64,000 nucleotides of DNA, taken from contig NZ_FOFI01000004.1 in assembly GCF_900110605.1 (NCBI RefSeq), positions 1-64,000 on the forward strand, written 5' to 3'. The position numbers and the translations under genes are program-made. This document shows, piece by piece, positions 1 to 64,000 of the stretch (position 1 is its first letter; each line of letters begins with the position of its first letter). This DNA comes from Epilithonimonas lactis. Lineage in GTDB: Bacteria > Bacteroidota > Bacteroidia > Flavobacteriales > Weeksellaceae. The notes below the pieces were generated by a model, which was not told the DNA's origin, did no database searches, and saw only the letters and a list, made by a program, of their open reading frames with translations.

Positions 1-35
1 TGTAATTTTTGCCGATGAAGGCTATCTAGAATCTT

Positions 36-926
36 ATGAAATATATATCAGTAGCAGAATTTTCCAAAAAATGGAACATACCTGAAAGAACTGTCAGGAA
101 TTACTGTGCGCATGGCAGGATTAACGGTTCGTTCTTAACTGGTAAAACCTATAATATTCCAGAGGATGCGCTTCCTCCTTCAAAAGAAAGTAAAAAGAAG
201 TTTAGTAAAAATCCTTTGCTGAACAAACTGAAGGAAGAGAAAGAAATGAAGCTCAAGGGCGGCATTTATCACAGAACCCAGATCGATCTGACGTACAACT
301 CAAATAGAATAGAAGGAAGTAGGCTAACATTAGATCAGACAAGATATATTTTTGAAACAAATACGGTCGGGGTTTCGAAGGAAAGTATCAATGTAGATGA
401 CATCATAGAAACTACAAATCACTTTAGAGCTATTGATCTCATAATTGATAAGGCTAAATCAAAATTAACTGAATCATTAATAAAAGAGCTTCATTTCTTA
501 CTAAAGTCCGGAACATCTGATAGTGCTAAAGACTGGTTTAATGTTGGGGAATACAAGAAATTGCCGAATGAAGTTGGAGGTAATGAAACTACAGCACCGG
601 GCAAAGTAGCAACTAGAATGAAAGAGATTTTATCTGAATACAACGATATTGAAAATAAAACCATTGAGGACATTATTGCCTTTCACTATCAGTTCGAAAT
701 TATTCACCCTTTTCAAGACGGAAATGGTCGTGTTGGCAGATTGATTATGTTTAAAGAATGCTTAGCTAACAACGTTATTCCATTTATTATTGATGAAGAG
801 CTAAAGCTATTTTATTACAGAGGATTACAGGAATGGGAAAATATTAGAGGTTATCTTCTTGATACCTGCCTAACTGCCCAAGATAACTACAATGCCATTC
901 TGAAATATTTTGAAATTCAAGAGTAA
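36..926 (+). CDS. Fic family protein with N-terminal HTH
   Basis: 296 aa. The Fic core motif HPFQDGNGRVGR (H224 to R235) is complete, which predicts AMP or other nucleotide-monophosphate transfer to a target hydroxyl. A class II-type inhibitory motif S/TxxxE(G/N) lies N-terminal to it (S89 to G94, with E93 as the likely gate), so the enzyme is expected to be self-restrained. The first ~45 residues look like a MerR/excisionase-type helix-turn-helix, so it may also bind DNA, perhaps its own promoter. It sits in front of a small acidic protein and a serine recombinase, which suggests mobile-element cargo. The target is unknown. A second, unrelated Fic gene lies at 39127. Confidence 0.9.
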   Translation: MKYISVAEFSKKWNIPERTVRNYCAHGRINGSFLTGKTYNIPEDALPPSKESKKKFSKNPLLNKLKEEKEMKLKGGIYHRTQIDLTYNSNRIEGSRLTLDQTRYIFETNTVGVSKESINVDDIIETTNHFRAIDLIIDKAKSKLTESLIKELHFLLKSGTSDSAKDWFNVGEYKKLPNEVGGNETTAPGKVATRMKEILSEYNDIENKTIEDIIAFHYQFEIIHPFQDGNGRVGRLIMFKECLANNVIPFIIDEELKLFYYRGLQEWENIRGYLLDTCLTAQDNYNAILKYFEIQE

Positions 927-1014
927 AAGCACATCTAAGCCAAGTGTATCAATTAAATACATTAATTAATAGTTGTTGGATTAGCCGAATATTTTTATTT
1001 AAAAGATTTCGGTT

Positions 1015-1176
1015 ATGGAAAAGAACATTGAAATTAAAAATATAAGCACTGAAGAGATTATCAAAATTCTCAAAGAAGAGGAGGAAATTGAGTTAACTAT
1101 TGAGGAAGCTGAACAAATTGTAGAATTTCTAAAAATGCTATTGACAGTCACAATAAGGGAGTTTTTAGATGAATAA
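1015..1176 (+). CDS. Small acidic protein upstream of recombinase
   Basis: A 53-aa open frame starting MEKNIEIKNI and ending at TAA, 18 bases before the recombinase start. It is very rich in Glu and predicted to be helical. I do not recognise a family. Small acidic proteins directly upstream of serine recombinases occur in Bacteroidota elements, so an accessory role in recombination is possible, but that is inference from position only. Confidence 0.5.
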   Translation: MEKNIEIKNISTEEIIKILKEEEEIELTIEEAEQIVEFLKMLLTVTIREFLDE

Positions 1177-1194
1177 TATTTTAAGATTGTAGAA

Positions 1195-2736
1195 ATGAAA
1201 AAAGCCGATTTATATATTCGTGTGTCAACCGATGAGCAGGCAGATAAAGGTTATTCCCAAAGAGACCAGGAAGAAAGACTGAGGCGATACTGTGAGAATA
1301 ATAGTATCGTAGTGGGACAGGTCATTTATGAAGATTATTCCGCCAAAACCTTTAACAGGCCTGAATGGCTTAAGCTGCTTGATACTCTTAAGAAAAAGAG
1401 CTCCAAAACCAATTTATTGTTGTTTACCAAATGGGACCGTTTTAGCAGAAACGCTGGTGATGCCTATCAAATGATCAATATCCTGAAAAAGCTCAAAGTT
1501 GATCCGCAAGCCATTGAACAACCTTTAGATCTTTCAATTCCCGAGAACAAGATGATGCTGGCTATCTATCTTGCAGCACCGGAAGTTGAAAATGACAGGC
1601 GTGCCTTGAATACCTACTATGGAATGCGTCGTGCCAGAAAAGAAGGAAGATTAATGGGAAGGGCGCCCTATGGATATGTGAATAAGATCACGGAAAACGG
1701 GAAGAAGTATGTCACTCAAAAGGAACCTGAAGCTTCCAATATGAAATGGGCATTCAATGAAATGGCGAAAGGTGTTTATTCTGCCAGCCAGATCATGGAT
1801 ATGATGAATAGGAGGGAAGGGAAAACTGTAAAAGTTAGTTCTTTTCTTGCTGGCTTGAGGAATACTGCATATTGCGGAAAAATTTATGTAGAACAATACA
1901 ATGACGAAGAGGCCCATTATGTTCCAAGTATCCATGAACCTTTGATCAGTGAGGAGTTATTCGACAAAGTGCAGAATATAATGAATGGCAATGCAAATCT
2001 TGCCAGACCCAATGTTAAAGTACTGTCTGACGATAATCTTCCACTGAGAGGATTCCTTCTATGCCCGGAATGTGGACATTTAATTACAGGCAGTGCATCT
2101 ACAGGACACTCCAAGAAATATTATTACTATCACTGTCAGTCACCATGCGGATATCGTTATAGAGCAGAAATCATCAACAATAAATTCCTGGAATTACTGC
2201 AAGCATTAGAGATGAGGGAGTCCATTAAAAAATATTTGAGAAAGGTCTTGAAACAAAATTTTGAGAAGTTTATCGATAATCCTCAACATCAAAGAAAAAA
2301 GATATTAATGGAAATAGATGGATTGAATAACAGGTTAAAGTCGGCAAGAAACAAACTACTGGAAGAGATCATTGATAATGAGGAATACTTGGAAATTAAA
2401 ACTGATTGCAAGGACAAAATTGAAAAGTTAGAAAGCAACCTGACCAAAGTAAAAGATAAAAACAAAATAGATTTTCCGAAACTACTTGACCATGCATTAT
2501 CGAACGTTGTAGATCTTGCTAAAGTCTTTAGTAGTGGGGATATCACATTAAAACGTCAAATAATTAGTTCGATATTCCCTGAAAAATTGGAATTTTTTGA
2601 AAATCATTATCGAACTATTAGACCCAACGTTTTGCTGTCCTATATCTATCAGATTAACAATGATTTACGAGCTAAAAAAAACCGGAAAAATAGTGAATTA
2701 TCACCTCTTTCCGGTCTTGTACCCATAACCGAATAA
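1195..2736 (+). CDS. Large serine recombinase
   Basis: 513 aa. The N-terminal resolvase domain starts with YIRVSTDEQ, where S11 is the expected catalytic serine, followed by the conserved DRFSRNAGDA region. A Recombinase domain follows (about 150-270), then a zinc ribbon of the form CPECG...C...C near residues 285-320, and a coiled coil (about 360-430). This is the architecture of large serine integrases that insert and excise mobile elements without accessory DNA topology. The C-terminal 20 codons contain a nested inverted repeat (2681-2715). It is probably the integrase of an element lying mainly to the left of the window. Confidence 0.93.
   Translation: MKKADLYIRVSTDEQADKGYSQRDQEERLRRYCENNSIVVGQVIYEDYSAKTFNRPEWLKLLDTLKKKSSKTNLLLFTKWDRFSRNAGDAYQMINILKKLKVDPQAIEQPLDLSIPENKMMLAIYLAAPEVENDRRALNTYYGMRRARKEGRLMGRAPYGYVNKITENGKKYVTQKEPEASNMKWAFNEMAKGVYSASQIMDMMNRREGKTVKVSSFLAGLRNTAYCGKIYVEQYNDEEAHYVPSIHEPLISEELFDKVQNIMNGNANLARPNVKVLSDDNLPLRGFLLCPECGHLITGSASTGHSKKYYYYHCQSPCGYRYRAEIINNKFLELLQALEMRESIKKYLRKVLKQNFEKFIDNPQHQRKKILMEIDGLNNRLKSARNKLLEEIIDNEEYLEIKTDCKDKIEKLESNLTKVKDKNKIDFPKLLDHALSNVVDLAKVFSSGDITLKRQIISSIFPEKLEFFENHYRTIRPNVLLSYIYQINNDLRAKKNRKNSELSPLSGLVPITE
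2681..2715. repeat. Nested inverted repeat in recombinase 3' end
   Basis: ACCGGAAA (2681-2688) is complementary to TTTCCGGT (2708-2715), with an inner GTGA/TCAC pair between them. It lies in the last codons of the serine recombinase gene. It could be a transcription-end structure or part of an attachment region; the sequence does not decide. The remaining 2737-3049 is AT-rich and holds no recognisable gene, only the promoter of the response regulator. Confidence 0.45.
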
Positions 2737-3010
2737 ATATCGAAATATTTGGTGGAAGATTTAGAAAGAATCACAGAATTATCAAGAATGAAATATTAAA
2801 TATTTTTACATTTTTATATTACCTTGATCTACAAAATTTATTATCCTTGATTTTTTTATTTCCAATATCGTTGATTGCTTTCTGTTTTAAAATTTTCGCT
2901 TTTGAGATTACTATCTTCATATAGAGTTTTAAAATCTTAACATTGATTACGAATATTATTTTTATGATTTCAAAAATTCCTCAATATCTACATATAGAAA
3001 ATTGTATAAA

Positions 3011-3045
3011 TTCGAAATTTATTCAAAATTGCAATTATAAATTAG
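3011..3045 (+). promoter_or_regulatory. Tandem TTCAAAATT box and -7 element, regulator promoter
   Basis: TTCGAAATT (3011-3019) and TTCAAAATT (3022-3030) are spaced 11 bp start to start, followed after 7 bp by TAAATTAG (3038-3045), one mismatch from TAnnTTTG. The same arrangement precedes five downstream genes. Eleven-bp tandem half-sites next to a weak core promoter are typical of OmpR/PhoB-family activator boxes, so autoregulation by the adjacent response regulator is inferred. Confidence 0.65.
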
Positions 3046-3049
3046 CAAA

Positions 3050-3727
3050 ATGAAAATCCTGATCATAGAAGACGAAACAGAGCTTGCAAAAAGTATTTCC
3101 GAATATCTTTCGGGAGAAAATTATGTCTGTGAATTTGCACCTACTTTCAGTGAAGCAATGGATAAGGTTGAAACTTTCCAGTATGACTGTATCTTATTAG
3201 ATATTATGCTTCCAGACGGTAGTGGTCTGTCAATTTTAGAAGAATTAAAAAGACAGAATAAACAGGATGGGGTCATTATTATTTCGGCGAAGAATGCTCT
3301 GGATGATAAAATAAAAGGATTGAAGCTAGGGGCAGACGATTATCTTACAAAACCTTTTCATCTTTCAGAATTAATGGCAAGGATCTATTCAATTATAAGA
3401 AGAAAACAATTTAATAATTCGAATGTTGTAAAGCAGAATGAATTAGAGATCGATCTTTTAGCCAAAACTGTTACTATTAATAATCAAACGATTATCCTTA
3501 CAAAAAAAGAATTTGACCTTCTTATTTACTTTATTGGAAACAAGAATAAAGTTATTTCTAAAAGCACCTTAGCAGAACATCTTTCCGGTGATTTTGCGGA
3601 TATGCTGGATAACCACGACTTTGTCTATGCGCACGTCAAAAATCTTAAAAAGAAATTATATGAAGCTGGCTGTGATCATTATCTGAAAACAGTTTATGGA
3701 ACGGGATATAGATGGGAAAATATGTAA
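3050..3727 (+). CDS. OmpR-family response regulator
   Basis: 225 aa. The receiver domain occupies about 1-115, with acidic pocket E8/D9, phospho-acceptor D51 (LLDIMLPDG) and K101 (YLTKPF). A winged-helix DNA-binding domain of the OmpR/PhoB class follows (about 128-224), ending in VYGTGYRWE. It is followed after 6 bases by its cognate sensor kinase. The gene cluster downstream (dgkA, lipid phosphatases, phosphoethanolamine-transferase-like enzyme) resembles the targets of PmrA/BasR-type regulators, but orthology cannot be shown from sequence alone. Confidence 0.93.
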   Translation: MKILIIEDETELAKSISEYLSGENYVCEFAPTFSEAMDKVETFQYDCILLDIMLPDGSGLSILEELKRQNKQDGVIIISAKNALDDKIKGLKLGADDYLTKPFHLSELMARIYSIIRRKQFNNSNVVKQNELEIDLLAKTVTINNQTIILTKKEFDLLIYFIGNKNKVISKSTLAEHLSGDFADMLDNHDFVYAHVKNLKKKLYEAGCDHYLKTVYGTGYRWENM

Positions 3728-3733
3728 TTAATT

Positions 3734-5020
3734 ATGAAGCCACTATTAAGTAAAACTACCAGACCGTTTTTAATTTTTGTTATGATTGTTCTGGTTTTCA
3801 GTATCCCAGTATATTATTTCGTAGTCGATGCAATATGGCAGGATGAACTTGACGAGCACAACGAGATCGTTGCAGAAAAAACAGGCTATGAATTTAACAA
3901 AATGAATGCTTCCATAGAAGAAATACAAAGCAGTATTACCTTGTGGAATCATATCCAACCAGGAACCAATATTGAAAAAATAACTTCCAATCATTTAAGG
4001 AAAGACTCACTTTTTACAGCTGAAAAATACAAACCTTTTTCTGCGGATCCGACGATCGAACGCTACAGATGTCTTAAAAAGGTCATTTATATAAAAAAAC
4101 AACCTTATCTTTTTACCATAGAGACCAATATTGAGGAAACGGAAGGCACTGTAATGATCATTGGTCTCATTACATTTTTCTTTTTTCTTTTGATCGTGAC
4201 AGGGTTGTTTATACTTAACAGGAGATTGTCCAAAACAATCTGGAAACCTTTTAGAAACACACTTGACAAACTGAAGAATTTTAATTTAAACACACAGACG
4301 CAGATTGAATTTGACAAGACAGACACTACAGAATTTGAAGAATTAAATCAGTCATTACGAAAATTAATTACTCATAACGTATCCGTTTATAAATCGCAGA
4401 AAGAGTTTACAGAAAACGCGTCTCACGAGTTGCAGACTCCGTTGGCCATCTTGAAAAATAAGCTTGATCTTTTGTTACAAGATGTAAACCTTACCGAAAG
4501 GCAATATGATATTGCAGAAGAAATGAACCGGGCTCTAACAAGAAGTTCAAGAATTAATAAGAACCTTTTGTTATTAGCAAAAATAGATAACAGCCAATTC
4601 GATAATTCTGAAATCATTAAGCTGGACGATCTATTGCACCAAAGTCTTGATGTCTTTAATGAACATTTTGAACAAAAGAATATTTCTGTTACAGAAAATA
4701 TTTCTTCAGGCATTAAAGTAAATGGAAACAGCGGGCTGACTGAAGTTCTTATCAATAACCTAATTTTGAATGCTATCCGTCATACTTCACGTGACGGAGC
4801 AATATCGGTGAAGTTGACAAATTCAGTATTTGAAGTTGCCAATTCCGGAACTGAAAAATTAAATACAGATCTATTATTCAAAAGATTTTCGAAGCTTTCT
4901 GCTGACAATAGCGGAAGTGGTTTAGGACTAGCCATCATCAGTGAGATTTGCAAATTCCACCACTGGACAATCAATTATAAATTTGAAAATAATTTGCACA
5001 TTTTTTCTGTAAAACTATAA
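3734..5020 (+). CDS. Sensor histidine kinase
   Basis: 428 aa inner-membrane kinase. There is one TM segment near residues 11-31, a ~110-residue periplasmic sensor region, and a second TM near 141-161. The HisKA domain has H231 in the FTENASHELQTPLAIL motif. The HATPase_c domain shows the N box (NLILNAIRHTS) and G box (GSGLGLAI). It is co-transcribed with the upstream regulator and presumably phosphorylates it. The ligand is unknown; the lipid and envelope genes that follow suggest an envelope stress or cation/peptide signal. Confidence 0.92.
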   Translation: MKPLLSKTTRPFLIFVMIVLVFSIPVYYFVVDAIWQDELDEHNEIVAEKTGYEFNKMNASIEEIQSSITLWNHIQPGTNIEKITSNHLRKDSLFTAEKYKPFSADPTIERYRCLKKVIYIKKQPYLFTIETNIEETEGTVMIIGLITFFFFLLIVTGLFILNRRLSKTIWKPFRNTLDKLKNFNLNTQTQIEFDKTDTTEFEELNQSLRKLITHNVSVYKSQKEFTENASHELQTPLAILKNKLDLLLQDVNLTERQYDIAEEMNRALTRSSRINKNLLLLAKIDNSQFDNSEIIKLDDLLHQSLDVFNEHFEQKNISVTENISSGIKVNGNSGLTEVLINNLILNAIRHTSRDGAISVKLTNSVFEVANSGTEKLNTDLLFKRFSKLSADNSGSGLGLAIISEICKFHHWTINYKFENNLHIFSVKL

Positions 5021-5022
5021 AA

Positions 5023-5056
5023 TTCAAAATTTCTTCAAAATTCAATTTTAGTTTTG
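5023..5056 (+). promoter_or_regulatory. Tandem TTCAAAATT box and perfect -7, dgkA promoter
   Basis: Two perfect TTCAAAATT repeats (5023-5031 and 5034-5042) are spaced 11 bp, followed after exactly 6 bp by TAGTTTTG (5049-5056), a full match to the Bacteroidota -7 consensus TAnnTTTG. This is the best copy of the shared promoter module in the cluster. Confidence 0.75.
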
Positions 5057-5148
5057 CTGCATAATTCAATTTATGCAATCGTCCTTTTATTTCTATAGCC
5101 TAAAAGCTAAATTCCATAGAATAAGCCTTTTAAATTCAAATCATTGAT

Positions 5149-5517
5149 ATGAAAAATATTAATGACAGTTTTTTGAAAGGAAGAGCAAAAAGCCTTAAAT
5201 ACACATTTAACGGCGCATTTCTGTTGCTGAAAACAGAACATTCGATAATGACACAGTCTTTCATCGGGGTTATTTTCGTCGCTTTAGGCTTCTATTTTAA
5301 AATCACAAAAGTTGAGTGGATGTTTCAGATATTTGGCTTTGGACTTATTCTCACGGCAGAAAGCCTTAATACTGCAGTGGAAAAACTCTGCGATTTCGTT
5401 CATCCTGAATACCATAAAAAAATTGGTTTTATAAAAGACATTGCTTCCGGAGCGATGACATTTGCTGTGATCTCAGTTTTAATATTACTCACTCTTATCT
5501 ATTATCCTTACTTATGA
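5149..5517 (+). CDS. dgkA: Diacylglycerol/undecaprenol kinase
   Basis: 122-aa DgkA-family integral membrane kinase. The family signature ESLNTAVEKLCDFV, the KDIASGA segment and three TM helices are visible. In Gram-negative bacteria it phosphorylates diacylglycerol released when headgroups are taken from phospholipids; some homologues phosphorylate undecaprenol. It overlaps the next gene by an ATGA junction, so it is translated with the phosphoethanolamine-transferase/LTA-synthase-like enzyme that would generate diacylglycerol. Transcription likely starts at the box at 5023-5056. Confidence 0.92.
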   Translation: MKNINDSFLKGRAKSLKYTFNGAFLLLKTEHSIMTQSFIGVIFVALGFYFKITKVEWMFQIFGFGLILTAESLNTAVEKLCDFVHPEYHKKIGFIKDIASGAMTFAVISVLILLTLIYYPYL

Positions 5518-7475
5518 AAAAGTTATTCAATGGCAGATTTTCAACACTGTTTGGCGTTCTGAGTTTATATGTTTTTTTAGCATTTGTAATTAGGATAATA
5601 CTACTGATCTGGTCTTTAAAAGATCTTGAGCTTAATTTCCTACATATTTTGCGGGCTTTTTTCACAGGGTTCGTTTTTGACCTGACGATGGGTTCCTTAT
5701 TTTTGGCATTTTACGCCTTTTATCTTTTGATCTTTACGAAAAGATGGATTGGATCTTTGTTCGATAAAATCTTCACCTATTTTTATCTTAGCTTGATTTT
5801 CATTATTATTTATTTTAGCCTTTTGGCAGAAATACCTTTTTGGGATGAGTTTGGCGTGAGGTTCAATTTCATTGCTGTAGATTATCTTATTTACACTTAT
5901 GAAGTTGTCGAAAATATCAATCAGTCTTATCCTTTACCTGTGATTGGAGTTGTTTTGGTAGGATTGATCGTCCTTACATTTGTTTTATTTAAAAAACTGA
6001 ATATCTTCAAAAAGACTTTTTCTGATAAGAATTCTATCAGTAATCGTTTATTTTATTCACTTCCGGTTTTGGCAATTGCCATTATTTTAGGCTTGGTGAT
6101 GAAAAACAAGCAGGCGGATTTCAGTAATAATTTGGTGGTAAATGAATTGGGGAAAAACGGTGCTTTTTCTTTTGTAACTGCCTTCAAATCAAACGAGCTT
6201 GATTATGAAACCTTCTACCCGAAACTTCCGGAAAAAGAAGCTTATTCAATAGTTAAGAAGAATCTTTTACAGGAAAATCAAAAATATACAACCGCAAAAT
6301 ATGATGATATATCAAGGCTTACCACAGGAAATAATGAACAAAAACCTAATATCATCCTTATTGCCATAGAAAGTTTCAGCGCAGATTTTCTGACAGAATT
6401 TGGCAATAAAGATCATCTTACGCCCAACTATGAAAAGTTGTCGAATGAAAGTATTTTCTTTACAAACCTGTATGCAACAGGAACAAGAACCGTTCGCGGG
6501 ATGGAAGCTTTAACATTATCTGTTCCGCCAACACCGGGAAATAGCATCGTAAGAAGACCTAATAATCAGAATTTATTTTCCATTTCTACAATTGTAAAAT
6601 CAAAAGATTATCAGCCCTATTTTATTTATGGCGGCGATGGTTATTTTGATAATATGAATACCTTTTTTGGTGGACAGGGATTTGATATTGTTGACAGAAA
6701 CAGAGGTAATCCTTTAGCGGACGAGATTAAAACACAAAGATTTGCAATTCCTGATAACGAAGTGAAATTTGAAAATGCCTGGGGAATCTGTGATGAAGAT
6801 CTTTATAATCAATCTATCAAATACGCTGATAAAAGCGCTAAAGCAAACAAACCGTTTTTTCAGTTTGTAATGACCACTTCCAACCACAAACCTTACACTT
6901 TCCCAGCAGGAAAGATCGACCTTCCGCAAGGTGATAGAAATGCTGCCGTGAAATATACAGATTATGCTTTAGGAAAGTTCATTGCGGATGCGAAGACAAA
7001 ACCCTGGTTTAAAAATACCGTATTCGTTATAGTTGCAGACCATTGTGCAAGCAGTGCCGGGAAGTGGGAGATCAATATCGACAGACATCACATTCCTGCA
7101 ATTATTTATAATCTTCCACAGCAACAACCAACAAGAATTGATCGTTTAACTTCACAGATCGATTTGATGCCGACTTTATTCGGATATCTCGATTGGAATT
7201 ACAACACAAGTTTGTATGGAAAAGACATCAATCAAACAAAAGTTGGAGATGAAAGAGCTTTTATAGGCAATTACAGAACATTGGGAATGCTGAAAGGAAA
7301 TATTTTCACACAGATTGACGATAGAAAAAGGTTAAAACAGTTTGGGGTTTCAGGAAATGAAAAACAGACTTTATCAGAAATAAAAGCAGAAAATCAGGAA
7401 TTGGCCTCTCAAACCATTTCTTATTATCAGACAGCAAGTGTAAGATTCAAAAATGGAAAGATGAAAGTAAAATAG
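5514..7475 (+). CDS. LTA synthase family sulfatase-like transferase
   Basis: 653 aa. Five predicted N-terminal TM helices (about 10-200) precede a periplasmic alkaline-phosphatase/sulfatase-fold domain. Visible motifs are IESFSADF (metal ligand E), ATGTRTVRGMEA (nucleophilic Thr region), TTSNHKPYTFP and VIVADHCAS (DH metal ligands). The family transfers phosphoglycerol or phosphoethanolamine from phospholipids to envelope glycans or lipids. Gram-negative flavobacteria do not make LTA, so lipid A or glycan modification is more plausible. The gene overlaps dgkA, which would recycle the diacylglycerol product. Confidence 0.88.
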   Translation: MKKLFNGRFSTLFGVLSLYVFLAFVIRIILLIWSLKDLELNFLHILRAFFTGFVFDLTMGSLFLAFYAFYLLIFTKRWIGSLFDKIFTYFYLSLIFIIIYFSLLAEIPFWDEFGVRFNFIAVDYLIYTYEVVENINQSYPLPVIGVVLVGLIVLTFVLFKKLNIFKKTFSDKNSISNRLFYSLPVLAIAIILGLVMKNKQADFSNNLVVNELGKNGAFSFVTAFKSNELDYETFYPKLPEKEAYSIVKKNLLQENQKYTTAKYDDISRLTTGNNEQKPNIILIAIESFSADFLTEFGNKDHLTPNYEKLSNESIFFTNLYATGTRTVRGMEALTLSVPPTPGNSIVRRPNNQNLFSISTIVKSKDYQPYFIYGGDGYFDNMNTFFGGQGFDIVDRNRGNPLADEIKTQRFAIPDNEVKFENAWGICDEDLYNQSIKYADKSAKANKPFFQFVMTTSNHKPYTFPAGKIDLPQGDRNAAVKYTDYALGKFIADAKTKPWFKNTVFVIVADHCASSAGKWEINIDRHHIPAIIYNLPQQQPTRIDRLTSQIDLMPTLFGYLDWNYNTSLYGKDINQTKVGDERAFIGNYRTLGMLKGNIFTQIDDRKRLKQFGVSGNEKQTLSEIKAENQELASQTISYYQTASVRFKNGKMKVK

Positions 7476-7581
7476 AATATTCTGAGATGTAAAACCTTCC
7501 AAAAGATTGGTGATATCATCGATCTTTTGATTGTTAATAGGGTACAATATTTGGATTTTAATCAATTTTTAAAACCTGAGA

Positions 7582-7615
7582 TTCAAAATTAATTCAGAAT
7601 TAGGATATTAATTTG
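7582..7615 (+). promoter_or_regulatory. Tandem TTCAAAATT box, PAP2 promoter
   Basis: TTCAAAATT (7582-7590) and TTCAGAATT (7593-7601) are spaced 11 bp, followed after 6 bp by TTAATTTG (7608-7615), one mismatch from TAnnTTTG. The position of this promoter excludes a translation start at the GTG at 7615 and supports ATG 7636. Confidence 0.65.
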
Positions 7616-7635
7616 TGTCAGATAATTCCAGAATT

Positions 7636-8301
7636 ATGAGATTGATAACTTTTCTGCAAAACAACAAAAGGCTTTTATTTCGAGCCACGGCTGGTTCGCT
7701 TTTGATTGCATTTGTAATATTAAGCTGTATTGTTTTCTTTCTGCCATTGGAATATTTGGACATCCATATTTCAGAAGAAATACAGGAAAAACAAACTCCT
7801 AACCTTAATACACTGATGATTTGGCTGAGCTGGTTTGGCAGAACATCAGTTTCGGTTGTAATGGTCGGTATAACTTCACTTATCTTTTTTATTTTAAGAT
7901 TAAAAAAAGAAGCTGTTTTGATGGTTTCTACACTTTTTTCCGGAATTTTAGGGTTAGGACTAAAAATGCTGATCAACAGACCACGTCCTTCCAAAGATCT
8001 GGTTGTCCTTTTGGAAGAAACAAAATATCAGAGCTTCCCTAGCGGTCACGTTTTGTTTTACACAGTTTTTTTCGGTGCATTGATATTGATCATTCTTCAT
8101 TTAAAAAAGATTAAGTATAAGGTCAAATTATTTCTGATTATCATTTGTCTTTCGATGATTTTCTTGGGAGCGGTTTCTCGGGTTTATCTCGGCGCGCATT
8201 GGTTTACAGATGTTTTGGGTGGATTTATACTAGGCGTTTTTTGCGTCTTGATTATTGGATATTTCTACGTCAAAAATGACAAAAACATTCCAAAAGCGTA
8301 A
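7636..8301 (+). CDS. PAP2-family membrane phosphatase
   Basis: 221 aa with start at ATG 7636 (MRLITFLQ). A GTG at 7615 would overlap the -7 promoter element. About six TM helices are predicted. All three parts of the PAP2/type 2 phosphatidic acid phosphatase signature are present: KMLINRPRP, FPSGH and SRVYLGAHWFTDVLGG. The family dephosphorylates phosphatidic acid, undecaprenyl diphosphate or lipid A at the outer face of the inner membrane. It has its own copy of the cluster promoter box. Confidence 0.9.
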   Translation: MRLITFLQNNKRLLFRATAGSLLIAFVILSCIVFFLPLEYLDIHISEEIQEKQTPNLNTLMIWLSWFGRTSVSVVMVGITSLIFFILRLKKEAVLMVSTLFSGILGLGLKMLINRPRPSKDLVVLLEETKYQSFPSGHVLFYTVFFGALILIILHLKKIKYKVKLFLIIICLSMIFLGAVSRVYLGAHWFTDVLGGFILGVFCVLIIGYFYVKNDKNIPKA

Positions 8302-8306
8302 CTAAA

Positions 8307-8340
8307 ATTCAAAATTTATTCTAAATCAGATTGCATTTTT
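8307..8340 (+). promoter_or_regulatory. Tandem TTCAAAATT box, permease promoter
   Basis: TTCAAAATT (8307-8315) and TTCTAAATC (8318-8326) are spaced 11 bp, with CATTTTTG (8333-8340) 6 bp downstream, one mismatch from TAnnTTTG. The layout is the same as at 5023 and 11386. Confidence 0.65.
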
Positions 8341-8381
8341 GTACTTAAAATACGACGTAGTGTAATCTTTTATTTAGAAAT

Positions 8382-9419
8382 ATGATTTTAAAAATTGTCC
8401 TTTTATTTTCGGGAACTATTCTCGCTTTTTGGCTGAGCGCTATATGTGGTGGCGGAGCAAGTCTCATATTAGTTCCGATTCTAAACCTGTTGCTTCCCAC
8501 CTCTGTCGTACCTTTTTCATTAACAATTGGGACTTTTACAAGTTCTGCATCAAGAATTGCGGTGTTCAAAAAGCACATCAACTGGAAGATATTTTTCTGG
8601 TTTGTTCCATTTTCAATCCCTGCGGTTTTAATCGGAGCTTATCTCATTAAATATATAAATCCCAATTATTTACAGCTCATTGTTGCTATGTTTCTTATCG
8701 CCAATTTACCTCAATTGTTCAAATCTAAAAATACTGCTGAGAAAGAGGAAAAGCCATATCCGGAATATGTTTTGGCAATTGTTGGCTTTCTGGCAGGTTT
8801 TGTATCCGGAATGACTGGTGCAATCGGACTTTTGTTTAATCGGTTTTATTTAAAATTTGGACTCAAAAAAGAAGAAATAGTTGCAACGAGAGCGGCCAAT
8901 GAAATCTTTATGCATCTAATCAAGTTGATAATTTATATAGAACTGGGATTATATTCAAATACGGCGTTGTGGTTGGGTTTGACGATTGCTGTAGCTACAA
9001 TAATTTCTTCATATACCGTAAAATATATCCTTCCGTATTTAAGCGAAAACATTTTCAGAAAAATTGGTTACAGTGCAATGGTTATTGCGGGAGTGACATT
9101 ATTTGCTGGGACCTCCAATAGAATTATCAAACAAGACAAAATTACTTTTGCGGCTGTTCAAAAAAATAACCAAAAAGAATCTATCATTTCCTGGAGGAAT
9201 ACTGACTTGGTTTTGGAATATACTTATGACGAAGGTTTAGAAATAGAAAGGCCTATTCTTCCCGAAGAGTTACCGGATCGACTTATGGAAAAATACAACC
9301 AGCTTAAAAACAAGTTTGACACGATTCATATTGAGAAGGTTTTTATTTTTAGAAAAGAGCCGAGTTACGAATTCTATTGTTTCAGAAATAATCTAGTGAC
9401 AAAGCTAGAGATGAAATGA
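8382..9419 (+). CDS. TauE/SafE-family permease with soluble tail
   Basis: 345 aa. The first ~245 residues form the two-repeat TauE/SafE (DUF81) membrane fold: the glycine-rich ICGGGASLILVPILN opening repeats as GFVSGMTGAIGLLFNRFYL in the second half. The family exports sulfite, sulfoacetate or other anions. Residues ~255-345 form a charged soluble tail not typical of the family, which usually ends near 250 aa; its function is unknown. It carries the cluster promoter box at 8307-8340. Confidence 0.85.
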   Translation: MILKIVLLFSGTILAFWLSAICGGGASLILVPILNLLLPTSVVPFSLTIGTFTSSASRIAVFKKHINWKIFFWFVPFSIPAVLIGAYLIKYINPNYLQLIVAMFLIANLPQLFKSKNTAEKEEKPYPEYVLAIVGFLAGFVSGMTGAIGLLFNRFYLKFGLKKEEIVATRAANEIFMHLIKLIIYIELGLYSNTALWLGLTIAVATIISSYTVKYILPYLSENIFRKIGYSAMVIAGVTLFAGTSNRIIKQDKITFAAVQKNNQKESIISWRNTDLVLEYTYDEGLEIERPILPEELPDRLMEKYNQLKNKFDTIHIEKVFIFRKEPSYEFYCFRNNLVTKLEMK

Positions 9420-9454
9420 TTCAAAATTTCTACAAAATCAGAACTCATCTTTTG
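9420..9454 (+). promoter_or_regulatory. Tandem TTCAAAATT box, HD gene promoter
   Basis: TTCAAAATT (9420-9428) overlaps the permease stop codon. TACAAAATC (9431-9439) follows at 11-bp spacing. The -7 region (CATCTTTTG, 9446-9454) is the weakest of the six copies. Confidence 0.5.
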
Positions 9455-9499
9455 CCAATCAACAAAACATCTTTTGTAAATATATAATGAAAACCGCTA

Positions 9500-10081
9500 A
9501 TGAATAGTTTAGTAGAAGCTGTACGTGATTATGTGATATTGTTTCTTTCAGAAAATCTTTCGAATGAGCTTGTTTTTCATAACATCAACCATACCTATGA
9601 AGTTGTTGCTGCGGCGAGAGAAATTGGCTCTCAATGCGATCTTTCTGACAATGAAACTCTTGCTTTAGAAGTTGCTGCCTGGTTCCACGATTGTGGGTAT
9701 GCAAACACATATCTCGGTCACGAAAACGAAAGTAAGAAAATAGCCAAGGATTTTTTAGAAAACTATGGATGCGAGAACGGTTTTATCAGTTCAGTTTTAA
9801 ACTGCATTGAATCCACAAAATATCCGCCCAAACCTTCTTCACTAATCGAAAAAGTGTTATGTGATGCTGATCTGTATCATTTGACAAGAGCGAATTATCC
9901 AAAGTATGAAAAGGCATTGAGAAGGGAATTTGAAATATTTCTAAAACTGATCTACACTGACGAGGAATGGCTCAAAAAGAACTGTTGGTTTCTCTCAGAA
10001 CATACCTATTACACAGATTTTGGTCAAGAAGTTCTTTCGAAGTTTAAAGAGACCAACATTCAGATGCATTGTCCTAAATAA
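9500..10081 (+). CDS. HD-domain phosphohydrolase
   Basis: 193 aa. HD superfamily ligands are visible in order: H in NINHTYEV, the HD pair in AAWFHDCGY, a following HENES and D in VLCDADLYHL. Such proteins hydrolyse nucleotides or phosphate esters using divalent metals; the substrate cannot be predicted. It is probably the first gene of an operon with the secreted PAP2 phosphatase and the EamA protein, since no separate promoter box is seen before those. Confidence 0.85.
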   Translation: MNSLVEAVRDYVILFLSENLSNELVFHNINHTYEVVAAAREIGSQCDLSDNETLALEVAAWFHDCGYANTYLGHENESKKIAKDFLENYGCENGFISSVLNCIESTKYPPKPSSLIEKVLCDADLYHLTRANYPKYEKALRREFEIFLKLIYTDEEWLKKNCWFLSEHTYYTDFGQEVLSKFKETNIQMHCPK

Positions 10082-10108
10082 ATTTTAAATCAAATTAATA
10101 AACATAAG

Positions 10109-10903
10109 ATGTCAAAATTCACTCAAAAAACAGTTTTTAGCATTTTCATATTATTTTCAACATTTGGAAAAATTTCTGCCCAAAGTAATGATACCATTCA
10201 GGTTCAGGAAACAAAGCAAGATAGCATCGTTGAACTGAATACAGAAACAGATCATCTTAATTATAAAAGATTGATTGTTCCTGCGGCCTTAATAGGCTAC
10301 GGCGTTGCAAGTTTGTCAGTAAAAGGGATTAAACAATTGAATTTCTCTACTAGAGATGAGATCAATGAACACAAACCGGATCACATCAGACTGGATAATT
10401 ACACCCAATTCGCACCTGCCGCTTTGGTCTATGGATTAAATGCTTTTGGGGTAGAAGGAAAACATAATTTCCGTGACAGAAGTATCATTTACGGAACTTC
10501 GATGTTGATTACATCAGCGTTTGTAGTTCCATTAAAGCATATGGTAAAGGAAGAAAGACCGGATCAATCCAATAATCTTTCTTTCCCTTCAGGTCATACA
10601 GCGATTGCGTTTGCCTCTGCACAGTTTATGTTCCGAGAGTACAAGGACACCAATTTCTGGCTCGGAATTTCTGGATATTCAATCGCTGTTTTTACGGGAG
10701 TTTACAGAATGTTGAATGATAAGCATTGGGTTGGAGATGTCGTTGGCGGAGCCGGATTCGGTATTCTTTCCACGGAACTGGCTTATTGGTTATATCCTAA
10801 AATCAATCATTTGATAGGAGGGAAAAATCAAAATTCAGCCACTATGGTAATGCCTTTTTATCAGAATAAAAGTGTAGGGATTGGTTTTGTTAAAACCTTT
10901 TAA
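10109..10903 (+). CDS. Exported PAP2-family phosphatase
   Basis: 264 aa. An N-terminal signal sequence ends near ISAQ (residue 25). The PAP2 signature is complete: K...ERPD, FPSGHTAIAF and YRMLNDKHWVGDVVGG. It differs from the PAP2 gene at 7636 by having a cleavable signal peptide and a long N-terminal region, as in periplasm-facing LpxE/LpxF-like lipid phosphatases. It lies 27 bases after the HD gene and directly abuts the EamA gene. Confidence 0.88.
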   Translation: MSKFTQKTVFSIFILFSTFGKISAQSNDTIQVQETKQDSIVELNTETDHLNYKRLIVPAALIGYGVASLSVKGIKQLNFSTRDEINEHKPDHIRLDNYTQFAPAALVYGLNAFGVEGKHNFRDRSIIYGTSMLITSAFVVPLKHMVKEERPDQSNNLSFPSGHTAIAFASAQFMFREYKDTNFWLGISGYSIAVFTGVYRMLNDKHWVGDVVGGAGFGILSTELAYWLYPKINHLIGGKNQNSATMVMPFYQNKSVGIGFVKTF

Positions 10904-10906
10904 TTG

Positions 10907-11341
10907 ATGTCAAAAAATAAAAATATGTGGTTCTATTATGCCTTGCTTTCAGCTGTTTTTGCTGCATTCACAGCAATTTTTGCAAAAATGGGAGTATCCA
11001 ATATCAATTCTAATTTAGCAACTGGAATTAGAACAGTAATTATTTTGGTATTGGTCTGGAGCATTGTTTTTATAAAAGGCGAGTCTAACGATATTGGATC
11101 ATTATCAAAATTCAATCTTATTTTTCTTGTCCTTTCCGGTGTCGCAACTGGGTTATCCTGGCTGTTTTATTTTAAGGCTTTACAGATAGGCAAAGTTTCG
11201 CAAGTCGCGGCGGTAGATAAATTAAGTGTAGCTATTGCTATTATTTTATCAATCTTCTTTTTTAAAGAAACATTAACATTGAAAACTGCGATCGGGGCTT
11301 TGTTGATTATCGGCGGAACTATTTTACTTGCGTTTAAATAA
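10907..11341 (+). CDS. Half-size EamA/DMT transporter
   Basis: 144 aa from ATG 10907 (MSKNKNMW), three bases after the preceding stop. A TTG at 10904 is also possible but less likely. It has about five hydrophobic helices and one EamA domain instead of the usual two, like the small ArnE/ArnF or EmrE-scale members that work as dimers. The ArnE/F comparison is suggestive given the lipid-modification neighbours but is not proven. Confidence 0.8.
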   Translation: MSKNKNMWFYYALLSAVFAAFTAIFAKMGVSNINSNLATGIRTVIILVLVWSIVFIKGESNDIGSLSKFNLIFLVLSGVATGLSWLFYFKALQIGKVSQVAAVDKLSVAIAIILSIFFFKETLTLKTAIGALLIIGGTILLAFK

Positions 11342-11385
11342 TAAAGATCCGGTCATCTATAAAATATTTTGATTTTTTAGTCGAA

Positions 11386-11419
11386 TTCAAAATGTTTTCA
11401 GAATTGAATTTCATTTTTG
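11386..11419 (+). promoter_or_regulatory. Tandem TTCAAAATT box, barrel promoter
   Basis: TTCAAAATG (11386-11394) and TTCAGAATT (11397-11405) are spaced 11 bp, and CATTTTTG (11412-11419) follows after 6 bp. It is the sixth copy of the shared module and stands 20 bases before the TTG start of the outer-membrane protein. Confidence 0.65.
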
Positions 11420-11438
11420 CCTCATCATAAACATCGCT

Positions 11439-13661
11439 TTGAAAAAACTATCAATTCTTTTCGCTTTAATATCGACAACGTTAGTCTGTGCTCAAACTAT
11501 AGACAAAAAATCATCTGACACTTTAAAAGACCATCAGGTTAAAACCATTCAGGAAGTTATTATCAATGGAAAAAAACCTATTGTCGAAAATAAAGTTGAT
11601 AAAATAGTCTACAATGTTGCCAATGACGTAACCTCACAAAGTGGAGCTGCAATTGATGTTTTGAGAAAGGTTCCACAGGTAACGGTGGATGCAGACGGAA
11701 TTGTGGAGTTACAGGGAAATCCGAATGTCAGATTCCTGATCAACGGAAAACCTTCAAGCATATTTGGGAATAGTCTTGCCGATGCGCTGGCTTCTATTCC
11801 TGCAAGTCAGATCAAAAGTATTGAAGCAATAACTAGTCCCGGATCAAAATACGATGCGCAGGGAACTGGCGGAATCATCAATATTGTTCTGAACGAAAGC
11901 AAAGTAAAAGGCATCAACGGATTGATCACTGCGTCTGCGGGAACACGTTTTGAAACGGGCTCATTAAATCTGAACTTCAGAAATAATAATTTCAGCTTAA
12001 ATACCTTTTTCAGCGGAAATGCACAGTTGAAATCCAGAACACCTTTTTCACAAGACAGGATTTCTCATACAGCTACCACTCAAACCCGATTATTGCAGGA
12101 CGGCTACACCGATTTTCAGAGACACGGTTATCGTACAGGATTGGGCTTTGACTGGACAATCAACAAAACGAACACATTAAGCGGTTCCATTTCTTACAAC
12201 GATTTTGCCAACAAAAGCATCGGTTTCATTAATCAGCAACAATATATTGCTGATTTTTCTAATTCAACTGACCAGTCGATCATTGGTTACAGAGCTTCAG
12301 ACAACCGTTCTTCGGTAAATTCTATTGATGGAAATTTGAGCTATCGAAAAATATTCCAAAGAGAAGGACAGGAATTGACAGCAGATTTCGTTGTAAGCTA
12401 CGGATCACCTAAAAGTAATTATTTACAAACTCAAAGTCTTGCAGCAGCTTTATCTCCTTATGATGGTATTTCGGGGAGAAATCCGGGAACGGATACCAGT
12501 CATAATTTGTCGGTCGATTATGTGCAGCCGATCAATGACCAAATTACATTGGAAATGGGTACAAAAGCAATTTTCCAGCACATTACAACAAATACGGATG
12601 TGAATGTTTTGGATGCTTTTTCAAGACAATATGAATTTGATCCTTTCCAGTCTTACCGTTTGAAATATGATATGGGAGTTTATGCCGCATATGTTTCCTC
12701 TTCATTAAAATTATTTAATAACTGGCTGGATGTAAGAGCAGGGGCACGTTACGAATATACGACGGTAAAAATAGATTATCAGAATACCAATATTCCATCA
12801 TACAGTTTGCTGGTGCCGTCATTCATTTTGTCTCATAAATTTGACAGTGGCGAAACGATAAAATTAGCCTATACAAGAAGAGTTGAAAGACCGGAATATG
12901 CTGAATTGAACCCATTCTTAAATTTCAGCGATCCTCATAATATCACAACAGGAAATCCTGCACTAAAGCCGGAAATAGGGGATAATATGGAATTAGGTTA
13001 CAATAAGAATTTTGAAAACGGCGCTAACCTTTCATTCACCCTTACAGAAAGGATCAACAGTCAGGATCTGAAACAAATCACTACTTTTTACCCAATTTAT
13101 ACGGTAAGCGGGACAGATTATACAAATGTTTCAGTAACCAGAAGAGATAACATCGGCAAGGAATATAATTCTGGTGGAATATTGTCAGGTTCTGTTGCTT
13201 TTTTAAATAATAAATTAAATCTTCGTGGTAATATGATGGTTTTTCACCGATATATTGTCAGTAATTATTTTGGGAACGTTGATATGGGAATGCGTTACCG
13301 CCTGAATTTAAATCTGAATTACTTATTTCCAACAGATTTTATCGTAGAAGCATTTGGGAATTTTAATTCTGCGGCGAAAAATATTCAGGGTAAAAATCCA
13401 CAGTCGATCACTTATAGTATTGCGGCGAGAAAACAGTTCTGGAATAAAAAAGCAAGTATTGGAATTACAACAACCAATCCTTTCAACAAGTATATCAAAC
13501 AGGCGACAACTGTTGAGACAGGTGATTACAGCTCATCTTCTGTCCGTTATTTACCACTCCGTTCTTTCGGGATCAGTTTCAGTTATAAGTTTGGAAAAGA
13601 TTTTAAAAAGGAAAAAGATATCAGTGATGATTATTTGAATGCGGCTTCTCAAGGAAATTAG
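11439..13661 (+). CDS. TonB-dependent-receptor-like outer-membrane barrel
   Basis: 740 aa from a TTG start (KKLSILFALISTTLVCAQ signal peptide). A plug-like domain (about 35-150) contains DVLRKVPQVTVDADG and the SIEAITSPGSKYDAQGTGGIINIVL segment typical of TonB-dependent receptors. The remainder alternates short polar strands and ends in an aromatic-rich barrel terminus. It lacks an evident carboxypeptidase-like N-domain. The substrate is unknown; the shared promoter box places it in the same regulon as the lipid-modifying enzymes. Confidence 0.85.
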   Translation: MKKLSILFALISTTLVCAQTIDKKSSDTLKDHQVKTIQEVIINGKKPIVENKVDKIVYNVANDVTSQSGAAIDVLRKVPQVTVDADGIVELQGNPNVRFLINGKPSSIFGNSLADALASIPASQIKSIEAITSPGSKYDAQGTGGIINIVLNESKVKGINGLITASAGTRFETGSLNLNFRNNNFSLNTFFSGNAQLKSRTPFSQDRISHTATTQTRLLQDGYTDFQRHGYRTGLGFDWTINKTNTLSGSISYNDFANKSIGFINQQQYIADFSNSTDQSIIGYRASDNRSSVNSIDGNLSYRKIFQREGQELTADFVVSYGSPKSNYLQTQSLAAALSPYDGISGRNPGTDTSHNLSVDYVQPINDQITLEMGTKAIFQHITTNTDVNVLDAFSRQYEFDPFQSYRLKYDMGVYAAYVSSSLKLFNNWLDVRAGARYEYTTVKIDYQNTNIPSYSLLVPSFILSHKFDSGETIKLAYTRRVERPEYAELNPFLNFSDPHNITTGNPALKPEIGDNMELGYNKNFENGANLSFTLTERINSQDLKQITTFYPIYTVSGTDYTNVSVTRRDNIGKEYNSGGILSGSVAFLNNKLNLRGNMMVFHRYIVSNYFGNVDMGMRYRLNLNLNYLFPTDFIVEAFGNFNSAAKNIQGKNPQSITYSIAARKQFWNKKASIGITTTNPFNKYIKQATTVETGDYSSSSVRYLPLRSFGISFSYKFGKDFKKEKDISDDYLNAASQGN

Positions 13662-13952
13662 GAAAAAATATCTGGACTTAATGATATTAATTTGTTATTT
13701 GTTATGACTTTGAAAATAATTATGCATTCAAAATATGAGCGATAGTAGGAAATTATCTGTATTTTTCCAACCGTATGAGAATAAATAATTTTAATTAAAG
13801 CGTGGTTTTATAAATTATAGCTGTGTCTTCGATTCGTAATATTAGCGTCGTATAGATTGCATTACTAGATCGTCAAATTTAGAATAGATGAATTTTTTAA
13901 TTCTGTTAAAGTGAATTTTTTATAATAAAGCAGCGTAAATATAACCTGTTGC

Positions 13953-14492
13953 TTATTGTTTGCTATTGCGCTTATAATGTAGTTGCGTCAAACCAGTTTC
14001 AAATGTTTTTGCTGTAATGAATTTAAGTGCCTGTTCGGGTCTTCCATCTTTAAAAAGCCTTTTTCCGTCACCCAACAAAACTGGAATTACCGAGATTGTA
14101 AATTCATCTATTAAGCCCTGCTTCAATAGGTCATTGATTACTTCTGCGCCACCATCACAATAGATATTTTTACCATTTTCTGATTTCAAACGGTCAATTA
14201 ATTCTGTTAAGCTGCCTGTATAGAAAATCGTTCTACCTACTTGCGGTCTCTCAGTTCTTGTTATGACATATACATCTCGTTGTCCGTTGTCATAATGAGA
14301 CGCCCCAATTTCGCTAAGGACATAATCATATGTCTTCCTTCCGATAATTATGGTGTCAATTTGGGAGGTAAATTCCTCATACCCATAATCTTCTCCTGCT
14401 TTTTCTACAAGTTTCAAGAAACTCAGATCATCGTTTGATTTTGCAATGTATCCGTCCAAACTCATTGCAATAAAAAGTGATATTTTTCGCAT
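13953..14492 (-). CDS. Dihydrofolate-reductase-like (RibD C-terminal) protein
   Basis: 179 aa. It begins MRKISLFIAMSLDGYIAKSN, the hallmark of the YyaP/RibD C-terminal reductase family, followed by IIIGRKTYDYVL and a glycine-rich NADPH site near KNIYCDGGAEVIN. It probably reduces a pteridine-like or other heterocyclic substrate using NADPH; the physiological substrate is unknown. It is downstream of the truncated AraC gene on the same strand. Confidence 0.88.
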   Translation of the reverse strand: MRKISLFIAMSLDGYIAKSNDDLSFLKLVEKAGEDYGYEEFTSQIDTIIIGRKTYDYVLSEIGASHYDNGQRDVYVITRTERPQVGRTIFYTGSLTELIDRLKSENGKNIYCDGGAEVINDLLKQGLIDEFTISVIPVLLGDGKRLFKDGRPEQALKFITAKTFETGLTQLHYKRNSKQ

Positions 14493-14565
14493 TTGTTTTG
14501 AATTTTAATGTTTCAGCAAAATTACTTTTACGTTGCGAACTACACTTTGTAAAAATGCGACAAAA

Positions 14566-15102
14566 TTAAAATGATGATGGTGAAAGCCCCGTATTGCGTT
14601 TGAACTCATTGCTAAGATGTGAATGATCGTAGTATCCACATTCAAATGCAATATCTAATAAACTGCGGTTTAGCTTCGGATTTTTGATTAAATTCAGAGC
14701 ATTCTGAAAACGGATAATGTTCGAATATTCTTTTGGCGATAACCCAATTAGCTTTTTAAAATTCCGCTCCAGCTGTCTTACGGTTGTAAAATTCTTTTTT
14801 GCCAGATCATAAATGCTGATGGTTCCGTTTGTTGAATGTATATCATTGAGTTCGGATTGTAGCAGGCAATTTTTGCTTTTGATCCGATCCGAATAAAAAT
14901 GGTTAAAATAAGAGAATGGATTTTCAAGTGTTTTATCGACACTAAATGAATTCGCTTTTTCTAATGCGATAGTATTATTTGTCAACTCATTTTGTGAAGC
15001 GTGGGTATAGAAATTAGCAAAAGTTGCCGGTTTTAGGCACGCACCTAACAAATGTGTATCGATTTCAATTAAGCTATCTTTAAAAGAATTCATTGCACCG
15101 AC
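14566..15102 (-). pseudogene. AraC-family regulator, 5' end lost to IS21 end
   Basis: The C-terminal two-helix AraC domain is intact (YDLAKKNFTTVRQLERNFKK ... CGYYDHSHLSNEFKRNTGLSP). Only ~85 residues of the N-terminal effector domain remain, against ~170 in full-length relatives. Coding sense continues upstream of the apparent ATG at 15093 (V-G-A-M) up to 15102, where the sequence switches to an IS21-type terminus. The ATG at 15093 is therefore an internal Met and the gene is truncated rather than naturally short. Confidence 0.75.
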
Positions 15103-15182
15103 TGTAAATTCCAGTGATATTGACCACCCAATTTCAATTCAAAGTGACCAGGTAATTTCGGTTTAAATTGACCACCTGGAAT
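15103..15182. mobile_element. Remnant terminal end of an IS21-family element
   Basis: The segment starts with TGT and contains three spaced copies of a TGACCA(C/G) word: TGACCACC at 15121, GTGACCAGG at 15144 and TTGACCACC at 15168. Multiple terminal repeats of this kind characterise IS21-family ends, where the transposase binds. No istA or istB reading frame remains, so only one end is left. It interrupts the AraC gene. Confidence 0.6.
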
Positions 15183-15292
15183 GAATTCATTTTAATGCCA
15201 TATATATCAATTTACTACATGTTGAAATTTATTTTTTATCCATTTTGTTAATTTGTGTAATCAGATTCTTTTTCCAAATAATTGATTGATGA

Positions 15293-15387
15293 TAATTTTG
15301 CAATTTCATTCAAATCTTCTACAAAAGTGTTCGAAAATTGTACCTCTGGGGTCACAAACGTCAACAATTTTGTTGGCGTTTTTTTTG
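15293..15387 (+). ncRNA. Candidate short transcript with promoter and terminator
   Basis: A perfect -7 element TAATTTTG (15293-15300) is followed ~57 bases later by a terminator: AACGTCAACA (15357-15366) pairs with TGTTGGCGTT (15371-15380) and runs into eight Ts. An RNA of about 80 nt is predicted. It contains GTGTTCGAAA, which resembles a T-loop, but no complete tRNA fold. The short open frame that runs across the terminator is unlikely to be a gene. Confidence 0.4.
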
Positions 15388-15445
15388 TTTCTTAGAAACA
15401 TTATTAAAAAAAGGACGAAAGTGAATGACTGTAAAATAGATCGTT

Positions 15446-15995
15446 CTAGAACAAAGATAATTGTATAGATTCCTCCTTGGTAGCAACTCCTGAAAAAAGA
15501 AAAGTTTGTACGATATCATATTGCCCAACTTTTCCATTACGTTTTCTCAAAGCAAGTTGATTACAATGAAACTTAAAATTGACATCAGGAAAGAGATTTT
15601 GTGAATTTTCTATTTGTTCTGGAGTCAATTCTCTACCAATACTCAGGTGAGCTGATGAATTATTATTTTTGCCTTTAATTCTTGCTCTTACTTTTTGTAA
15701 TAATTTTTTAAAACGTTCATCTCCATCTTCATCAGGTAAAACCAATAATGTTTTTGAATAAACAACCTAATCAAATATGGCATCAAAAGGCATTTCTTCT
15801 CGAGCGATTTTATTTAGTTTTTCAACAATACTTACCAGTCCTTTTCGGTGGCGTCAAACTCTAGGATAGTAATATGCGCCTTCGAATTTCGACTTCCATA
15901 ATTTCCTATTTTATTGAATAGTTCGTCTTTGTAAAATTAAAACGGATAATATCAGGGTCACCAGGGTGAATTACAATGGAATAACGATTTAGCAT
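15446..15995 (-). pseudogene. Broken 2'-5' RNA ligase/phosphodiesterase (LigT-like)
   Basis: Reading the minus strand from ATG 15995 (MLNRYSIVIHPGDP), homologous segments occur in three frames: one with KAHITILEF (first HxT motif) and one with SAHLSIGRELTPEQI (second HxS motif), then a C-terminal piece ending IQLSLF. At least two frameshifts and an in-frame stop near 15768 separate them. The two HxT/S motifs identify the 2H phosphoesterase/2'-5' RNA ligase family, which acts on RNA ends. The 99-residue open 3' part alone cannot make the enzyme. Confidence 0.7.
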
Positions 15996-16127
15996 GGTCA
16001 AGAAAATTGGATTATGATTAGAGTAAAATTAAAAAAATAAGAGGACTTTTAATGGTGTAAATCTAATTGTGATATTTTCAATTTATAGACCATTTGTCAA
16101 AAACGTTTATCTTTGCGCCAGTAAAAA

Positions 16128-16256
16128 ATGACAATACAAAGAGTACATATCAACCTAAATCTATGCGATAGCCCTTCGGCAAAGGGACTGTTCGGATATG
16201 AAATGATGAAAGTCAAAGAGGCGAAATGTACATCCTTTGGAGATTTCTTACTGTAA
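16128..16256 (+). CDS. Possible 42-aa peptide
   Basis: An open frame MTIQRVHINL...GDFLL, preceded by a perfect -7 element TATCTTTG (16108-16115) and followed by a strong terminator. Start codon placement relative to the promoter is reasonable, but there is no recognisable family. The unit could equally be a small non-coding RNA. Confidence 0.35.
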   Translation: MTIQRVHINLNLCDSPSAKGLFGYEMMKVKEAKCTSFGDFLL

Positions 16257-16288
16257 ATTTGTAAAAATTTTATCCAAATACTACAGAA

Positions 16289-16316
16289 ACGCCTCGATCA
16301 TCGAGGCGTTTTTTTG
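16289..16316 (+). terminator. Rho-independent terminator
   Basis: AACGCCTCGAT pairs with ATCGAGGCGTT across a tiny loop and is followed by a run of seven Ts. It closes the small unit starting at 16108. Confidence 0.8.
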
Positions 16317-16536
16317 TGTTTTTAAAACAAAATTATTTAGAAAAAAAAAAATAACTACAAAAATGAAAATAATTTAATCAACGATGAATCAATAAGTAGA
16401 AAATAAAGCGTGATAGGAAAGCCAATGATAGACAGTCATTTAGGGAATTAAAGTATCTGTAAAAATATTACGGACAGGAATTCTTTGTTCCAAATTTAAA
16501 ACATAAAGCACTAATTATCAAATACTTAAATATAAA

Positions 16537-16544
16537 TAAATTTG
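16537..16544 (+). promoter_or_regulatory. -7 promoter element TAAATTTG
   Basis: A perfect match to TAnnTTTG, upstream of the small unit at 16641-16820. A second near-match (TTACTTTG, 16565-16572) lies closer to it. Confidence 0.4.
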
Positions 16545-16640
16545 CGAGTTCAAAAAAATCATATTTACTTTGCAACCGAAAATTAAAAGCAACTGGTTTT
16601 TAAGATTCAACAAAAACATAATTAAAACAAGAATAAAAAA

Positions 16641-16766
16641 ATGAAATATTCACAACACATATCTGATAGGTTTTCAGGACTACACGGACAAGATCCGAAA
16701 GGATGCGAATGTTTTCTTGCGAACGGAATTGTGGAGAAAAGGTGCTTATATCAATGGGTCAGCTAA
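16641..16766 (+). CDS. Possible 41-aa peptide
   Basis: An open frame MKYSQHISDRF...LYQWVS, with no recognised relatives. Like the frame at 16128, it is flanked by a promoter-like element and a GCGCCTC/GAGGTGC terminator. The two units look like versions of the same design, but their peptides are not alike, so RNA may be the functional product. Confidence 0.35.
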   Translation: MKYSQHISDRFSGLHGQDPKGCECFLANGIVEKRCLYQWVS

Positions 16767-16791
16767 TGAACTGACACGTCAAAATATATCC

Positions 16792-16820
16792 AGCGCCTCC
16801 CAAAAAGAGGTGCTTTTTTT
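16792..16820 (+). terminator. Rho-independent terminator
   Basis: AGCGCCTC (16792-16799) pairs with GAGGTGCT (16807-16814), followed by a T run. It ends the 16641 unit. Confidence 0.7.
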
Positions 16821-17043
16821 ATGGTTAAAAACTAGCTCTCTTCTTTTGGCGGATTTCGGCAAATCAAATAACTCAAATGAGATGAGTTACGAAGAAAAAA
16901 CAAAAGTCTGTCCAGCGCAGAAGTTCTTTATTTAAAACAAAAATACAGATAGACTTAGTTTTTCTTCATCAATTTTAATGGAATTAGTTCGCGGAAATTC
17001 CATTAATATTTATTCAGAATTTAAATTAATTAAAAGCAAAACA

Positions 17044-17607
17044 ATGAAAACAAATATATTTTTTACGGCAGACCATCATTTCGGTCACGCCAATATTATA
17101 AAATTCTCCGAAAGGCCTTTTGAGTCGATTGAGCAAATGAATGAAGAACTCATCAAAAGATGGAATGAGAAAATCGGTAAAGATGACACCGTCTATCATT
17201 TGGGCGATGTGAGTTTGGGAAAACCAGATTTCACTAAGGAGATTCTGAATCAACTCAATGGAAAAATCCATCTGATAAAAGGCAATCACGAATATGCCGC
17301 ACTTCGCGTTCCTGATAGATTCGAATGGATCAAGGATTATCACGAGTTGTATGTCGAAGATGAAGATGTAAATCTAGGCAAGCAAAAAATTACGCTTTTG
17401 CATTATGCAATGCGGACCTGGAATGGCTCACATCACGGAACTTGGCAGCTCTACGGCCATTCGCACGGGACTTTGCCAGATGATGAATTAAGTTTGAGTA
17501 TCGATGTCGGCGTTGATTGCCATAATTTTTATCCGGTTTCTTACGCAGAAATCAAGGAAATTATGAAACGTAAAAGGTGGACTCCGCCATTTGCGCCGAG
17601 GGATTAA
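17044..17607 (+). CDS. Metallophosphoesterase
   Basis: 187 aa from ATG 17044 (MKTNIFFTADHHFGHAN). An upstream ATG at 16978 would add 22 non-conserved residues. Calcineurin-like metal-binding motifs are in order: ADHHFGH, GDVSLG, KGNHE, LLHYA and LYGHSHG. Small proteins of this type are stand-alone phosphoesterases of unknown substrate. They recur next to phage or RNA-repair genes, and here the gene lies between a broken 2'-5' RNA ligase gene and tRNA-like RNA modules, so RNA-end processing is a possibility. Confidence 0.88.
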   Translation: MKTNIFFTADHHFGHANIIKFSERPFESIEQMNEELIKRWNEKIGKDDTVYHLGDVSLGKPDFTKEILNQLNGKIHLIKGNHEYAALRVPDRFEWIKDYHELYVEDEDVNLGKQKITLLHYAMRTWNGSHHGTWQLYGHSHGTLPDDELSLSIDVGVDCHNFYPVSYAEIKEIMKRKRWTPPFAPRD

Positions 17608-17851
17608 TTAAATATTTAAAATAATCTCATCTACGCAAATTGATTGCGCACTACCGCTTTTACTTTGCATCATCAATTAGAAATAATACTAAATTCAGCA
17701 ACGGATTTTAGTCAAAATATCAGACAGGTCATGTTGAGCGTTTCGGTATATCGCCATTGCAGAAAGGTTTGTTGAGAAACATTATCGCTTTCTGTTCAGC
17801 TTGATTTGAAGGTTTTGAAGTTTGCCAAAAAACTTTCCATTTTCTATGTAT

Positions 17852-17899
17852 GGAGGTTCGAATCCTTCCTGTTTTTGAACAGTAGCTAAACGGTATAGC
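17852..17899 (+). ncRNA. Permuted tRNA-like module 1
   Basis: A tRNA T-arm (stem GGAGG/CCTTC with loop TTCGAAT, 17852-17868) is followed by an acceptor-type hairpin CTGTT-TTTG-AACAG (17869-17882). Then come TA at tRNA positions 8-9 and a D-arm GCTA-AACGGTA-TAGC (17885-17899) with the conserved GG. The order T-arm, acceptor hairpin, D-arm is a circular permutation of a tRNA. The following 14 bases form only a weak 3-bp stem where an anticodon arm would be. The strand is set by the T-loop and D-loop consensus. Confidence 0.6.
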
Positions 17900-17914
17900 A
17901 ATAGATTTTTATGC

Positions 17915-17987
17915 GAGGGTTCGATTCCCTCTCTCAATTTAGGTTTGAGATAGCTCAGTTGGTCAGAGCACTACGCTTTTAACGTAG
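17915..17987 (+). ncRNA. Permuted tRNA(Lys)-like module 2
   Basis: A perfect T-arm GAGGG-TTCGATT-CCCTC (17915-17931) is followed by an acceptor hairpin TCTCAA (17932-17937) / TTGAGA (17945-17950) with a 7-nt loop. Then come TA, a D-arm GCTC-AGTTGGTCA-GAGC (17953-17969), A26, and an anticodon arm CTACG-CTTTTAA-CGTAG (17971-17987) with UUU anticodon. Each arm has canonical length, but the 3' half precedes the 5' half and no CCA end is possible. A degenerate relative of its D/anticodon part occurs near 17633-17675. The rest of 17608-18400 has other hairpins (e.g. CAGAAAG/CTTTCTG, 17760-17793) but no protein gene. Confidence 0.65.
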
Positions 17988-18400
17988 GTTTTTGGAAATA
18001 GACTCAAAATCTGTATCCGACAGTCGAGTTTTTAAATGTTTTCTCATTAATAAAAACATTTACCAGAGGAAAGTTCTGAAGTTTTTTCGGTTGTTCAATC
18101 AACGATTTGAAGAAGCTTGCAAGAAAAGATGATTTTGGAAAGACGAAGTTTAGTTAGATGAACATTCGATTGTTGAATCTATATTTTTAAACTGAGATTT
18201 TAAAGTGAATAACTCTTTTTCTGCTTTTGCATTAATAAAGTTAACACCAAAAATCTAAGCGTTAGAAATCAAATTCATTATCAAAGTTTTGAAGCAAATG
18301 AAGTTTTTGTGAACCGCTTTTCTTCCGCCATTTTTTGGATGAGAGAATTTCAGAATTTCCTTTTTTAATACAAATTAATAACACTTAAAAATAAATAATT

Positions 18401-19498
18401 ATGATTAAAAATGTACAAATTAAAGCATACCAAGTCGGTTTGGTTTTTAAAAATCGAAACTTAACCGAGATTTTAAAAGAAGGTAACTACTGGATTTTCG
18501 GAAACAAATCTGTGGAGATTTTCGAGATGAAAACTCAGTTTAAAGCAGGAGAAGATTTTAATCTTTTGTTGAAAAATGAAAACTTGGCTTCAATGATTGA
18601 AGTAGTAGAAGTGAAAGACGGCGAAATCGTTTTAGTTTACGAAAACGGAATTTTCAAAGACGTTTTGAATGTCGGTCAATATGCTTTCTGGAAAGGAGTT
18701 GTGAACAGAGGATTTCAAAAAGTGGATTTGACGAAAGTGGAGATCACGGAGAATATTTCTAAAACAATTTTGGAAAATATCAAGTTGAAAACATTTGTCA
18801 GAAAGTTTGTCATCACCAATCAATACAAAGGTTTGTTGTTGATTGATGGTAAATTGAACCAAGTTTTGGATTCCGGAACTTACTACTTCTGGAACAATGA
18901 AACTTCTGTCGAAGTGAAAGCCATTGATACGAGAATGCAACAAATGGAAATTGCCGGACAAGAACTTTTGACGAAAGATAAAGCGATGTTGCGAATCAAT
19001 TTTTACGTGCGTTACCAAGTGGAAAACATCGTTAAAGCATTGATGAACAACAAGGAATACGACAAGCAATTGTACATTTTGATGCAGTTGGCGTTGCGTG
19101 AATTCGTTGGATCCTTGACTTTGGATGAGTTGTTGGTGAAGAAGGATTCTGTCGGCAAGGAAATTTTGGAAAATTTGGGTGCAAAAGCCGACGACTTAGG
19201 TCTGAAAGCTTCTGATGCGGGAATTCGAGATGTGATTTTGACTGGCGAAATGAAAGAAATCATGAATCAGGTTTTGATTGCTGAGAAAAAAGCGCAGGCC
19301 AACAGCATTATGCGTCGTGAAGAAACGGCTTCCACAAGAAGTTTGCTCAACACCGCAAAGTTGATGGAGGAAAACGATACGTTGTGGAAATTAAAAGAAA
19401 TGGAATATATGGAGAAAATTGCCGATAAAATCGGTGACATCACAGTTTCCGGAAACAGCAATATTGTGTCTCAGTTGAAGGAGATTTTTGCGAGATAA
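18401..19498 (+). CDS. Slipin/SPFH (band 7) family protein
   Basis: 365 aa. The SPFH domain is in the middle to C-terminal half (about 115-300, e.g. VKAIDTRMQQMEIAGQELLTKDKAMLRINFYVRYQV), followed by a helical tail (AEKKAQANSIMRREETASTRSLLNTA). No membrane anchor is visible; the N-terminal ~110 residues repeat a YQVGLVFKNRNL/NQYKGLLLIDGKL-type beta unit. This soluble slipin type often neighbours RtcB RNA-ligase genes in other bacteria; here no rtcB is in the window. The tRNA-like modules lie directly upstream and could be its 5' leader. Confidence 0.88.
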   Translation: MIKNVQIKAYQVGLVFKNRNLTEILKEGNYWIFGNKSVEIFEMKTQFKAGEDFNLLLKNENLASMIEVVEVKDGEIVLVYENGIFKDVLNVGQYAFWKGVVNRGFQKVDLTKVEITENISKTILENIKLKTFVRKFVITNQYKGLLLIDGKLNQVLDSGTYYFWNNETSVEVKAIDTRMQQMEIAGQELLTKDKAMLRINFYVRYQVENIVKALMNNKEYDKQLYILMQLALREFVGSLTLDELLVKKDSVGKEILENLGAKADDLGLKASDAGIRDVILTGEMKEIMNQVLIAEKKAQANSIMRREETASTRSLLNTAKLMEENDTLWKLKEMEYMEKIADKIGDITVSGNSNIVSQLKEIFAR

Positions 19499-19633
19499 AT
19501 TAAAGATTTGTAATTCATAAACACCGACTCTCCAGTGATAAAAGCTGTAGCAAATCACAGAGTGTTGGATTTGGAAATGAAGCGAAATAATCCAGCATGG
19601 ATCAACAATTGATTGTTTAATTATTGTACAAGA

Positions 19634-19662
19634 ATAAAGACCGTTTTTACGGTCTTTATTTA
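19634..19662 (+). terminator. Terminator after slipin gene
   Basis: AATAAAGACCGT is fully complementary to ACGGTCTTTATT across a four-T loop. The A and T flanks make it usable in both directions. Confidence 0.8.
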
Positions 19663-19756
19663 TTAAGGATCTTTGGGTCTGTTTTTGCTTAATTGATTCC
19701 AAGTCAAATTTTATGATGATCTGACACATACCAAGATTAATGCTTGAGGTAAAAAT

Positions 19757-20920
19757 ATGAAACAAATTCGCAATAAGACCACTACAACAAAATTATCAGA
19801 TCTGATCACTTCCTCACAACTTATAGTAGAGTCATCCCTTGTTGAAGCTACGAAAACCGATAATATAAAGGCTTTTCCTGAAAAAACTTTGGCAAAATTG
19901 AAAGTAGGCGGATTTTTGACAGCGAGCATCCCAGAAAAATATGGCGGCCGTAATCTAGGTCTAGTCCCAGGAACAAACCTTGCTTTGCTGATCATCTTGA
20001 AAAATATTGGTAAAGGGAATTTGGTGATGGGACGAGTGTTAGAGGGTCATATCAATGCACAGATACTCATCAATAGATTTGGTTCCGAAAAGCAGAAAAA
20101 ACTATTTGCACAAGATGCAATGGATGGTAAACTATTTGGCGTCTGGAACACCCAGGCGGCCGATGGAACCGTTCTCAAAAAAATCAAAAAAGATACTTAT
20201 CAATTGACTGGTTCGAAGATATTTGCCACAGGAACCAATTACGTCACGCGACCTATTGTCACTGCGGCAATGAAAGATGGTTCATGGCAGATGTGTGTAG
20301 TTCCAGTTGACCAGGCCGATGTAAAGAGTGATGCAAGCTGGTGGGAACCAATGGGAATGCGGTCCAGCAGAAGCTTTAAGATCACATTTTTGAAATCACA
20401 TATCGAAAAGGTCAATTTGTTGGGGTCAGGAGGAGATTACTATCAGCAACCTGAGTTCAGTGGTGGTGCCATAAGATTTGCAGCCGTGCAGTTGGGAGCT
20501 GCCGAGCAACTTTTAAATGAAACAAAAAAATATCTGGTAACTCTAAACAGAACCCAGGATGCTTTTCAAAAAATGCGAATAGGTCAAATGGCCATTGCTG
20601 TGGAATCAGGCAATCAATGGCTCAAAGGTGCGGCTTCAAAATTAGATGATTACATGGAAACGCCCACGAAGATCGAAGGCGAAAAACTTATCATTTTTGC
20701 CAATATGATGCGTACCGCAATCGAGCAAATCTGTACAGAGGTGATGTCGCTTTGTCAGAAATGTGTTGGAGCTCGTGGGCTTAATAAACCTTACCATTTT
20801 GAACGGATCATCAGGGATTTGAGCACCTATTTAAGACAGCCAGCTCCTGATGCGGTATTGGCAGATGTTGGAAGCTTTATTCTTAATTCCAATGCTTCTG
20901 CGAGTGAAACTTTGATTTAA
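19757..20920 (+). CDS. Acyl-CoA dehydrogenase-like protein
   Basis: 387 aa. N-terminal helices with GGFLTASIPEKYGG, a middle beta domain (GVWNTQAADG...YQLTGSKIFATGTNYV) and a C-terminal helical domain follow the acyl-CoA dehydrogenase fold, which uses FAD. It is somewhat divergent, and the usual catalytic Glu cannot be assigned with confidence. It heads a cassette with a PIG-L deacetylase, NodS-like methyltransferase and family 2 glycosyltransferase. The same four enzyme types are found together in other bacteria, so action on an acyl-sugar or glycolipid precursor is inferred. Confidence 0.85.
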   Translation: MKQIRNKTTTTKLSDLITSSQLIVESSLVEATKTDNIKAFPEKTLAKLKVGGFLTASIPEKYGGRNLGLVPGTNLALLIILKNIGKGNLVMGRVLEGHINAQILINRFGSEKQKKLFAQDAMDGKLFGVWNTQAADGTVLKKIKKDTYQLTGSKIFATGTNYVTRPIVTAAMKDGSWQMCVVPVDQADVKSDASWWEPMGMRSSRSFKITFLKSHIEKVNLLGSGGDYYQQPEFSGGAIRFAAVQLGAAEQLLNETKKYLVTLNRTQDAFQKMRIGQMAIAVESGNQWLKGAASKLDDYMETPTKIEGEKLIIFANMMRTAIEQICTEVMSLCQKCVGARGLNKPYHFERIIRDLSTYLRQPAPDAVLADVGSFILNSNASASETLI

Positions 20921-20938
20921 AATTAAAAAAAAAAAGAA

Positions 20939-21664
20939 ATGAATTCAATAAATTACGATAATATTCCGATGGCGCCAGAGCAATGCGTCACTGGATTTGG
21001 AACAACCTTGATTGTTGCCCCACACGCGGATGATGAAAGTTTGGGATGCGGTGGTGTCATTTCGCTCCTGCGCAAATATGGACAGCCTGTCTATATTTTA
21101 TTGCTAAGCGACGGTACCTTGTCCCATCCAAGCAGCAAAGAATATCCTGCCGAAAGGCTGATGGACCTTCGCGAAAAAGAACTTGTTGAAGCATCTGCGG
21201 TCCTTGGTGTTGCGGAAGAAAATATCATTTTCTGTAGATTTCCGGACAGAAATGTTCCTAAGGAAGGTGATGAAAAATTTGAGGTTTCGGTGAAGGTCAT
21301 TTCGAAAATGTTAGGTATCATCAAGCCTCAAAGTATTTTTGTCCCTTGGCGAAGAGACCCGCATCCAGACCATCAGGCAGCTTTTCAATTGTTGGATTCC
21401 GCTGAAACGGTCAATGCTAAAATATATGAGTATCCAATATGGCTTGAAGAATTAGGGAAAGAAGGCGATGGACCTCTTCCAGAAGAATCAATGCCTTTCC
21501 GATTGAATATCGACAGTGTGCTTGCGCAAAAGCAGGAAGCGATCTCAAAACACCGATCGCAGATCACAGACCTTATCAACGATGACCCTGAAGGCTTTCG
21601 ATTATCAAAGCAGATGCTTGATCGATTCAATGTACCTTATGAAACTTTTTATATTTCAAAATAA
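20939..21664 (+). CDS. PIG-L family deacetylase
   Basis: 241 aa. The zinc-binding motif is PHADDESLGCGG (family PHPDDE), with the second His in RRDPHPDHQAAFQL. PIG-L/LmbE enzymes remove N-acetyl groups from GlcNAc-containing small molecules. It overlaps the methyltransferase start by one base (TAATG), so the two are translationally coupled. An N-deacetylated amino sugar methylated by the next enzyme is a plausible sequence of reactions. Confidence 0.9.
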   Translation: MNSINYDNIPMAPEQCVTGFGTTLIVAPHADDESLGCGGVISLLRKYGQPVYILLLSDGTLSHPSSKEYPAERLMDLREKELVEASAVLGVAEENIIFCRFPDRNVPKEGDEKFEVSVKVISKMLGIIKPQSIFVPWRRDPHPDHQAAFQLLDSAETVNAKIYEYPIWLEELGKEGDGPLPEESMPFRLNIDSVLAQKQEAISKHRSQITDLINDDPEGFRLSKQMLDRFNVPYETFYISK

Positions 21665-22245
21665 TGGAAAAGAAACAATCCTTAAGCTCCGAATATTTCA
21701 AAGATGTGTATGATGCCAATGAAGATCCTTGGAATTTTGAAACCAGTGAATATGAGGCCGCAAAATATGCAGCCACGATTGCAGCGCTTCCAAAAGAAAT
21801 TTATGATAATGTTTTGGAGATTGGTTGTTCCATCGGTGTTCTCACTAAGCTTCTGGCGCAGAAAAGCAAACTTCTTCTAGCGACTGATATTTCCGAAAAA
21901 GCTTTAGGTCTTGCGGCTGAACGCTGTAATGATTTAAAAAATGTGTCGTTTAAAAAGCTTAATTTTCAGAAAGAACTTCCAGATGACCACTATGACCTTA
22001 TAATGGTGTCCGAGGTCGCCTACTATCTTTCACCAGATGATTGGGAAGTCGTTTCAGAAAAATTATATGACATACTGGATTCCAATGGACAAATCGTATT
22101 GGTCCACTGGCTACCAGAAGTCCATGATTATCCACAGACTGGTGACGAAGTGCATCAGCGTTTTGAAAGATCAGTGGAAGGTAAGATGAAAAATATCTTT
22201 AGCAGTAGGGCAGAGAGTTACAGGATCGATGTTTGGGAAAGATAG
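21664..22245 (+). CDS. NodS-like SAM-dependent methyltransferase
   Basis: 193 aa. It begins with a YFKDVYDANEDPWNFETSEYE segment typical of NodS-like proteins and has SAM motif I VLEIGCSIGVLT. NodS N-methylates deacetylated chitooligosaccharides; coupling to a PIG-L deacetylase here fits an amino-sugar substrate. Its last 28 bases overlap the convergent glycosyltransferase gene. Confidence 0.88.
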   Translation: MEKKQSLSSEYFKDVYDANEDPWNFETSEYEAAKYAATIAALPKEIYDNVLEIGCSIGVLTKLLAQKSKLLLATDISEKALGLAAERCNDLKNVSFKKLNFQKELPDDHYDLIMVSEVAYYLSPDDWEVVSEKLYDILDSNGQIVLVHWLPEVHDYPQTGDEVHQRFERSVEGKMKNIFSSRAESYRIDVWER

Positions 22246-23405
22246 TGATCTGAATATTCCTGAACTTTCATTTGGAGATTGGCAATAGCTTTGTCAATCG
22301 TTTGAGCAGAAAATTTATCTGCTTGAATTAAACATTTTTTATTGACCAGTTCTTCATACCATTGACCAAAGTAAGATGATCTTAAAAATGATTTATAGAT
22401 GGTTCGGTCAAAAAAAGCAGGTAATAGAATTCCCCTTATTTCTCGATTAAAATTTGCCTCGTTGATATCATTCTTCATTTTCCATAGTTTCATCAGGCTC
22501 TTTTTTTGAGTGAGGCGCATTGTGATCGCATCGCAAGATTCAACCAAATAATCGTCAACACTTTCACCAAGATCTTTCCAAATGCCCAATTGGTATGATA
22601 GTCCAACCTTGGTTCGGCCTACACATCTTGCAGAAGTGTGAACGGTCACATTGCAACTATGACGGACCTTTGCATCAATCGTCTTTAATCTTTCGAAAAA
22701 AGCACAATCCTCTAACTGTTCTACAATAGGAACACCTCCAGATCTCTGATAACAATCCGTAGTGATGGCGAAACTGCCATTGAAATGTTGGTGGTGCCTT
22801 GGTACTGGGTCAAAATTGCAATTCGAGATCTTCGCTTCCAATTCGGCGATCAATAAATGATATTTTTCATCCTTCAAATGATGTAAACGGATTGACTCGT
22901 CCATACTTTCAAATTCATCATCATGGAGTAGTATTCTTCCACCCACTGCGTCAGCTCCCTTTTCAATTTCCAAACTCGTCTGGTGTAACCAATCTGGTGC
23001 AACAGAGGTGTCGCCGTCCGTGGTCATAATGATTCCGCCACCATTTTTAATAAGCCGTCCATACGCACACTCCATTAATTTTCTCCTGACATATCCAATG
23101 TTTGCCTGCGCTTTGATCAATGTTCTTTCTTCCAAATAGACATTTAAATCGGGATTATCCAACTGGAACTTTTTGATGAGTTGTCCAGAATTATCAGAAC
23201 AATTGTTAGCAAATACCAAAATCTCGAATAGGTTACGATCGATAGCTTCTCCGTAGATATCGACCTGATCCGCAAAAGAGGAAAGGGTCTTTAAGATATA
23301 TTCTTCTTCATCCTTTACAGGAATGATGATACTGAAGCGTATGCTTGGTAATATTTCGTACTGAGAAAAAAAAGGGGTCTGCGAATTTTCTACTGGCTCT
23401 GTCAT
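22218..23405 (-). CDS. Family 2 glycosyltransferase
   Basis: 395 aa. A GT-A start FSIIIPVKDEEEYILKTLSSF, a DGD metal motif at MTTDGDTSVAPDW and a GGVP acceptor region are visible. It is cytoplasmic with no TM segments. It is convergent with the methyltransferase and overlaps it by 28 bp, and completes the acyl-CoA dehydrogenase/PIG-L/NodS/GT2 set. The product is unknown. 23406-23748 holds no recognised feature apart from its promoter side. Confidence 0.87.
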   Translation of the reverse strand: MTEPVENSQTPFFSQYEILPSIRFSIIIPVKDEEEYILKTLSSFADQVDIYGEAIDRNLFEILVFANNCSDNSGQLIKKFQLDNPDLNVYLEERTLIKAQANIGYVRRKLMECAYGRLIKNGGGIIMTTDGDTSVAPDWLHQTSLEIEKGADAVGGRILLHDDEFESMDESIRLHHLKDEKYHLLIAELEAKISNCNFDPVPRHHQHFNGSFAITTDCYQRSGGVPIVEQLEDCAFFERLKTIDAKVRHSCNVTVHTSARCVGRTKVGLSYQLGIWKDLGESVDDYLVESCDAITMRLTQKKSLMKLWKMKNDINEANFNREIRGILLPAFFDRTIYKSFLRSSYFGQWYEELVNKKCLIQADKFSAQTIDKAIANLQMKVQEYSDHYLSQTSIL

Positions 23406-23748
23406 TAACTAAAATTTTAAAGTATGCACATTTTTTAATTAAAACTTAAATTTTAGAAGTTGAATGTATGAAGTGGTTAGATATACAAAAAAGTCTATTT
23501 GAGACTTTAAATTTAAGATATCAGGTGATTTGCAATTCTAATACCAATCATTTCAAAAAGTTAAGATATGGATGAGCGCATTAAACAATCAATTATGATT
23601 TTTTTATAAACTTTATTCCCTAATTTTCAGTACATTTAAAAAGTTTCAAGGTTAGATTGGGTCAGAATGACATCTGGACGCACTGGAGTAATGTCAGTAA
23701 ATTCAATTGTTAAAGCGACCTATTGGACTATTTAAAAAATAAAGAGAT

Positions 23749-24162
23749 ATGATGAACATCAAGGTCAGACGTGAAAAGATGAATGCCGTTTTTATGAAAC
23801 ACCATTTGAAAGGATTGCCTTTCGATGCGGTGATCCATCATTTCAGCGAAAAAGATGAAAACGAACATGTTCACGACCATCCTTTCAGTTTTACGACACA
23901 CATTTTGAAGGGTAGTTATGTTGAAAGGATTTACGAGGTTTTTGAGGACGGCACCTACAGATCATCAGAACATCACCGGAAAGAAGGCACCTCGCATTTT
24001 GTGCCTGCTCATACAATACACGAGATCATAGAACTTCCCGAAGGCGAATGTTTCACTCTGATAAGACCAGGTGAATGGGAGAAAGAAACTTTCTTTTACA
24101 GATTCGAAGATGGTAAAGCTTACAGAAGGAAATGGAACCAGCGTAAGTTCAGAGAAATATAG
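23749..24162 (+). CDS. Small cupin-fold protein
   Basis: 137 aa; two consecutive ATGs make 23749 or 23752 the start. A histidine cluster EHVHDHPFSFTTHILKGSYVE and a later His in HFVPAHTIHEI fit the two metal-binding motifs of a single-domain cupin. No specific enzyme can be named. It stands alone between the glycosyltransferase and the convergent YetF gene. Confidence 0.7.
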   Translation: MMNIKVRREKMNAVFMKHHLKGLPFDAVIHHFSEKDENEHVHDHPFSFTTHILKGSYVERIYEVFEDGTYRSSEHHRKEGTSHFVPAHTIHEIIELPEGECFTLIRPGEWEKETFFYRFEDGKAYRRKWNQRKFREI

Positions 24163-24239
24163 ACACTTGATATGGGATTATATAGCATACTTGAACCGAG
24201 GAATATTAAAAAATTGTGGATGGTTTTCGAATCATTGAT

Positions 24240-24944
24240 TTACGTTATTCTCAAGGAATTAATTGCGATTACCCATTCTTTTTTTCCGCAACGGGAACAG
24301 TCGTGGTCACCAGGTTCAAGTTTCTCCGCATGACCGCAATATCCACATGCATAAATGTTGGAGGTGTCAATCTTAAAGTGTTTGTCGTTATATGATTTTG
24401 GAAGTATAGGCAGTCCATACCTCACGTCTTGGTCCTCATAATAATAGAAGCTAATGTTGCCTGTGGTCTCCAGGATAGCGGTCTTCACCTGTCCGACATG
24501 TTCTATCGATTCCTGTCTCATCTCCGAAAAGAACTCATCCTTTGCGAATGTATGGTCTTTCCTTATTCCCAACACAAACTCTCCATCTTCTATGACATAG
24601 ATAGGTTCTCCTTCGATAATGTTTTCAAACCTTTCACTCTTCATCGCAAAATAGGTGATGGCCCGATACAGTGCGATGATTGAAGTGAATACGATGACGG
24701 ATGGAAGGATCGGGGTTTCCTTGCTAAACATCGGGTCTCCTGCTGCAGAACCGAGTGCAATGATGATGGCGACCTCGAACAGTGACAATTGTCGCACGCC
24801 TTTCTTTCCAGATAACCTTAAAATCAGCAATACCAAACTGAACATGATAAGTGTCCGTACCACTATCTCCAGCGCAAAGCTGAAATCTAGGTCACCAACG
24901 AAAATTTTGCTCCAATCCTGGTCCATGTTTATTTTTTTTATCAA
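24240..24944 (-). CDS. YetF/DUF421 membrane protein with zinc ribbon
   Basis: 234 aa. Three N-terminal TM helices (RTLIMFSLVLLILRLSGKKGVRQLSLFE is the DUF421 signature) are followed by two soluble YetF-type domains. Unusually, a CGYC...CSRCG zinc ribbon closes the protein near residues 197-222. The role is unknown; homologues are linked to sporulation or envelope functions in Bacillus but are widespread. The start could also be the inner Met seven codons on (MDQDW). Confidence 0.85.
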   Translation of the reverse strand: MIKKINMDQDWSKIFVGDLDFSFALEIVVRTLIMFSLVLLILRLSGKKGVRQLSLFEVAIIIALGSAAGDPMFSKETPILPSVIVFTSIIALYRAITYFAMKSERFENIIEGEPIYVIEDGEFVLGIRKDHTFAKDEFFSEMRQESIEHVGQVKTAILETTGNISFYYYEDQDVRYGLPILPKSYNDKHFKIDTSNIYACGYCGHAEKLEPGDHDCSRCGKKEWVIAINSLRIT

Positions 24945-25304
24945 TAATTGACTGTAATTGCAAATTTCCCGCCATTACCATTCGTAAAACAGCACGCCTT
25001 CTCATAAGGTCAAAACATCCGGACGAGAAAAAATGCGCAGATTTAGACTTTATTCCACTAGATATTTTCCTAAGAGGTCAGTGAAAGTTTTCCATAAATT
25101 TTTACATCTAAAGCCGATTTTCCATTTATTTTAAAATGAGAAAAAAAAACTAAAATAATGTACTTTCTCGAAGTAATATTTTTTTGTTGAAAATAAATAT
25201 TTTCTCGTATTGTAGCTTGTTCAAGTACTATTTTTCTTGTTGAATAACTCTATTTTTTGAGGTAAAAGGCCATCACAAAGTCCTCGGAACATATGAATAT
25301 TTAA

Positions 25305-25560
25305 AAGAATAATCTCTCCGGTCCGATAATTTTAGCAGGAGAGAAAGTAAAATACATTCATATTACGGAATCTCACCGAGGAATGTTAGGCGAAGGAACA
25401 GTCAATTGGGCAGAACTTTTCAAAGCTTTGAACGAAATAGATTTTGAGCGGAACTTGGTTTAGGATAACTTTTCATCCTCGGTTCCGGGAATACAGCAGT
25501 GGTTTTTCTCTGGCAGAGATTGCATTATGATGCAGATGAATTAGCTATACATGTTTAAAT
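25305..25560 (+). pseudogene. Remnant of sugar phosphate isomerase/epimerase
   Basis: Within a ~950-bp stretch without genes (24945-25894), frame 25305-25463 encodes VKYIHITESHRGMLGEG and VNWAELFKALNEIDF, the C-terminal core of D-tagatose 3-epimerase-type TIM barrels. After a stop the similarity continues in other frames (SSSVPGI; DADELAIHV) to about 25560. Two or more frameshifts and loss of the 5' two thirds show a dead gene. Nothing else is recognised in the gap. Confidence 0.6.
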
Positions 25561-25864
25561 TTCCTAAAACTCCACTTGTAGTAACAGAAGTGAATTTTCT
25601 GCTAATCTTAATACCAATAATTCTTTAAAGAATCAGTAACGCTATCAAAATTTTTGGTGTTAGCAATTAGGAAAAAAGAAGGAAATCTATCGTCTTTTCC
25701 AAATAGTTTTTTTTGCTAATGACGAAAATATTCTTCTCTTTATAAAACTACTACCTAATAATGAAATAAGTACAAGTGATTTTAATATTCTTAAAATCAA
25801 TAAATTATAACAAAATAGTATAAGGATGATATATCCTTTTTTTTAGTTTTTGTAAGTTTTGGAA

Positions 25865-25872
25865 TAAATTTG
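25865..25872 (+). promoter_or_regulatory. -7 promoter element TAAATTTG
   Basis: A perfect TAnnTTTG match 22 bases before the ATG of the secreted protein at 25895. A poly-T stretch precedes it. Confidence 0.5.
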
Positions 25873-25894
25873 TAAGCTTATTCTGGAGCCAAAT

Positions 25895-26515
25895 ATGAAA
25901 ACTAATAACGGATATACTGAGAACAGATTCTCAAAATCTTTATCTATCTGGATAAAGGTTTTTGGTGTTTTCTTTTTATGCTTATTTAATTTCACGAATG
26001 CTCAGGATGTTTCTGATGAAAATTCTATTCAGGAATTTCATAACAATGAAAGTACTGCGGATAACGAGATTGAGGATTTTGGAAAAAGCAAAATCTATGT
26101 TACCGCTGGCACATCAATTTTAGGGTCTTCAGATGATGATTTCGAGATTGTAAAAATCAAAGATTCTAAGAAATCCTACGTTACCAAAAAAAATCCCACT
26201 AAAAAACTCATCTTTAAAAAGTTAGAAGAAGAGGCTGTAAAGCAATATGTGTCTCAGATCCTTCCAATAGAAGAAGGCCTGTTTGCGACTGGATTGGAAA
26301 ATGATCATTTTTTTTCTATTAAGAAACAGTATTATTCTGCTGTTGCTCAAACACAAAATCCAACTCTGAAGCATTTTATCAGAACTGGTTTTTCCTATTT
26401 TCATATTGTTGCTCTAGATGCAACTCAGGCAAAAACGCCTAATGCTCTTGTCCACTTCTGTGGAGAGATCGATGCAGATTCTTATTCTGTGAGGCCACCT
26501 CCGGCATTATTATAA
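25895..26515 (+). CDS. Secreted hypothetical protein
   Basis: 206 aa with a long N-region and signal sequence ending near TNAQ (residue 37). The mature part is acidic and ends in SVRPPPALL. No domain is recognised. It is followed in the same direction by two more exported proteins (26625, 29162), so a surface-related set is likely. Function unknown. Confidence 0.7.
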   Translation: MKTNNGYTENRFSKSLSIWIKVFGVFFLCLFNFTNAQDVSDENSIQEFHNNESTADNEIEDFGKSKIYVTAGTSILGSSDDDFEIVKIKDSKKSYVTKKNPTKKLIFKKLEEEAVKQYVSQILPIEEGLFATGLENDHFFSIKKQYYSAVAQTQNPTLKHFIRTGFSYFHIVALDATQAKTPNALVHFCGEIDADSYSVRPPPALL

Positions 26516-26624
26516 AAATTTTTTTTTTCTGAAAACATTGTCCTCTGCTTCTTTTTAGCAGGGAAACAGAATGTATCCAAAAACTAGACTTACCTCTCAA
26601 TATTAACTTAAAAACATAAAATAA

Positions 26625-29093
26625 ATGAATAAATTTAAACCAACTTTCTGGCGAGCCCATCTTATGATTCTCACGGCGTTTTTGCTGATGATGAGTAATC
26701 TTGCCTTTGCGCAAGCCCTCTCTTGCTCAGGAACTGCAAATATACCACCAAGTGGAACATTTACTGTAAATGGCGTGACAATCACGTCTTCTTATACTGG
26801 TGATGTAAAAACTTATACTTTGGGTGCATATACCACTTGTTCATCAGATGTCATTAATAGTAATTCATTGTGGATAGGACAAAATTTGCCATGGTCGCTT
26901 ACCTTAAATTTTGATAAGCCGATAAACAACGTAGTTCTGCTCTTGGGTGGTACTGGTAACACTGCCAATGAAAATTTTATTTTTAATTCCAATGGTGGAG
27001 CGGTCTCGATTTATTCTGATTCTCCAAGCAGTTGTTTTTCCACAATCAATGGAAATGAAATTCTTTCCGGAAACGGAAACGGATCACCTAACACTGGTGG
27101 TGGTCGTTTTAGAATTAGTGCACCTTCTAGTTTCACTTCTCTCACCATTAATGGAGCTGGAGGACAAAACGGTTCTGTGATGGGATTTTGTTCGTCAAGT
27201 ATTGTTCCTAGTTGCGCTGCAGGTACCGCAGGCTCAAATCAAACGATTACATCTGGAAATGCACCAACTGCGTTGACTTTAACAGGTGCAACAGGAAATA
27301 TCCAATGGCAGATGTCCACAGATAATGTAACTTTTACCAATGTTGCAAGTGGCGGTACTTCAGCGAGCTTTTCGCCCGGAGCGTTGACGGCAACAAGATA
27401 TTATAGAGCAGTAGTAACGACTAGTGATTGTACTTCCACTTCTAATGTCGTTACGATCACTGTAAACCCGCCTCCATTTGACTGTATAGGAAAAATCTAC
27501 AGCCTAAATGGTACAGGTAAGATAAGTGCATTTACAGATCCTGCGACCTCAGGTACTTTGGGAACAATTGTAAATACAACTAATTACCCTACTAACACTA
27601 GTAATGCAAACGCTATGGGATATAGCAATCTGACCAAGAAGTTCTATTACATTCAAGTTCAGGCAGTAGGTGGTGGAAATAATACTTTTATAAGTTATGA
27701 CCCGGCAACCGATGCGTACCAAACGCTTGCAGGAACAACAGGAACCATCTTCAGGGGTACAGTGACAAATGATGGTGCAGGCTATTACGCCATAACAAGC
27801 AATAATATTTTAAAGTATTATAGCATCACAAATAATACATGGACAAACATAACCAGCAATTACGTCGATCAAAACGGAGCTAGCCTGAACGCACTTCTTA
27901 ACAGCTACGCTGGTGGAGACATTGCTATGGACGGTAACGGAGACCTGTGGATCCTGGGCGGTCAGGGAGCCAGTCCAACAGCTTATGTTTTCCGAGTTAA
28001 AAGTACAGTTCCTACTACAAATATAGGGTCAACACCTTTGGTTTTAGAGCAGATCGTAAAGCAGGATATCGGAAGCAGCCCCAATGGTATTGCTTTCAGT
28101 CCTACCGGACAATTGTATATTACCAATGTCACCACTTTGTTCAGAATGAATGGCGACTTCACTATTTCTCCTATTGGCACAGCATCTCCTGGTGGAGGTG
28201 GAGATCTGGGAAGTTGTGCATTTCCGGTAAGCCCTTTTGCTGTCTCCGATTTCGGTGACGCGCCCGACACCTATAAAACACTGCTTACATCGGATGGACC
28301 GAGACATACTGCTTCTCAATATGATGCAACGACCAATACAGCATCACTGATGATCGGAAGCAAAATAGATCTGGAAACTGATGCAACTCCGAATACCAAT
28401 GCCAATGGCGATGATTTGAGTAATATCAATGATGAAAACAGCATCTCAATCACAACATTATTTATCAATTCTACTTCTTACACCGCTGTTGTTCCTGTAG
28501 TAAATACGACAGGAGGTAACGCAACTCTTAGAGGCTGGATAGATTTTAATAAAAACGGAATTTTTGATTCCTCAGAATCTGCTACGGTAACAGTTCCAAA
28601 TGGTGCAACGAGTGCCTCACTTACCTGGACAGGATTGTCAGGGTTGACGGCAGGAGATACTTATTACCGATTAAGAATAGCAAAAAATGCAGCCGATATT
28701 ACACTGCCTACAGGTTCTGTCTTTGGAGGAGAAGTGGAGGATGGGAAAATGACGATTCAGGGAGTTTGCTACGAAGACCCTACTCTGGTTCCAGGAGAAA
28801 CCTATCCTGTGAAACATGGTATTACCATCCTTGGGAGAGCAGGCGGAAACACGACAGAGTGGCCAACCATGAGAAACTCCGCGTACACTGCATTGGAAAG
28901 TAAGACCAAAGGTTTTGTGATCACCAGAAACAGCAGTCCGGAAACAACGATCGCAATTCCGGTGGTCGGCATGATGGTCTTCGATACGGATGAAAATGCG
29001 GGCGCAGGTTGTATGAAGATCTACACCGGTGCAGGCGCAGGAGAAGGATGGAAATGTTTCAACACGCAAGGTTGCCCGACGATCACCAATTAA
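26625..29093 (+). CDS. Large secreted GEVED-domain protein
   Basis: 822 aa with a signal peptide ending at AFAQA. In order: a beta-rich domain (35-195); an Ig-like repeat with [25 protein letters not shown] (about 200-285); a DUF6923-like beta-propeller region beginning [17 protein letters not shown] (about 287-540); a GEVED domain (DFGDAPDTY ... [10 protein letters not shown], about 545-710); and a Cys-containing C-terminal tail with [14 protein letters not shown]. Likely a cell-surface adhesin-type protein. The last segment resembles the tail of the next gene product. Confidence 0.85.
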
Positions 29094-29161
29094 AAATAGT
29101 TAACCTAAAACCTTCAGAGCTCGTTTTGAAACTTTGAAGGTTTAATTAAAAAGAAAAAATC

Positions 29162-29731
29162 ATGAATAAAATAGCGATCATATTATCCGTCTTTCTTTCT
29201 GCTTCTGCGTTTTCGCAAGTAAGGATCGGAGCGACCAATTCAGTATCAAACGTTAGCAATAATTCCGTGTTACTGGAATTCGGGAGCGAAGGCGACAAAG
29301 GTCTGATCCTCCCTTATGTGGAGACAGTACCAACGGGTGCCAACAATGCCAAAGGCGGCACCATCATCTTCGATGTCTCGGCCAACACGGAGTACAAAGT
29401 GAAAATCAAAAATGAAAATACCGGCTGGAAGGATCTCAGTGGGATCTCGGGATATTCCCAAGCTGTCGAAAGCGTTGTAAAAGTTCCTCAAGCCTCACCT
29501 TTGGCCGACCAGGCAAGTGGTAAAGCGATCATTGGCGACGCCAATTCTACAACCGACGGTGTCCTGGTCTTGGATTCTCCCGATAAGGCGATGGTCTTAC
29601 CAATCGTTTCCAATTATGCAGCTATCAAAAATCCTTCGCCAGGCATGATGGCCTTTTTGCAGGGACCTGCAGCATCTGACCATCGACTGATCATCTTCAA
29701 CGGTCAGAAATGGACATTCTGGAAACCTTAG
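29162..29731 (+). CDS. Secreted hypothetical protein
   Basis: 189 aa with signal peptide MNKIAIILSVFLSASAFSQ. The mature part has LLEFGSEGDKGLILPYV and ends in PGMMAFLQGPA...IIFNGQKWTFW, a motif also seen at the end of the 26625 product. It probably forms one operon with that gene (68-bp gap containing a small inverted repeat AAACCTTCA/TGAAGGTTT at 29108-29143). Function unknown, probably surface exposed. Confidence 0.75.
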   Translation: MNKIAIILSVFLSASAFSQVRIGATNSVSNVSNNSVLLEFGSEGDKGLILPYVETVPTGANNAKGGTIIFDVSANTEYKVKIKNENTGWKDLSGISGYSQAVESVVKVPQASPLADQASGKAIIGDANSTTDGVLVLDSPDKAMVLPIVSNYAAIKNPSPGMMAFLQGPAASDHRLIIFNGQKWTFWKP

Positions 29732-29752
29732 AAAAATAAAATAAGTTATAAG

Positions 29753-29783
29753 GCGGGTAGGTTGTAAATCTATCCGCTTTTTT
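29753..29783 (+). terminator. Terminator of secreted-protein operon
   Basis: GCGGGTAG (29753-29760) pairs with CTATCCGC (29770-29777), one G-T pair, followed by six Ts. Confidence 0.8.
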
Positions 29784-29810
29784 GTTATAAAATATTTTTA
29801 CTGAATTTAT

Positions 29811-29818
29811 TATATTTG
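29811..29818 (+). promoter_or_regulatory. -7 promoter element TATATTTG
   Basis: A perfect TAnnTTTG match 52 bases before the TPR gene start. Confidence 0.5.
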
Positions 29819-29869
29819 TTGTGTCTGGGCGTATCATAATCTACGAGAAACTATCCGACAAATAATCAC

Positions 29870-31018
29870 ATGATCTTGAAAAAAAACTTTTCTGTCAAAG
29901 CATTATTACTTTTTGTATTTATACTCTGCATTTCGTGCAGTGATTCTCCAAATGAGAGCGATAAAAAAATAGATGCCCTTCTTGTAAAATCAAAAAAGGA
30001 ATTTGATGATCTGGATTATCTGGGAATGGTAAAGTATGCGAAAGAAGCCGAAACTGTAGCGTTAACGACCAAAAATACACAGAAACTGCCTTACATTTAT
30101 TTAGAGTTGGCGGATGGTTTTGCATGTCTGGAGTTTCAAAAAGAAAGCATCACATATCTCAACAAAATAATGACGCTTGATTTCGATAAAAAACCAAAAG
30201 AATTCGAAGCGAGAATGAACCACATTTACTCATGGAATTATTTGGAACTTGGTTTAGGAAAACAGGCGTTGGATTACAACAGAAAAAATGTTCTTTTACT
30301 TAAAAACATTGAAGATAAGGCGGGATTAAAATATCTGGCCCAAACCTATGAAAACATAGCATTTCACTATTACTCACAAGAAATTACGGATTCTTCTTTC
30401 TATTACTTTAATAAACAGGAAGAGATTCTCAGAAAATTTCCGGAAAAAGAAACCTTCATCAGTAAAGCCACGATCTACAGCCTTAAAGGATATCTTTTTT
30501 TAGAACAAAAGAAACAGCCCGATTCTGCCAGATCTTATTTTCAAAAGGCTCTTGTACTAAGAAAAAAACACAATGACCGCTATCTGGACCGTGAATATTT
30601 AGGTTTGGGTGAATGTAGTTTTTTGGAAGGTGACTATAAGAAAGCTTTAGAATATTATTTGAAAGCTGAAAAAAATGTGAAAGAAAAGAATGCTGAATTT
30701 AATGAGAACAATGATATTAATCAAGTACTAACCAAGGTCTATGAAGCACTGAACGATACGGAAAAGCAGACCTATTACTTAAAAAAATATAAACAGTTTA
30801 ACGACAGCGTAAAAGTTACCCAAAAACAAAGTACAGATGAAGCGGTAAGTGTGATGATGGATAGGAAAGCAGAAGAAAATTCCGGTCTTAGGAAGAGCTA
30901 TACCACTTTATTGATTATCATATGTATTGTACTTTCAGTAAGTGGGATTTTAATTTTCGTCTATTTCAGAAGAAGTCAAGTAAGTAGCAATTATCATCGA
31001 TTAATATCGATTGAAATA
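29870..31018 (+). pseudogene. TPR-HTH regulator, 5' part (split by island)
   Basis: It encodes a lipobox signal (FILCISCSDS), TPR-like helical repeats (about 60-310) and one TM segment (about 345-365, LLIIICIVLSVSGILIFVYF). In intact Flavobacteria relatives a coiled coil and LuxR-like HTH follow the TM segment. Here native sequence stops around NYHRLISIEI (codon 383), and the frame runs on into island DNA, crossing a strong terminator, to stop at 31090. The missing C-terminus is found at 57087-57470 in the matching frame, which shows interruption by the island. Confidence 0.82.
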
Positions 31019-31025
31019 AATAAGC

Positions 31026-31063
31026 AAATCGCTGTAAACGTATTGTTTACAGCGATTTTTTTT
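31026..31063 (+). terminator. Strong terminator at island left edge
   Basis: AAATCGCTGTAAAC (31026-31039) pairs with GTTTACAGCGATTT (31044-31057) and runs into eight Ts. It lies a few bases inside the island and would stop transcription of the interrupted TPR gene from entering it. Confidence 0.85.
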
Positions 31064-31221
31064 GTTTTTGTATTTTTTATTAATAGTTGATTTTAATCGA
31101 TTTTTGTTGTAATTTTGTATCACACTTGTACCGCGTGTTATTTGGATGTAATGTGCGTCTTATGCGCCTTATTTTATTTTAGAAGCCAAAAAACAGAAAA
31201 TGTTCAGGATGTTATTTCAGA

Positions 31222-31791
31222 ATGGGATTTAGTAAATTAAAAATACCAAGGGTGTGCGAGCAGTGTTCGAAACCCTTTGAAGCAAAGACAGTTACAAGTC
31301 GTTTTTGCTCTACTTCTTGTAACAATAAAGCATTAAAAGCAAGGAAGAAACTTGAAAAAGATAAAGTAGAAAAAGATACTCTTTTACAAAAATATAAGAA
31401 CAAGATTGTCGAAGTTCAGAGTAGAGAATTTATTTCAGTTGCTGAAGCTACTGTTATGTTTGGGCTTTCAAGAGATACAGTGCACAGATATATAAAAAGA
31501 GGAATTATTACTGGAATTAATCTAGGCTCAAGATTAACTCGCGTTAAGCGATCAGATTTGGAAGACTTATTTTCAGCAGTTGAAATGCCGGAAAAGTCGA
31601 AGGAAATTCCTGAAAAACCCAATTTTGAAGTTGGTAATTGTTATACAATTTCCGAAATTAGTTCAAAATTCTACGCTGATCCAGGAACTGTAACAAACCT
31701 AATTAAAAGAAACAAAATTCCGACAAAGAAAGTTGGAAGTTTCGTGTATGTTCCTAAAAATTTAATTGATAAAATTTTTGACGGAAAATGA
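31222..31791 (+). CDS. HTH/excisionase-like protein with zinc finger
   Basis: 189 aa. The N-terminus is a zinc-finger-like CEQCSKPF...CSTSC. It is followed by two MerR/excisionase-like helix-turn-helix units (ISVAEATVMFGLSRDTVHRYIKRG, about 73-100, and YTISEISSKFYADPGTVTNLIKRN, about 140-165). The stop overlaps the integrase start (ATGA). Such proteins bind att DNA or regulate integrase; it is likely the recombination directionality factor or an integrase regulator. Confidence 0.8.
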   Translation: MGFSKLKIPRVCEQCSKPFEAKTVTSRFCSTSCNNKALKARKKLEKDKVEKDTLLQKYKNKIVEVQSREFISVAEATVMFGLSRDTVHRYIKRGIITGINLGSRLTRVKRSDLEDLFSAVEMPEKSKEIPEKPNFEVGNCYTISEISSKFYADPGTVTNLIKRNKIPTKKVGSFVYVPKNLIDKIFDGK

Positions 31792-33029
31792 AAGAGTTAT
31801 TAAAAACCAAAGTTACCGTACGATTGCGAAAATCTGAATTCCGAAAAGAATGGTTTATTTATTTGGAGAGTTATCCTGTGATGATTCCTGGTAAAGATAA
31901 AGTTCAGAGAATCCGGGAATATTTGAACAGAAGCGTCACAACCGTTGATTTTGATAAGAAAAGACCTGCAAGAACAACCCAAGAATCCGTTTCATATAAA
32001 CCTAAAAGAGATGACAATGGTATAATCGTATGCAAAAGCGAAAACGACCGCGAGACAATGTTCTATGCAGATTCTATGCGTAAATTACGTCAGAGAGAAT
32101 ATGACAATATTGAACTTTACAGCGAACTCGACAAAATTCAAGTAGAGCAAAAAGAAAAATCGCAGGAGAATTTTGTGAAATATTTTGATTTGCTGGTTAA
32201 TAAAAGACATAAAAACAATTCCGAATCTATTCAAGTAAATTGGTATCGCTCGATAGAATTTCTAAAAGATTTTGGAGGCGAAAAAATTATGTTTTCCCAG
32301 ATCAACACAAAATTCTGTGAACACTTTAAATCATATTTGTTGACTGCGAAAAGTGGTAGTAACAAGGAAGAGATTATTTCTCAAAATACGGCTTCAACTT
32401 ATTTTTCTGTATTCAAAGCTGCATTAAAACAAGCTTTTATTGATGGATATTTTACGACTGATATTTCTGCTAAAATTAAAGCGATTCCGCACGCAGAATC
32501 AAGACGAGAATATTTAACACTTGATGAACTTAATATTTTAGTTGAAACGCCTTGCGAACTTGAAGTTCTTAAACGTGCAGCACTTTTTTCAGCTTTAACA
32601 GGTCTACGACATTCCGATATTCAGAAACTGACGTGGAACGAAATAAGTATTGAAAACGATCAGGCAAAAATAAATTTTACTCAAAAAAAGACAAAAGGTG
32701 TAGAATATATGCCGATGTCTAAACAAGCATTACAACTTTGTGGTGAAGTAGGTCTTCCAACTGATTTGATTTTTAAAAATCTGACTAATCCGGCTTGGAT
32801 TTCCCGACCACTCAAGAAGTGGATTGAAAGTGCAGGAATTACCAAAAAAATAACTTTCCATAATTTTAGACACACTTTTGCAACGCTTCAACTTTCGAGT
32901 GGAACTGATATTTACACAGTGAGTAAAATGCTTGGTCATACGAACGTAAAAACTACTCAGGTTTACGCAAAAGTTGTTGATGAAAAGAAAAATAAAGCTT
33001 CGACCGCTATTCAACTAAAAAACTTATAA
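31788..33029 (+). CDS. Tyrosine site-specific integrase
   Basis: 413 aa. A SAM-like core-binding domain (about 125-225) precedes the catalytic domain with R274 (TGLRHSDI), H358/R361 (HNFRHTFA), H384 (LGHTNVKTT) and nucleophile Y393. The set is complete, so the enzyme should be active. It lies at the left end of the island, as expected for the enzyme that inserts it. Confidence 0.93.
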   Translation: MKELLKTKVTVRLRKSEFRKEWFIYLESYPVMIPGKDKVQRIREYLNRSVTTVDFDKKRPARTTQESVSYKPKRDDNGIIVCKSENDRETMFYADSMRKLRQREYDNIELYSELDKIQVEQKEKSQENFVKYFDLLVNKRHKNNSESIQVNWYRSIEFLKDFGGEKIMFSQINTKFCEHFKSYLLTAKSGSNKEEIISQNTASTYFSVFKAALKQAFIDGYFTTDISAKIKAIPHAESRREYLTLDELNILVETPCELEVLKRAALFSALTGLRHSDIQKLTWNEISIENDQAKINFTQKKTKGVEYMPMSKQALQLCGEVGLPTDLIFKNLTNPAWISRPLKKWIESAGITKKITFHNFRHTFATLQLSSGTDIYTVSKMLGHTNVKTTQVYAKVVDEKKNKASTAIQLKNL

Positions 33030-33031
33030 AA

Positions 33032-33823
33032 ATGCACTTTAAATATTTTGAATATATTGTCATCTACCTTTCCGTTCTATTAGTATGTGTAGTAGGAGGA
33101 ACATTAGCAAGAATTTCTTTTCTTGGTAAAGGTGGTGATGAATATACCGCAAATATTGTATTTTGGTCAATCACAGCATTAAGTATATTATTTTATGCAC
33201 TTATTATTTTATTTCTCGATGGTATAATTGTCTTATTTAGAAAGGTTTTTCCTAAAAAAGGCAGTTCTAAAAATGTTAATGAGGATTTTATTTCATCTGA
33301 AAATCTAGAGAATGTAGGGGAAAAGCAAAAGCATATAATTGATGAAAATACACCAATCTATTTAGTCGAAAATTCGGAGGAAAACAGTGTGAATCAAACT
33401 ACTGAATCCGTAAATGTAGAATCTATAAGAAAAACTCAACTCCAGCAAAAGCATAAGAATGAAAGTGTAAAACTACAAATCGCTCTGAATTACACTCGGA
33501 ATCAATTTGCATTGTATATAACAGATGAAGATCTTAACGCACTTTGTAATGCCGTAAGTTTATACTCAAAAAAAGAAGGGATTTCTAACGATATTTCTGT
33601 CCACACAAAAGGACTAACTAATCTAGACCTTTATCATTTCGGTTGGAATATTTGGAATTATTTCAGACCAATAAAACAGGAAGAAATTTCAAAATTATTA
33701 AAAACTGTTTTCGTTTCGCTTGATGATATTGATTTAGATAGTATCAAGTCACATTTGAAAGATGAACCTCAAAAAGGTAATATCAAAATTCAAGAAGACT
33801 TGACAGGCTATCAACGAACATAA
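33032..33823 (+). CDS. Membrane protein of the island backbone
   Basis: 263 aa, starting 3 bases after the integrase stop. Two TM helices occupy about 8-65, then a long charged cytoplasmic region with a helical C-terminal ~110 residues. No family is recognised. Proteins like this commonly follow integrases in Bacteroidota mobilizable elements; the function is unknown. Confidence 0.65.
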   Translation: MHFKYFEYIVIYLSVLLVCVVGGTLARISFLGKGGDEYTANIVFWSITALSILFYALIILFLDGIIVLFRKVFPKKGSSKNVNEDFISSENLENVGEKQKHIIDENTPIYLVENSEENSVNQTTESVNVESIRKTQLQQKHKNESVKLQIALNYTRNQFALYITDEDLNALCNAVSLYSKKEGISNDISVHTKGLTNLDLYHFGWNIWNYFRPIKQEEISKLLKTVFVSLDDIDLDSIKSHLKDEPQKGNIKIQEDLTGYQRT

Positions 33824-33849
33824 AAAATCACAAAATGAAGTGTATGTTT

Positions 33850-33905
33850 AGTGATTCCTCTGTGATTGCGTGTTTATAGCGATCACAGAGGAATCACTTT
33901 TTTTC
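33850..33905 (+). terminator. Very strong terminator
   Basis: 17-bp perfect arms (33850-33866 and 33882-33898, each containing the TGATTCCTCTGTGAT word or its complement) enclose a 15-nt loop and run into at least seven Ts. It ends the integrase operon just before the replication module. Confidence 0.9.
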
Positions 33906-33935
33906 TTTGCACCATAACAATCAAAAACAATAGTT

Positions 33936-34313
33936 ATGGATAGCAATGACATTTCATTTGAAAATCTGCCAAGAGCAGTTGCGCATCTGGTTAGCGAAAT
34001 AGCCGAAATTAAATTTCTGGTAGAAAGAAAAGAACCTCCGATAATTCCCGTAAAAAGAATTCCGATTGATATTGTAGAAGCTTGCCAAATTATAGGTAAG
34101 GCTAAACCTACAGTTTATACTCTAGTGCGGAAAAGATTGATTCCTTGTTACAAAAATGGCAAGAAACTTTACTTCTTTGAAGACGAATTATTGGAATGGA
34201 TTTCTAAAGGTAAGAAGAAAACCCTACAAGAAATCCAATCTGAAGCGGAAGCTAGTTTCAGAAAAAATTCAAGAAAGGCAAATGTAGATTCTAACCAAAA
34301 TCTACAAAGATGA
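33936..34313 (+). CDS. Helix-turn-helix (excisionase-type) protein
   Basis: 125 aa. The HTH_17-type domain is at about 46-95 (DIVEACQIIGKAKPTVYTLVRKRLIPCYKNGKKLYFFEDELLEW). The last four bases overlap the helicase start. Likely a DNA-binding protein for the element's replication or excision. Confidence 0.8.
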   Translation: MDSNDISFENLPRAVAHLVSEIAEIKFLVERKEPPIIPVKRIPIDIVEACQIIGKAKPTVYTLVRKRLIPCYKNGKKLYFFEDELLEWISKGKKKTLQEIQSEAEASFRKNSRKANVDSNQNLQR

Positions 34314-35539
34314 GCCAAAAAATTCCCTATATCCGAGTTGGAACCACCTATTATAAGGTAATAGAAAAGCCATTAATTTCGGGCGATAAAACTTCTGTTT
34401 TGGTTCGCTGGAATCGAGAAACAATCGTGAGCGATCACGGAAAAACGTATGTTTCAACTGTGCCAAAATTTGACGGTTTCTGTTGCATTCCGGAGCATTT
34501 AAATTATCAACAAATCGTTCAAGGTTTCTATAATATTTACAATGAAATTCCATTTGCTCCTTCATCAGAAAAGGAAGATTTGAAATCTAAAATTCCATTT
34601 TCCCTAAATTTTGTAGCGCACATTTTCGGTGAACAACTGGAAATGGGTCTGGATTATTTAAAAATTCTCTTACAATTTCCTACGCAAATTCTACCTATTT
34701 TATGTTTGGTGTCCAAAGAAAGAGCAACCGGGAAGTCAACTTTTATAAAGTGGCTGAGAGAGATTTTCGGATTGAATATGACTTACATTAAAGGCGATTC
34801 GTTCGGAAGTCAATTCAATTCCGATTGGGCAGCAATGTTGTTGGTAGCAATCGACGAAGTTTTCTTTGATAAAAAGGAAATTACAGAAAGGCTCAAATAT
34901 CTATCTACAACCAATAAAGATAAGTTGGAAGCCAAAGGAAAAGATAGAGAGGAAATCGATTTTTTCGCCAAGTTTATTCTTTGTTCCAATAACGAAGAGA
35001 ATTTTATTCAAATCGATGAAAATGAAATTCGATTTTGGATTCTGAAAATCAATCCGATCAAAACGGAAAACACCGAGTTTTTGAATAACCTCATTTCCGA
35101 AATCCCCTATTTTCTTCAGTTTTTAATTGAAAGACCATTTTCAACGGAAAGGAAGACAAGAATGTGGTTTTCAGCCGATGAAATCAGAACGAAAGCACTT
35201 CAAAAATTGGTTTTCAAAAACAACAATAAACTGGAATCTAAGATCATTGAATTGCTGTACGAGTTTTTTGAAAGCAACAATGATGAAGAGATAAATGTCG
35301 TTCCGCAAGACTTGCTGAATATGATGAATAGGATGTTTCGCCCAACTTACTGGACAAGAAATGATATCCGAAATCTTTTAAAGGAAACTTGGAAATTGAA
35401 TCCACAAAATAATGGTTTGACTTACATCAGATACGACCTTGATTTTGCAGGAATATTTTACCAAAACAATTCAGTTGGTCGCTATTTCACCATAAAAAAG
35501 GATTTTATTCTTAATAAACGTGTTGAAATGTTGAATTGA
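34310..35539 (+). CDS. Primase-helicase (VirE/DUF5906-like) ATPase
   Basis: 409 aa. A P-loop variant SKERATGKST (about 134-143), a Walker B-like LLVAIDEVFF (about 175-185) and a sensor region FILCSNNEENF mark an SF3-like helicase of mobile elements. The paired TOPRIM primase lies at 35761 across an iteron-like repeat region. Together they probably prime and unwind element DNA after excision or transfer. Confidence 0.82.
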   Translation: MSQKIPYIRVGTTYYKVIEKPLISGDKTSVLVRWNRETIVSDHGKTYVSTVPKFDGFCCIPEHLNYQQIVQGFYNIYNEIPFAPSSEKEDLKSKIPFSLNFVAHIFGEQLEMGLDYLKILLQFPTQILPILCLVSKERATGKSTFIKWLREIFGLNMTYIKGDSFGSQFNSDWAAMLLVAIDEVFFDKKEITERLKYLSTTNKDKLEAKGKDREEIDFFAKFILCSNNEENFIQIDENEIRFWILKINPIKTENTEFLNNLISEIPYFLQFLIERPFSTERKTRMWFSADEIRTKALQKLVFKNNNKLESKIIELLYEFFESNNDEEINVVPQDLLNMMNRMFRPTYWTRNDIRNLLKETWKLNPQNNGLTYIRYDLDFAGIFYQNNSVGRYFTIKKDFILNKRVEMLN

Positions 35540-35571
35540 TTGATAATGAATAGAAAATCAGACACTTTAAA

Positions 35572-35722
35572 CTCAACAAAATCCTCAACAAACTTTTAAA
35601 CTTCACTTTTTGTTGAATGTTTGTTGAGGGTAAAACCACTAGTTTGTTGAATTGTTGAGCATTTATTGAGGGTTTAAACATTACTTAATCAATACGTTAC
35701 AGGGTTTTCTCAACAATTCAAC
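35572..35722. repeat. TCAACAA/TTGTTGA iteron-like cluster
   Basis: At least seven copies of TCAACAA or its complement TTGTTGA occur in ~150 bp between the helicase and primase genes. One inverted pair has 11-bp arms (CCTCAACAAAC, 35583-35593, with GTTTGTTGAGG further right). Clustered short repeats beside replication genes suggest a replication origin or initiator/operator site. Not a CRISPR: units are 7 bp and irregularly spaced. Confidence 0.55.
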
Positions 35723-35760
35723 AGAAAATATCTCACTCAAAACACGGAAAATTTACAACT

Positions 35761-36639
35761 ATGAATTGCAAACAATTTAATACAATCCCGTTGGAAGAAG
35801 TCCTCCTTTCTATCGGACACCTTCCCACGAAACAAAATGAAAAAGAAGCTTGGTATCTCAACCCCTTTGCCAGCGAAGCCCAAGCATCTTTTAAAATCAA
35901 TAAAAGTCTAAACAAGTGGTACTTATTTTCAGAAGGAATCGGTGGAAATAACGTTGACCTATTGAAAAAATATCTGAATAAGACTACTAGTGAAGTTTTA
36001 ATTTGGGCAGAAGATCAGAACTTTTCTTCTTTTCAAAATCAAAATATTCCTGATCAGAAGTTCGAAAACCAAAGTAAAAATTATGAGATACTTGACGTGA
36101 ATGAAGTCCGGCATCCTGCACTTATGGAATATTTAAGAGAAAGAAAAGTTGGAAATCAAACTCAGTTCTTACACGAAATTCATTACCAAATGAATGATAA
36201 AAACTATTTCGGAATTGGTTTCAAGAACGATTCTGGCGGTTGTGAAATTCGCAATAAATATTCAAAAATTTGTTTGGGCAAAAAAGATGTTTCTTCCATA
36301 AAAAACGGATCAGAATCGCTTCGGATTTTCGAGGGCTTTTTCGATTTTCTTTCCTTTAAAAATGTAGAGAATTTTTTAGAAAAAGAACCTGTCGATTATC
36401 TCATTTTGAATTCCGTTTCGATGATTTCAAAAATTAAAAAATCACTCGATAATTATGAAAATATTGAGCTTTATTTTGACAATGACGAAGCCGGAAATCG
36501 TGCGGTTGAAATGATTAAAAATGAAAACAAAAACGCAGAAGATTGTCGGATTTTATATTCAAATTTTAAAGACTTAAATGATTGGATAATTCACAAAAAT
36601 CCATCACCTGAAAGGCAAGTGAAGCAAAGGCGAAGGTGA
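35761..36639 (+). CDS. TOPRIM primase-like protein
   Basis: 292 aa. The N-terminal part resembles the CHC2-derived domain of phage/plasmid primases without clear Cys ligands (IPLEEVLLSIGHLPTKQNEKEAWYLNPF). The TOPRIM motif follows, with E in LRIFEGFFDFLSF (about 189) and DxD in LYFDNDEAGNRA (about 238). It likely synthesises primers for the element, working with the upstream helicase. Confidence 0.85.
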   Translation: MNCKQFNTIPLEEVLLSIGHLPTKQNEKEAWYLNPFASEAQASFKINKSLNKWYLFSEGIGGNNVDLLKKYLNKTTSEVLIWAEDQNFSSFQNQNIPDQKFENQSKNYEILDVNEVRHPALMEYLRERKVGNQTQFLHEIHYQMNDKNYFGIGFKNDSGGCEIRNKYSKICLGKKDVSSIKNGSESLRIFEGFFDFLSFKNVENFLEKEPVDYLILNSVSMISKIKKSLDNYENIELYFDNDEAGNRAVEMIKNENKNAEDCRILYSNFKDLNDWIIHKNPSPERQVKQRRR

Positions 36640-36786
36640 GTAAAATAAATACAGGTAAAATATGGTGTTATGTTAGTGCAAAAAGTACCCAAAGTTTACA
36701 ATAAGCGTAGCCGCTGATTGCAAAATTGGGATTTTTGATTTCTTCCTATCGTCAGAAATGTTTTTAAATGCAATAAAATTTACACA

Positions 36787-37236
36787 ATGGAAAAAGACTT
36801 TTTACAAGAATTCATACAGCAAGCCACCAAGGAAAATGAAGCAAAAATTGCTCAGGAAAAAAGAAAAAAATATTTCCAGGAATTAGGCAGAAAAGGTGGT
36901 TTTAAAACTAAAGAAAATAAAAAATTGGACAAAGTTATTTCAATCAGAATGACCAATTCCGAATATGAAACCCTCGTTCAAAAACAAGATAAATATCCGC
37001 TAAAATTGTCCACTTATATCCGGAATGTTTTGTTCGAAAAAGAACTCAAAATTAATGAGTTTCAAACAGATGAAGTATTACTCAAATATGGAAATCATTT
37101 CAAAAAAATAAGCAATCTTTTGCGAAATCGGGAATGGAATGTTTTTGAAAATAAGAAGGAAATTTTGTTAAGAATTGAAAATCTAATCGAATTGATTCAT
37201 CAATATTTATATTCAAAAATGCAGAAAGATGAATAA
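36787..37236 (+). CDS. MobC-like relaxosome accessory protein
   Basis: 149 aa. An N-terminal charged helix contains ELGRKGGFKTKENKK, then VISIRMTNSEYETL...STYIRNVLFEKEL resembles the ribbon-helix-helix region of MobC/BfmA-like proteins that assist the relaxase at oriT. It overlaps the relaxase by 8 bases. The oriT is expected in or near the 147-bp gap upstream (36640-36786), but no clear nic motif is seen. Confidence 0.75.
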   Translation: MEKDFLQEFIQQATKENEAKIAQEKRKKYFQELGRKGGFKTKENKKLDKVISIRMTNSEYETLVQKQDKYPLKLSTYIRNVLFEKELKINEFQTDEVLLKYGNHFKKISNLLRNREWNVFENKKEILLRIENLIELIHQYLYSKMQKDE

Positions 37237-38377
37237 TTCTGCAACCACAAGAGCAATCACAAAAATTGCTTTGGAATACAATGCAAACGATAAAGGAACA
37301 GCAGAAATGGTGGCTTCGAATTATCTTCTAAGCGATACTTCTGAAGGTCAGTTTAACGAAATGAAAACCGTAGCTGAAAGAAATACCAAAGTGAAGAAAT
37401 GGGCATTGACAGGCTACATTTCTCAACCGGACGAAATTGGAAGAAAATTGAAGGATGATGAATTCGCAGAAATCGCCACCAAAGCTTTAGAAAAAATTGG
37501 TGTGACAAATAAAAATCAGTACCGATTGGATATTCACAACAGCACGAAACATAAGCATATTCACTTTGTCGTCAATAGAATTGATATTTCGGGAAAGTGC
37601 ACTCTGAAAGCACACGATATCGGAAAGAGATTTGGTGAAGCTGTCAGAGAAGTCTGCAAAGAAAAAGGACTGTTGACCGATGTTGAAATTGGAATTCAGA
37701 AAAAAGCTGAGATGCTGAAAAGCTTGACCGAAGCCATTAGGTCAGAAGATAATTTTGATGATCTCATCTCAGAAATGAAGAAAAAAGGTTACGAAATTCA
37801 ATTGTCTTCAAATGTCAAAGATGGGATTTCGGGAATGCGAATTGTGATGGAAAAAGACAAAAATTTTCAAACCGAAAGGATCTATAAAGCTGGTTACAAG
37901 TTATCTGAGATCTCTAATCAATTGAAAATTTCTGAAATAAAATCTGTATTTGAAATAAAAAAAGCGATCAGGGCAGCGCAAAAACACGCTGACAATGTAA
38001 AGGAATTTCGGGAAAATCTACAACAAAAGGGATTTTCAGTAAAGATCCAATACAAAGGAGAATTTAAAGCCGGTCAAAAAAATGAAATTCGAGATTTCTG
38101 GATAAATAAAATTGATGATCGTCAAGAGAAAAACGGATTCTTTTTTCGGAAAAATGTCGGATTCTCTCTGTCGGCAATAGATACTGATCTTGATACTACG
38201 ATAAAATCATTGAATCAAAATAGTGTTATAAATGATGCAAGTAATCATCTGAGATCAGAAACAAATGAAAGCTTAATAGAAATTGCAGGCGGTTTACTAG
38301 GTGACTTTCTTAATCCAACCTATGTTTCTCAGCACGAAGATGAACTCTGGAAAAAGAAGCGAAAATTAAGACGATAA
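37229..38377 (+). CDS. Relaxase/mobilization nuclease
   Basis: 382 aa. The three-His metal motif of MobA/VirD2-type relaxases is seen in HNSTKHKHIHFVVNRID (about 102-118), followed by a helical domain. It nicks the element at oriT and pilots one strand into a conjugation channel supplied in trans. Coupling to the MobC-like gene is typical. Confidence 0.87.
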   Translation: MNNSATTRAITKIALEYNANDKGTAEMVASNYLLSDTSEGQFNEMKTVAERNTKVKKWALTGYISQPDEIGRKLKDDEFAEIATKALEKIGVTNKNQYRLDIHNSTKHKHIHFVVNRIDISGKCTLKAHDIGKRFGEAVREVCKEKGLLTDVEIGIQKKAEMLKSLTEAIRSEDNFDDLISEMKKKGYEIQLSSNVKDGISGMRIVMEKDKNFQTERIYKAGYKLSEISNQLKISEIKSVFEIKKAIRAAQKHADNVKEFRENLQQKGFSVKIQYKGEFKAGQKNEIRDFWINKIDDRQEKNGFFFRKNVGFSLSAIDTDLDTTIKSLNQNSVINDASNHLRSETNESLIEIAGGLLGDFLNPTYVSQHEDELWKKKRKLRR

Positions 38378-38400
38378 TCAGAAATTTAAAAAAAATCAAT

Positions 38401-38967
38401 ATGGAAAATGAAAATCAAGAATCTAAAAGTAACGGGATGGAGCTTTTGGAAAATGTTGTAAAATCAAATGAAAGAAATATTGCTTCAAATTTGGAGAATA
38501 AGGAATCTAATGCTGAAGTTAAAGCCAATATTAAAGATTTGGTATTCGCAATTGGTCAACTGCAATTAGACTTTGAAGCCGTAAAAGAAATTCCCAACAA
38601 AATAGAAATAGTCCTTTCACAAGAAACCAGCGATTTTTATGAGGATTTTTATAAGAAAATGAAAATGAAGGAGAAGTTTACATGGAGTGGATTAGGAGTT
38701 TTTATCTTAGGGATTTTCACTTTTATGCTTTCCATCACTTTCGCCACCAATTGGTACAAAGAAAGCATCAAAGCCAAAAGTGAACTACGCCAAGATATTT
38801 TAAAAGAAATTGCTAATGAAGGAAAAAATATCTACGATGAAAAAGAGATTAAAATCTTGAACGAAAATACTCAAGTAATGCAATTGTGGATCAAGAATAA
38901 TCCTAAAAAAGCAGAAGATTTCCTGAGGTTTAAAGATGGGTATGAAGCGAGTATGAAATCAAAATAA
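38401..38967 (+). CDS. Coiled-coil protein with one TM helix
   Basis: 188 aa. An N-terminal acidic helical region, a TM helix at about 98-118 (GLGVFILGIFTFMLSITFA) and a C-terminal helical region. It follows the relaxase by 23 bases, as the third gene of the mob operon in related Bacteroidota elements. Probably helps link the relaxosome to the membrane, but that is inference. Confidence 0.65.
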   Translation: MENENQESKSNGMELLENVVKSNERNIASNLENKESNAEVKANIKDLVFAIGQLQLDFEAVKEIPNKIEIVLSQETSDFYEDFYKKMKMKEKFTWSGLGVFILGIFTFMLSITFATNWYKESIKAKSELRQDILKEIANEGKNIYDEKEIKILNENTQVMQLWIKNNPKKAEDFLRFKDGYEASMKSK

Positions 38968-39053
38968 ATTAATAAAAAGTGGATAACGAATCCAAATAAA
39001 TCTCAAGAGATATAGTTCTAAAAATGCTGATTCTTTCAAAAAAAGCAAAATAG

Positions 39054-39100
39054 TGAGCCGATTAAAAACGCTAATCGGCTCATATTTTTTAGTATATTTG
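39054..39100 (+). promoter_or_regulatory. Inverted-repeat operator and -7 element of Fic gene
   Basis: TGAGCCGATTA (39054-39064) is an exact inverted match to TAATCGGCTCA (39072-39082). A perfect -7 element TATATTTG lies at 39093-39100. GAGCC and CAGCTC words recur at 39100 and 39121, just before the ATG. The repeat covers the -33 region, so a repressor site is likely; the T6 after it could also let it terminate the mob operon. Confidence 0.6.
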
Positions 39101-39126
39101 AGCCAAATAAATTATTTAATCAGCTC

Positions 39127-40230
39127 ATGGAATATATTTGGCAATCAGAAGATTTCCCGACATTCGTATTTAATAAGCCAGAAATCGTTCCGCTGATTCA
39201 ACAGTTTGCGCACGATTTGGGCGAAATATCTGGAATTGTGATGGGCTTTTCTGAAGAAAATAAACGAGATTTATTTTCTGAAATTATGCTTTCTGAAGCA
39301 CTAAAAACATCAGAAATTGAAGGCGAATATTTTAGTCGGGAAGATGTGATGTCCTCACTGAAAGCCAATTTAGGCATCAAAGATTACCATCAAAGCAACC
39401 GGAACAAAAAGGCAAATGCCATTGCGCATTTGATGATAGAAGTTCAAAACAGCTATCACAAGCCAATTTCCGAAAAAATACTTTTGGACTGGCACCATAT
39501 CTTGATGGATAATGAAAAAGGAATTAATGCAGGACAATTTCGAACAGGAATAGAGCCTATGCAAGTGGTCTCTGGTAAATTTGGTGATTTCGTCATCCAT
39601 TATGAAGCACCACCTTCTGAGGATTTGCCACTGATGGTACCGCAATTTTTGAAATGGTATAATGACTTTGAAATGAACGACATTGGGAAAATCGGAGAAG
39701 GTGTCGTGCTTTCGGCATTAGCGCATCTATATTTTGAGACGCTGCATCCTTTTGAAGATGGAAATGGGAGAATAGGACGTGCTTTAGCGGAAAAAGCTTT
39801 GTCCGAGAAACTTGAAACACCTGTTTTTATTAGCATTTCAAAATCTATTGAAAAGGACAAAAACCGTTACTACGAAGAATTAAAGCGAGCTCAGCGAAAT
39901 CTTGACGTAAACAGCTGGATGCTTTATTTTTGCTCAATATTGCAGGATGCTTTACTCGATTCTAAAAATCAAGCACTTTTTACTTTGAAGAAAACTTTGT
40001 TTTTCGATCAATTTAAAAGCCAACTTAATGAAAGAGAATTGAAGGCTATTCAGAAAATGACAGAAATGGGAGAAAATTCTTTTGTTGGCGGAATGAATGC
40101 GAAAAAGTATATGTCTATCAACAAAATTTCTAAAGCTACTGCAACCAGAGATTTACAACATCTTTCCGAAATTGGAGTTTTTCTAAAATCGGGTGGTGGC
40201 CGTTCCATTTCTTATCAATTGAATTTGTAA
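39127..40230 (+). CDS. Fic family protein (DUF4172/Fic/winged helix)
   Basis: 367 aa. A DUF4172-like N-terminal region contains the inhibitory motif T61-SEIEG (TxxxEG, E65). The Fic domain has the full HPFEDGNGRIGR motif (H207). A C-terminal winged HTH follows (about 305-365, YMSINKISKATATRDLQHLSEIGVF). It probably AMPylates a protein target and may repress its own promoter through the inverted repeat at 39054-39082. Together with the gene at 36, this window holds two Fic proteins of different architecture. Confidence 0.9.
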   Translation: MEYIWQSEDFPTFVFNKPEIVPLIQQFAHDLGEISGIVMGFSEENKRDLFSEIMLSEALKTSEIEGEYFSREDVMSSLKANLGIKDYHQSNRNKKANAIAHLMIEVQNSYHKPISEKILLDWHHILMDNEKGINAGQFRTGIEPMQVVSGKFGDFVIHYEAPPSEDLPLMVPQFLKWYNDFEMNDIGKIGEGVVLSALAHLYFETLHPFEDGNGRIGRALAEKALSEKLETPVFISISKSIEKDKNRYYEELKRAQRNLDVNSWMLYFCSILQDALLDSKNQALFTLKKTLFFDQFKSQLNERELKAIQKMTEMGENSFVGGMNAKKYMSINKISKATATRDLQHLSEIGVFLKSGGGRSISYQLNL

Positions 40231-40417
40231 ATAATCAAGTGTTATTTCGGGATGTTCGTTATGTCAATCAAAATAGATGTTTTTGTATGAAATAGCAATC
40301 ATTCGTATTATTAAACCACAGATAAACCTTCCGAAGTTCAAACAACTGTTACAGCAAATAGGAAAAAATTATAAGCTCGCAAGAAGGTGAGTAAGACTCA
40401 CAGACTTACAGGTTTTT

Positions 40418-40575
40418 GAAAGAACAGACATTGGATGTTCAACACTTTAGTGCTAAAGTTTTGGTGAAAAAAGAAACCCACGCCATTGTATATACCAGAA
40501 ATTATTTAGTTTCCAGTATTTAGTGAGTGTTCAAAACCTCACCCTACGGGTTTACAAGCACCCTCATTTTTTTAG
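40418..40575 (-). ncRNA. Candidate guide RNA for dead Cas12f-like protein
   Basis: Directly after the Cas12f-like stop codon the minus strand can fold into successive hairpins: ACCC-GTA-GGGT (40551-40541); GTGAG/CTCAC (40542-40523); a 10-bp stem ATACTGGAAA (40519-40510) / TTTCTGGTAT (40501-40492) containing two G-U pairs that are only possible in a minus-strand transcript; and CTTTAGCACTAAAG (40458-40445). TGTTGAAC follows, after which ~19 bases from 40436 downward could be the guide. The TTGAACA word also occurs in the second hairpin. Scaffold length and position, 3' of the effector gene on its strand, fit omegaRNA/Cas12f guide RNAs. The guide boundary is a guess. Confidence 0.5.
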
Positions 40576-41670
40576 CTATCCGATAATCAATTCGATACCG
40601 GCTTTTTCTGCTTTGTATTTTATTTTGGTCTGCAATTCATAATAGCTCCAGTTGCGAAGTACAAACTCTTGTTCTTTTGCAATCCCTATTTTGTCTTCCT
40701 GATCTTTAAGAATGAGCGTTCCCGCCTGTTGCCGGATGCAGAAATCAATCAGCTGCCGACTGTAAAGATGAAGATGATGACTCACAAAACGGTTTTCCAG
40801 ATTCTCAGTTTTGTGCAGTGCCTTCTGTTTCCGTTTGGTTCCGTGTCCGGAACGGGAATAAGCGACTCCGGCTCGAATCCTTTTATTACTGGCCTGGATC
40901 GCCAGTCTGCGGTAGAGGAATTCCTCTTTCGAGCCAATATTCATTCGCGCATTGTTGGCTTTTACCACGATCGGATGTTCCAGAGACAAAGAAGCTTCAG
41001 CAATGATTTCAGGTTTTAAAAGGTGGTCTTCTTTTTCAAATTCAAATACGGCAAGCCAATAGATTTTTCCACCTTTCAGTTGGATTTGCGATGTGCAAAC
41101 CTTGATCTCTTTTCTTAATAGGCGTTCCATTATCAACCGCTTATCTGAGAAGTCTTTTCCTAAATACGTTTTAACAGGAATCGCGAACATATTGAAGCAA
41201 AATGCTTTCTTTTCGACATCATATCTCATTTTAGTAGTGCATTTAACAGGAAGCGGAATTGGAATATCTTTCTTAAAGTTTCGCAACGATTTTGATCCCT
41301 GCCAGTAATCTACTTTGTTTTTGGAAAAGGTTGATTGAATCGTATTGTTCAGACTTCCCAAAATGTCAGTAGGAATCTCTCCTTTGAAGCGATCAAAAAC
41401 CATACGTGCAGTTGTGTGTGTTTTTGATCTTGTAAATATTCCCATTTCATCTTTCTTTACATCCGCTAGTTTGTATTGGACATCTTCTGTGAGGTAAAAG
41501 AAATCTTTGATCATTTCCTGAACATATAGATGAGAAACAATTAAATTAGCTGCCCGGAAACAGCGGTTTTGATACCGATAGAGTTTTTCCCACATCTCTT
41601 TTTGTTCATTTGCAGGAAGATCGATCAGCAGCTGAATTCTTCGGGTCAATGTCATCGTGGATTTTTCCAT
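40576..41670 (-). CDS. Nuclease-dead Cas12f/TnpB-like protein
   Basis: 364 aa from ATG 41670 (MEKSTMTLTRR). A start at 41772 would overlap the sigma gene by 100 bp; 41670 gives a TGA-A-ATG junction. The C-terminal half follows the TnpB/Cas12f layout, with a RuvC-II-like GTLILKDQ and the family ending NWSYYELQTKIKYKAEKAGIELII. Catalytic residues are gone: the RuvC-I region reads ASLSLEHPIVV where GxDxG is expected, the RuvC-II acid is K322, and the protein stops at G364 before the zinc ribbon and RuvC-III Asp. So RNA-guided binding without cleavage is predicted. The N-terminal half has the basic/aromatic helical character of the REC/WED part. It is co-transcribed with an ECF sigma factor. Confidence 0.75.
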   Translation of the reverse strand: MEKSTMTLTRRIQLLIDLPANEQKEMWEKLYRYQNRCFRAANLIVSHLYVQEMIKDFFYLTEDVQYKLADVKKDEMGIFTRSKTHTTARMVFDRFKGEIPTDILGSLNNTIQSTFSKNKVDYWQGSKSLRNFKKDIPIPLPVKCTTKMRYDVEKKAFCFNMFAIPVKTYLGKDFSDKRLIMERLLRKEIKVCTSQIQLKGGKIYWLAVFEFEKEDHLLKPEIIAEASLSLEHPIVVKANNARMNIGSKEEFLYRRLAIQASNKRIRAGVAYSRSGHGTKRKQKALHKTENLENRFVSHHLHLYSRQLIDFCIRQQAGTLILKDQEDKIGIAKEQEFVLRNWSYYELQTKIKYKAEKAGIELIIG

Positions 41671-41671
41671 T

Positions 41672-42493
41672 TCAAAGAGGTATTTCAGAAGTGTTTTGAT
41701 TTTGTAAATGTTGATATGCATACAGAAATTCCCGATGGACTTCTTTTTCCGGTAGTTTGAGCTCTTGTGCAATCAGCGCAAACGAAGATTTGTGTTCAAA
41801 CCGTCTTTTGATGATCTCGAGCTGCTGGCTACTGAGTTGTTCTGACTTCTCTTTTTTAAGTGAAGGTTTTTCCTCCGGATGCTCAAACGAGGTGACTTTA
41901 AGAATTTTCCGAAGCTCATCTATGGCTTTGCTTACCTCCGTGCTGATTCCTGTCACGCTGCTTCCCATAGCCTCCGCGATGGGTTTGTACTGGAATCCAT
42001 ATTCAAGGCAAAGTTCTATCAGGTGTTTTCTTTTGGAATTCAGAACGGGTAACACCTTTGTGATTTCATCGAATTTATTTTGATCGGATTCCTGGCTATG
42101 TAAATACTCTTTATCTTTCAAGGGATCGTAACCTGCAAGATATTCCTGATAATTCTCAAAACTGTCAAGAGATGCCATAAGTCGGGTGAATTTATTTCTG
42201 GGCGCAGTTACATAGGCGATGCAATCCCTCTTCATCACAAAGCGTAGAAAGCCTGTAATGTGATCAGGCGATTCAATGGTGTCGCGGTGCAGCCACAGTT
42301 TGAGGAAGGTATCCTGAACAATCGTGTCCACTACGAAATCATCTTTCAACACCTGCCCTCCGACCCAGAAAAGAAGTCTTTTGTAGCGCAGATGAATGTG
42401 TTCCAGAGCGATCGGGTTGCCCTTTTTCAGCAGTTCATATAACTGAAGATTGGTCAACTTTCGGGGCAAAGAGTTTGTTCTTTTCATAAGCAA
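41672..42493 (-). CDS. ECF sigma factor linked to dead Cas12f
   Basis: 273 aa. Sigma-2 lies at about 23-95 (ALEHIHLRYKRLLFWVGGQ...DTIVQDTFLKLWLHRD...ITGFLRFVMKRDCIAY). Sigma-4 lies at about 140-197 (LPVLNSKRKHLIELCLEYGFQYKPIAEAMGSSVTGISTEVSKAIDELRKIL). A further ~75-residue C-terminal region holds a third HTH-like unit (LSSQQLEIIKRRFEHKSSFALIAQELKLPEKEVHREF), which typical ECF factors of ~190 aa lack. No anti-sigma gene is adjacent. One base separates it from the Cas12f-like gene. A dead RNA-guided protein plus sigma factor predicts guide-directed recruitment of RNA polymerase. Confidence 0.82.
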   Translation of the reverse strand: MLMKRTNSLPRKLTNLQLYELLKKGNPIALEHIHLRYKRLLFWVGGQVLKDDFVVDTIVQDTFLKLWLHRDTIESPDHITGFLRFVMKRDCIAYVTAPRNKFTRLMASLDSFENYQEYLAGYDPLKDKEYLHSQESDQNKFDEITKVLPVLNSKRKHLIELCLEYGFQYKPIAEAMGSSVTGISTEVSKAIDELRKILKVTSFEHPEEKPSLKKEKSEQLSSQQLEIIKRRFEHKSSFALIAQELKLPEKEVHREFLYAYQHLQNQNTSEIPL

Positions 42494-42503
42494 TCTGTAT
42501 TAG

Positions 42504-42511
42504 CAAAATTA
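42504..42511 (-). promoter_or_regulatory. -7 element of sigma/dCas12f operon
   Basis: TAATTTTG on the minus strand is a perfect TAnnTTTG match 10 bases upstream of the sigma ATG at 42493. The leader would be only a few bases, so translation may start near-leaderless or at the second Met (42487). Confidence 0.5.
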
Positions 42512-42626
42512 TTGCTGGAAGGAACTGCTTATATCTGTTAAGAAGAATTCTACTTACATCTGAACCTTATTTCTTTTAGTTTAGCACAAAAGAAAAAGCG
42601 TGGAACTCAACTTACCGACTAGTGGT

Positions 42627-42715
42627 ACTGGCATACCAAGCAACGATAAGCGAGCCCACGCCGAAGTCGTGGGCACATTTACTTATCAACTCGTTGCTTT
42701 TTGAAAAGTGCCAGT
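42627..42715. ncRNA. Four-tier hairpin, possible structured RNA
   Basis: Nested perfect stems: ACTGGCA (42627-42633)/TGCCAGT (42709-42715); AAGCAACGA (42638-42646)/TCGTTGCTT (42691-42699); TAAG (42647-42650)/CTTA (42682-42685); GCCCACG (42654-42660)/CGTGGGC (42668-42674). All pairs are Watson-Crick, so the strand is undecided. It is the main content of the 375-bp gap between the divergent sigma and HTH genes. On the plus strand TAGTTTAG (42575-42582) is a near -7 element and a T7 run ends at 42756. It could be a second RNA of the Cas12f-like system or an unrelated RNA. Confidence 0.5.
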
Positions 42716-42814
42716 TTTCCAATCGAGAATCTAAGCAATAGCTTCTATGTTTTTTTGAACTATCGCAAAATTACATCCTTGTAACTTGTCTTACAAATAT
42801 AATAAAAATAATTT

Positions 42815-42842
42815 AATTACGGTCGTTCGACCGTAATTTTTT
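42815..42842. promoter_or_regulatory. Palindromic operator or terminator before HTH gene
   Basis: AATTACGGTCG and CGACCGTAATT form a perfect 11-bp inverted repeat with a two-base centre, then a run of six Ts. It is centred ~42 bp before the HTH start. As an operator it would be a dimer site for the HTH protein; as a terminator it would end a plus-strand RNA from the 42.6-kb hairpin. Confidence 0.6.
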
Positions 42843-42867
42843 AATAACAAAATATTTCTTTTGTTAT

Positions 42868-43101
42868 ATGATTGACATTAACGAGAAAGTTTGCTCTTAT
42901 ATAACTATAAACTGGCTAATTCCGTGGCTTAAAGAAAATAAGTCGCAGAACTCGTTTGCTAAAAATCACGATGTTGAAGAAAGTACTATACGAAAAATAA
43001 AAAGTGATAATACTTATAGAATTCCAGTTGAAACACTTTACAGGATTTGCAAAGCGAGAAAAATAACTCTTGAAGAATTTTTTAAACTTATAAATGAATA
43101 A
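42868..43101 (+). CDS. Small HTH (XRE-like) regulator
   Basis: 77 aa. A lambda-repressor-like fold is suggested by SQNSFAKNHDVEESTIRKIKSDNTYRIPVETLYRICKARKITLEEFF. It lies between the palindrome at 42815-42838 and the type I R-M genes, as control proteins of restriction systems often do. It probably regulates itself, the hsd genes, or both. Confidence 0.8.
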   Translation: MIDINEKVCSYITINWLIPWLKENKSQNSFAKNHDVEESTIRKIKSDNTYRIPVETLYRICKARKITLEEFFKLINE

Positions 43102-43128
43102 AATACCGACGAGAGTTGGTATTTTTTT
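43102..43128 (+). terminator. Terminator after HTH gene
   Basis: AATACCGAC (43102-43110) pairs with GTTGGTATT (43115-43123) around GAGA and is followed by at least seven Ts. The hsd genes therefore need a separate promoter in 43129-43314. Confidence 0.8.
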
Positions 43129-43314
43129 ATAAGAAAATGTGTGGGTGTTTTATATAATCCTTTACCAAGGATGTATCTTCAATTACAACCAGCAGAGTGT
43201 TTTTTGAGATAGAAATGCAAAAAAATAATCAATATGCGGATTCCCGTTTTTTCTTTTGTTGTCCTTTAGTTATATTTAACGATTAATTAAAATAACCTGA
43301 TCAGAAAAGATATA

Positions 43315-44880
43315 ATGGCAACGAAAACAGCTGCAAAAACAAAAAGCACAGAAGAAATCCTTTGGGATTCCGCAAATAAATTACGTGGTTCTGTAGAACC
43401 TTCAGAATACAAGCATGTTGTACTGAGTTTAATCTTCTTAAAATTTGCGAGTGATAAATTCATCAAACGTAGAGAAGAATTGATTGCAGAAGGTAAACAA
43501 GCCTTCTTAGATATTCCCGAATTTTATCAGGCGGAAAACGTGTTTTATCTTCCTGAAGAATCCCGTTGGACTTTCATTATGGAAAATGCCAAGCAGGAAA
43601 ATATCACATTGATAGTAGATTCCGCCCTGAAAACCATTGAACGTACCAACAAATCTCTGGAAGGTGCGTTACCCGATAATTATTTTTCCCGTCTTGGACT
43701 GGATCAATCTAAATTCTCTGCTTTGTTGGATACCATTAACAATATTGATACCCTGAAAGATGAAGCCCACGATATTGTAGGACGTGTGTACGAATATTTC
43801 CTGAGCAAATTTGCCATTGCTGAAGGGAAAGGAAAAGGAGAATTTTATACCCCGAAATCGATTGTTAATCTGATTGCAGAAATGATAGAGCCTTACAAAG
43901 GGAAAATCTATGATCCTTCCTGTGGTTCAGGTGGTATGTTTGTACAGTCGCTGAAGTTTATTGAGAAGCATAAAGGAAACAAAAAAGATATTTCTATCTA
44001 CGGTCAGGAGCTTACCAATACCACCTACAAATTGGCTAAGATGAACCTCGCCATCCGTGGAATTTCTTCTAATCTGGGGAACAAAGCGGCAGATACTTTT
44101 GGCGACGACCAGCACAAAGATCTGAAAGCCGACTACATCATGGCAAACCCGCCTTTTAATTTAAAAGACTGGCGTGCAGAAAACGAACTGACTACCGACC
44201 CAAGATGGGCAGGTTATGAAGTACCCCCAAAATCCAATGCCAACTATGCGTGGATTCTGAATATGATTTCTAAACTCTCTCAGAATGGCGTTGCCGGATT
44301 TATCTTGGCCAACGGTGCTTTGAGTGGCGGTGGCGAAGAATATAAAATAAGGAAACAGATTATCGAAAATGATTTGGTGGAAGCCGTTGTGATTTTACCT
44401 CAAAGTATGTTTTATTCTACCGATATTTCGGTAACACTCTGGATTCTGAACCGCAATAAAAATGAGCGAACTTTTGAAGTGAACGATGGTGTAAAAAATT
44501 ACCGTAACCGAAAAGGCGAAGTGCTGTTTATGGATCTGCGACAGAAAGGAGAACCATTTGAAAAGAAATTTATTCAGTTTGGCGAAGAAGAGATTACGGC
44601 TATTGCTACCCATTATCATAACTGGCAACAGCAAGACTGGAAAGTAACCTATCAGGATATTCCTGAATATTCTTACAGTGCGACTCTGGAAGACATCCGC
44701 AATAAAGATTATTCTTTAGTACCCAGTAAATATATTGAATTCGTCAACCGTGATGAAAGTCTGGATTATAACGAGCAGATGCAAAGTTTGCAGACAGATT
44801 TGAAAGATTTATTTGAACAGGAAAACCAATTGAAAAATGAAGTTTATAATGTTTTTAAAACTTTAGGTTATGAGTTATAG
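43315..44880 (+). CDS. hsdM: Type I restriction-modification methyltransferase subunit
   Basis: 521 aa. The HsdM N-terminal helical domain (about 8-140) precedes the N6-adenine methylase domain, with SAM motif I YDPSCGSGGMFVQS (about 200-215) and catalytic NPPF in IMANPPFNLKDW (about 280). It methylates adenine in the site chosen by HsdS. It overlaps hsdS by 11 bases. Confidence 0.96.
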   Translation: MATKTAAKTKSTEEILWDSANKLRGSVEPSEYKHVVLSLIFLKFASDKFIKRREELIAEGKQAFLDIPEFYQAENVFYLPEESRWTFIMENAKQENITLIVDSALKTIERTNKSLEGALPDNYFSRLGLDQSKFSALLDTINNIDTLKDEAHDIVGRVYEYFLSKFAIAEGKGKGEFYTPKSIVNLIAEMIEPYKGKIYDPSCGSGGMFVQSLKFIEKHKGNKKDISIYGQELTNTTYKLAKMNLAIRGISSNLGNKAADTFGDDQHKDLKADYIMANPPFNLKDWRAENELTTDPRWAGYEVPPKSNANYAWILNMISKLSQNGVAGFILANGALSGGGEEYKIRKQIIENDLVEAVVILPQSMFYSTDISVTLWILNRNKNERTFEVNDGVKNYRNRKGEVLFMDLRQKGEPFEKKFIQFGEEEITAIATHYHNWQQQDWKVTYQDIPEYSYSATLEDIRNKDYSLVPSKYIEFVNRDESLDYNEQMQSLQTDLKDLFEQENQLKNEVYNVFKTLGYEL

Positions 44881-46093
44881 AAAGTTGGGCGATCTTGTCA
44901 AATTTATCAGTAACAAAAATACTGATGGAAACGCAACAATATTATTTGGGATTAATATTGATAAATTTTTTATGCCATCTGTGGCAAATATTATTGGTGT
45001 TGATTTAAAAAAATATAAAGTTGTAAAAAAATATCAATTTGCTTGCAACCGAATGCACGTTGGTCGTGATGAAAGACTGCCTATTTCGATGTCAACTTTT
45101 GATTATGATTTTATAGTTTCTCCAGCTTATGATGTTTTTGAAGTAATTTCTTCTAATGTTTTGCCAGAATATCTGATGTTATGGTTTAGACGTAAAGAAT
45201 TTGACAGACAATGTTGGTTCTACACCGATGCGGATGTAAGAGGAGGACTTCATTTGGATGCATTAAAGTCTATTGAAATAAAAGTTCCTTCCATCGAAGA
45301 ACAGCGACAAATTGTTGCGCAATACCAAAGCATAGCTAACAAAATAAAAGTCAACGAGCAGATTTGCGAAAAACTGGAAGCGACTGCGCAGGCCTTGTAT
45401 AAAAATTGGTTTGTAGATTTTGAGTTTCCAAATGAAGAGGGAAAACCGTATAAATCTTCTGGTGGACAAATGGTTTGGAATGAAGAGCTTGGGAAGGAGA
45501 TTCCGGAGGGATGGGAAGTTGGAACTATTGGAGATTTAGTTGATACTCAATATGGATTTACTGATAGTGCACATCCATCTAAAGGTACTGCAAAGTTTTT
45601 AAGAATCACTGATATAGTGGGAAATTATATAAAATGGGATGATGTTCCTTATTGTAATATACTAACAAAAGATATTTATAAATATTCTGTTGAATTTGGA
45701 GATTTCTTGATTAGCCGAACTGGTGCAAATGTTGGGTATGGAAAAATGATTGGAAAACATACGCCCTTGGCTGTCTTTGCGTCATTTCTTGTTAGACTTA
45801 AACCAAAATCCACTGTCTATATTTCATATCTATATTGTTTAATTATAAGCAAATTCTATAAAGATTTTGTTTTATCAAATTCAGAAGGCTCTGCACAACC
45901 ACAAGCAAATGCAAACATTCTTACAAAAATGGATTGCTTAGTTGCTACCAGTGAAGAGTATGAAAAATTCAATGAAGAAATTTTACCAGTAGTACATTTT
46001 AAAGAAATTTTAGATATCCAAACCCAAAAACTCACACAACTGCAAAGTTTGTTGTTGTCGCGGTTGGCGGTTGGAGAGGAAGTGAGTGCGTAA
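44870..46093 (+). CDS. hsdS: Type I restriction specificity subunit
   Basis: 407 aa. Two target-recognition domains (about 1-140 and 205-350), each followed by a conserved helical spacer: PSIEEQRQIVAQYQSIANKIKVNEQICEKLEATAQALYKNWF after the first and a similar HFKEILDIQTQKLTQLQSLLLSRL at the end. It recognises the bipartite DNA site. The first TRD is short and rather divergent, but the frame is intact. Confidence 0.94.
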   Translation: MSYRKLGDLVKFISNKNTDGNATILFGINIDKFFMPSVANIIGVDLKKYKVVKKYQFACNRMHVGRDERLPISMSTFDYDFIVSPAYDVFEVISSNVLPEYLMLWFRRKEFDRQCWFYTDADVRGGLHLDALKSIEIKVPSIEEQRQIVAQYQSIANKIKVNEQICEKLEATAQALYKNWFVDFEFPNEEGKPYKSSGGQMVWNEELGKEIPEGWEVGTIGDLVDTQYGFTDSAHPSKGTAKFLRITDIVGNYIKWDDVPYCNILTKDIYKYSVEFGDFLISRTGANVGYGKMIGKHTPLAVFASFLVRLKPKSTVYISYLYCLIISKFYKDFVLSNSEGSAQPQANANILTKMDCLVATSEEYEKFNEEILPVVHFKEILDIQTQKLTQLQSLLLSRLAVGEEVSA

Positions 46094-46130
46094 ATAAAAA
46101 ACAAAAACTGATAACTATAAAAACTAAAAT

Positions 46131-48566
46131 ATGATCAAGAAAATTAATATTAATAATCTTGGATTATTTAAAAATTTTCAATGGGATGTTGCAATTCGAA
46201 GTAATCCTGGCAATAATATTATCCCATTGAATAAAGAAAACATTCTTTATGGAAGAAATTATTCCGGAAAAACTACTCTGTCAAGAATAATTAGAGCTTT
46301 AGAAACCAAAGAACTATCGCCAAAATACCTTAATCCAGAATTTGAAATTATACTAACTGATAATTCAACGATTGATCAATCTAATTTTCATGAGAATACA
46401 TTAAACGTAAGATGTTTTAATGAGGACTTTATAAAGGAAAATTTAAGTTTTATTATTAATCCTGATTCAGAGATTAAACCATTCGCTATTCTTGGAGAAA
46501 ATAGCGAAATAGAAGCACAAATAGAAGCTATTAAAAATGAATTGGGCGACAGTAATGAAGATTCTAAAACTATAAAATACAAAGAATTAGCTGATTTGTC
46601 TGAATTGGCTAGCACGCATAATACAGATTTGATAGGGTTAAAAAGAACGTTAGACACTCAATTGACAAATAAAGCAACTGGAAATACCGATAGTATAAAA
46701 CAACAGCATTTAAAGTTTGGTGACATCAATTATAATAAAACGAAACTACTACACGAAATTAATGAAGTTCTTTTACCAGCATTTACATCTATTGATGCAA
46801 ATAAAGAAACTACAAATCTTGAGCAGATTAATGAAATAGAAAAAATAAGTGTTGCACACTCTGTCAATTTTATAAATGCTTATGAAAGTGAGTTACCAGA
46901 AATAAAAATAGCTTTAGAACAAACTTTATTAGATAATAATAAAATTGCGGAACTATTAGCAAATTCTAGTATAAATGAGTGGGTTAAAAAAGGATATGAT
47001 ATTCATTCAGAAGATAGAAATTGTACTTGTAAGTTTTGTGGTAATCTTATATCAGAATCTCGTTGGACAGAATTAGATAATCATTTTGATGAAGAGTCAA
47101 AAAAGCTTGAAGAAACTTTAAACGTTTTTAAAGAAAAAATTGCAAGAGAAATAGATTCTCTTAGTAATATTAAATTAGCAAATAAAGAGCTCTTCTATAT
47201 TAGTTTTCATAATGAACTTAATGAATGTTCAGAATCATTTAATACTCAAATTTTAAATTATAAAGCAGATTTAGAGTTCTTACTTTCTAAAATTGATGAA
47301 CGTTTACTTTCAATTCATATTCCAATTATATATGACTACACTACAACTTTTTCGCAAACCGATTTTTCAGCTACAATAGAACTTTATGATGATATTAAGA
47401 ATCGCAACAACACATATTCAACTGAATTATCAGGAAAAATTTCTGAAGCAAAAAAAGAGCTTAGACTCTTAGAGGTTAAACGTTTTGTAAATACTATTCA
47501 ATATAGCACCCAATTACAAAATATTTCAAGTAAAGAAACAGAATATACAAGTAAAGAAACAGAAAGAAAAGAAGTAGATGATTATATAAAATTAAAAGAG
47601 AAAGAAATTATTGAATTATCACGTCAATTGAATAATGAAGAAGAAGGAGCAAGAAAAGTAAATGATTATCTACAAAATTATTTTGGTCATCAAAACTTGG
47701 AATTACAAGCAATTGAAGAAGAAGTAGATTCGGATAAAAAGATTAGGTTTAACATAGTACGGGATGGTAATATTGCCTATCACTTGAGCGAAGGGGAATG
47801 TAGCATTATTTCATTTTGCTACTTTATGGCTAAATTAGATGATATTCATACTGCTGGTGAAAAACCCATAATATTGATTGATGATCCTATATCAAGTTTA
47901 GACTCAAATCATATTTTTTACGTTTATAGCCTTATAAATAATGAACTATTTGTAAAAAAACGTTTTGAACAAATTTTTATTTCTACACATAATTTGGAAT
48001 TTTTTAAATATTTAAAAATGTTGAAATTTTCAAAAGTTGATAGGCAGACACAAAGCGAGTATTTTTTAGTCAATAGATTTGAAAACAAATGCAATATTAG
48101 TTTAATGCCTTCGTATTTAAAAGATTATGTAACTGAATTCAATTATTTATTTCATCAAATATATAAGTGTGCTAAACACGATACAGTTTCAGATCTAAAT
48201 CTTGATGTATTCTATAATTTTGGTAATAATTTGAGAAAATTTTTGGAGGTATATTTATTCTACAAATATCCAAGTAAGCTAAATAGTTCGGATGGTAATT
48301 CGAGCAATAATAAAAGATTAATTAAATTTTTTGGTGAAAACCAAACTGTTTTGTTAATTGAAAGAATAACAAATGAATTCTCGCACTTAGAAGAAAACTC
48401 TGGTAGAAGTACGCAACCAATAGATGTGCCTGAAATGAAAACAGTTGCGGAATTTATTTTATCATCTATTAGACTAAAAGATGAAGAACAATATAACGCT
48501 CTTTTGGAAAGTATAGGTATAGCTCAAGTGATTGAACAAGTGACCGTAAATCCAAATTTAAATTAA
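46131..48566 (+). CDS. RloC/PrrC-like anticodon nuclease (AAA_13)
   Basis: 811 aa. An ABC-type ATPase with Walker A YGRNYSGKTTL (about 40-50) and Walker B ILIDDPISSLDSNH (about 578-592). Long coiled coils surround a CKFCGN zinc-hook-like motif near 303. In the C-terminal region R702, E706 and H752 (LRKFLE ... NEFSH) are placed like the Arg-Glu-His triad of PrrC. PrrC and RloC cleave tRNA anticodon loops and are usually held silent by the type I R-M complex; the location between hsdS and hsdR fits this. The triad assignment is by eye. Confidence 0.8.
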   Translation: MIKKININNLGLFKNFQWDVAIRSNPGNNIIPLNKENILYGRNYSGKTTLSRIIRALETKELSPKYLNPEFEIILTDNSTIDQSNFHENTLNVRCFNEDFIKENLSFIINPDSEIKPFAILGENSEIEAQIEAIKNELGDSNEDSKTIKYKELADLSELASTHNTDLIGLKRTLDTQLTNKATGNTDSIKQQHLKFGDINYNKTKLLHEINEVLLPAFTSIDANKETTNLEQINEIEKISVAHSVNFINAYESELPEIKIALEQTLLDNNKIAELLANSSINEWVKKGYDIHSEDRNCTCKFCGNLISESRWTELDNHFDEESKKLEETLNVFKEKIAREIDSLSNIKLANKELFYISFHNELNECSESFNTQILNYKADLEFLLSKIDERLLSIHIPIIYDYTTTFSQTDFSATIELYDDIKNRNNTYSTELSGKISEAKKELRLLEVKRFVNTIQYSTQLQNISSKETEYTSKETERKEVDDYIKLKEKEIIELSRQLNNEEEGARKVNDYLQNYFGHQNLELQAIEEEVDSDKKIRFNIVRDGNIAYHLSEGECSIISFCYFMAKLDDIHTAGEKPIILIDDPISSLDSNHIFYVYSLINNELFVKKRFEQIFISTHNLEFFKYLKMLKFSKVDRQTQSEYFLVNRFENKCNISLMPSYLKDYVTEFNYLFHQIYKCAKHDTVSDLNLDVFYNFGNNLRKFLEVYLFYKYPSKLNSSDGNSSNNKRLIKFFGENQTVLLIERITNEFSHLEENSGRSTQPIDVPEMKTVAEFILSSIRLKDEEQYNALLESIGIAQVIEQVTVNPNLN

Positions 48567-48593
48567 AGTAAGAATTAAAAGAAAGAACCAATA

Positions 48594-50303
48594 ATGGACG
48601 CATCAAAAAAAACAATCAATGATATTTTTAACGGTAACCGTATTTTAGAAATTCCCTTTTTTCAGAGAGCTTACGTTTGGGGTGAAAAACAATGGGAGAG
48701 ACTCTTAGAAGATATGGAAGCAGTTTCAAAAACGAACAAACCTTATTTTTTAGGTTCCGTAATTCTTAAACAACAACAAACCTCGTCAGCAAGTAAAGTT
48801 GGCGATATTCGAACTTTAATCGATGGTCAACAAAGGTTAACAACATTAAATATTTTTTTTAAAGTTCTGTGTTTGAAAAGTGGTAAAAATGCAATGTTTG
48901 ATAGGACTTTCAGATTAATGACCGATGAATTAGCCTTATCACACAGTCATAATGATATAGATAAGTTTACCGAAGTTTTGTCTGTAAATGATTTAGTTGA
49001 TTTGCCTGGAGAAGATAATATTACTAAATGCTATGGCTATTTTAAAAAGTCAATCAATGTTGACAATTTAGATTTTCAAAAAATACTTGCAAATATATTA
49101 TTTGTTGGAATCGACTTAGATCCAAATGAAGATGAACAACAAATATTTGACACAATTAATTCTTTGGGGGTAACATTGACAACTGCTGAGCTTTTGAAAA
49201 ATTATTTTTTCAACCGTGATATTAAACTTTACGAAAAGTACTGGAAAAACCTTTTTGAAAAGGATGAAGATGTAAAAAAATATTGGGATCGTGAGATAAC
49301 AGCTGGTCGAGTAAAGAGAACATTTATAGATTTATTTTTTGATGCATTCCTTCAAATCAAGATACAAGACAAAAGTTTCGGCGTAAAAACTGAAGATAAA
49401 ATTGCTTATGCTCGTGGCGAACATTTGTTTGAATCATATAAAGACTTCATTAAAAATTATCTCGATGGAAACAATAATATATTACTAAATGAAATTAAAG
49501 AGTATGCGGAAATATTTGCAAAAAACTTTGATTACGAAATCATTAATAGAGAGATATCTTCAAGCAACCATATAGAAAGATTAAATGCTATAATTTTCGG
49601 ACTAGATAACAGCACATTGATTTCGTATGTACTCTATGTTTTAAAAAATGTATCAAATACCGTAGAACAAGATGATATATTCCAGTTTCTAGAGTCATAC
49701 ATAATGAGAAGGATGGTTGCACATACAACGAATAAAAATTATAATCAGTTATTTACGGAAAGATTCATAGGTAACAAGATTCTGACTGTTCAAGGTATTA
49801 AAGAATTTATTGAAAAAAGTACAGATACATCTACGTTTATTCCGACAAATGAAGAAGTTTTAGAAGGCTTTAATAAATCAATTTTAATCAATAAACAGTC
49901 TGCGGGAATTTTATATTTATTAGAATCTAAGCATCGAAAATCTCATCTGCATTCTACAGCTTTGTTAGGAATTAACAAATACAGTTTAGAGCACTTAATG
50001 CCAAAAAACTGGTCTAAAAACTGGGGAATATTACCAACCCAAGATGATACCATCAAAAGGAGTCGAAAATTGTTGACACTCGGTAACTTAACGATCATCA
50101 CGCAGTCCTTAAATTCGTCAATACGGGATTCAGATTGGCAAACAAAAAAAGAAGGAAAAGGTGATAAAAAAGGATTAGAGGACTACGCGTCAGGTCTTGA
50201 AACGATGAACAAGTATTTAACACTAAGCATCTGGGATGAGAATGCTATAAATACTAGAGCAAAAGACCTTTATGAGATAGCAGAAAAAGTTTGGGCAATA
50301 TAG
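48594..50303 (+). CDS. DUF262/DUF1524 (GmrSD-like) protein
   Basis: 569 aa. The N-terminal DUF262 domain has IPFFQRAYVWGEKQW and the signature DGQQRLTTL (about 79-87). The C-terminal DUF1524 HNH-type domain has YSLEHLMPKNW (about 460) and LGNLTIITQSLNSSIRDSDW. This combination occurs in GmrSD-type modification-dependent enzymes, where DUF262 hydrolyses nucleotide and the HNH domain cuts modified phage DNA. Its insertion between rloC-like and hsdR genes suggests a composite defence locus. Confidence 0.85.
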   Translation: MDASKKTINDIFNGNRILEIPFFQRAYVWGEKQWERLLEDMEAVSKTNKPYFLGSVILKQQQTSSASKVGDIRTLIDGQQRLTTLNIFFKVLCLKSGKNAMFDRTFRLMTDELALSHSHNDIDKFTEVLSVNDLVDLPGEDNITKCYGYFKKSINVDNLDFQKILANILFVGIDLDPNEDEQQIFDTINSLGVTLTTAELLKNYFFNRDIKLYEKYWKNLFEKDEDVKKYWDREITAGRVKRTFIDLFFDAFLQIKIQDKSFGVKTEDKIAYARGEHLFESYKDFIKNYLDGNNNILLNEIKEYAEIFAKNFDYEIINREISSSNHIERLNAIIFGLDNSTLISYVLYVLKNVSNTVEQDDIFQFLESYIMRRMVAHTTNKNYNQLFTERFIGNKILTVQGIKEFIEKSTDTSTFIPTNEEVLEGFNKSILINKQSAGILYLLESKHRKSHLHSTALLGINKYSLEHLMPKNWSKNWGILPTQDDTIKRSRKLLTLGNLTIITQSLNSSIRDSDWQTKKEGKGDKKGLEDYASGLETMNKYLTLSIWDENAINTRAKDLYEIAEKVWAI

Positions 50304-50311
50304 ACAGAAAA

Positions 50312-53300
50312 ATGAAATACAACGAATCCCAATTAGAAAAATCATTCATCCATCTTTTGAAAGAAGAAGGTTATGTGTATGTGAATGGCAAAGATGTAGT
50401 TCGGGCATCGCATCAGGAGGTTTTGATTCGGGAAGACCTGAGTGATTTTCTGTTGTCACGTTATCCCGATTTGGAAACGATAGAACTGGAAACCCTTATC
50501 AATGAATTGGCGTACCAACCTGCATCCAATCTGTATGACAGCAATAAATACATTGGCAAACTCTTGGCAGACGGTCTGATTTTTAAGAGAAACAATCCGG
50601 CTAAAAAAGATTTGCACATCCGCTACATCGATATAGATTCAACCAGTCTTTTAAAAACCAATCGCTTTAAGATTGTGAACCAGCTGGAGATTCAGGGAAA
50701 AGAATTACGGATTCCGGATTTGATTCTGTATATCAATGGGATTCCGGTGGTGGTTTTTGAGTTTAAAACAACGATAGAAGAAGAGGTTACGATTTATGAT
50801 GCTTACAAACAACTGAGTATCCGCTACCGAAGAGATATTCCAGAACTGATGAAATACAATGCGTTCTGCATCATCAGCGACGGCGTGAACAACAAAGCTG
50901 GTTCTATATTTGCACCTTACGACTTTTTCTACGGTTGGCATAAAATAACAGGCGAAGAAAAGAAAGCACTGACGGGAATTCATACCGCCACCTCCATCGT
51001 CCACGGAATGCTGAACAAGCAAAGGCTTTGTGACATTCTGCATCACTTCATTTGGTTTCCCGATACGACTAAAAAAGAAGAAAAAATCCTGTGCCGCTAT
51101 CCGCAGTACTATGCTGCCAACAAGCTGTTTGACAATATTCAAAAGCACCGCAAACCGGAAGGCGACGGAAAAGGCGGAACTTATTTTGGAGCTACAGGTT
51201 GCGGAAAGAGTTACACAATGCTTTACCTTTCCAGACTGTTGATGCGGTCTACGCAATTGGCAAGTCCGACGATCATTATTATTTCTGACCGTACCGATCT
51301 GGACGATCAGTTATCAAGAGATTTTACCAACGCCAAAGATTTTATTGGCGATGAAAACATCATTAATATAGAATCAAGAACCGATCTTCGCACAAGATTG
51401 CGGGGCAGAGAAAGTGGTGGTGTTTTTCTGACGACTGTTCAGAAATTTGCAGAAGACAGCGAGATTTTGAGCGACCGCACCAATATCATCTGTATTTCCG
51501 ATGAAGCGCACCGTTCGCAGGTCAATCTGGATTTGAAAGTCCGCATCGATGAAGACGGCGTGAAAAAATCCTATGGTTTTGCCAAATACCTTCACGATTC
51601 GCTTCCCAACGCAACGTATGTAGGATTTACAGGAACACCGATTGATAAAACACTGGATGTTTTTGGTCCGGTGGTAGATTCTTACACGATGTTTGAATCT
51701 GTGGTAGATGAAATCACAGTTCGTTTAGTTTATGAAGGTCGTGCTGCAAAAGTAAATCTAAACCATTCTAAAGTGGTGGAAATTGAACAGTATTATCAAA
51801 ATGCGGTTGCAGAAGGCGCTTCGGAATACCACGTGGAAGCCAGCCAAAAAGCGATTGCCAAAATGGAAGTGATTCTGGGTGACCCAGGAAGAATTGAAGC
51901 CATTGCACAGGATTTTATTGGCCACTATGAAAAAAGAATCGAGGAGAAAGCGACCGTAGCCGGAAAAGTGATGTTTGTCTGTGCTTCGCGGGAGATTGCT
52001 TATAAATTATTCAAAGAAATCATCAAACTAAGACCGGAATGGAATGAGCAAGCCATTGCGGAACATCTGAGCGAGAAAGAACAAAAGGAAATAAAACCCA
52101 TCGAACGCATCAAAATGGTGATGACCAGAAGCAAAGATGATGAAGAAAGTCTGTGGAATCTTCTCGGAACAAAAGAAGACCGAAAGGAACTGGACAGACA
52201 GTTTAAACAGATGCACTCCAACTTCAAAATAGCCATTGTGGTGGATATGTGGCTCACAGGTTTTGATGTTCCGTTTCTCGACACGATTTACATTGATAAA
52301 CCTTTGCAGACGCATAATTTGATTCAGACGATTTCCCGAGTGAACAGAAAGTTTGAAGGGAAAGACAAAGGTTTGGTGGTAGATTATATCGGCATCAAGA
52401 AAAACCTGAACCACGCTTTGGGAATGTTTAACAACACAACAGCAGCCGATGATTTTGAAGAAATTGACAAAGCTGTGATAATCGTAAAAGATCAACTGGA
52501 ACTTTTGCGACAGTTTTTCTACCAGTTCGATACGACAGATTATTTTACAGGTTCGCCAATTGAACAGTTAAATTGCCTGAACCGCGCTTCTGAAGTTGTG
52601 TTGATGACAGAAAAGTCTGAAAAGTTCTTTGTAGATGTGACCAAGAAACTGAAAGCAGCCTACAATCTCACTTGCGGTTCTGAAATCTTTAATGAAAAAG
52701 AAACCGATGAGATTCATTTCTACTTTGCCATTAAATCAATTGTTGTAAAACTGACCAAAGGCGATGCTCCTGATACCGCACAGATGAATGCGAAAGTGAG
52801 CAAAATGGTGGAAGATGCCATCGTTTCAGAAGGTGTGGAAGAAATTTTTAAACTGGACGACAACAAAGCCAATGCAATTGATTTGTTTAATGATAAGTTT
52901 TTGGAGAAAATAGATGCCCTGGAACTGCCGAATACAAAAATCAAAATCCTTGAGAGACTGCTGAAACAAGCCATCTCTGATTTTAAAAAAGTAAACAAGG
53001 TAAAAGGCATTGAGTTTTCTGAAAGGCTTCAAAAAATCATCAACAGCTACAACGAGCGAAGTGAAGCCGACCTGCTGGATTACGACGGCATCCAAGCTGA
53101 TACTTCGGAACAGATTCTCGACCTGATCTTAAAACTTCGTACCGAAATGGCATCGTTTGAAGATCTCGGCATTAACTACGAAGAGAAAGCTTTCTACGAT
53201 ATTCTGGATATGATCTGTAAGCAATACGGTTTTGAATTTGACAAAGACAAAATGCTGGAACTAGCCAGAGAAATCAAAAAGATAGTAGACGACACCGCCA

Positions 53301-53455
53301 AATTTCCGGACTGGAGCGATAGAGATGATATCAAAGCTCAGTTGAAAATGGAAATTATCGTCAAGCTTCATCAGTTCGGTTATCCACCGATTACGCAGGA
53401 TGAGGTTTATAAGAATGTGCTGGAGCAGGCGGAGAATTTTAAGAGGAATAGGTAA
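50312..53455 (+). CDS. hsdR: Type I restriction endonuclease subunit R
   Basis: 1047 aa from ATG 50312 (MKYNESQLEKSF). An ATG at 50291 would overlap the upstream gene by 13 bases without conserved sequence. Nuclease motif IPDLILYINGIPVVVFEFKT (D, E, K; about 134-153), Walker A GATGCGKSYT (about 293), DEAH in CISDEAHRSQ (about 398), motif III FTGTP and motif VI QTISRVNRK are all present. It translocates and cuts DNA lacking HsdM methylation. Confidence 0.95.
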   Translation: MKYNESQLEKSFIHLLKEEGYVYVNGKDVVRASHQEVLIREDLSDFLLSRYPDLETIELETLINELAYQPASNLYDSNKYIGKLLADGLIFKRNNPAKKDLHIRYIDIDSTSLLKTNRFKIVNQLEIQGKELRIPDLILYINGIPVVVFEFKTTIEEEVTIYDAYKQLSIRYRRDIPELMKYNAFCIISDGVNNKAGSIFAPYDFFYGWHKITGEEKKALTGIHTATSIVHGMLNKQRLCDILHHFIWFPDTTKKEEKILCRYPQYYAANKLFDNIQKHRKPEGDGKGGTYFGATGCGKSYTMLYLSRLLMRSTQLASPTIIIISDRTDLDDQLSRDFTNAKDFIGDENIINIESRTDLRTRLRGRESGGVFLTTVQKFAEDSEILSDRTNIICISDEAHRSQVNLDLKVRIDEDGVKKSYGFAKYLHDSLPNATYVGFTGTPIDKTLDVFGPVVDSYTMFESVVDEITVRLVYEGRAAKVNLNHSKVVEIEQYYQNAVAEGASEYHVEASQKAIAKMEVILGDPGRIEAIAQDFIGHYEKRIEEKATVAGKVMFVCASREIAYKLFKEIIKLRPEWNEQAIAEHLSEKEQKEIKPIERIKMVMTRSKDDEESLWNLLGTKEDRKELDRQFKQMHSNFKIAIVVDMWLTGFDVPFLDTIYIDKPLQTHNLIQTISRVNRKFEGKDKGLVVDYIGIKKNLNHALGMFNNTTAADDFEEIDKAVIIVKDQLELLRQFFYQFDTTDYFTGSPIEQLNCLNRASEVVLMTEKSEKFFVDVTKKLKAAYNLTCGSEIFNEKETDEIHFYFAIKSIVVKLTKGDAPDTAQMNAKVSKMVEDAIVSEGVEEIFKLDDNKANAIDLFNDKFLEKIDALELPNTKIKILERLLKQAISDFKKVNKVKGIEFSERLQKIINSYNERSEADLLDYDGIQADTSEQILDLILKLRTEMASFEDLGINYEEKAFYDILDMICKQYGFEFDKDKMLELAREIKKIVDDTAKFPDWSDRDDIKAQLKMEIIVKLHQFGYPPITQDEVYKNVLEQAENFKRNR

Positions 53456-53457
53456 AT

Positions 53458-54039
53458 ATGAATTTAGATATTAAGAAACGCATTGATTCTATTGCGCACC
53501 CCGAAGCAATTAAATTATTTTTTGCTTTAATCAATCAATTTATTAAAAACAATGTTATCTCTGAAACTGATGAAAGATTCGTCTTAAATGTAAGGAATGA
53601 TAATAGAAAGAGGTTTTCTGTTAATTTAAATAGTCGTATGATTCTTTACATTAATGGTGGATATGAGTTCGGTTTTATGATTGATCAAGAGGATTGGAAA
53701 AATTTTGAAAATATTACTATTACAAAAAAGGAATCTTTCGAAAAATACGAGCCTGCTGCATTTCTTGTAACTTTCTCTTTCGATGAAGTGGTTGAAAATA
53801 GAGATTTGATTACAAAATATTGGTTAAAAAGCTGTAAAGAATATCTGCCAAGCCAGCAAAGATCTCAATATCGAAAACATCATATGCCAGAGCTTTTTAA
53901 CATTGCAACAAAGAGCGAATTATTAGACAAATATTTAATGGATCCTATAGAAAGCTATTCAAAGTTTCAACAGATAATAATTGATTTTAAGGAGTATATT
54001 AAAAGTGAGGATTCAAAATTAAATAATTTTGAAATTTAA
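53458..54039 (+). pseudogene. N-terminal part of McrB-like gene (in-frame stop)
   Basis: 193 aa, beginning MNLDIKKRIDSIAHPEAIKLFF, two bases after hsdR. The TAA at 54037-54039 is in the same frame as the McrB AAA+ gene. The 49 codons between 54040 and 54186 are open and read like a continuing domain (KYVWISDAERIIGQ ... IWIELHFDK). So one ochre codon divides what is probably a single ~747-codon gene: an N-terminal DNA-recognition region fused to McrB AAA+. It could still be expressed as two polypeptides. Confidence 0.65.
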
Positions 54040-54186
54040 AAGATTTATCAAAAATATGTATGGATTTCAGATGCAGAGAGAATAATTGGACAAAGTAGTT
54101 TTTGTCACTATGAATTAATAACTAGAGATAAATATCCTGAAAAAATTTGGATAGAACTTCATTTTGATAAGAGATTAAAAAAAGAA

Positions 54187-55701
54187 ATGAAAAAAAATCT
54201 CAATTATTTGTTAGATGATGATTTATTTTGGAATAGCGAACACGGAGAGGAATTGAGCTTAGCATTGAAAAAAAATATGGATTTCAATGATGCAGAATTA
54301 TTTCCCAAACTGGAAAGTGGAATTACTAAGATAGAAGAAAAATTTGGACAAATAGTTAGAGATTTTTATTCCAAAGAAAAAAGTATTGAAGAAGAAAAAA
54401 TAAAAAGTACAATGCAAAATAAGCCGCTTAATCAAATACTTTACGGTCCACCAGGAACCGGAAAAACATTTAACACCATTAATAAAGCTATCAGCATTGC
54501 CAATCCTGAGTTTAATTTAAATGAACATAGGGAAATCTTAAAGAAAGAATATGACCGATTGGTAGAAGCGGAACAAATTGTGTTTACCACTTTTCATCAA
54601 AGTATGTCTTATGAAGATTTTATTGAAGGAATAAAACCAGTTATGACAGAAGATGAGGGTGAAGTAAATTATGAAATTCAAGATGGAATCTTCAAAGAAA
54701 TTTGTAAAACGGCTTCACAGGTAAACGAAATTACAGTTGTTGATAATTTTGAAGATAGTTGGGGAAAACTTATCGAGGTAGTTAAAGAAAATATAGCTGA
54801 CGATAAACTTGTTAAAATTGGATCGTGGGAGTATGGACTTTCAACAAAGGAATCCCTAAAATATTCATCATTAAATTCTCCATCTCAATATACTTTTACA
54901 ATAACAAAGCAAAATATTCTGGACACTTATCAGAATAAGCAAGCAAGACCTTCTGGTGCTTTTCAGAAAGATATGGAAGATGTTGTCAATTATATGAAGG
55001 CAAATTTACAGTTATCTGACTACAGAGAAAATAACGACAAAAAACAAAATGCGAGCAAAGAAAGGAATTACGTTTTAATCATTGACGAAATAAATCGCGG
55101 AAATGTCTCACAAATATTCGGCGAACTCATTACATTAATTGAAGAAAGTAAGCGATTAGGAAATTCAGAAGAATTACAGGTTACACTTCCTTACAGCAAA
55201 AAGAAATTCGGTGTTCCTTCAAACCTTTACATTATTGGCACAATGAATACAGCAGACCGAAGTGTGGAAGCATTGGATACAGCATTGCGACGCAGATTCA
55301 GTTTTGTAGAAATGATGCCGGATTCAAGTATTGTTGAAGAAGGTGATTTTACAGATCATCAGAGAGTTGCGATTATGAAAAAAATCAATCAGAGAATTGA
55401 ATTGCTGTTGGACAGAAATTATACTTTGGGACATTCTTATTTTATTAAAAATGATTTTAAGACTTCTTTTAAAAATGAGATTATTCCTCTGTTGCAGGAA
55501 TATTTCTACAATGACTGTGGTAAAATCGGATTGATTTTAGGAAGAGGTTTTGTAAGAGAGAAAGAAATTTCGAAAGTTAACCATCAAACAATATTTGCTG
55601 ATTTTGATACAAGAAATGAAATTGAAGTCATCAAATCATACGAATTGATTCCTTTCGAGGAAATAGATTTTGAAAATGCTTTAGACTTGTTACTTGCTTA
55701 A
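54187..55701 (+). CDS. mcrB: McrB-type AAA+ GTPase (possibly truncated N-terminus)
   Basis: 504 aa. Walker A LYGPPGTGKTF (about 84-94), Walker B VLIIDEINRGNVSQIFGEL (about 296-314) and the McrB signature MNTADRSVEALDTALRRRF (about 353) are present. McrB forms GTP-driven hexamers that, with McrC, cut DNA with modified cytosines. The ATG used here follows 49 open codons that belong to the upstream frame, so the N-terminal specificity domain may be missing. It overlaps mcrC by 8 bases. Confidence 0.88.
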   Translation: MKKNLNYLLDDDLFWNSEHGEELSLALKKNMDFNDAELFPKLESGITKIEEKFGQIVRDFYSKEKSIEEEKIKSTMQNKPLNQILYGPPGTGKTFNTINKAISIANPEFNLNEHREILKKEYDRLVEAEQIVFTTFHQSMSYEDFIEGIKPVMTEDEGEVNYEIQDGIFKEICKTASQVNEITVVDNFEDSWGKLIEVVKENIADDKLVKIGSWEYGLSTKESLKYSSLNSPSQYTFTITKQNILDTYQNKQARPSGAFQKDMEDVVNYMKANLQLSDYRENNDKKQNASKERNYVLIIDEINRGNVSQIFGELITLIEESKRLGNSEELQVTLPYSKKKFGVPSNLYIIGTMNTADRSVEALDTALRRRFSFVEMMPDSSIVEEGDFTDHQRVAIMKKINQRIELLLDRNYTLGHSYFIKNDFKTSFKNEIIPLLQEYFYNDCGKIGLILGRGFVREKEISKVNHQTIFADFDTRNEIEVIKSYELIPFEEIDFENALDLLLA

Positions 55702-56929
55702 GATGCTTAAAAAAGACACAATACAAGTTTTCGAACATAGCTTTTTACCCATTGAGAAAGGAGGTTTTGAGCAACGTCATTTCGTAGCGTTGTCGAAGCT
55801 CAACGCTTTACACGATTATCAATATTTTGATTTAAAACATAATGGAGTAGTGTTTAAGCAATTTGTAGGAGTCATTCAAGTGGATAATCTTACGATAGAA
55901 ATTCTGCCGAAGATTGACCGTTATGAAAATGAAAATAAGGACAATAAAACAAAGTGGCAGAAAGTTCTGATAGAAATGTTGCGTGTGACCAAAAAACTGA
56001 AAATTCAACAGGTTGGTCAGGCAAATGTCACCAAACAATCCATCCATCTCCTCGATATTTATTTCGAATGGTTTCTGAATGAAGTGCAATTGCTAATTCA
56101 TCAAGGTTTAATCAAACAATATTACAAAGAAACTGGAAACGTAAAAGCGTTGAAAGGAAAATTGGAGTTTGCGGGACATATTCAAAAAAATCTTGTTCAC
56201 AAAGAAAGATTCTACACCACGCATCAAGTTTATGACAAAGACCACTTGATTCATCAGATTCTGGGACAGGCTTTGGAAATTATATCCACCTTATCTAAAG
56301 GGAATTATCTCTACAGCAAATGTAAAACGGTACAGCTGGATTTTCCTGAAGTAAAATCCATCAAAGCCAATGAAAATACTTTTACGAAAGTTCCCAAATC
56401 GAGAAAGACGGCACCTTATGAAAATGCGTTAGCGATTGCCAGACTGATTATTCTCAACTATGCTCCGAATATTTCAAGTGGTTCAGAAAAAATGTTGGCT
56501 TTGCTTTTTGATATGAACAGTCTATGGGAGGAATATGTTTTGGTAAGATTAAAACAAGCTTGTCAGGATAATGATATTACAGTTTACGGTCAAAATTCTA
56601 AACCTTTCTGGAACAGCATTACCATTCGTCCAGACATTATTTTGAAAAAAAATAGTAAGGTTGTTTTGATTATTGATACGAAGTGGAAAAATATAGACAA
56701 TTCAAAACCATCAACACAAGATCTAAGGCAGATGTATGTTTATAACGACTATTGGGATTCTTCAAGATCTTTACTTTTATATCCTTCTCAAAATGCTGAG
56801 TTAAATAATGAATCTTTCGTTTTGTTTGATGATAAAATACATTCATGTTCTTTAGGTAAAATTACAGTTATCAATAAATTAGGGGATTTGGATTCTAATA
56901 TTGCACAAAGTATACTTAATTTAGTTTAG
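55694..56929 (+). CDS. mcrC: McrC nuclease subunit
   Basis: 411 aa. An N-terminal beta region that contacts McrB is followed by a helical middle and a PD-(D/E)xK nuclease core with RPDIILKKNSKVVLIIDTKWK (about 312-332), then a QMYVY segment. It provides the cutting activity of the McrBC complex. It is the last island gene before the right boundary. Confidence 0.9.
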   Translation: MLKMLKKDTIQVFEHSFLPIEKGGFEQRHFVALSKLNALHDYQYFDLKHNGVVFKQFVGVIQVDNLTIEILPKIDRYENENKDNKTKWQKVLIEMLRVTKKLKIQQVGQANVTKQSIHLLDIYFEWFLNEVQLLIHQGLIKQYYKETGNVKALKGKLEFAGHIQKNLVHKERFYTTHQVYDKDHLIHQILGQALEIISTLSKGNYLYSKCKTVQLDFPEVKSIKANENTFTKVPKSRKTAPYENALAIARLIILNYAPNISSGSEKMLALLFDMNSLWEEYVLVRLKQACQDNDITVYGQNSKPFWNSITIRPDIILKKNSKVVLIIDTKWKNIDNSKPSTQDLRQMYVYNDYWDSSRSLLLYPSQNAELNNESFVLFDDKIHSCSLGKITVINKLGDLDSNIAQSILNLV

Positions 56930-57081
56930 AATGAAAAAAATTGAAGGTTAGTAAGTTTTTTTGGGGTTGAACAATAGTTATTTGAAAAGCAGAAGATGTT
57001 CACGGTCTTTTATTAATACCTTATTTGTACCATTAAATCATAACTAATTCATTATCAGTAGTAGTTATTTTTGAAAAAGAA

Positions 57082-57087
57082 AAATAA
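57082..57087. other. Putative right attachment core
   Basis: AAATAA here and at 31014-31019 occupy the same codon phase of the split TPR gene. An in-frame TGA at 57072 limits the native sequence to its right. The short core length suits a tyrosine-recombinase crossover region, but a comparison with an empty site is needed to fix it. 56930-57081 holds no gene. Confidence 0.4.
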
Positions 57088-57470
57088 CTTCTGATAAAAA
57101 TCGAGAACTTCTCATAGAAAAAGAAATGTTGCTTTCTCAAAAGGACGAAGAAAACCAGAATCTAAAGCAAAAAGTAAATGAATCTTTCGAAGAAGTGGTG
57201 CAATTGGCAAAAGACAACAGCCCGGAGTTTTTTACCCGTTTCAAAGAAGTGTATCCTCATGTGGTAACAAAAATTCTACAAATAGATCCTCAACTCAGGG
57301 TGACGGAGCTGACCTTATGCGCTTACTTCTTTCTCGGATTTACGCCAAAAGATGTGGCTCTGTACACTTTCAAATCTGTGCACACGGTGAGAAATCGCAG
57401 ACAAAATCTAAGAAACAAACTCAATGTTCCGACCGATGAGAGTTTTGACCTTTGGTTTAAAAATCTCTGA
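57087..57470 (+). pseudogene. TPR-HTH regulator, 3' part (split by island)
   Basis: In frame with codon 383 of the 29870 fragment: TSDKNRELLIEKE, then a coiled coil (EENQNLKQKVNESFEEVVQLAK) and a LuxR-like HTH (LTLCAYFFLGFTPKDVALYTFKSVHTVRNRRQNLRNKLNV). Joined, the gene would encode ~510 aa with lipobox, TPRs, TM and HTH. An ATG at 57126 could start a 114-aa HTH fragment, so a soluble DNA-binding remnant is possible. Confidence 0.8.
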
Positions 57471-57570
57471 GAACAGTATTTATTTTAAGGAATGCTATTA
57501 ATTGCAAGCAGAAGCCATTGTTTCATTAGATTGATCAAAAGATTAAAAAATTCTAGAGATCGAAAATAAA

Positions 57571-57930
57571 TTAGACTGGAATTGCCAATCTGATCCTATC
57601 AAGCATCATATCGATATCAAAAGGTTTTGATATGAAATCATCAGGATCACAGAGATTTTTCATTTGGTCAAGATGAGCATGGGCACTCATGATGATCACG
57701 GGAATCCCAAGATTGGGCGTACTACTTTTGATGTCTCTACAAAGATTGATGCCAGAGCCATCCGGCAGCATGACATCGAATAGATATAGGTCGGGAATAT
57801 CATTCTGGTTGCGATTTAAAAATCCATTGACCGTCGAAAATGAACTGACCGCATAATTTTCCGATTCTAAGAAGATCACCAAAAACTCTCTAATGGCCTG
57901 ATCGTCTTCTACCAAAATAATTTTTCTCAT
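57571..57930 (-). CDS. Stand-alone receiver-domain response regulator
   Basis: 119 aa from ATG 57930 (MRKIILVEDDQ); an upstream ATG at 57945 adds five residues. Acidic E/D pair, phospho-acceptor Asp in LFDVMLPDGSG and Lys in DFISKPFD are present. There is no output domain, so it acts through protein contacts. It is not next to a kinase; the PAS kinase at 60114 is the closest candidate. Confidence 0.88.
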   Translation of the reverse strand: MRKIILVEDDQAIREFLVIFLESENYAVSSFSTVNGFLNRNQNDIPDLYLFDVMLPDGSGINLCRDIKSSTPNLGIPVIIMSAHAHLDQMKNLCDPDDFISKPFDIDMMLDRIRLAIPV

Positions 57931-58107
57931 ACTTAGACTTAGCAATTAAAGAACCACTAATTCTCTTTAAAGTGATTTTATGCAACTTATTTTGTTTTAA
58001 TGTCTTAAAAAGTCATTTAGAAAATTCCCTGATTGTTTAAAACCAAAAAAAAAAACACGAATGACGAACGACAAATGAAAAGGTACTGTTATTTTAAATA
58101 TATTTGA

Positions 58108-58692
58108 ATGAGAAGAATTAAAAAGTCTTCTGCCTTAAAATCCAAGCAAATGATGAATAATAATATTTTTCAATTTTTAGATATGACACAGCTTTTTATC
58201 TTACAGTATATTTTAAAGATTTTAAATGGACTTTCTGCTCTTTCTTTCTGCGCTATCGATTTCAACCACGATGAAGATGAGTTGATGACCACAGTACTTT
58301 TAATGGGCGCTGCATTTGCATTTTTTGCTTTAATTATTGGGGTCGCGGTTGTGATCATCGTCTCCACAATTTTGTTTTTCCTGATCAGCGGCGGATTGAT
58401 CTCTGCTTCTGTTCTCGTAGGATTTCAACAGAGATCGGCCAGCAAAGGTTTTAAAACATTTTTCATCCTATTATGCTCTTTGGGAACGTCGGTGATCTCT
58501 GTCATTTTCTTTTGGGTGCTCAACTCGGCGAATGATTGGTGGACCGTAGAAGTTGCTTTGTTTGCTGGTTTGTTGGTTGGTATTTTTTGCGGCTGGCTAT
58601 TGGGTTTGCTAATCTTCCATGCATTCCGAAAGGTTGTCTTGTTTTTGAAAAAGAAATTTGAGAATCGAGGGAATCAAAAAAGCATTCCATAA
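58108..58692 (+). CDS. Inner-membrane hypothetical protein
   Basis: 194 aa (a later start at 58150 is possible). Three to four hydrophobic helices (about 65-95, 108-130, 146-172) and a basic C-terminus (FLKKKFENRGNQKS). No family is recognised. It faces the PA2169-type gene across a shared terminator. Confidence 0.65.
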   Translation: MRRIKKSSALKSKQMMNNNIFQFLDMTQLFILQYILKILNGLSALSFCAIDFNHDEDELMTTVLLMGAAFAFFALIIGVAVVIIVSTILFFLISGGLISASVLVGFQQRSASKGFKTFFILLCSLGTSVISVIFFWVLNSANDWWTVEVALFAGLLVGIFCGWLLGLLIFHAFRKVVLFLKKKFENRGNQKSIP

Positions 58693-58731
58693 GTTTTAGA
58701 TGGTAACATCACAGCAAACTTAAATACAAAA

Positions 58732-58767
58732 AAAGGAGATAGAATAATTGATTATTTTATCTCCTTT
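58732..58767. terminator. Bidirectional terminator
   Basis: AAAGGAGATA (58732-58741) is complementary to TATCTCCTTT (58758-58767) between two convergent genes, with A- and T-rich flanks on the two sides. Confidence 0.75.
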
Positions 58768-58793
58768 CTTGATTTTAATGCTAATTAAAATGC

Positions 58794-59243
58794 CTAGCTG
58801 ATGCTTTCCAAAGTTTCAAATTTTGCATATGAAGCTTTCAGATGATGAAGCTGATCCAAAACCAGCGTCGTACTTTCTGGGCATAAATCGCCACTTTCCA
58901 ACGCATTGTCGTAAGCGTCTATTGCTGCCTTTTCTCCGAACACCACATTCTCCAATGTTGATTCATCTTTGTCTTTTGTGAAGGTATTCTTCACGTCGAT
59001 CCAAGCTCTGTGGAACGCGCCTGAAACACTCGTCGTGTTGTCAGGATCACCACCTTTGGCTGTGATGAGATCAATCAGGTCTTGCTTCATATCCCAACTT
59101 TCGGCAACCATATCGTCGTAGGCTGGTCTTAGTTCGGAATAGTTATCCCATACTTTGTCTGCAACTTTGGCAAATCCTGCAATTCTGTCATTTGTGATAT
59201 TCAGCAGGTCATTGAGTACTGAAATTGTTTTGTCGTTGTTCAT
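58794..59243 (-). CDS. PA2169/DUF2383 four-helix-bundle protein
   Basis: 149 aa. A ferritin-like helical bundle, with VLNDLLNITNDRIAGFAKVAD at the start and FHRAWIDVKNTFTKDKDESTLENVVFGEKAAIDAYDNAL in the middle, typical of the PA2169 family. These proteins are induced by stress; some relatives bind metal, but no catalytic role is established. The ~300 bp upstream (59244-59541) shows no feature beyond AT-rich promoter DNA. Confidence 0.85.
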   Translation of the reverse strand: MNNDKTISVLNDLLNITNDRIAGFAKVADKVWDNYSELRPAYDDMVAESWDMKQDLIDLITAKGGDPDNTTSVSGAFHRAWIDVKNTFTKDKDESTLENVVFGEKAAIDAYDNALESGDLCPESTTLVLDQLHHLKASYAKFETLESIS

Positions 59244-59547
59244 AATGATAATGATTTAGTGTACTGAATATTTTACAAGATTGATGCCTGCGCTACGTCC
59301 AGAATCCTATTTGTGAAAACATTATGCTTTTCGGTCGATTTTATAATGCTTGAACCTATTAGGCTAGCAAAAAATTAATAGTAACTTTAAAATCTGATTA
59401 AAAAATATTACAATCTATCATTTTGTTGTAACAGCGAGTGATAGTTGAAATGGTACGAAAGATGATTTGAATCTTTTATAATCTAACTAATGGTGTTTGG
59501 AATAAGTGGCTGATGAATAGTAATTTAAACTAAAATTAATATTGCTT

Positions 59548-60063
59548 ATGAACAATTCTCTATTAAGAATAAAAGTACAGCTTATTATCTCTGTTCTGTT
59601 TGTTTTTTCATGCGGCGAAGCTGGAAAACAAAAAGTCATTAAAAAAGTGAGCGATACGGCCACAACCGTACAAAAGGTAGATGCTGTCCAAACAAGTCTT
59701 AAAAATTTACCAAAAAAAGAAATCCAAAATTCTCCGAAAAATAGAGTAGAAGGTAAAACCTATGTTGGGCAGTTGAGCCAGTCGTGCGCATTGACCAGCA
59801 ATGGCGCATACTATGTTTATATGCTCTTGCAATTAAAGTTTGATCATGACCATGTGACAGTAACGAATCTACGAGTGGCCTCTAGCCTTCGCATTATTAA
59901 TGAAAAAAACTATACTTATCAAATCAATGGCAATCAGATATTGATTGATGGCTTAGAAGATTTTAAATCATTTAAAATTAAAAACGACAAATTGATCGGT
60001 ACCAACCGCAGTGATTCCACCATTGAATTTTTGACTGGAAAAGGTTCTTTCTTTGATCGATAA
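59548..60063 (+). CDS. Putative lipoprotein
   Basis: 171 aa from ATG 59548 (MNNSLLRIKV); a TTG two codons upstream is possible. The signal sequence ends in a lipobox VFSCGEAG. A lysine-rich linker is followed by a small beta domain (RVEGKTYVGQLSQSCALTSNG...). No family is recognised. Confidence 0.7.
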   Translation: MNNSLLRIKVQLIISVLFVFSCGEAGKQKVIKKVSDTATTVQKVDAVQTSLKNLPKKEIQNSPKNRVEGKTYVGQLSQSCALTSNGAYYVYMLLQLKFDHDHVTVTNLRVASSLRIINEKNYTYQINGNQILIDGLEDFKSFKIKNDKLIGTNRSDSTIEFLTGKGSFFDR

Positions 60064-60113
60064 ATTTATAATGAAATATTTTATTTTCCGCCTTTGATTA
60101 TTATTCTATTTAG

Positions 60114-62090
60114 TTAATCAATCGGAATGATCACTGAGAACGTGGTTCCTTCTTCTTTGGAACTATTCACCTGGATGGTACCGTTATGAAGTTCAATAAT
60201 TTCTTTAGAAAGATAAAGTCCAATGCCAAATCCGGAGATAGACCTACTTTTCATATCCTTCACCCTGTAATAACGGTCGAAGATGCGATGTTGGTCATTT
60301 TCGGATATGCCTATTCCTTGGTCATGAACATTGATCTTCAAAGTGCTTTCATCAACTTTAAGATATTCTACTGTGATCATGGTCCCAGGTGGCGAATATT
60401 TGATTGCATTTCCGATGAGATTATGAAGGACTTGCGATATCTTTTCGCGATCCGCGTGAATCTGAGTTTGTCCAGCTGCTTTAAAGATAAAATGACGCGT
60501 ATCGTTGGCTGAAAGTACTTCGTCCTCGATCTCTGAGAATAGCGTCTGAAAGTCAAAAGCTCTTTTTTCGATGTGCAATTGTCCAGAGTCAAGTCTTGAT
60601 ACATTCAGAAAACCGTTGATCATGCTATTCATGTAATCCGCCTGCTTCAAACATTTTTCCAATATGTTTTGCTGTTTGGAGTCTTGCCCGCTGGTTTCCA
60701 AACGTTGCAAGATCTGGATATATGCCTTCAGCGACGTCAGTGGTGTTTTGAGCTCGTGGCTGACCATTCCCATGAAATCATCCTTTCGTTCCTCCTCCTT
60801 TTTCTGTCTTGTGATATCCCGCAGCGTACCATTGAGGCTTATTGGATTGCCTTCTTTATCATAGAAAACCCTTCCGCTGGCCTGTAGTAGACGGATCTTT
60901 TTGTCTATTTTATTCTGGATCCTATATTCGATGGAATAGTGACCATCGGAATCTTTGGAAAGCGAATTGGTGATAGCTATAGTGACGCGGTCCTGATCCT
61001 CTGGTAAGATGGCCGCCAATGCAACGGACAAGTCTAGATTTTCTTCCGACGACAATCCGAACCAACTTTTCAATAGATTATTCCCGGAAAACAAGTTGGT
61101 TGCGGGTTGATAATAGAAAGTTGCAAGCTCACCCGCGTCTATGGCTAGGGCCAACATCTGCTGGTCATTTTCATTCTTTCGGCGCGCCAGAACTTGTTCG
61201 GTGATCTCCTCGATGATGACAAGAACACCCGAGATCTCACCATTTTCCGCAAAAATTGGTTGATATATGGAATTCACGATGGCTTCTCTCAATCCATCAT
61301 TGTGGCGTAAGTTGACCGTGAATTCTGTATTTATCTTAGCTTTTCCGCTTTGGTAGACTTCTTTCAGCCATTTATTGACCGGTTGGCCTTTCAACTCTGG
61401 TCTTGCATTTTCATGTGGACGACCGATAACTTCGGATTCATTACGACCCCAAATTGTAAGAATGGCTGGATTGGCAATCTCGATGATATGGTCCGGACCT
61501 TTTAACATCCCAATTCCAACTGGTGCTTGCTCTATGATCGTTCGGATATATTCCCTGCTTTGGTCAAGTTGCTGCATCGACCTGTTGAGTTCTTCGTTGG
61601 TCGATGTCAGTTCTTCAAGCGTTGCGGCCATCTCCTCGTTGAGCGCGTTTTCCTTTAATTCTTTCTCCTTGATCTGTTGCAGGAATTCTCGGCGAGATGT
61701 CACCTCAAGTGCCGTGTTGAGTATGCACCATGTTTTATTATTAGAGTCGACAAGTGCCTTATATTCATAATCGAAATAGTCCAGCGTTTCCACGCCGTCC
61801 TTAATCAATTTTGCAGGTGCTTCATACACAGAATAAGTTTTGCCAGAACGCCAAACTTCCTGCAACAATTCTAGAAAGGGCTGTCCTTCCAATTCGGGAA
61901 TTGCCTCCAGCAATGGTTTTCCAATCACGGATTCATCTTTGCCCCAGAGGGCCAGCATGCCTTCGTTAGCAAAACGGATGATCACATCTTCCCCGGAATA
62001 TATCGCTGTTGGTGCAGGAGATGCGACAAGTGCCTGGATGATCATCTCCTGACTGAACTCTTTATCGGACAAATTTTCTCTGGTAATCAT
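60114..62090 (-). CDS. Multi-PAS sensor histidine kinase
   Basis: 658 aa, with no TM helix, so cytoplasmic. Three PAS domains (about 15-135, 180-300, 315-430; the first two share IWG/LWG..ESVIG-type segments) with a coiled coil between the first two. HisKA has the HELKTPLTSLKAYIQIL box. HATPase has NLIGNAIKYSPPG, DQGIGI and GFGIGLYLSKEI. Likely senses a cytoplasmic ligand or redox signal. No response regulator is adjacent; the receiver at 57571 is ~2 kb away. Confidence 0.92.
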   Translation of the reverse strand: MITRENLSDKEFSQEMIIQALVASPAPTAIYSGEDVIIRFANEGMLALWGKDESVIGKPLLEAIPELEGQPFLELLQEVWRSGKTYSVYEAPAKLIKDGVETLDYFDYEYKALVDSNNKTWCILNTALEVTSRREFLQQIKEKELKENALNEEMAATLEELTSTNEELNRSMQQLDQSREYIRTIIEQAPVGIGMLKGPDHIIEIANPAILTIWGRNESEVIGRPHENARPELKGQPVNKWLKEVYQSGKAKINTEFTVNLRHNDGLREAIVNSIYQPIFAENGEISGVLVIIEEITEQVLARRKNENDQQMLALAIDAGELATFYYQPATNLFSGNNLLKSWFGLSSEENLDLSVALAAILPEDQDRVTIAITNSLSKDSDGHYSIEYRIQNKIDKKIRLLQASGRVFYDKEGNPISLNGTLRDITRQKKEEERKDDFMGMVSHELKTPLTSLKAYIQILQRLETSGQDSKQQNILEKCLKQADYMNSMINGFLNVSRLDSGQLHIEKRAFDFQTLFSEIEDEVLSANDTRHFIFKAAGQTQIHADREKISQVLHNLIGNAIKYSPPGTMITVEYLKVDESTLKINVHDQGIGISENDQHRIFDRYYRVKDMKSRSISGFGIGLYLSKEIIELHNGTIQVNSSKEEGTTFSVIIPID

Positions 62091-62230
62091 AGATGTGACA
62101 AAGATATGGAAAAGTCTTTTTAATGCTTACAAAAGAGTTAATGTAAAATTTTATTAATATTATTATAGATAATGTTTTATTGTTGATATATTAGCATGTT
62201 AATTGTAATATGTTTGTTAAATAAAGTAAA

Positions 62231-64000
62231 ATGCTTAAGATATATAGTTTATCCTTGTTTTTCTGTACTGTGTTATTATATGGACAAAACACGGTCTCAA
62301 AAGTAGCATCCAATGATTCCTCATCGAACATAAATGATGCTAACTTAACTTTGAGAACAGAAGAGATGATGACCCCCAGTGATAAAAATAATTATCAACA
62401 GTTGGTCGAAGATCATACGCATGCTCCCAATAGCTATATCTTTTATGTTGATGGTCTTTTGCCAGATGGTACGAAAACTGACGGACTTTACATTCCTATT
62501 GCAAAAGCCTATCAAATGTGGCAAAAAGGGAGATATATGCAGAACGACGCTGGTTCCTATACGCCGATCGATCAAAATGGTCAGCAGGCTGCCACGGTGT
62601 TTTGGGAAGATGTGAATGGCTTGATCAGTTCCACTTCTATTGAGGGAGCAGGTGAGAGCGCCAAAATTAAAATTATAATTGATAAAACCAAAGGTGAAGG
62701 TAATGCCAGCATCGCATTCGAGGTCGATGGCGTGATCTATTGGACCTGGCATGTTTGGGTGACGGACAATCCTGAGGACGGCGCACTTTATGGACAAGGT
62801 TTTGAAACTGATATTCAGAACCAGACTTTCACGCCAAAATATATGGATCGGAATCTTGGCGCAACCAACGCCAGCTTTCTTGGTCACGACTGGCACAAGT
62901 CTGGAGGCATGATGTACCAATGGGGAAGGAAAGATCCAGTACCGCCATTGGAATACAAAGACGGCTCATTCTATGAAGTGACTGGCGATGTCGGAAGCAG
63001 AAGACATGCCTATGCAACTTTGCAGTCCGCTCCAATATCTGTAAAACAAAGAGGAAATGATACTGGTACGAATAACATTAATGGAAATATCAGATATTCC
63101 ATCAATAATCCGATTGACATCATTACGCATGGTACAAACGATGGAACTTGGTTTTCCAACCAGCAATATAAAAGCAACAATTCCAATGCGGATCTAATAG
63201 AAACTTGGGATCTATGGTCTGACAACAGAAAAGGTCTTCATAGCAATGCATCGAGTAATATCATTTCATTAGCGGTGGATAGTAAGTCGTATGAGATAAA
63301 ATCTGAATATGATCCTTGCCCAAATGGGTGGCGAGTTCCTTCTCACTATGGAAGAACTACTGTCAATAACAACCTCAATCCATTAGGAAGAAAAAACAGT
63401 GGATTCAATGATGACACGAATGTCGCTTACAGTCAGGTTTTGCCTAATTCCATCAATGCGGCGCTGATCGGTGTGAAAGTTTATCCTGGCAGAGGAATAG
63501 ACTTCAATAGAACTGATAATAGAAAAATAGGATTGATGCCAACCACGGGAAATTATATCTTTTATGCTGCAAATGGTGGAAATCCTGCACAAGTTGTTTA
63601 TCAAGATCAAGCCTCTGATGGCATTTTGCTTAATGCCACTTACGGCATCGGTGGTGCGAGAGGTACCATTATCCGCAATGATCCTACAAGAGCAGACGTT
63701 TCCACCACCGGTTGGAACGGGATCTACGTCAATCAAACCTTCAAAACAAATGGTTTGGGAGCGGTAAGATGTATGAAAGACCCAAACATGGCACAATTAC
63801 CTGAATTTTACAACACGGAATATGTTTTGTCCACAGATGTTGACGCAACAGATTATAAAGCATGGACAAAGGAGTCTAATAGTTTTGTGGTCATGACAGG
63901 TGATGAAAATGATAATCTGTCACAAGACAGAGAGTTGGTCATCAGTCTTAAAAAAGCTTATGCTATGCACAAACTCTACCTTTCTGAAAATAATCAACTT
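62231..64000 (+). CDS. Secreted protein, partial (runs off right edge)
   Basis: 590 codons are visible without a stop to the end of the window. Signal peptide MLKIYSLSLFFCTVLLYGQN. The mature part has TPKYMDRNLGATNAS, MYQWGRKDP and DPCPNGWRVPSHYGR, motifs shared with fibrobacter-type (FISUMP) and related surface-protein domains in Bacteroidota. The 140-bp gap to the divergent kinase holds its promoter. Probably a surface or secreted structural protein. Confidence 0.75.
   Translation, partial: MLKIYSLSLFFCTVLLYGQNTVSKVASNDSSSNINDANLTLRTEEMMTPSDKNNYQQLVEDHTHAPNSYIFYVDGLLPDGTKTDGLYIPIAKAYQMWQKGRYMQNDAGSYTPIDQNGQQAATVFWEDVNGLISSTSIEGAGESAKIKIIIDKTKGEGNASIAFEVDGVIYWTWHVWVTDNPEDGALYGQGFETDIQNQTFTPKYMDRNLGATNASFLGHDWHKSGGMMYQWGRKDPVPPLEYKDGSFYEVTGDVGSRRHAYATLQSAPISVKQRGNDTGTNNINGNIRYSINNPIDIITHGTNDGTWFSNQQYKSNNSNADLIETWDLWSDNRKGLHSNASSNIISLAVDSKSYEIKSEYDPCPNGWRVPSHYGRTTVNNNLNPLGRKNSGFNDDTNVAYSQVLPNSINAALIGVKVYPGRGIDFNRTDNRKIGLMPTTGNYIFYAANGGNPAQVVYQDQASDGILLNATYGIGGARGTIIRNDPTRADVSTTGWNGIYVNQTFKTNGLGAVRCMKDPNMAQLPEFYNTEYVLSTDVDATDYKAWTKESNSFVVMTGDENDNLSQDRELVISLKKAYAMHKLYLSENNQL

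What the first reader, a model, noticed from the sequence alone, without database searches (positions are those of the whole stretch)
40418..42511. ECF sigma factor fused in operon with a nuclease-dead Cas12f/TnpB-like protein and guide-RNA-like tail
Seen: a 273-aa ECF sigma gene and a 364-aa TnpB/Cas12f-like gene one base apart on the minus strand, with a perfect -7 element in front and a structured non-coding stretch behind. The RuvC-I Asp and RuvC-II Glu positions are replaced, and the protein ends before the zinc ribbon/RuvC-III Asp. Known: Bacteroidota dCas12f-sigmaE pairs have recently been reported to drive RNA-guided transcription, and TnpB-derived dead proteins (TldR) act as RNA-guided repressors. 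Inferred: this is such a system, here carried on an integrative mobilizable island beside R-M genes, so it could reprogramme host or element transcription after transfer.
Basis: partly seen in the sequence, partly recalled or inferred. Interest (0 to 1): 0.96.

Follow-up and report, generated by a model that had tools for sequence, protein, structure and literature searches.

The report
RNA-guided sigma factor targeting susCD leaders
A likely mobile DNA island carries a sigma-factor gene paired with a Cas12f relative that lacks the nuclease residues, and a predicted guide RNA whose guide matches a conserved leader element in front of a nutrient-uptake (susCD) operon and in front of the pair itself, so the pair would likely switch those genes on by RNA guidance.

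Summary
The 364-aa protein matches the solved "Nuclease-deactivated Cas12f" (PDB 9n9c) over its whole length, and the sigma factor matches that complex's "RpoE" (9n9q). The pair is a member of the known dCas12f-sigmaE family. RuvC-I Asp is Ser227, RuvC-II Glu is Lys322, RuvC-III is absent.

New here is the target. Behind dCas12f lies a conserved RNA scaffold (40486-40565), then a guide nearly invariant in the family (CGGCGTGGGYTY plus T-run). It matches a structured leader element that is not in Rfam 15 and shows strong covariation (79 double-change cells against 23.5 in shuffles; 414 against 116 on 99 copies). The leader lies before the sigma gene and, elsewhere, before SusC-type operons. In this genome the guide can pair 18/18 (13 identical, 5 rU-dG) with the leader of a complete susCD operon on another contig, and 11 nt with its own leader. 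The leader is in 127 of 197 family genomes, dCas12f in 44, the scaffold in 45.

Proposed mechanism: the guided complex starts transcription inside the leader, beyond the 5' arm of a terminator-like hairpin, activating susCD and itself. Targeting is well supported by sequence; binding, activation and terminator bypass are inferred.

The parts
40576..41670 (-). nuclease-dead Cas12f homolog, 364 aa; RuvC-I Asp is Ser227, RuvC-II Glu is Lys322, no RuvC-III
   Evidence: PDB 9n9c over 1-364, E 1.6e-160; residues
41672..42487 (-). ECF-type sigma factor, 271 aa (ATG start; 273 aa from the TTG at 42493)
   Evidence: PDB 9n9q chain C RpoE, E 1.6e-75; Sigma70_r2/r4; start
40486..40565 (-). predicted guide-RNA scaffold, three stems
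   Evidence: Model R2 match 85 bits; covariation
40467..40485 (-). predicted guide TGGCGTGGGTTTCTTTTTT
   Evidence: Segment after the constant TATACAA; matches the leader site
42588..42742 (-). structured leader element (model R1): one long covarying hairpin
   Evidence: 171.6 bits; covariation; fold
42652..42663 (-). guide-matching site CGGCGTGGGCTC in the leader (3' arm of P3 and 5' arm of the terminator-like hairpin)
42588..42603 (-). 3' arm and T-rich tract of the terminator-like hairpin
42766..42797 (-). promoter: -33 TTTG (42794-42797), 20-nt spacer, -7 TAATTTTG (42766-42773)
   Evidence: both boxes found in 78 of 99 leaders
42817..42836 (.). perfect palindrome TTACGGTCGAACGACCGTAA, possible operator of the HTH protein
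   Evidence: palindromes longer than in shuffles across leaders
42868..43101 (+). divergent Cro/C1-type HTH protein, 77 aa
   Evidence: Pfam HTH_26

Best explanation
The operon encodes an ECF-type sigma factor and a Cas12f homolog without the RuvC catalytic residues, followed by a predicted guide RNA whose guide matches a conserved leader element in front of a susCD operon elsewhere in the genome and in front of the operon itself, and the complex is predicted to bind these leaders and start transcription there. Shown here: family membership by sequence, the conserved scaffold, the leader element and the guide-leader match. Inferred: the guide RNA loads onto dCas12f; the complex forms an R-loop on leader DNA; the sigma factor brings RNA polymerase; transcription starts downstream of the R-loop. 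The guide-matching site is also the 5' arm of a terminator-like hairpin, so transcripts that start beyond it would lack that arm and escape termination. The result would be activation of susCD and positive self-control of the operon.
For: Full-length match to solved dCas12f and match to its RpoE. Scaffold in 45 of 197 family genomes, including all 44 with a dCas12f match, with covariation. Own guide pairs 18 nt, wobble allowed, with the own susCD leader and 11 nt with the own operon leader, the best or joint best site in each locus. Over 41 same-genome guide-leader pairs the leader site is the unique best in its locus in 29, median run 14; shuffled guides reach the observed run in 63 of 2050 trials. 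Of 64 leader copies read away from the operon, 30 precede SusC-like genes; SusC and SusD domains confirmed in the own genome. A second array guide in genome G504 matches 15 nt exactly 183 nt behind a leader. The homolog L083 (another family of the order) has a guide identical at 16 of 17 positions to its own leader (counted by eye; exact run 10). Terminator-like hairpin conserved in 99 leaders.
Against: The leader occurs in 85 genomes without a dCas12f match, and its site is also constrained by RNA structure, so its conservation does not prove targeting. 12 of 41 guide-leader pairs are tied or beaten by another place in the locus. The second operon copy in this genome (contig 7) has lost the site in its own leader. 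13 of 50 operon loci showed no leader by pattern search; 12 of these 13 kept the usual guide directly behind dCas12f and the thirteenth (L019) as the third of three; the model later found remnants in two and a leader further upstream in one. Guides of some g189 genomes (AGGGGGATTT, CGCAAGGGCC) match no leader examined, and the register-shifted g189 guides fit their own leaders imperfectly. No second full match for the L087 guide in its genome. AlphaFold2 failed. No expression or binding data.
Confidence: 0.68

Rival explanations
1. RNA-guided repression: dCas12f sits on the leader as a roadblock, like TldR or CRISPR interference, and the sigma factor has another role.
For: The site lies downstream of a good promoter within the leader, where a bound protein would block elongation. 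Dead TnpB relatives (TldR) repress (PMC13418256, passages read).
Against: The operon encodes a sigma factor that matches the RpoE of the solved dCas12f complex and stays linked to dCas12f in the loci read.
Confidence: 0.17
2. The guide-like tail acts on leader RNA, as a small trans-acting RNA, rather than on DNA.
For: It resembles one arm of an RNA hairpin that has an alternative partner.
Against: The tail has the same sense as the leader RNA, so only about 7 nt (GCCCACG, 5' arm of P3) could pair on RNA, against 11-18 nt on DNA. The protein is a DNA-targeting Cas12f by homology.
Confidence: 0.05
3. The tail is not a guide but a conserved terminator or scaffold end, and the leader resemblance is shared descent or coincidence.
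For: The tail is nearly invariant in this family and ends in a T-run.
Against: Tandem scaffolds in one array carry different tails; distant homologs carry other tails; one array tail matches a second site 15 nt exactly; shuffled tails rarely match.
Confidence: 0.06
4. The pair is a decaying relic: the dead Cas12f no longer functions and the sigma factor acts alone.
For: Some loci have dCas12f frames with early stops (L039, L043, L045, L050).
Against: Length and sequence are strongly kept (364 aa in most loci; mean column identity 89% in 28 homologs), and scaffold and guide are kept with it.
Confidence: 0.04

Closest known systems
dCas12f-sigmaE RNA-guided transcription (PDB 9n9c, 9n9m, 9n9o, 9n9q; the 2025 preprints are recalled, not read)
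   Same: Full-length dCas12f homology, dead RuvC, linked RpoE, scaffold and guide behind the gene; susCD-type targets also recalled for the known system.
   Different: Here the guide is nearly fixed across a family and targets a widespread structured leader, including the operon's own; arrays of up to four guide RNAs occur in relatives; it sits on an integrase-relaxase island. I cannot say which of these features the original papers already report.
TldR, TnpB-like nuclease-dead repressors (PMC13418256, passages read)
   Same: Nuclease-dead TnpB/Cas12f-type protein with adjacent guide RNA, controlling host genes; short seeds and natural mismatches suffice there.
   Different: TldR represses and has no sigma partner.
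Cas12f1 nucleases (for example 9nzo, 8dzj, 7l48)
   Same: Homologous over the C-terminal two thirds.
   Different: Catalytic residues replaced, C-terminus truncated.
Attenuator or riboswitch-type leader RNAs
   Same: Long covarying hairpin and a mutually exclusive terminator-like hairpin in a 5' leader.
   Different: No Rfam family matches, no ligand known, and the shared arm matches the guide of an RNA-guided protein.

Membership tests
dCas12f-sigmaE | Full-length homology to a characterised dCas12f | tested here: met
   9n9c 1-364 against 1-365, E 1.6e-160
dCas12f-sigmaE | RuvC catalytic triad lost | tested here: met
   Ser227, Lys322, no RuvC-III. By pattern search over fetched loci, with overlapping loci counted more than once: Ser in 109 of 119 at RuvC-I with one Asp of unchecked origin, and Glu in none of 106 at RuvC-II
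dCas12f-sigmaE | Linked sigma factor of the partner type | tested here: met
   9n9q RpoE, E 1.6e-75; one base apart
dCas12f-sigmaE | Adjacent guide-RNA scaffold with guide | tested here: met
   by comparison only
dCas12f-sigmaE | Guide targets a site upstream of susCD-type genes (recalled feature) | tested here: met
   In silico:
dCas12f-sigmaE | RNA-guided transcription start without promoter motif | not testable with these tools
   Needs RNA mapping
TldR repressor | Dead TnpB acting without a sigma partner | tested here: not met
   Sigma gene in the operon
Cas12f/TnpB nuclease | Asp-Glu-Asp RuvC triad | tested here: not met
Transcription attenuator leader | Two mutually exclusive conserved hairpins, one followed by a U-tract | tested here: inconclusive
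   Both hairpins conserved; U-tract rich but interrupted; termination untested

The most novel reading that the evidence does not exclude
A mobile RNA-guided sigma factor with a family-wide, nearly fixed guide plugs into a pre-existing host regulon: it targets the shared arm of a widespread, undescribed leader RNA in front of susCD and related operons and in front of itself, and restarts transcription past the leader's terminator, an RNA-guided bypass of attenuation with positive feedback.
Probability: 0.4. Interest if true: 0.92.

Novelty: new variant of a known kind. Interest (0 to 1): 0.82.

Why it matters
RNA-guided transcription by a Cas12f relative and a sigma factor is, as far as I recall, known from very few systems. 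Here the sequence gives guide, target, self-target and many natural replicates, so the biology can be tested directly. It also points to an uncharacterised leader element present in about two thirds of the family genomes sampled (127 of 197), often in front of nutrient receptors. It further suggests why a mobile element would carry one nearly fixed guide: its target already lies in many hosts.

Tried and rejected
Active-nuclease reading: rejected, catalytic residues absent. Guide match at a single site: an 18-mer search of the own genome with up to 3 mismatches did not find the susCD site, which needs five wobbles; the site was found only through the leader, so the single match alone would not be significant genome-wide, and the argument rests on register and on many genomes. 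The L087 guide was searched in its own genome with up to 2 mismatches; the only full match was the guide RNA itself. Other guides of the Kaistella-like arrays (KRRGCGGTTTTC) were searched in four genomes; the three hits whose gene context I read lay in coding genes or gave no convincing target. Rfam gave no match for scaffold or leader at the gathering score, and only weak, far sub-threshold ones otherwise. Viral contigs and plasmids gave no relative. AlphaFold2 with 28 close homologs failed (pLDDT 38.6) and was not used. No paper on dCas12f-sigma showed up in the listings, and none on the leader; these are listings of capped searches, not proof of absence. The notebook count of 25 leaders with an exact seed was wrong; one search gives 21 of 46.

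Full report
Observation. The two genes are present as described. The sigma factor is 271 aa from the ATG at 42487, the start shared with most homologs. dCas12f is 364 aa; one base separates them. A second copy, 88% identical in dCas12f, lies on another contig of the same genome behind ORFs of matching number and length.

Identity. The protein matches the chain deposited as "Nuclease-deactivated Cas12f" (9n9c; also 9n9m, 9n9o, 9n9q) over 1-364 with E 1.6e-160, and Cas12f chains such as 9nzo with E 3.7e-39. The sigma factor matches 9n9q chain C "RpoE" with E 1.6e-75. RuvC-I Asp is Ser227, RuvC-II Glu is Lys322, and the chain ends before RuvC-III, as 9n9c does. The NCBIfam guided_TnpB profile matches below its cut-off (65 against 100 bits). 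It is therefore a member of the dCas12f-sigmaE family. The 2025 papers on that family are recalled; I could not open them.

Guide RNA. In loci from other genomes, the own copies and more distant homologs, a conserved RNA follows the dCas12f stop codon. Forty-eight distinct sequences show three stems with covariation: 17 double-change cells against 3.8 in shuffles, 0 of 500. Model R2 finds it in 45 of 197 family genomes: the 44 with a dCas12f match plus one orphan. After the constant end TATACAA comes a segment that is nearly invariant in the family, CGGCGTGGGYTY plus a T-run. Some genomes carry arrays of two to four scaffolds with different segments, and more distant homologs carry other segments. 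This is how a guide behaves.

The leader element. In 37 of 50 operon loci a conserved stretch lies upstream of the sigma gene. Thirty-four distinct sequences gave alignment A3 and model R1. The structure is one long hairpin of several helices. On A3, which was aligned without structure, 79 cells have a change on both sides against 23.5 (sd 4.4) in shuffles. On 99 leaders the figure is 414 against 116 (sd 9.6), with 98.6% of cells paired; that alignment was fitted to the model and leans towards it. The minimum-energy fold of the window's copy agrees in its main helices (z -3.7). Rfam 15 has no match.

The leader as target. R1 finds the leader in 127 of 197 family genomes, up to 8 matches per genome. 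Of the 30 loci returned with that search, 28 hold dCas12f. I read 64 leader copies not directly in front of sigma-dCas12f, chosen mainly from the listed rows and so not a random sample. Thirty precede SusC-like genes, 18 a roughly 190-aa family of unknown function, 7 thioredoxin-like genes, 3 single others (one of them a sigma gene at a contig end), and 6 had no long ORF in range. By position, five of those 6 lie 2.6-3.5 kb ahead of dCas12f genes. Pfam shows TonB plug domains in the three SusC-like proteins tested, a thioredoxin fold in the one tested of that group, and SusD in the own genome. In the own genome the three leaders are those of the two sigma-dCas12f copies and that of a complete susCD operon on contig 5.

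Guide against leader. The window's guide GGCGTGGGTTTCTTTTTT and the susCD leader GGCGTGGGTCTCTTCCCC are identical at 13 of 18 positions; the other five are guide T against C, that is rU-dG pairing (sequences, run of 18). The own leader gives 11 nt, a tie with one other place in that stretch. Over 41 guide-leader pairs from the same genomes, counted from the third guide base with wobble allowed, the leader site is the unique best in its locus in 29; the median run is 14; shuffled guides reach the observed value in 63 of 2050 trials. Ten of the 12 misses are guides with GGGCTTC or GGGTTTC that stop at 10 nt; the other two are in genome G558, with 7 nt. In genus g189, guides in two registers resemble the same leader segment; one gives runs of 9-10 nt in its own genomes, the other fits imperfectly, and further g189 guides fit no leader examined. 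A g189 guide with the variant GCGTGAGCTCAC (L241) comes from a genome where no leader was found. In genome G504 a second array guide matches 15 nt exactly, 183 nt behind the leader of a thioredoxin-like operon. An exact 8-nt seed in the own leader was found in 21 of 46 operon loci. The recalled 5'-G target-adjacent motif would be met if pairing starts at GCGTGGG; I could not test it.

Terminator-like hairpin. The guide-matching segment holds the 3' arm of helix P3 and can instead pair with CCACGCC about 60 nt downstream, followed by a T-rich tract. Over 99 leaders this alternative is 98.1% paired, with 18 compensatory cells against 4.0 in shuffles; its inner extension CTTA/TAAG is not kept. 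T is 71% in the 11 nt behind it against 32% further on. The site is thus shared by two exclusive structures. Any transcript that starts downstream of an R-loop at this site lacks the 5' arm. That is the basis for the proposed bypass, which is inference.

Context. Each of the 99 leaders has a TAnnTTTG element upstream, against 7 expected after shuffling; 78 have TTTG plus TAnnTTTG with a 19-23-nt spacer. Palindromes further upstream are longer than in shuffles (mean arm 7.1 against 4.8). Divergent HTH genes lie in both own-genome loci tested. The island carries integrase, DUF5906, Toprim, NikA-like, relaxase, Fic, type I R-M and GmrSD genes. A homolog of at least one of five mobility-type island genes lies within 6 kb in 15 of 47 loci.

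Reading. The leader is wider than dCas12f (127 against 44 of 197 genomes, 42 shared; Fisher p 1.9e-7; the operon's own leader contributes to this overlap). The simplest account is that the mobile sigma-dCas12f pair carries one nearly fixed guide for a leader that many hosts already have, often in front of nutrient receptors, and that it also controls itself. Binding, sigma recruitment and activation are untested. TldR work reports that a 6-nt seed can suffice for a related dead TnpB and that natural mismatches are tolerated (PMC13418256, passages read), so the pairing lengths seen here are adequate in principle.

Noticed in passing
window 31788-40230 and L003 895-9445: Two related integrase-relaxase islands in one genome, with ORFs of matching order and length, each followed by a sigma-dCas12f copy.
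   Followed up: partly
window 43315-55701: Type I restriction-modification genes with an AAA_13 protein, a GmrSD-type restriction protein and an AAA_5 ATPase inserted among or behind them.
   Followed up: partly
L201, L199, L233, L019, L222-L224: Arrays of two to four tandem guide scaffolds with different guides behind one dCas12f; targets of most are unknown.
   Followed up: partly
L144, L149, L293 and 15 similar loci: A family of roughly 190-aa proteins repeatedly found behind the leader element; no Pfam match for the two tested.
   Followed up: partly
L275 oriented position 857 (genome G504): A second array guide matches 15 nt exactly, 183 nt behind the leader of a thioredoxin-like operon.
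   Followed up: yes
G458:C62:2111-2177 (L235): An orphan guide scaffold with guide CGGAGTGGGCTCTTG in a genome where no dCas12f match was found.
   Followed up: no
L039, L043, L045, L050: dCas12f frames with early stops in some relatives.
   Followed up: no
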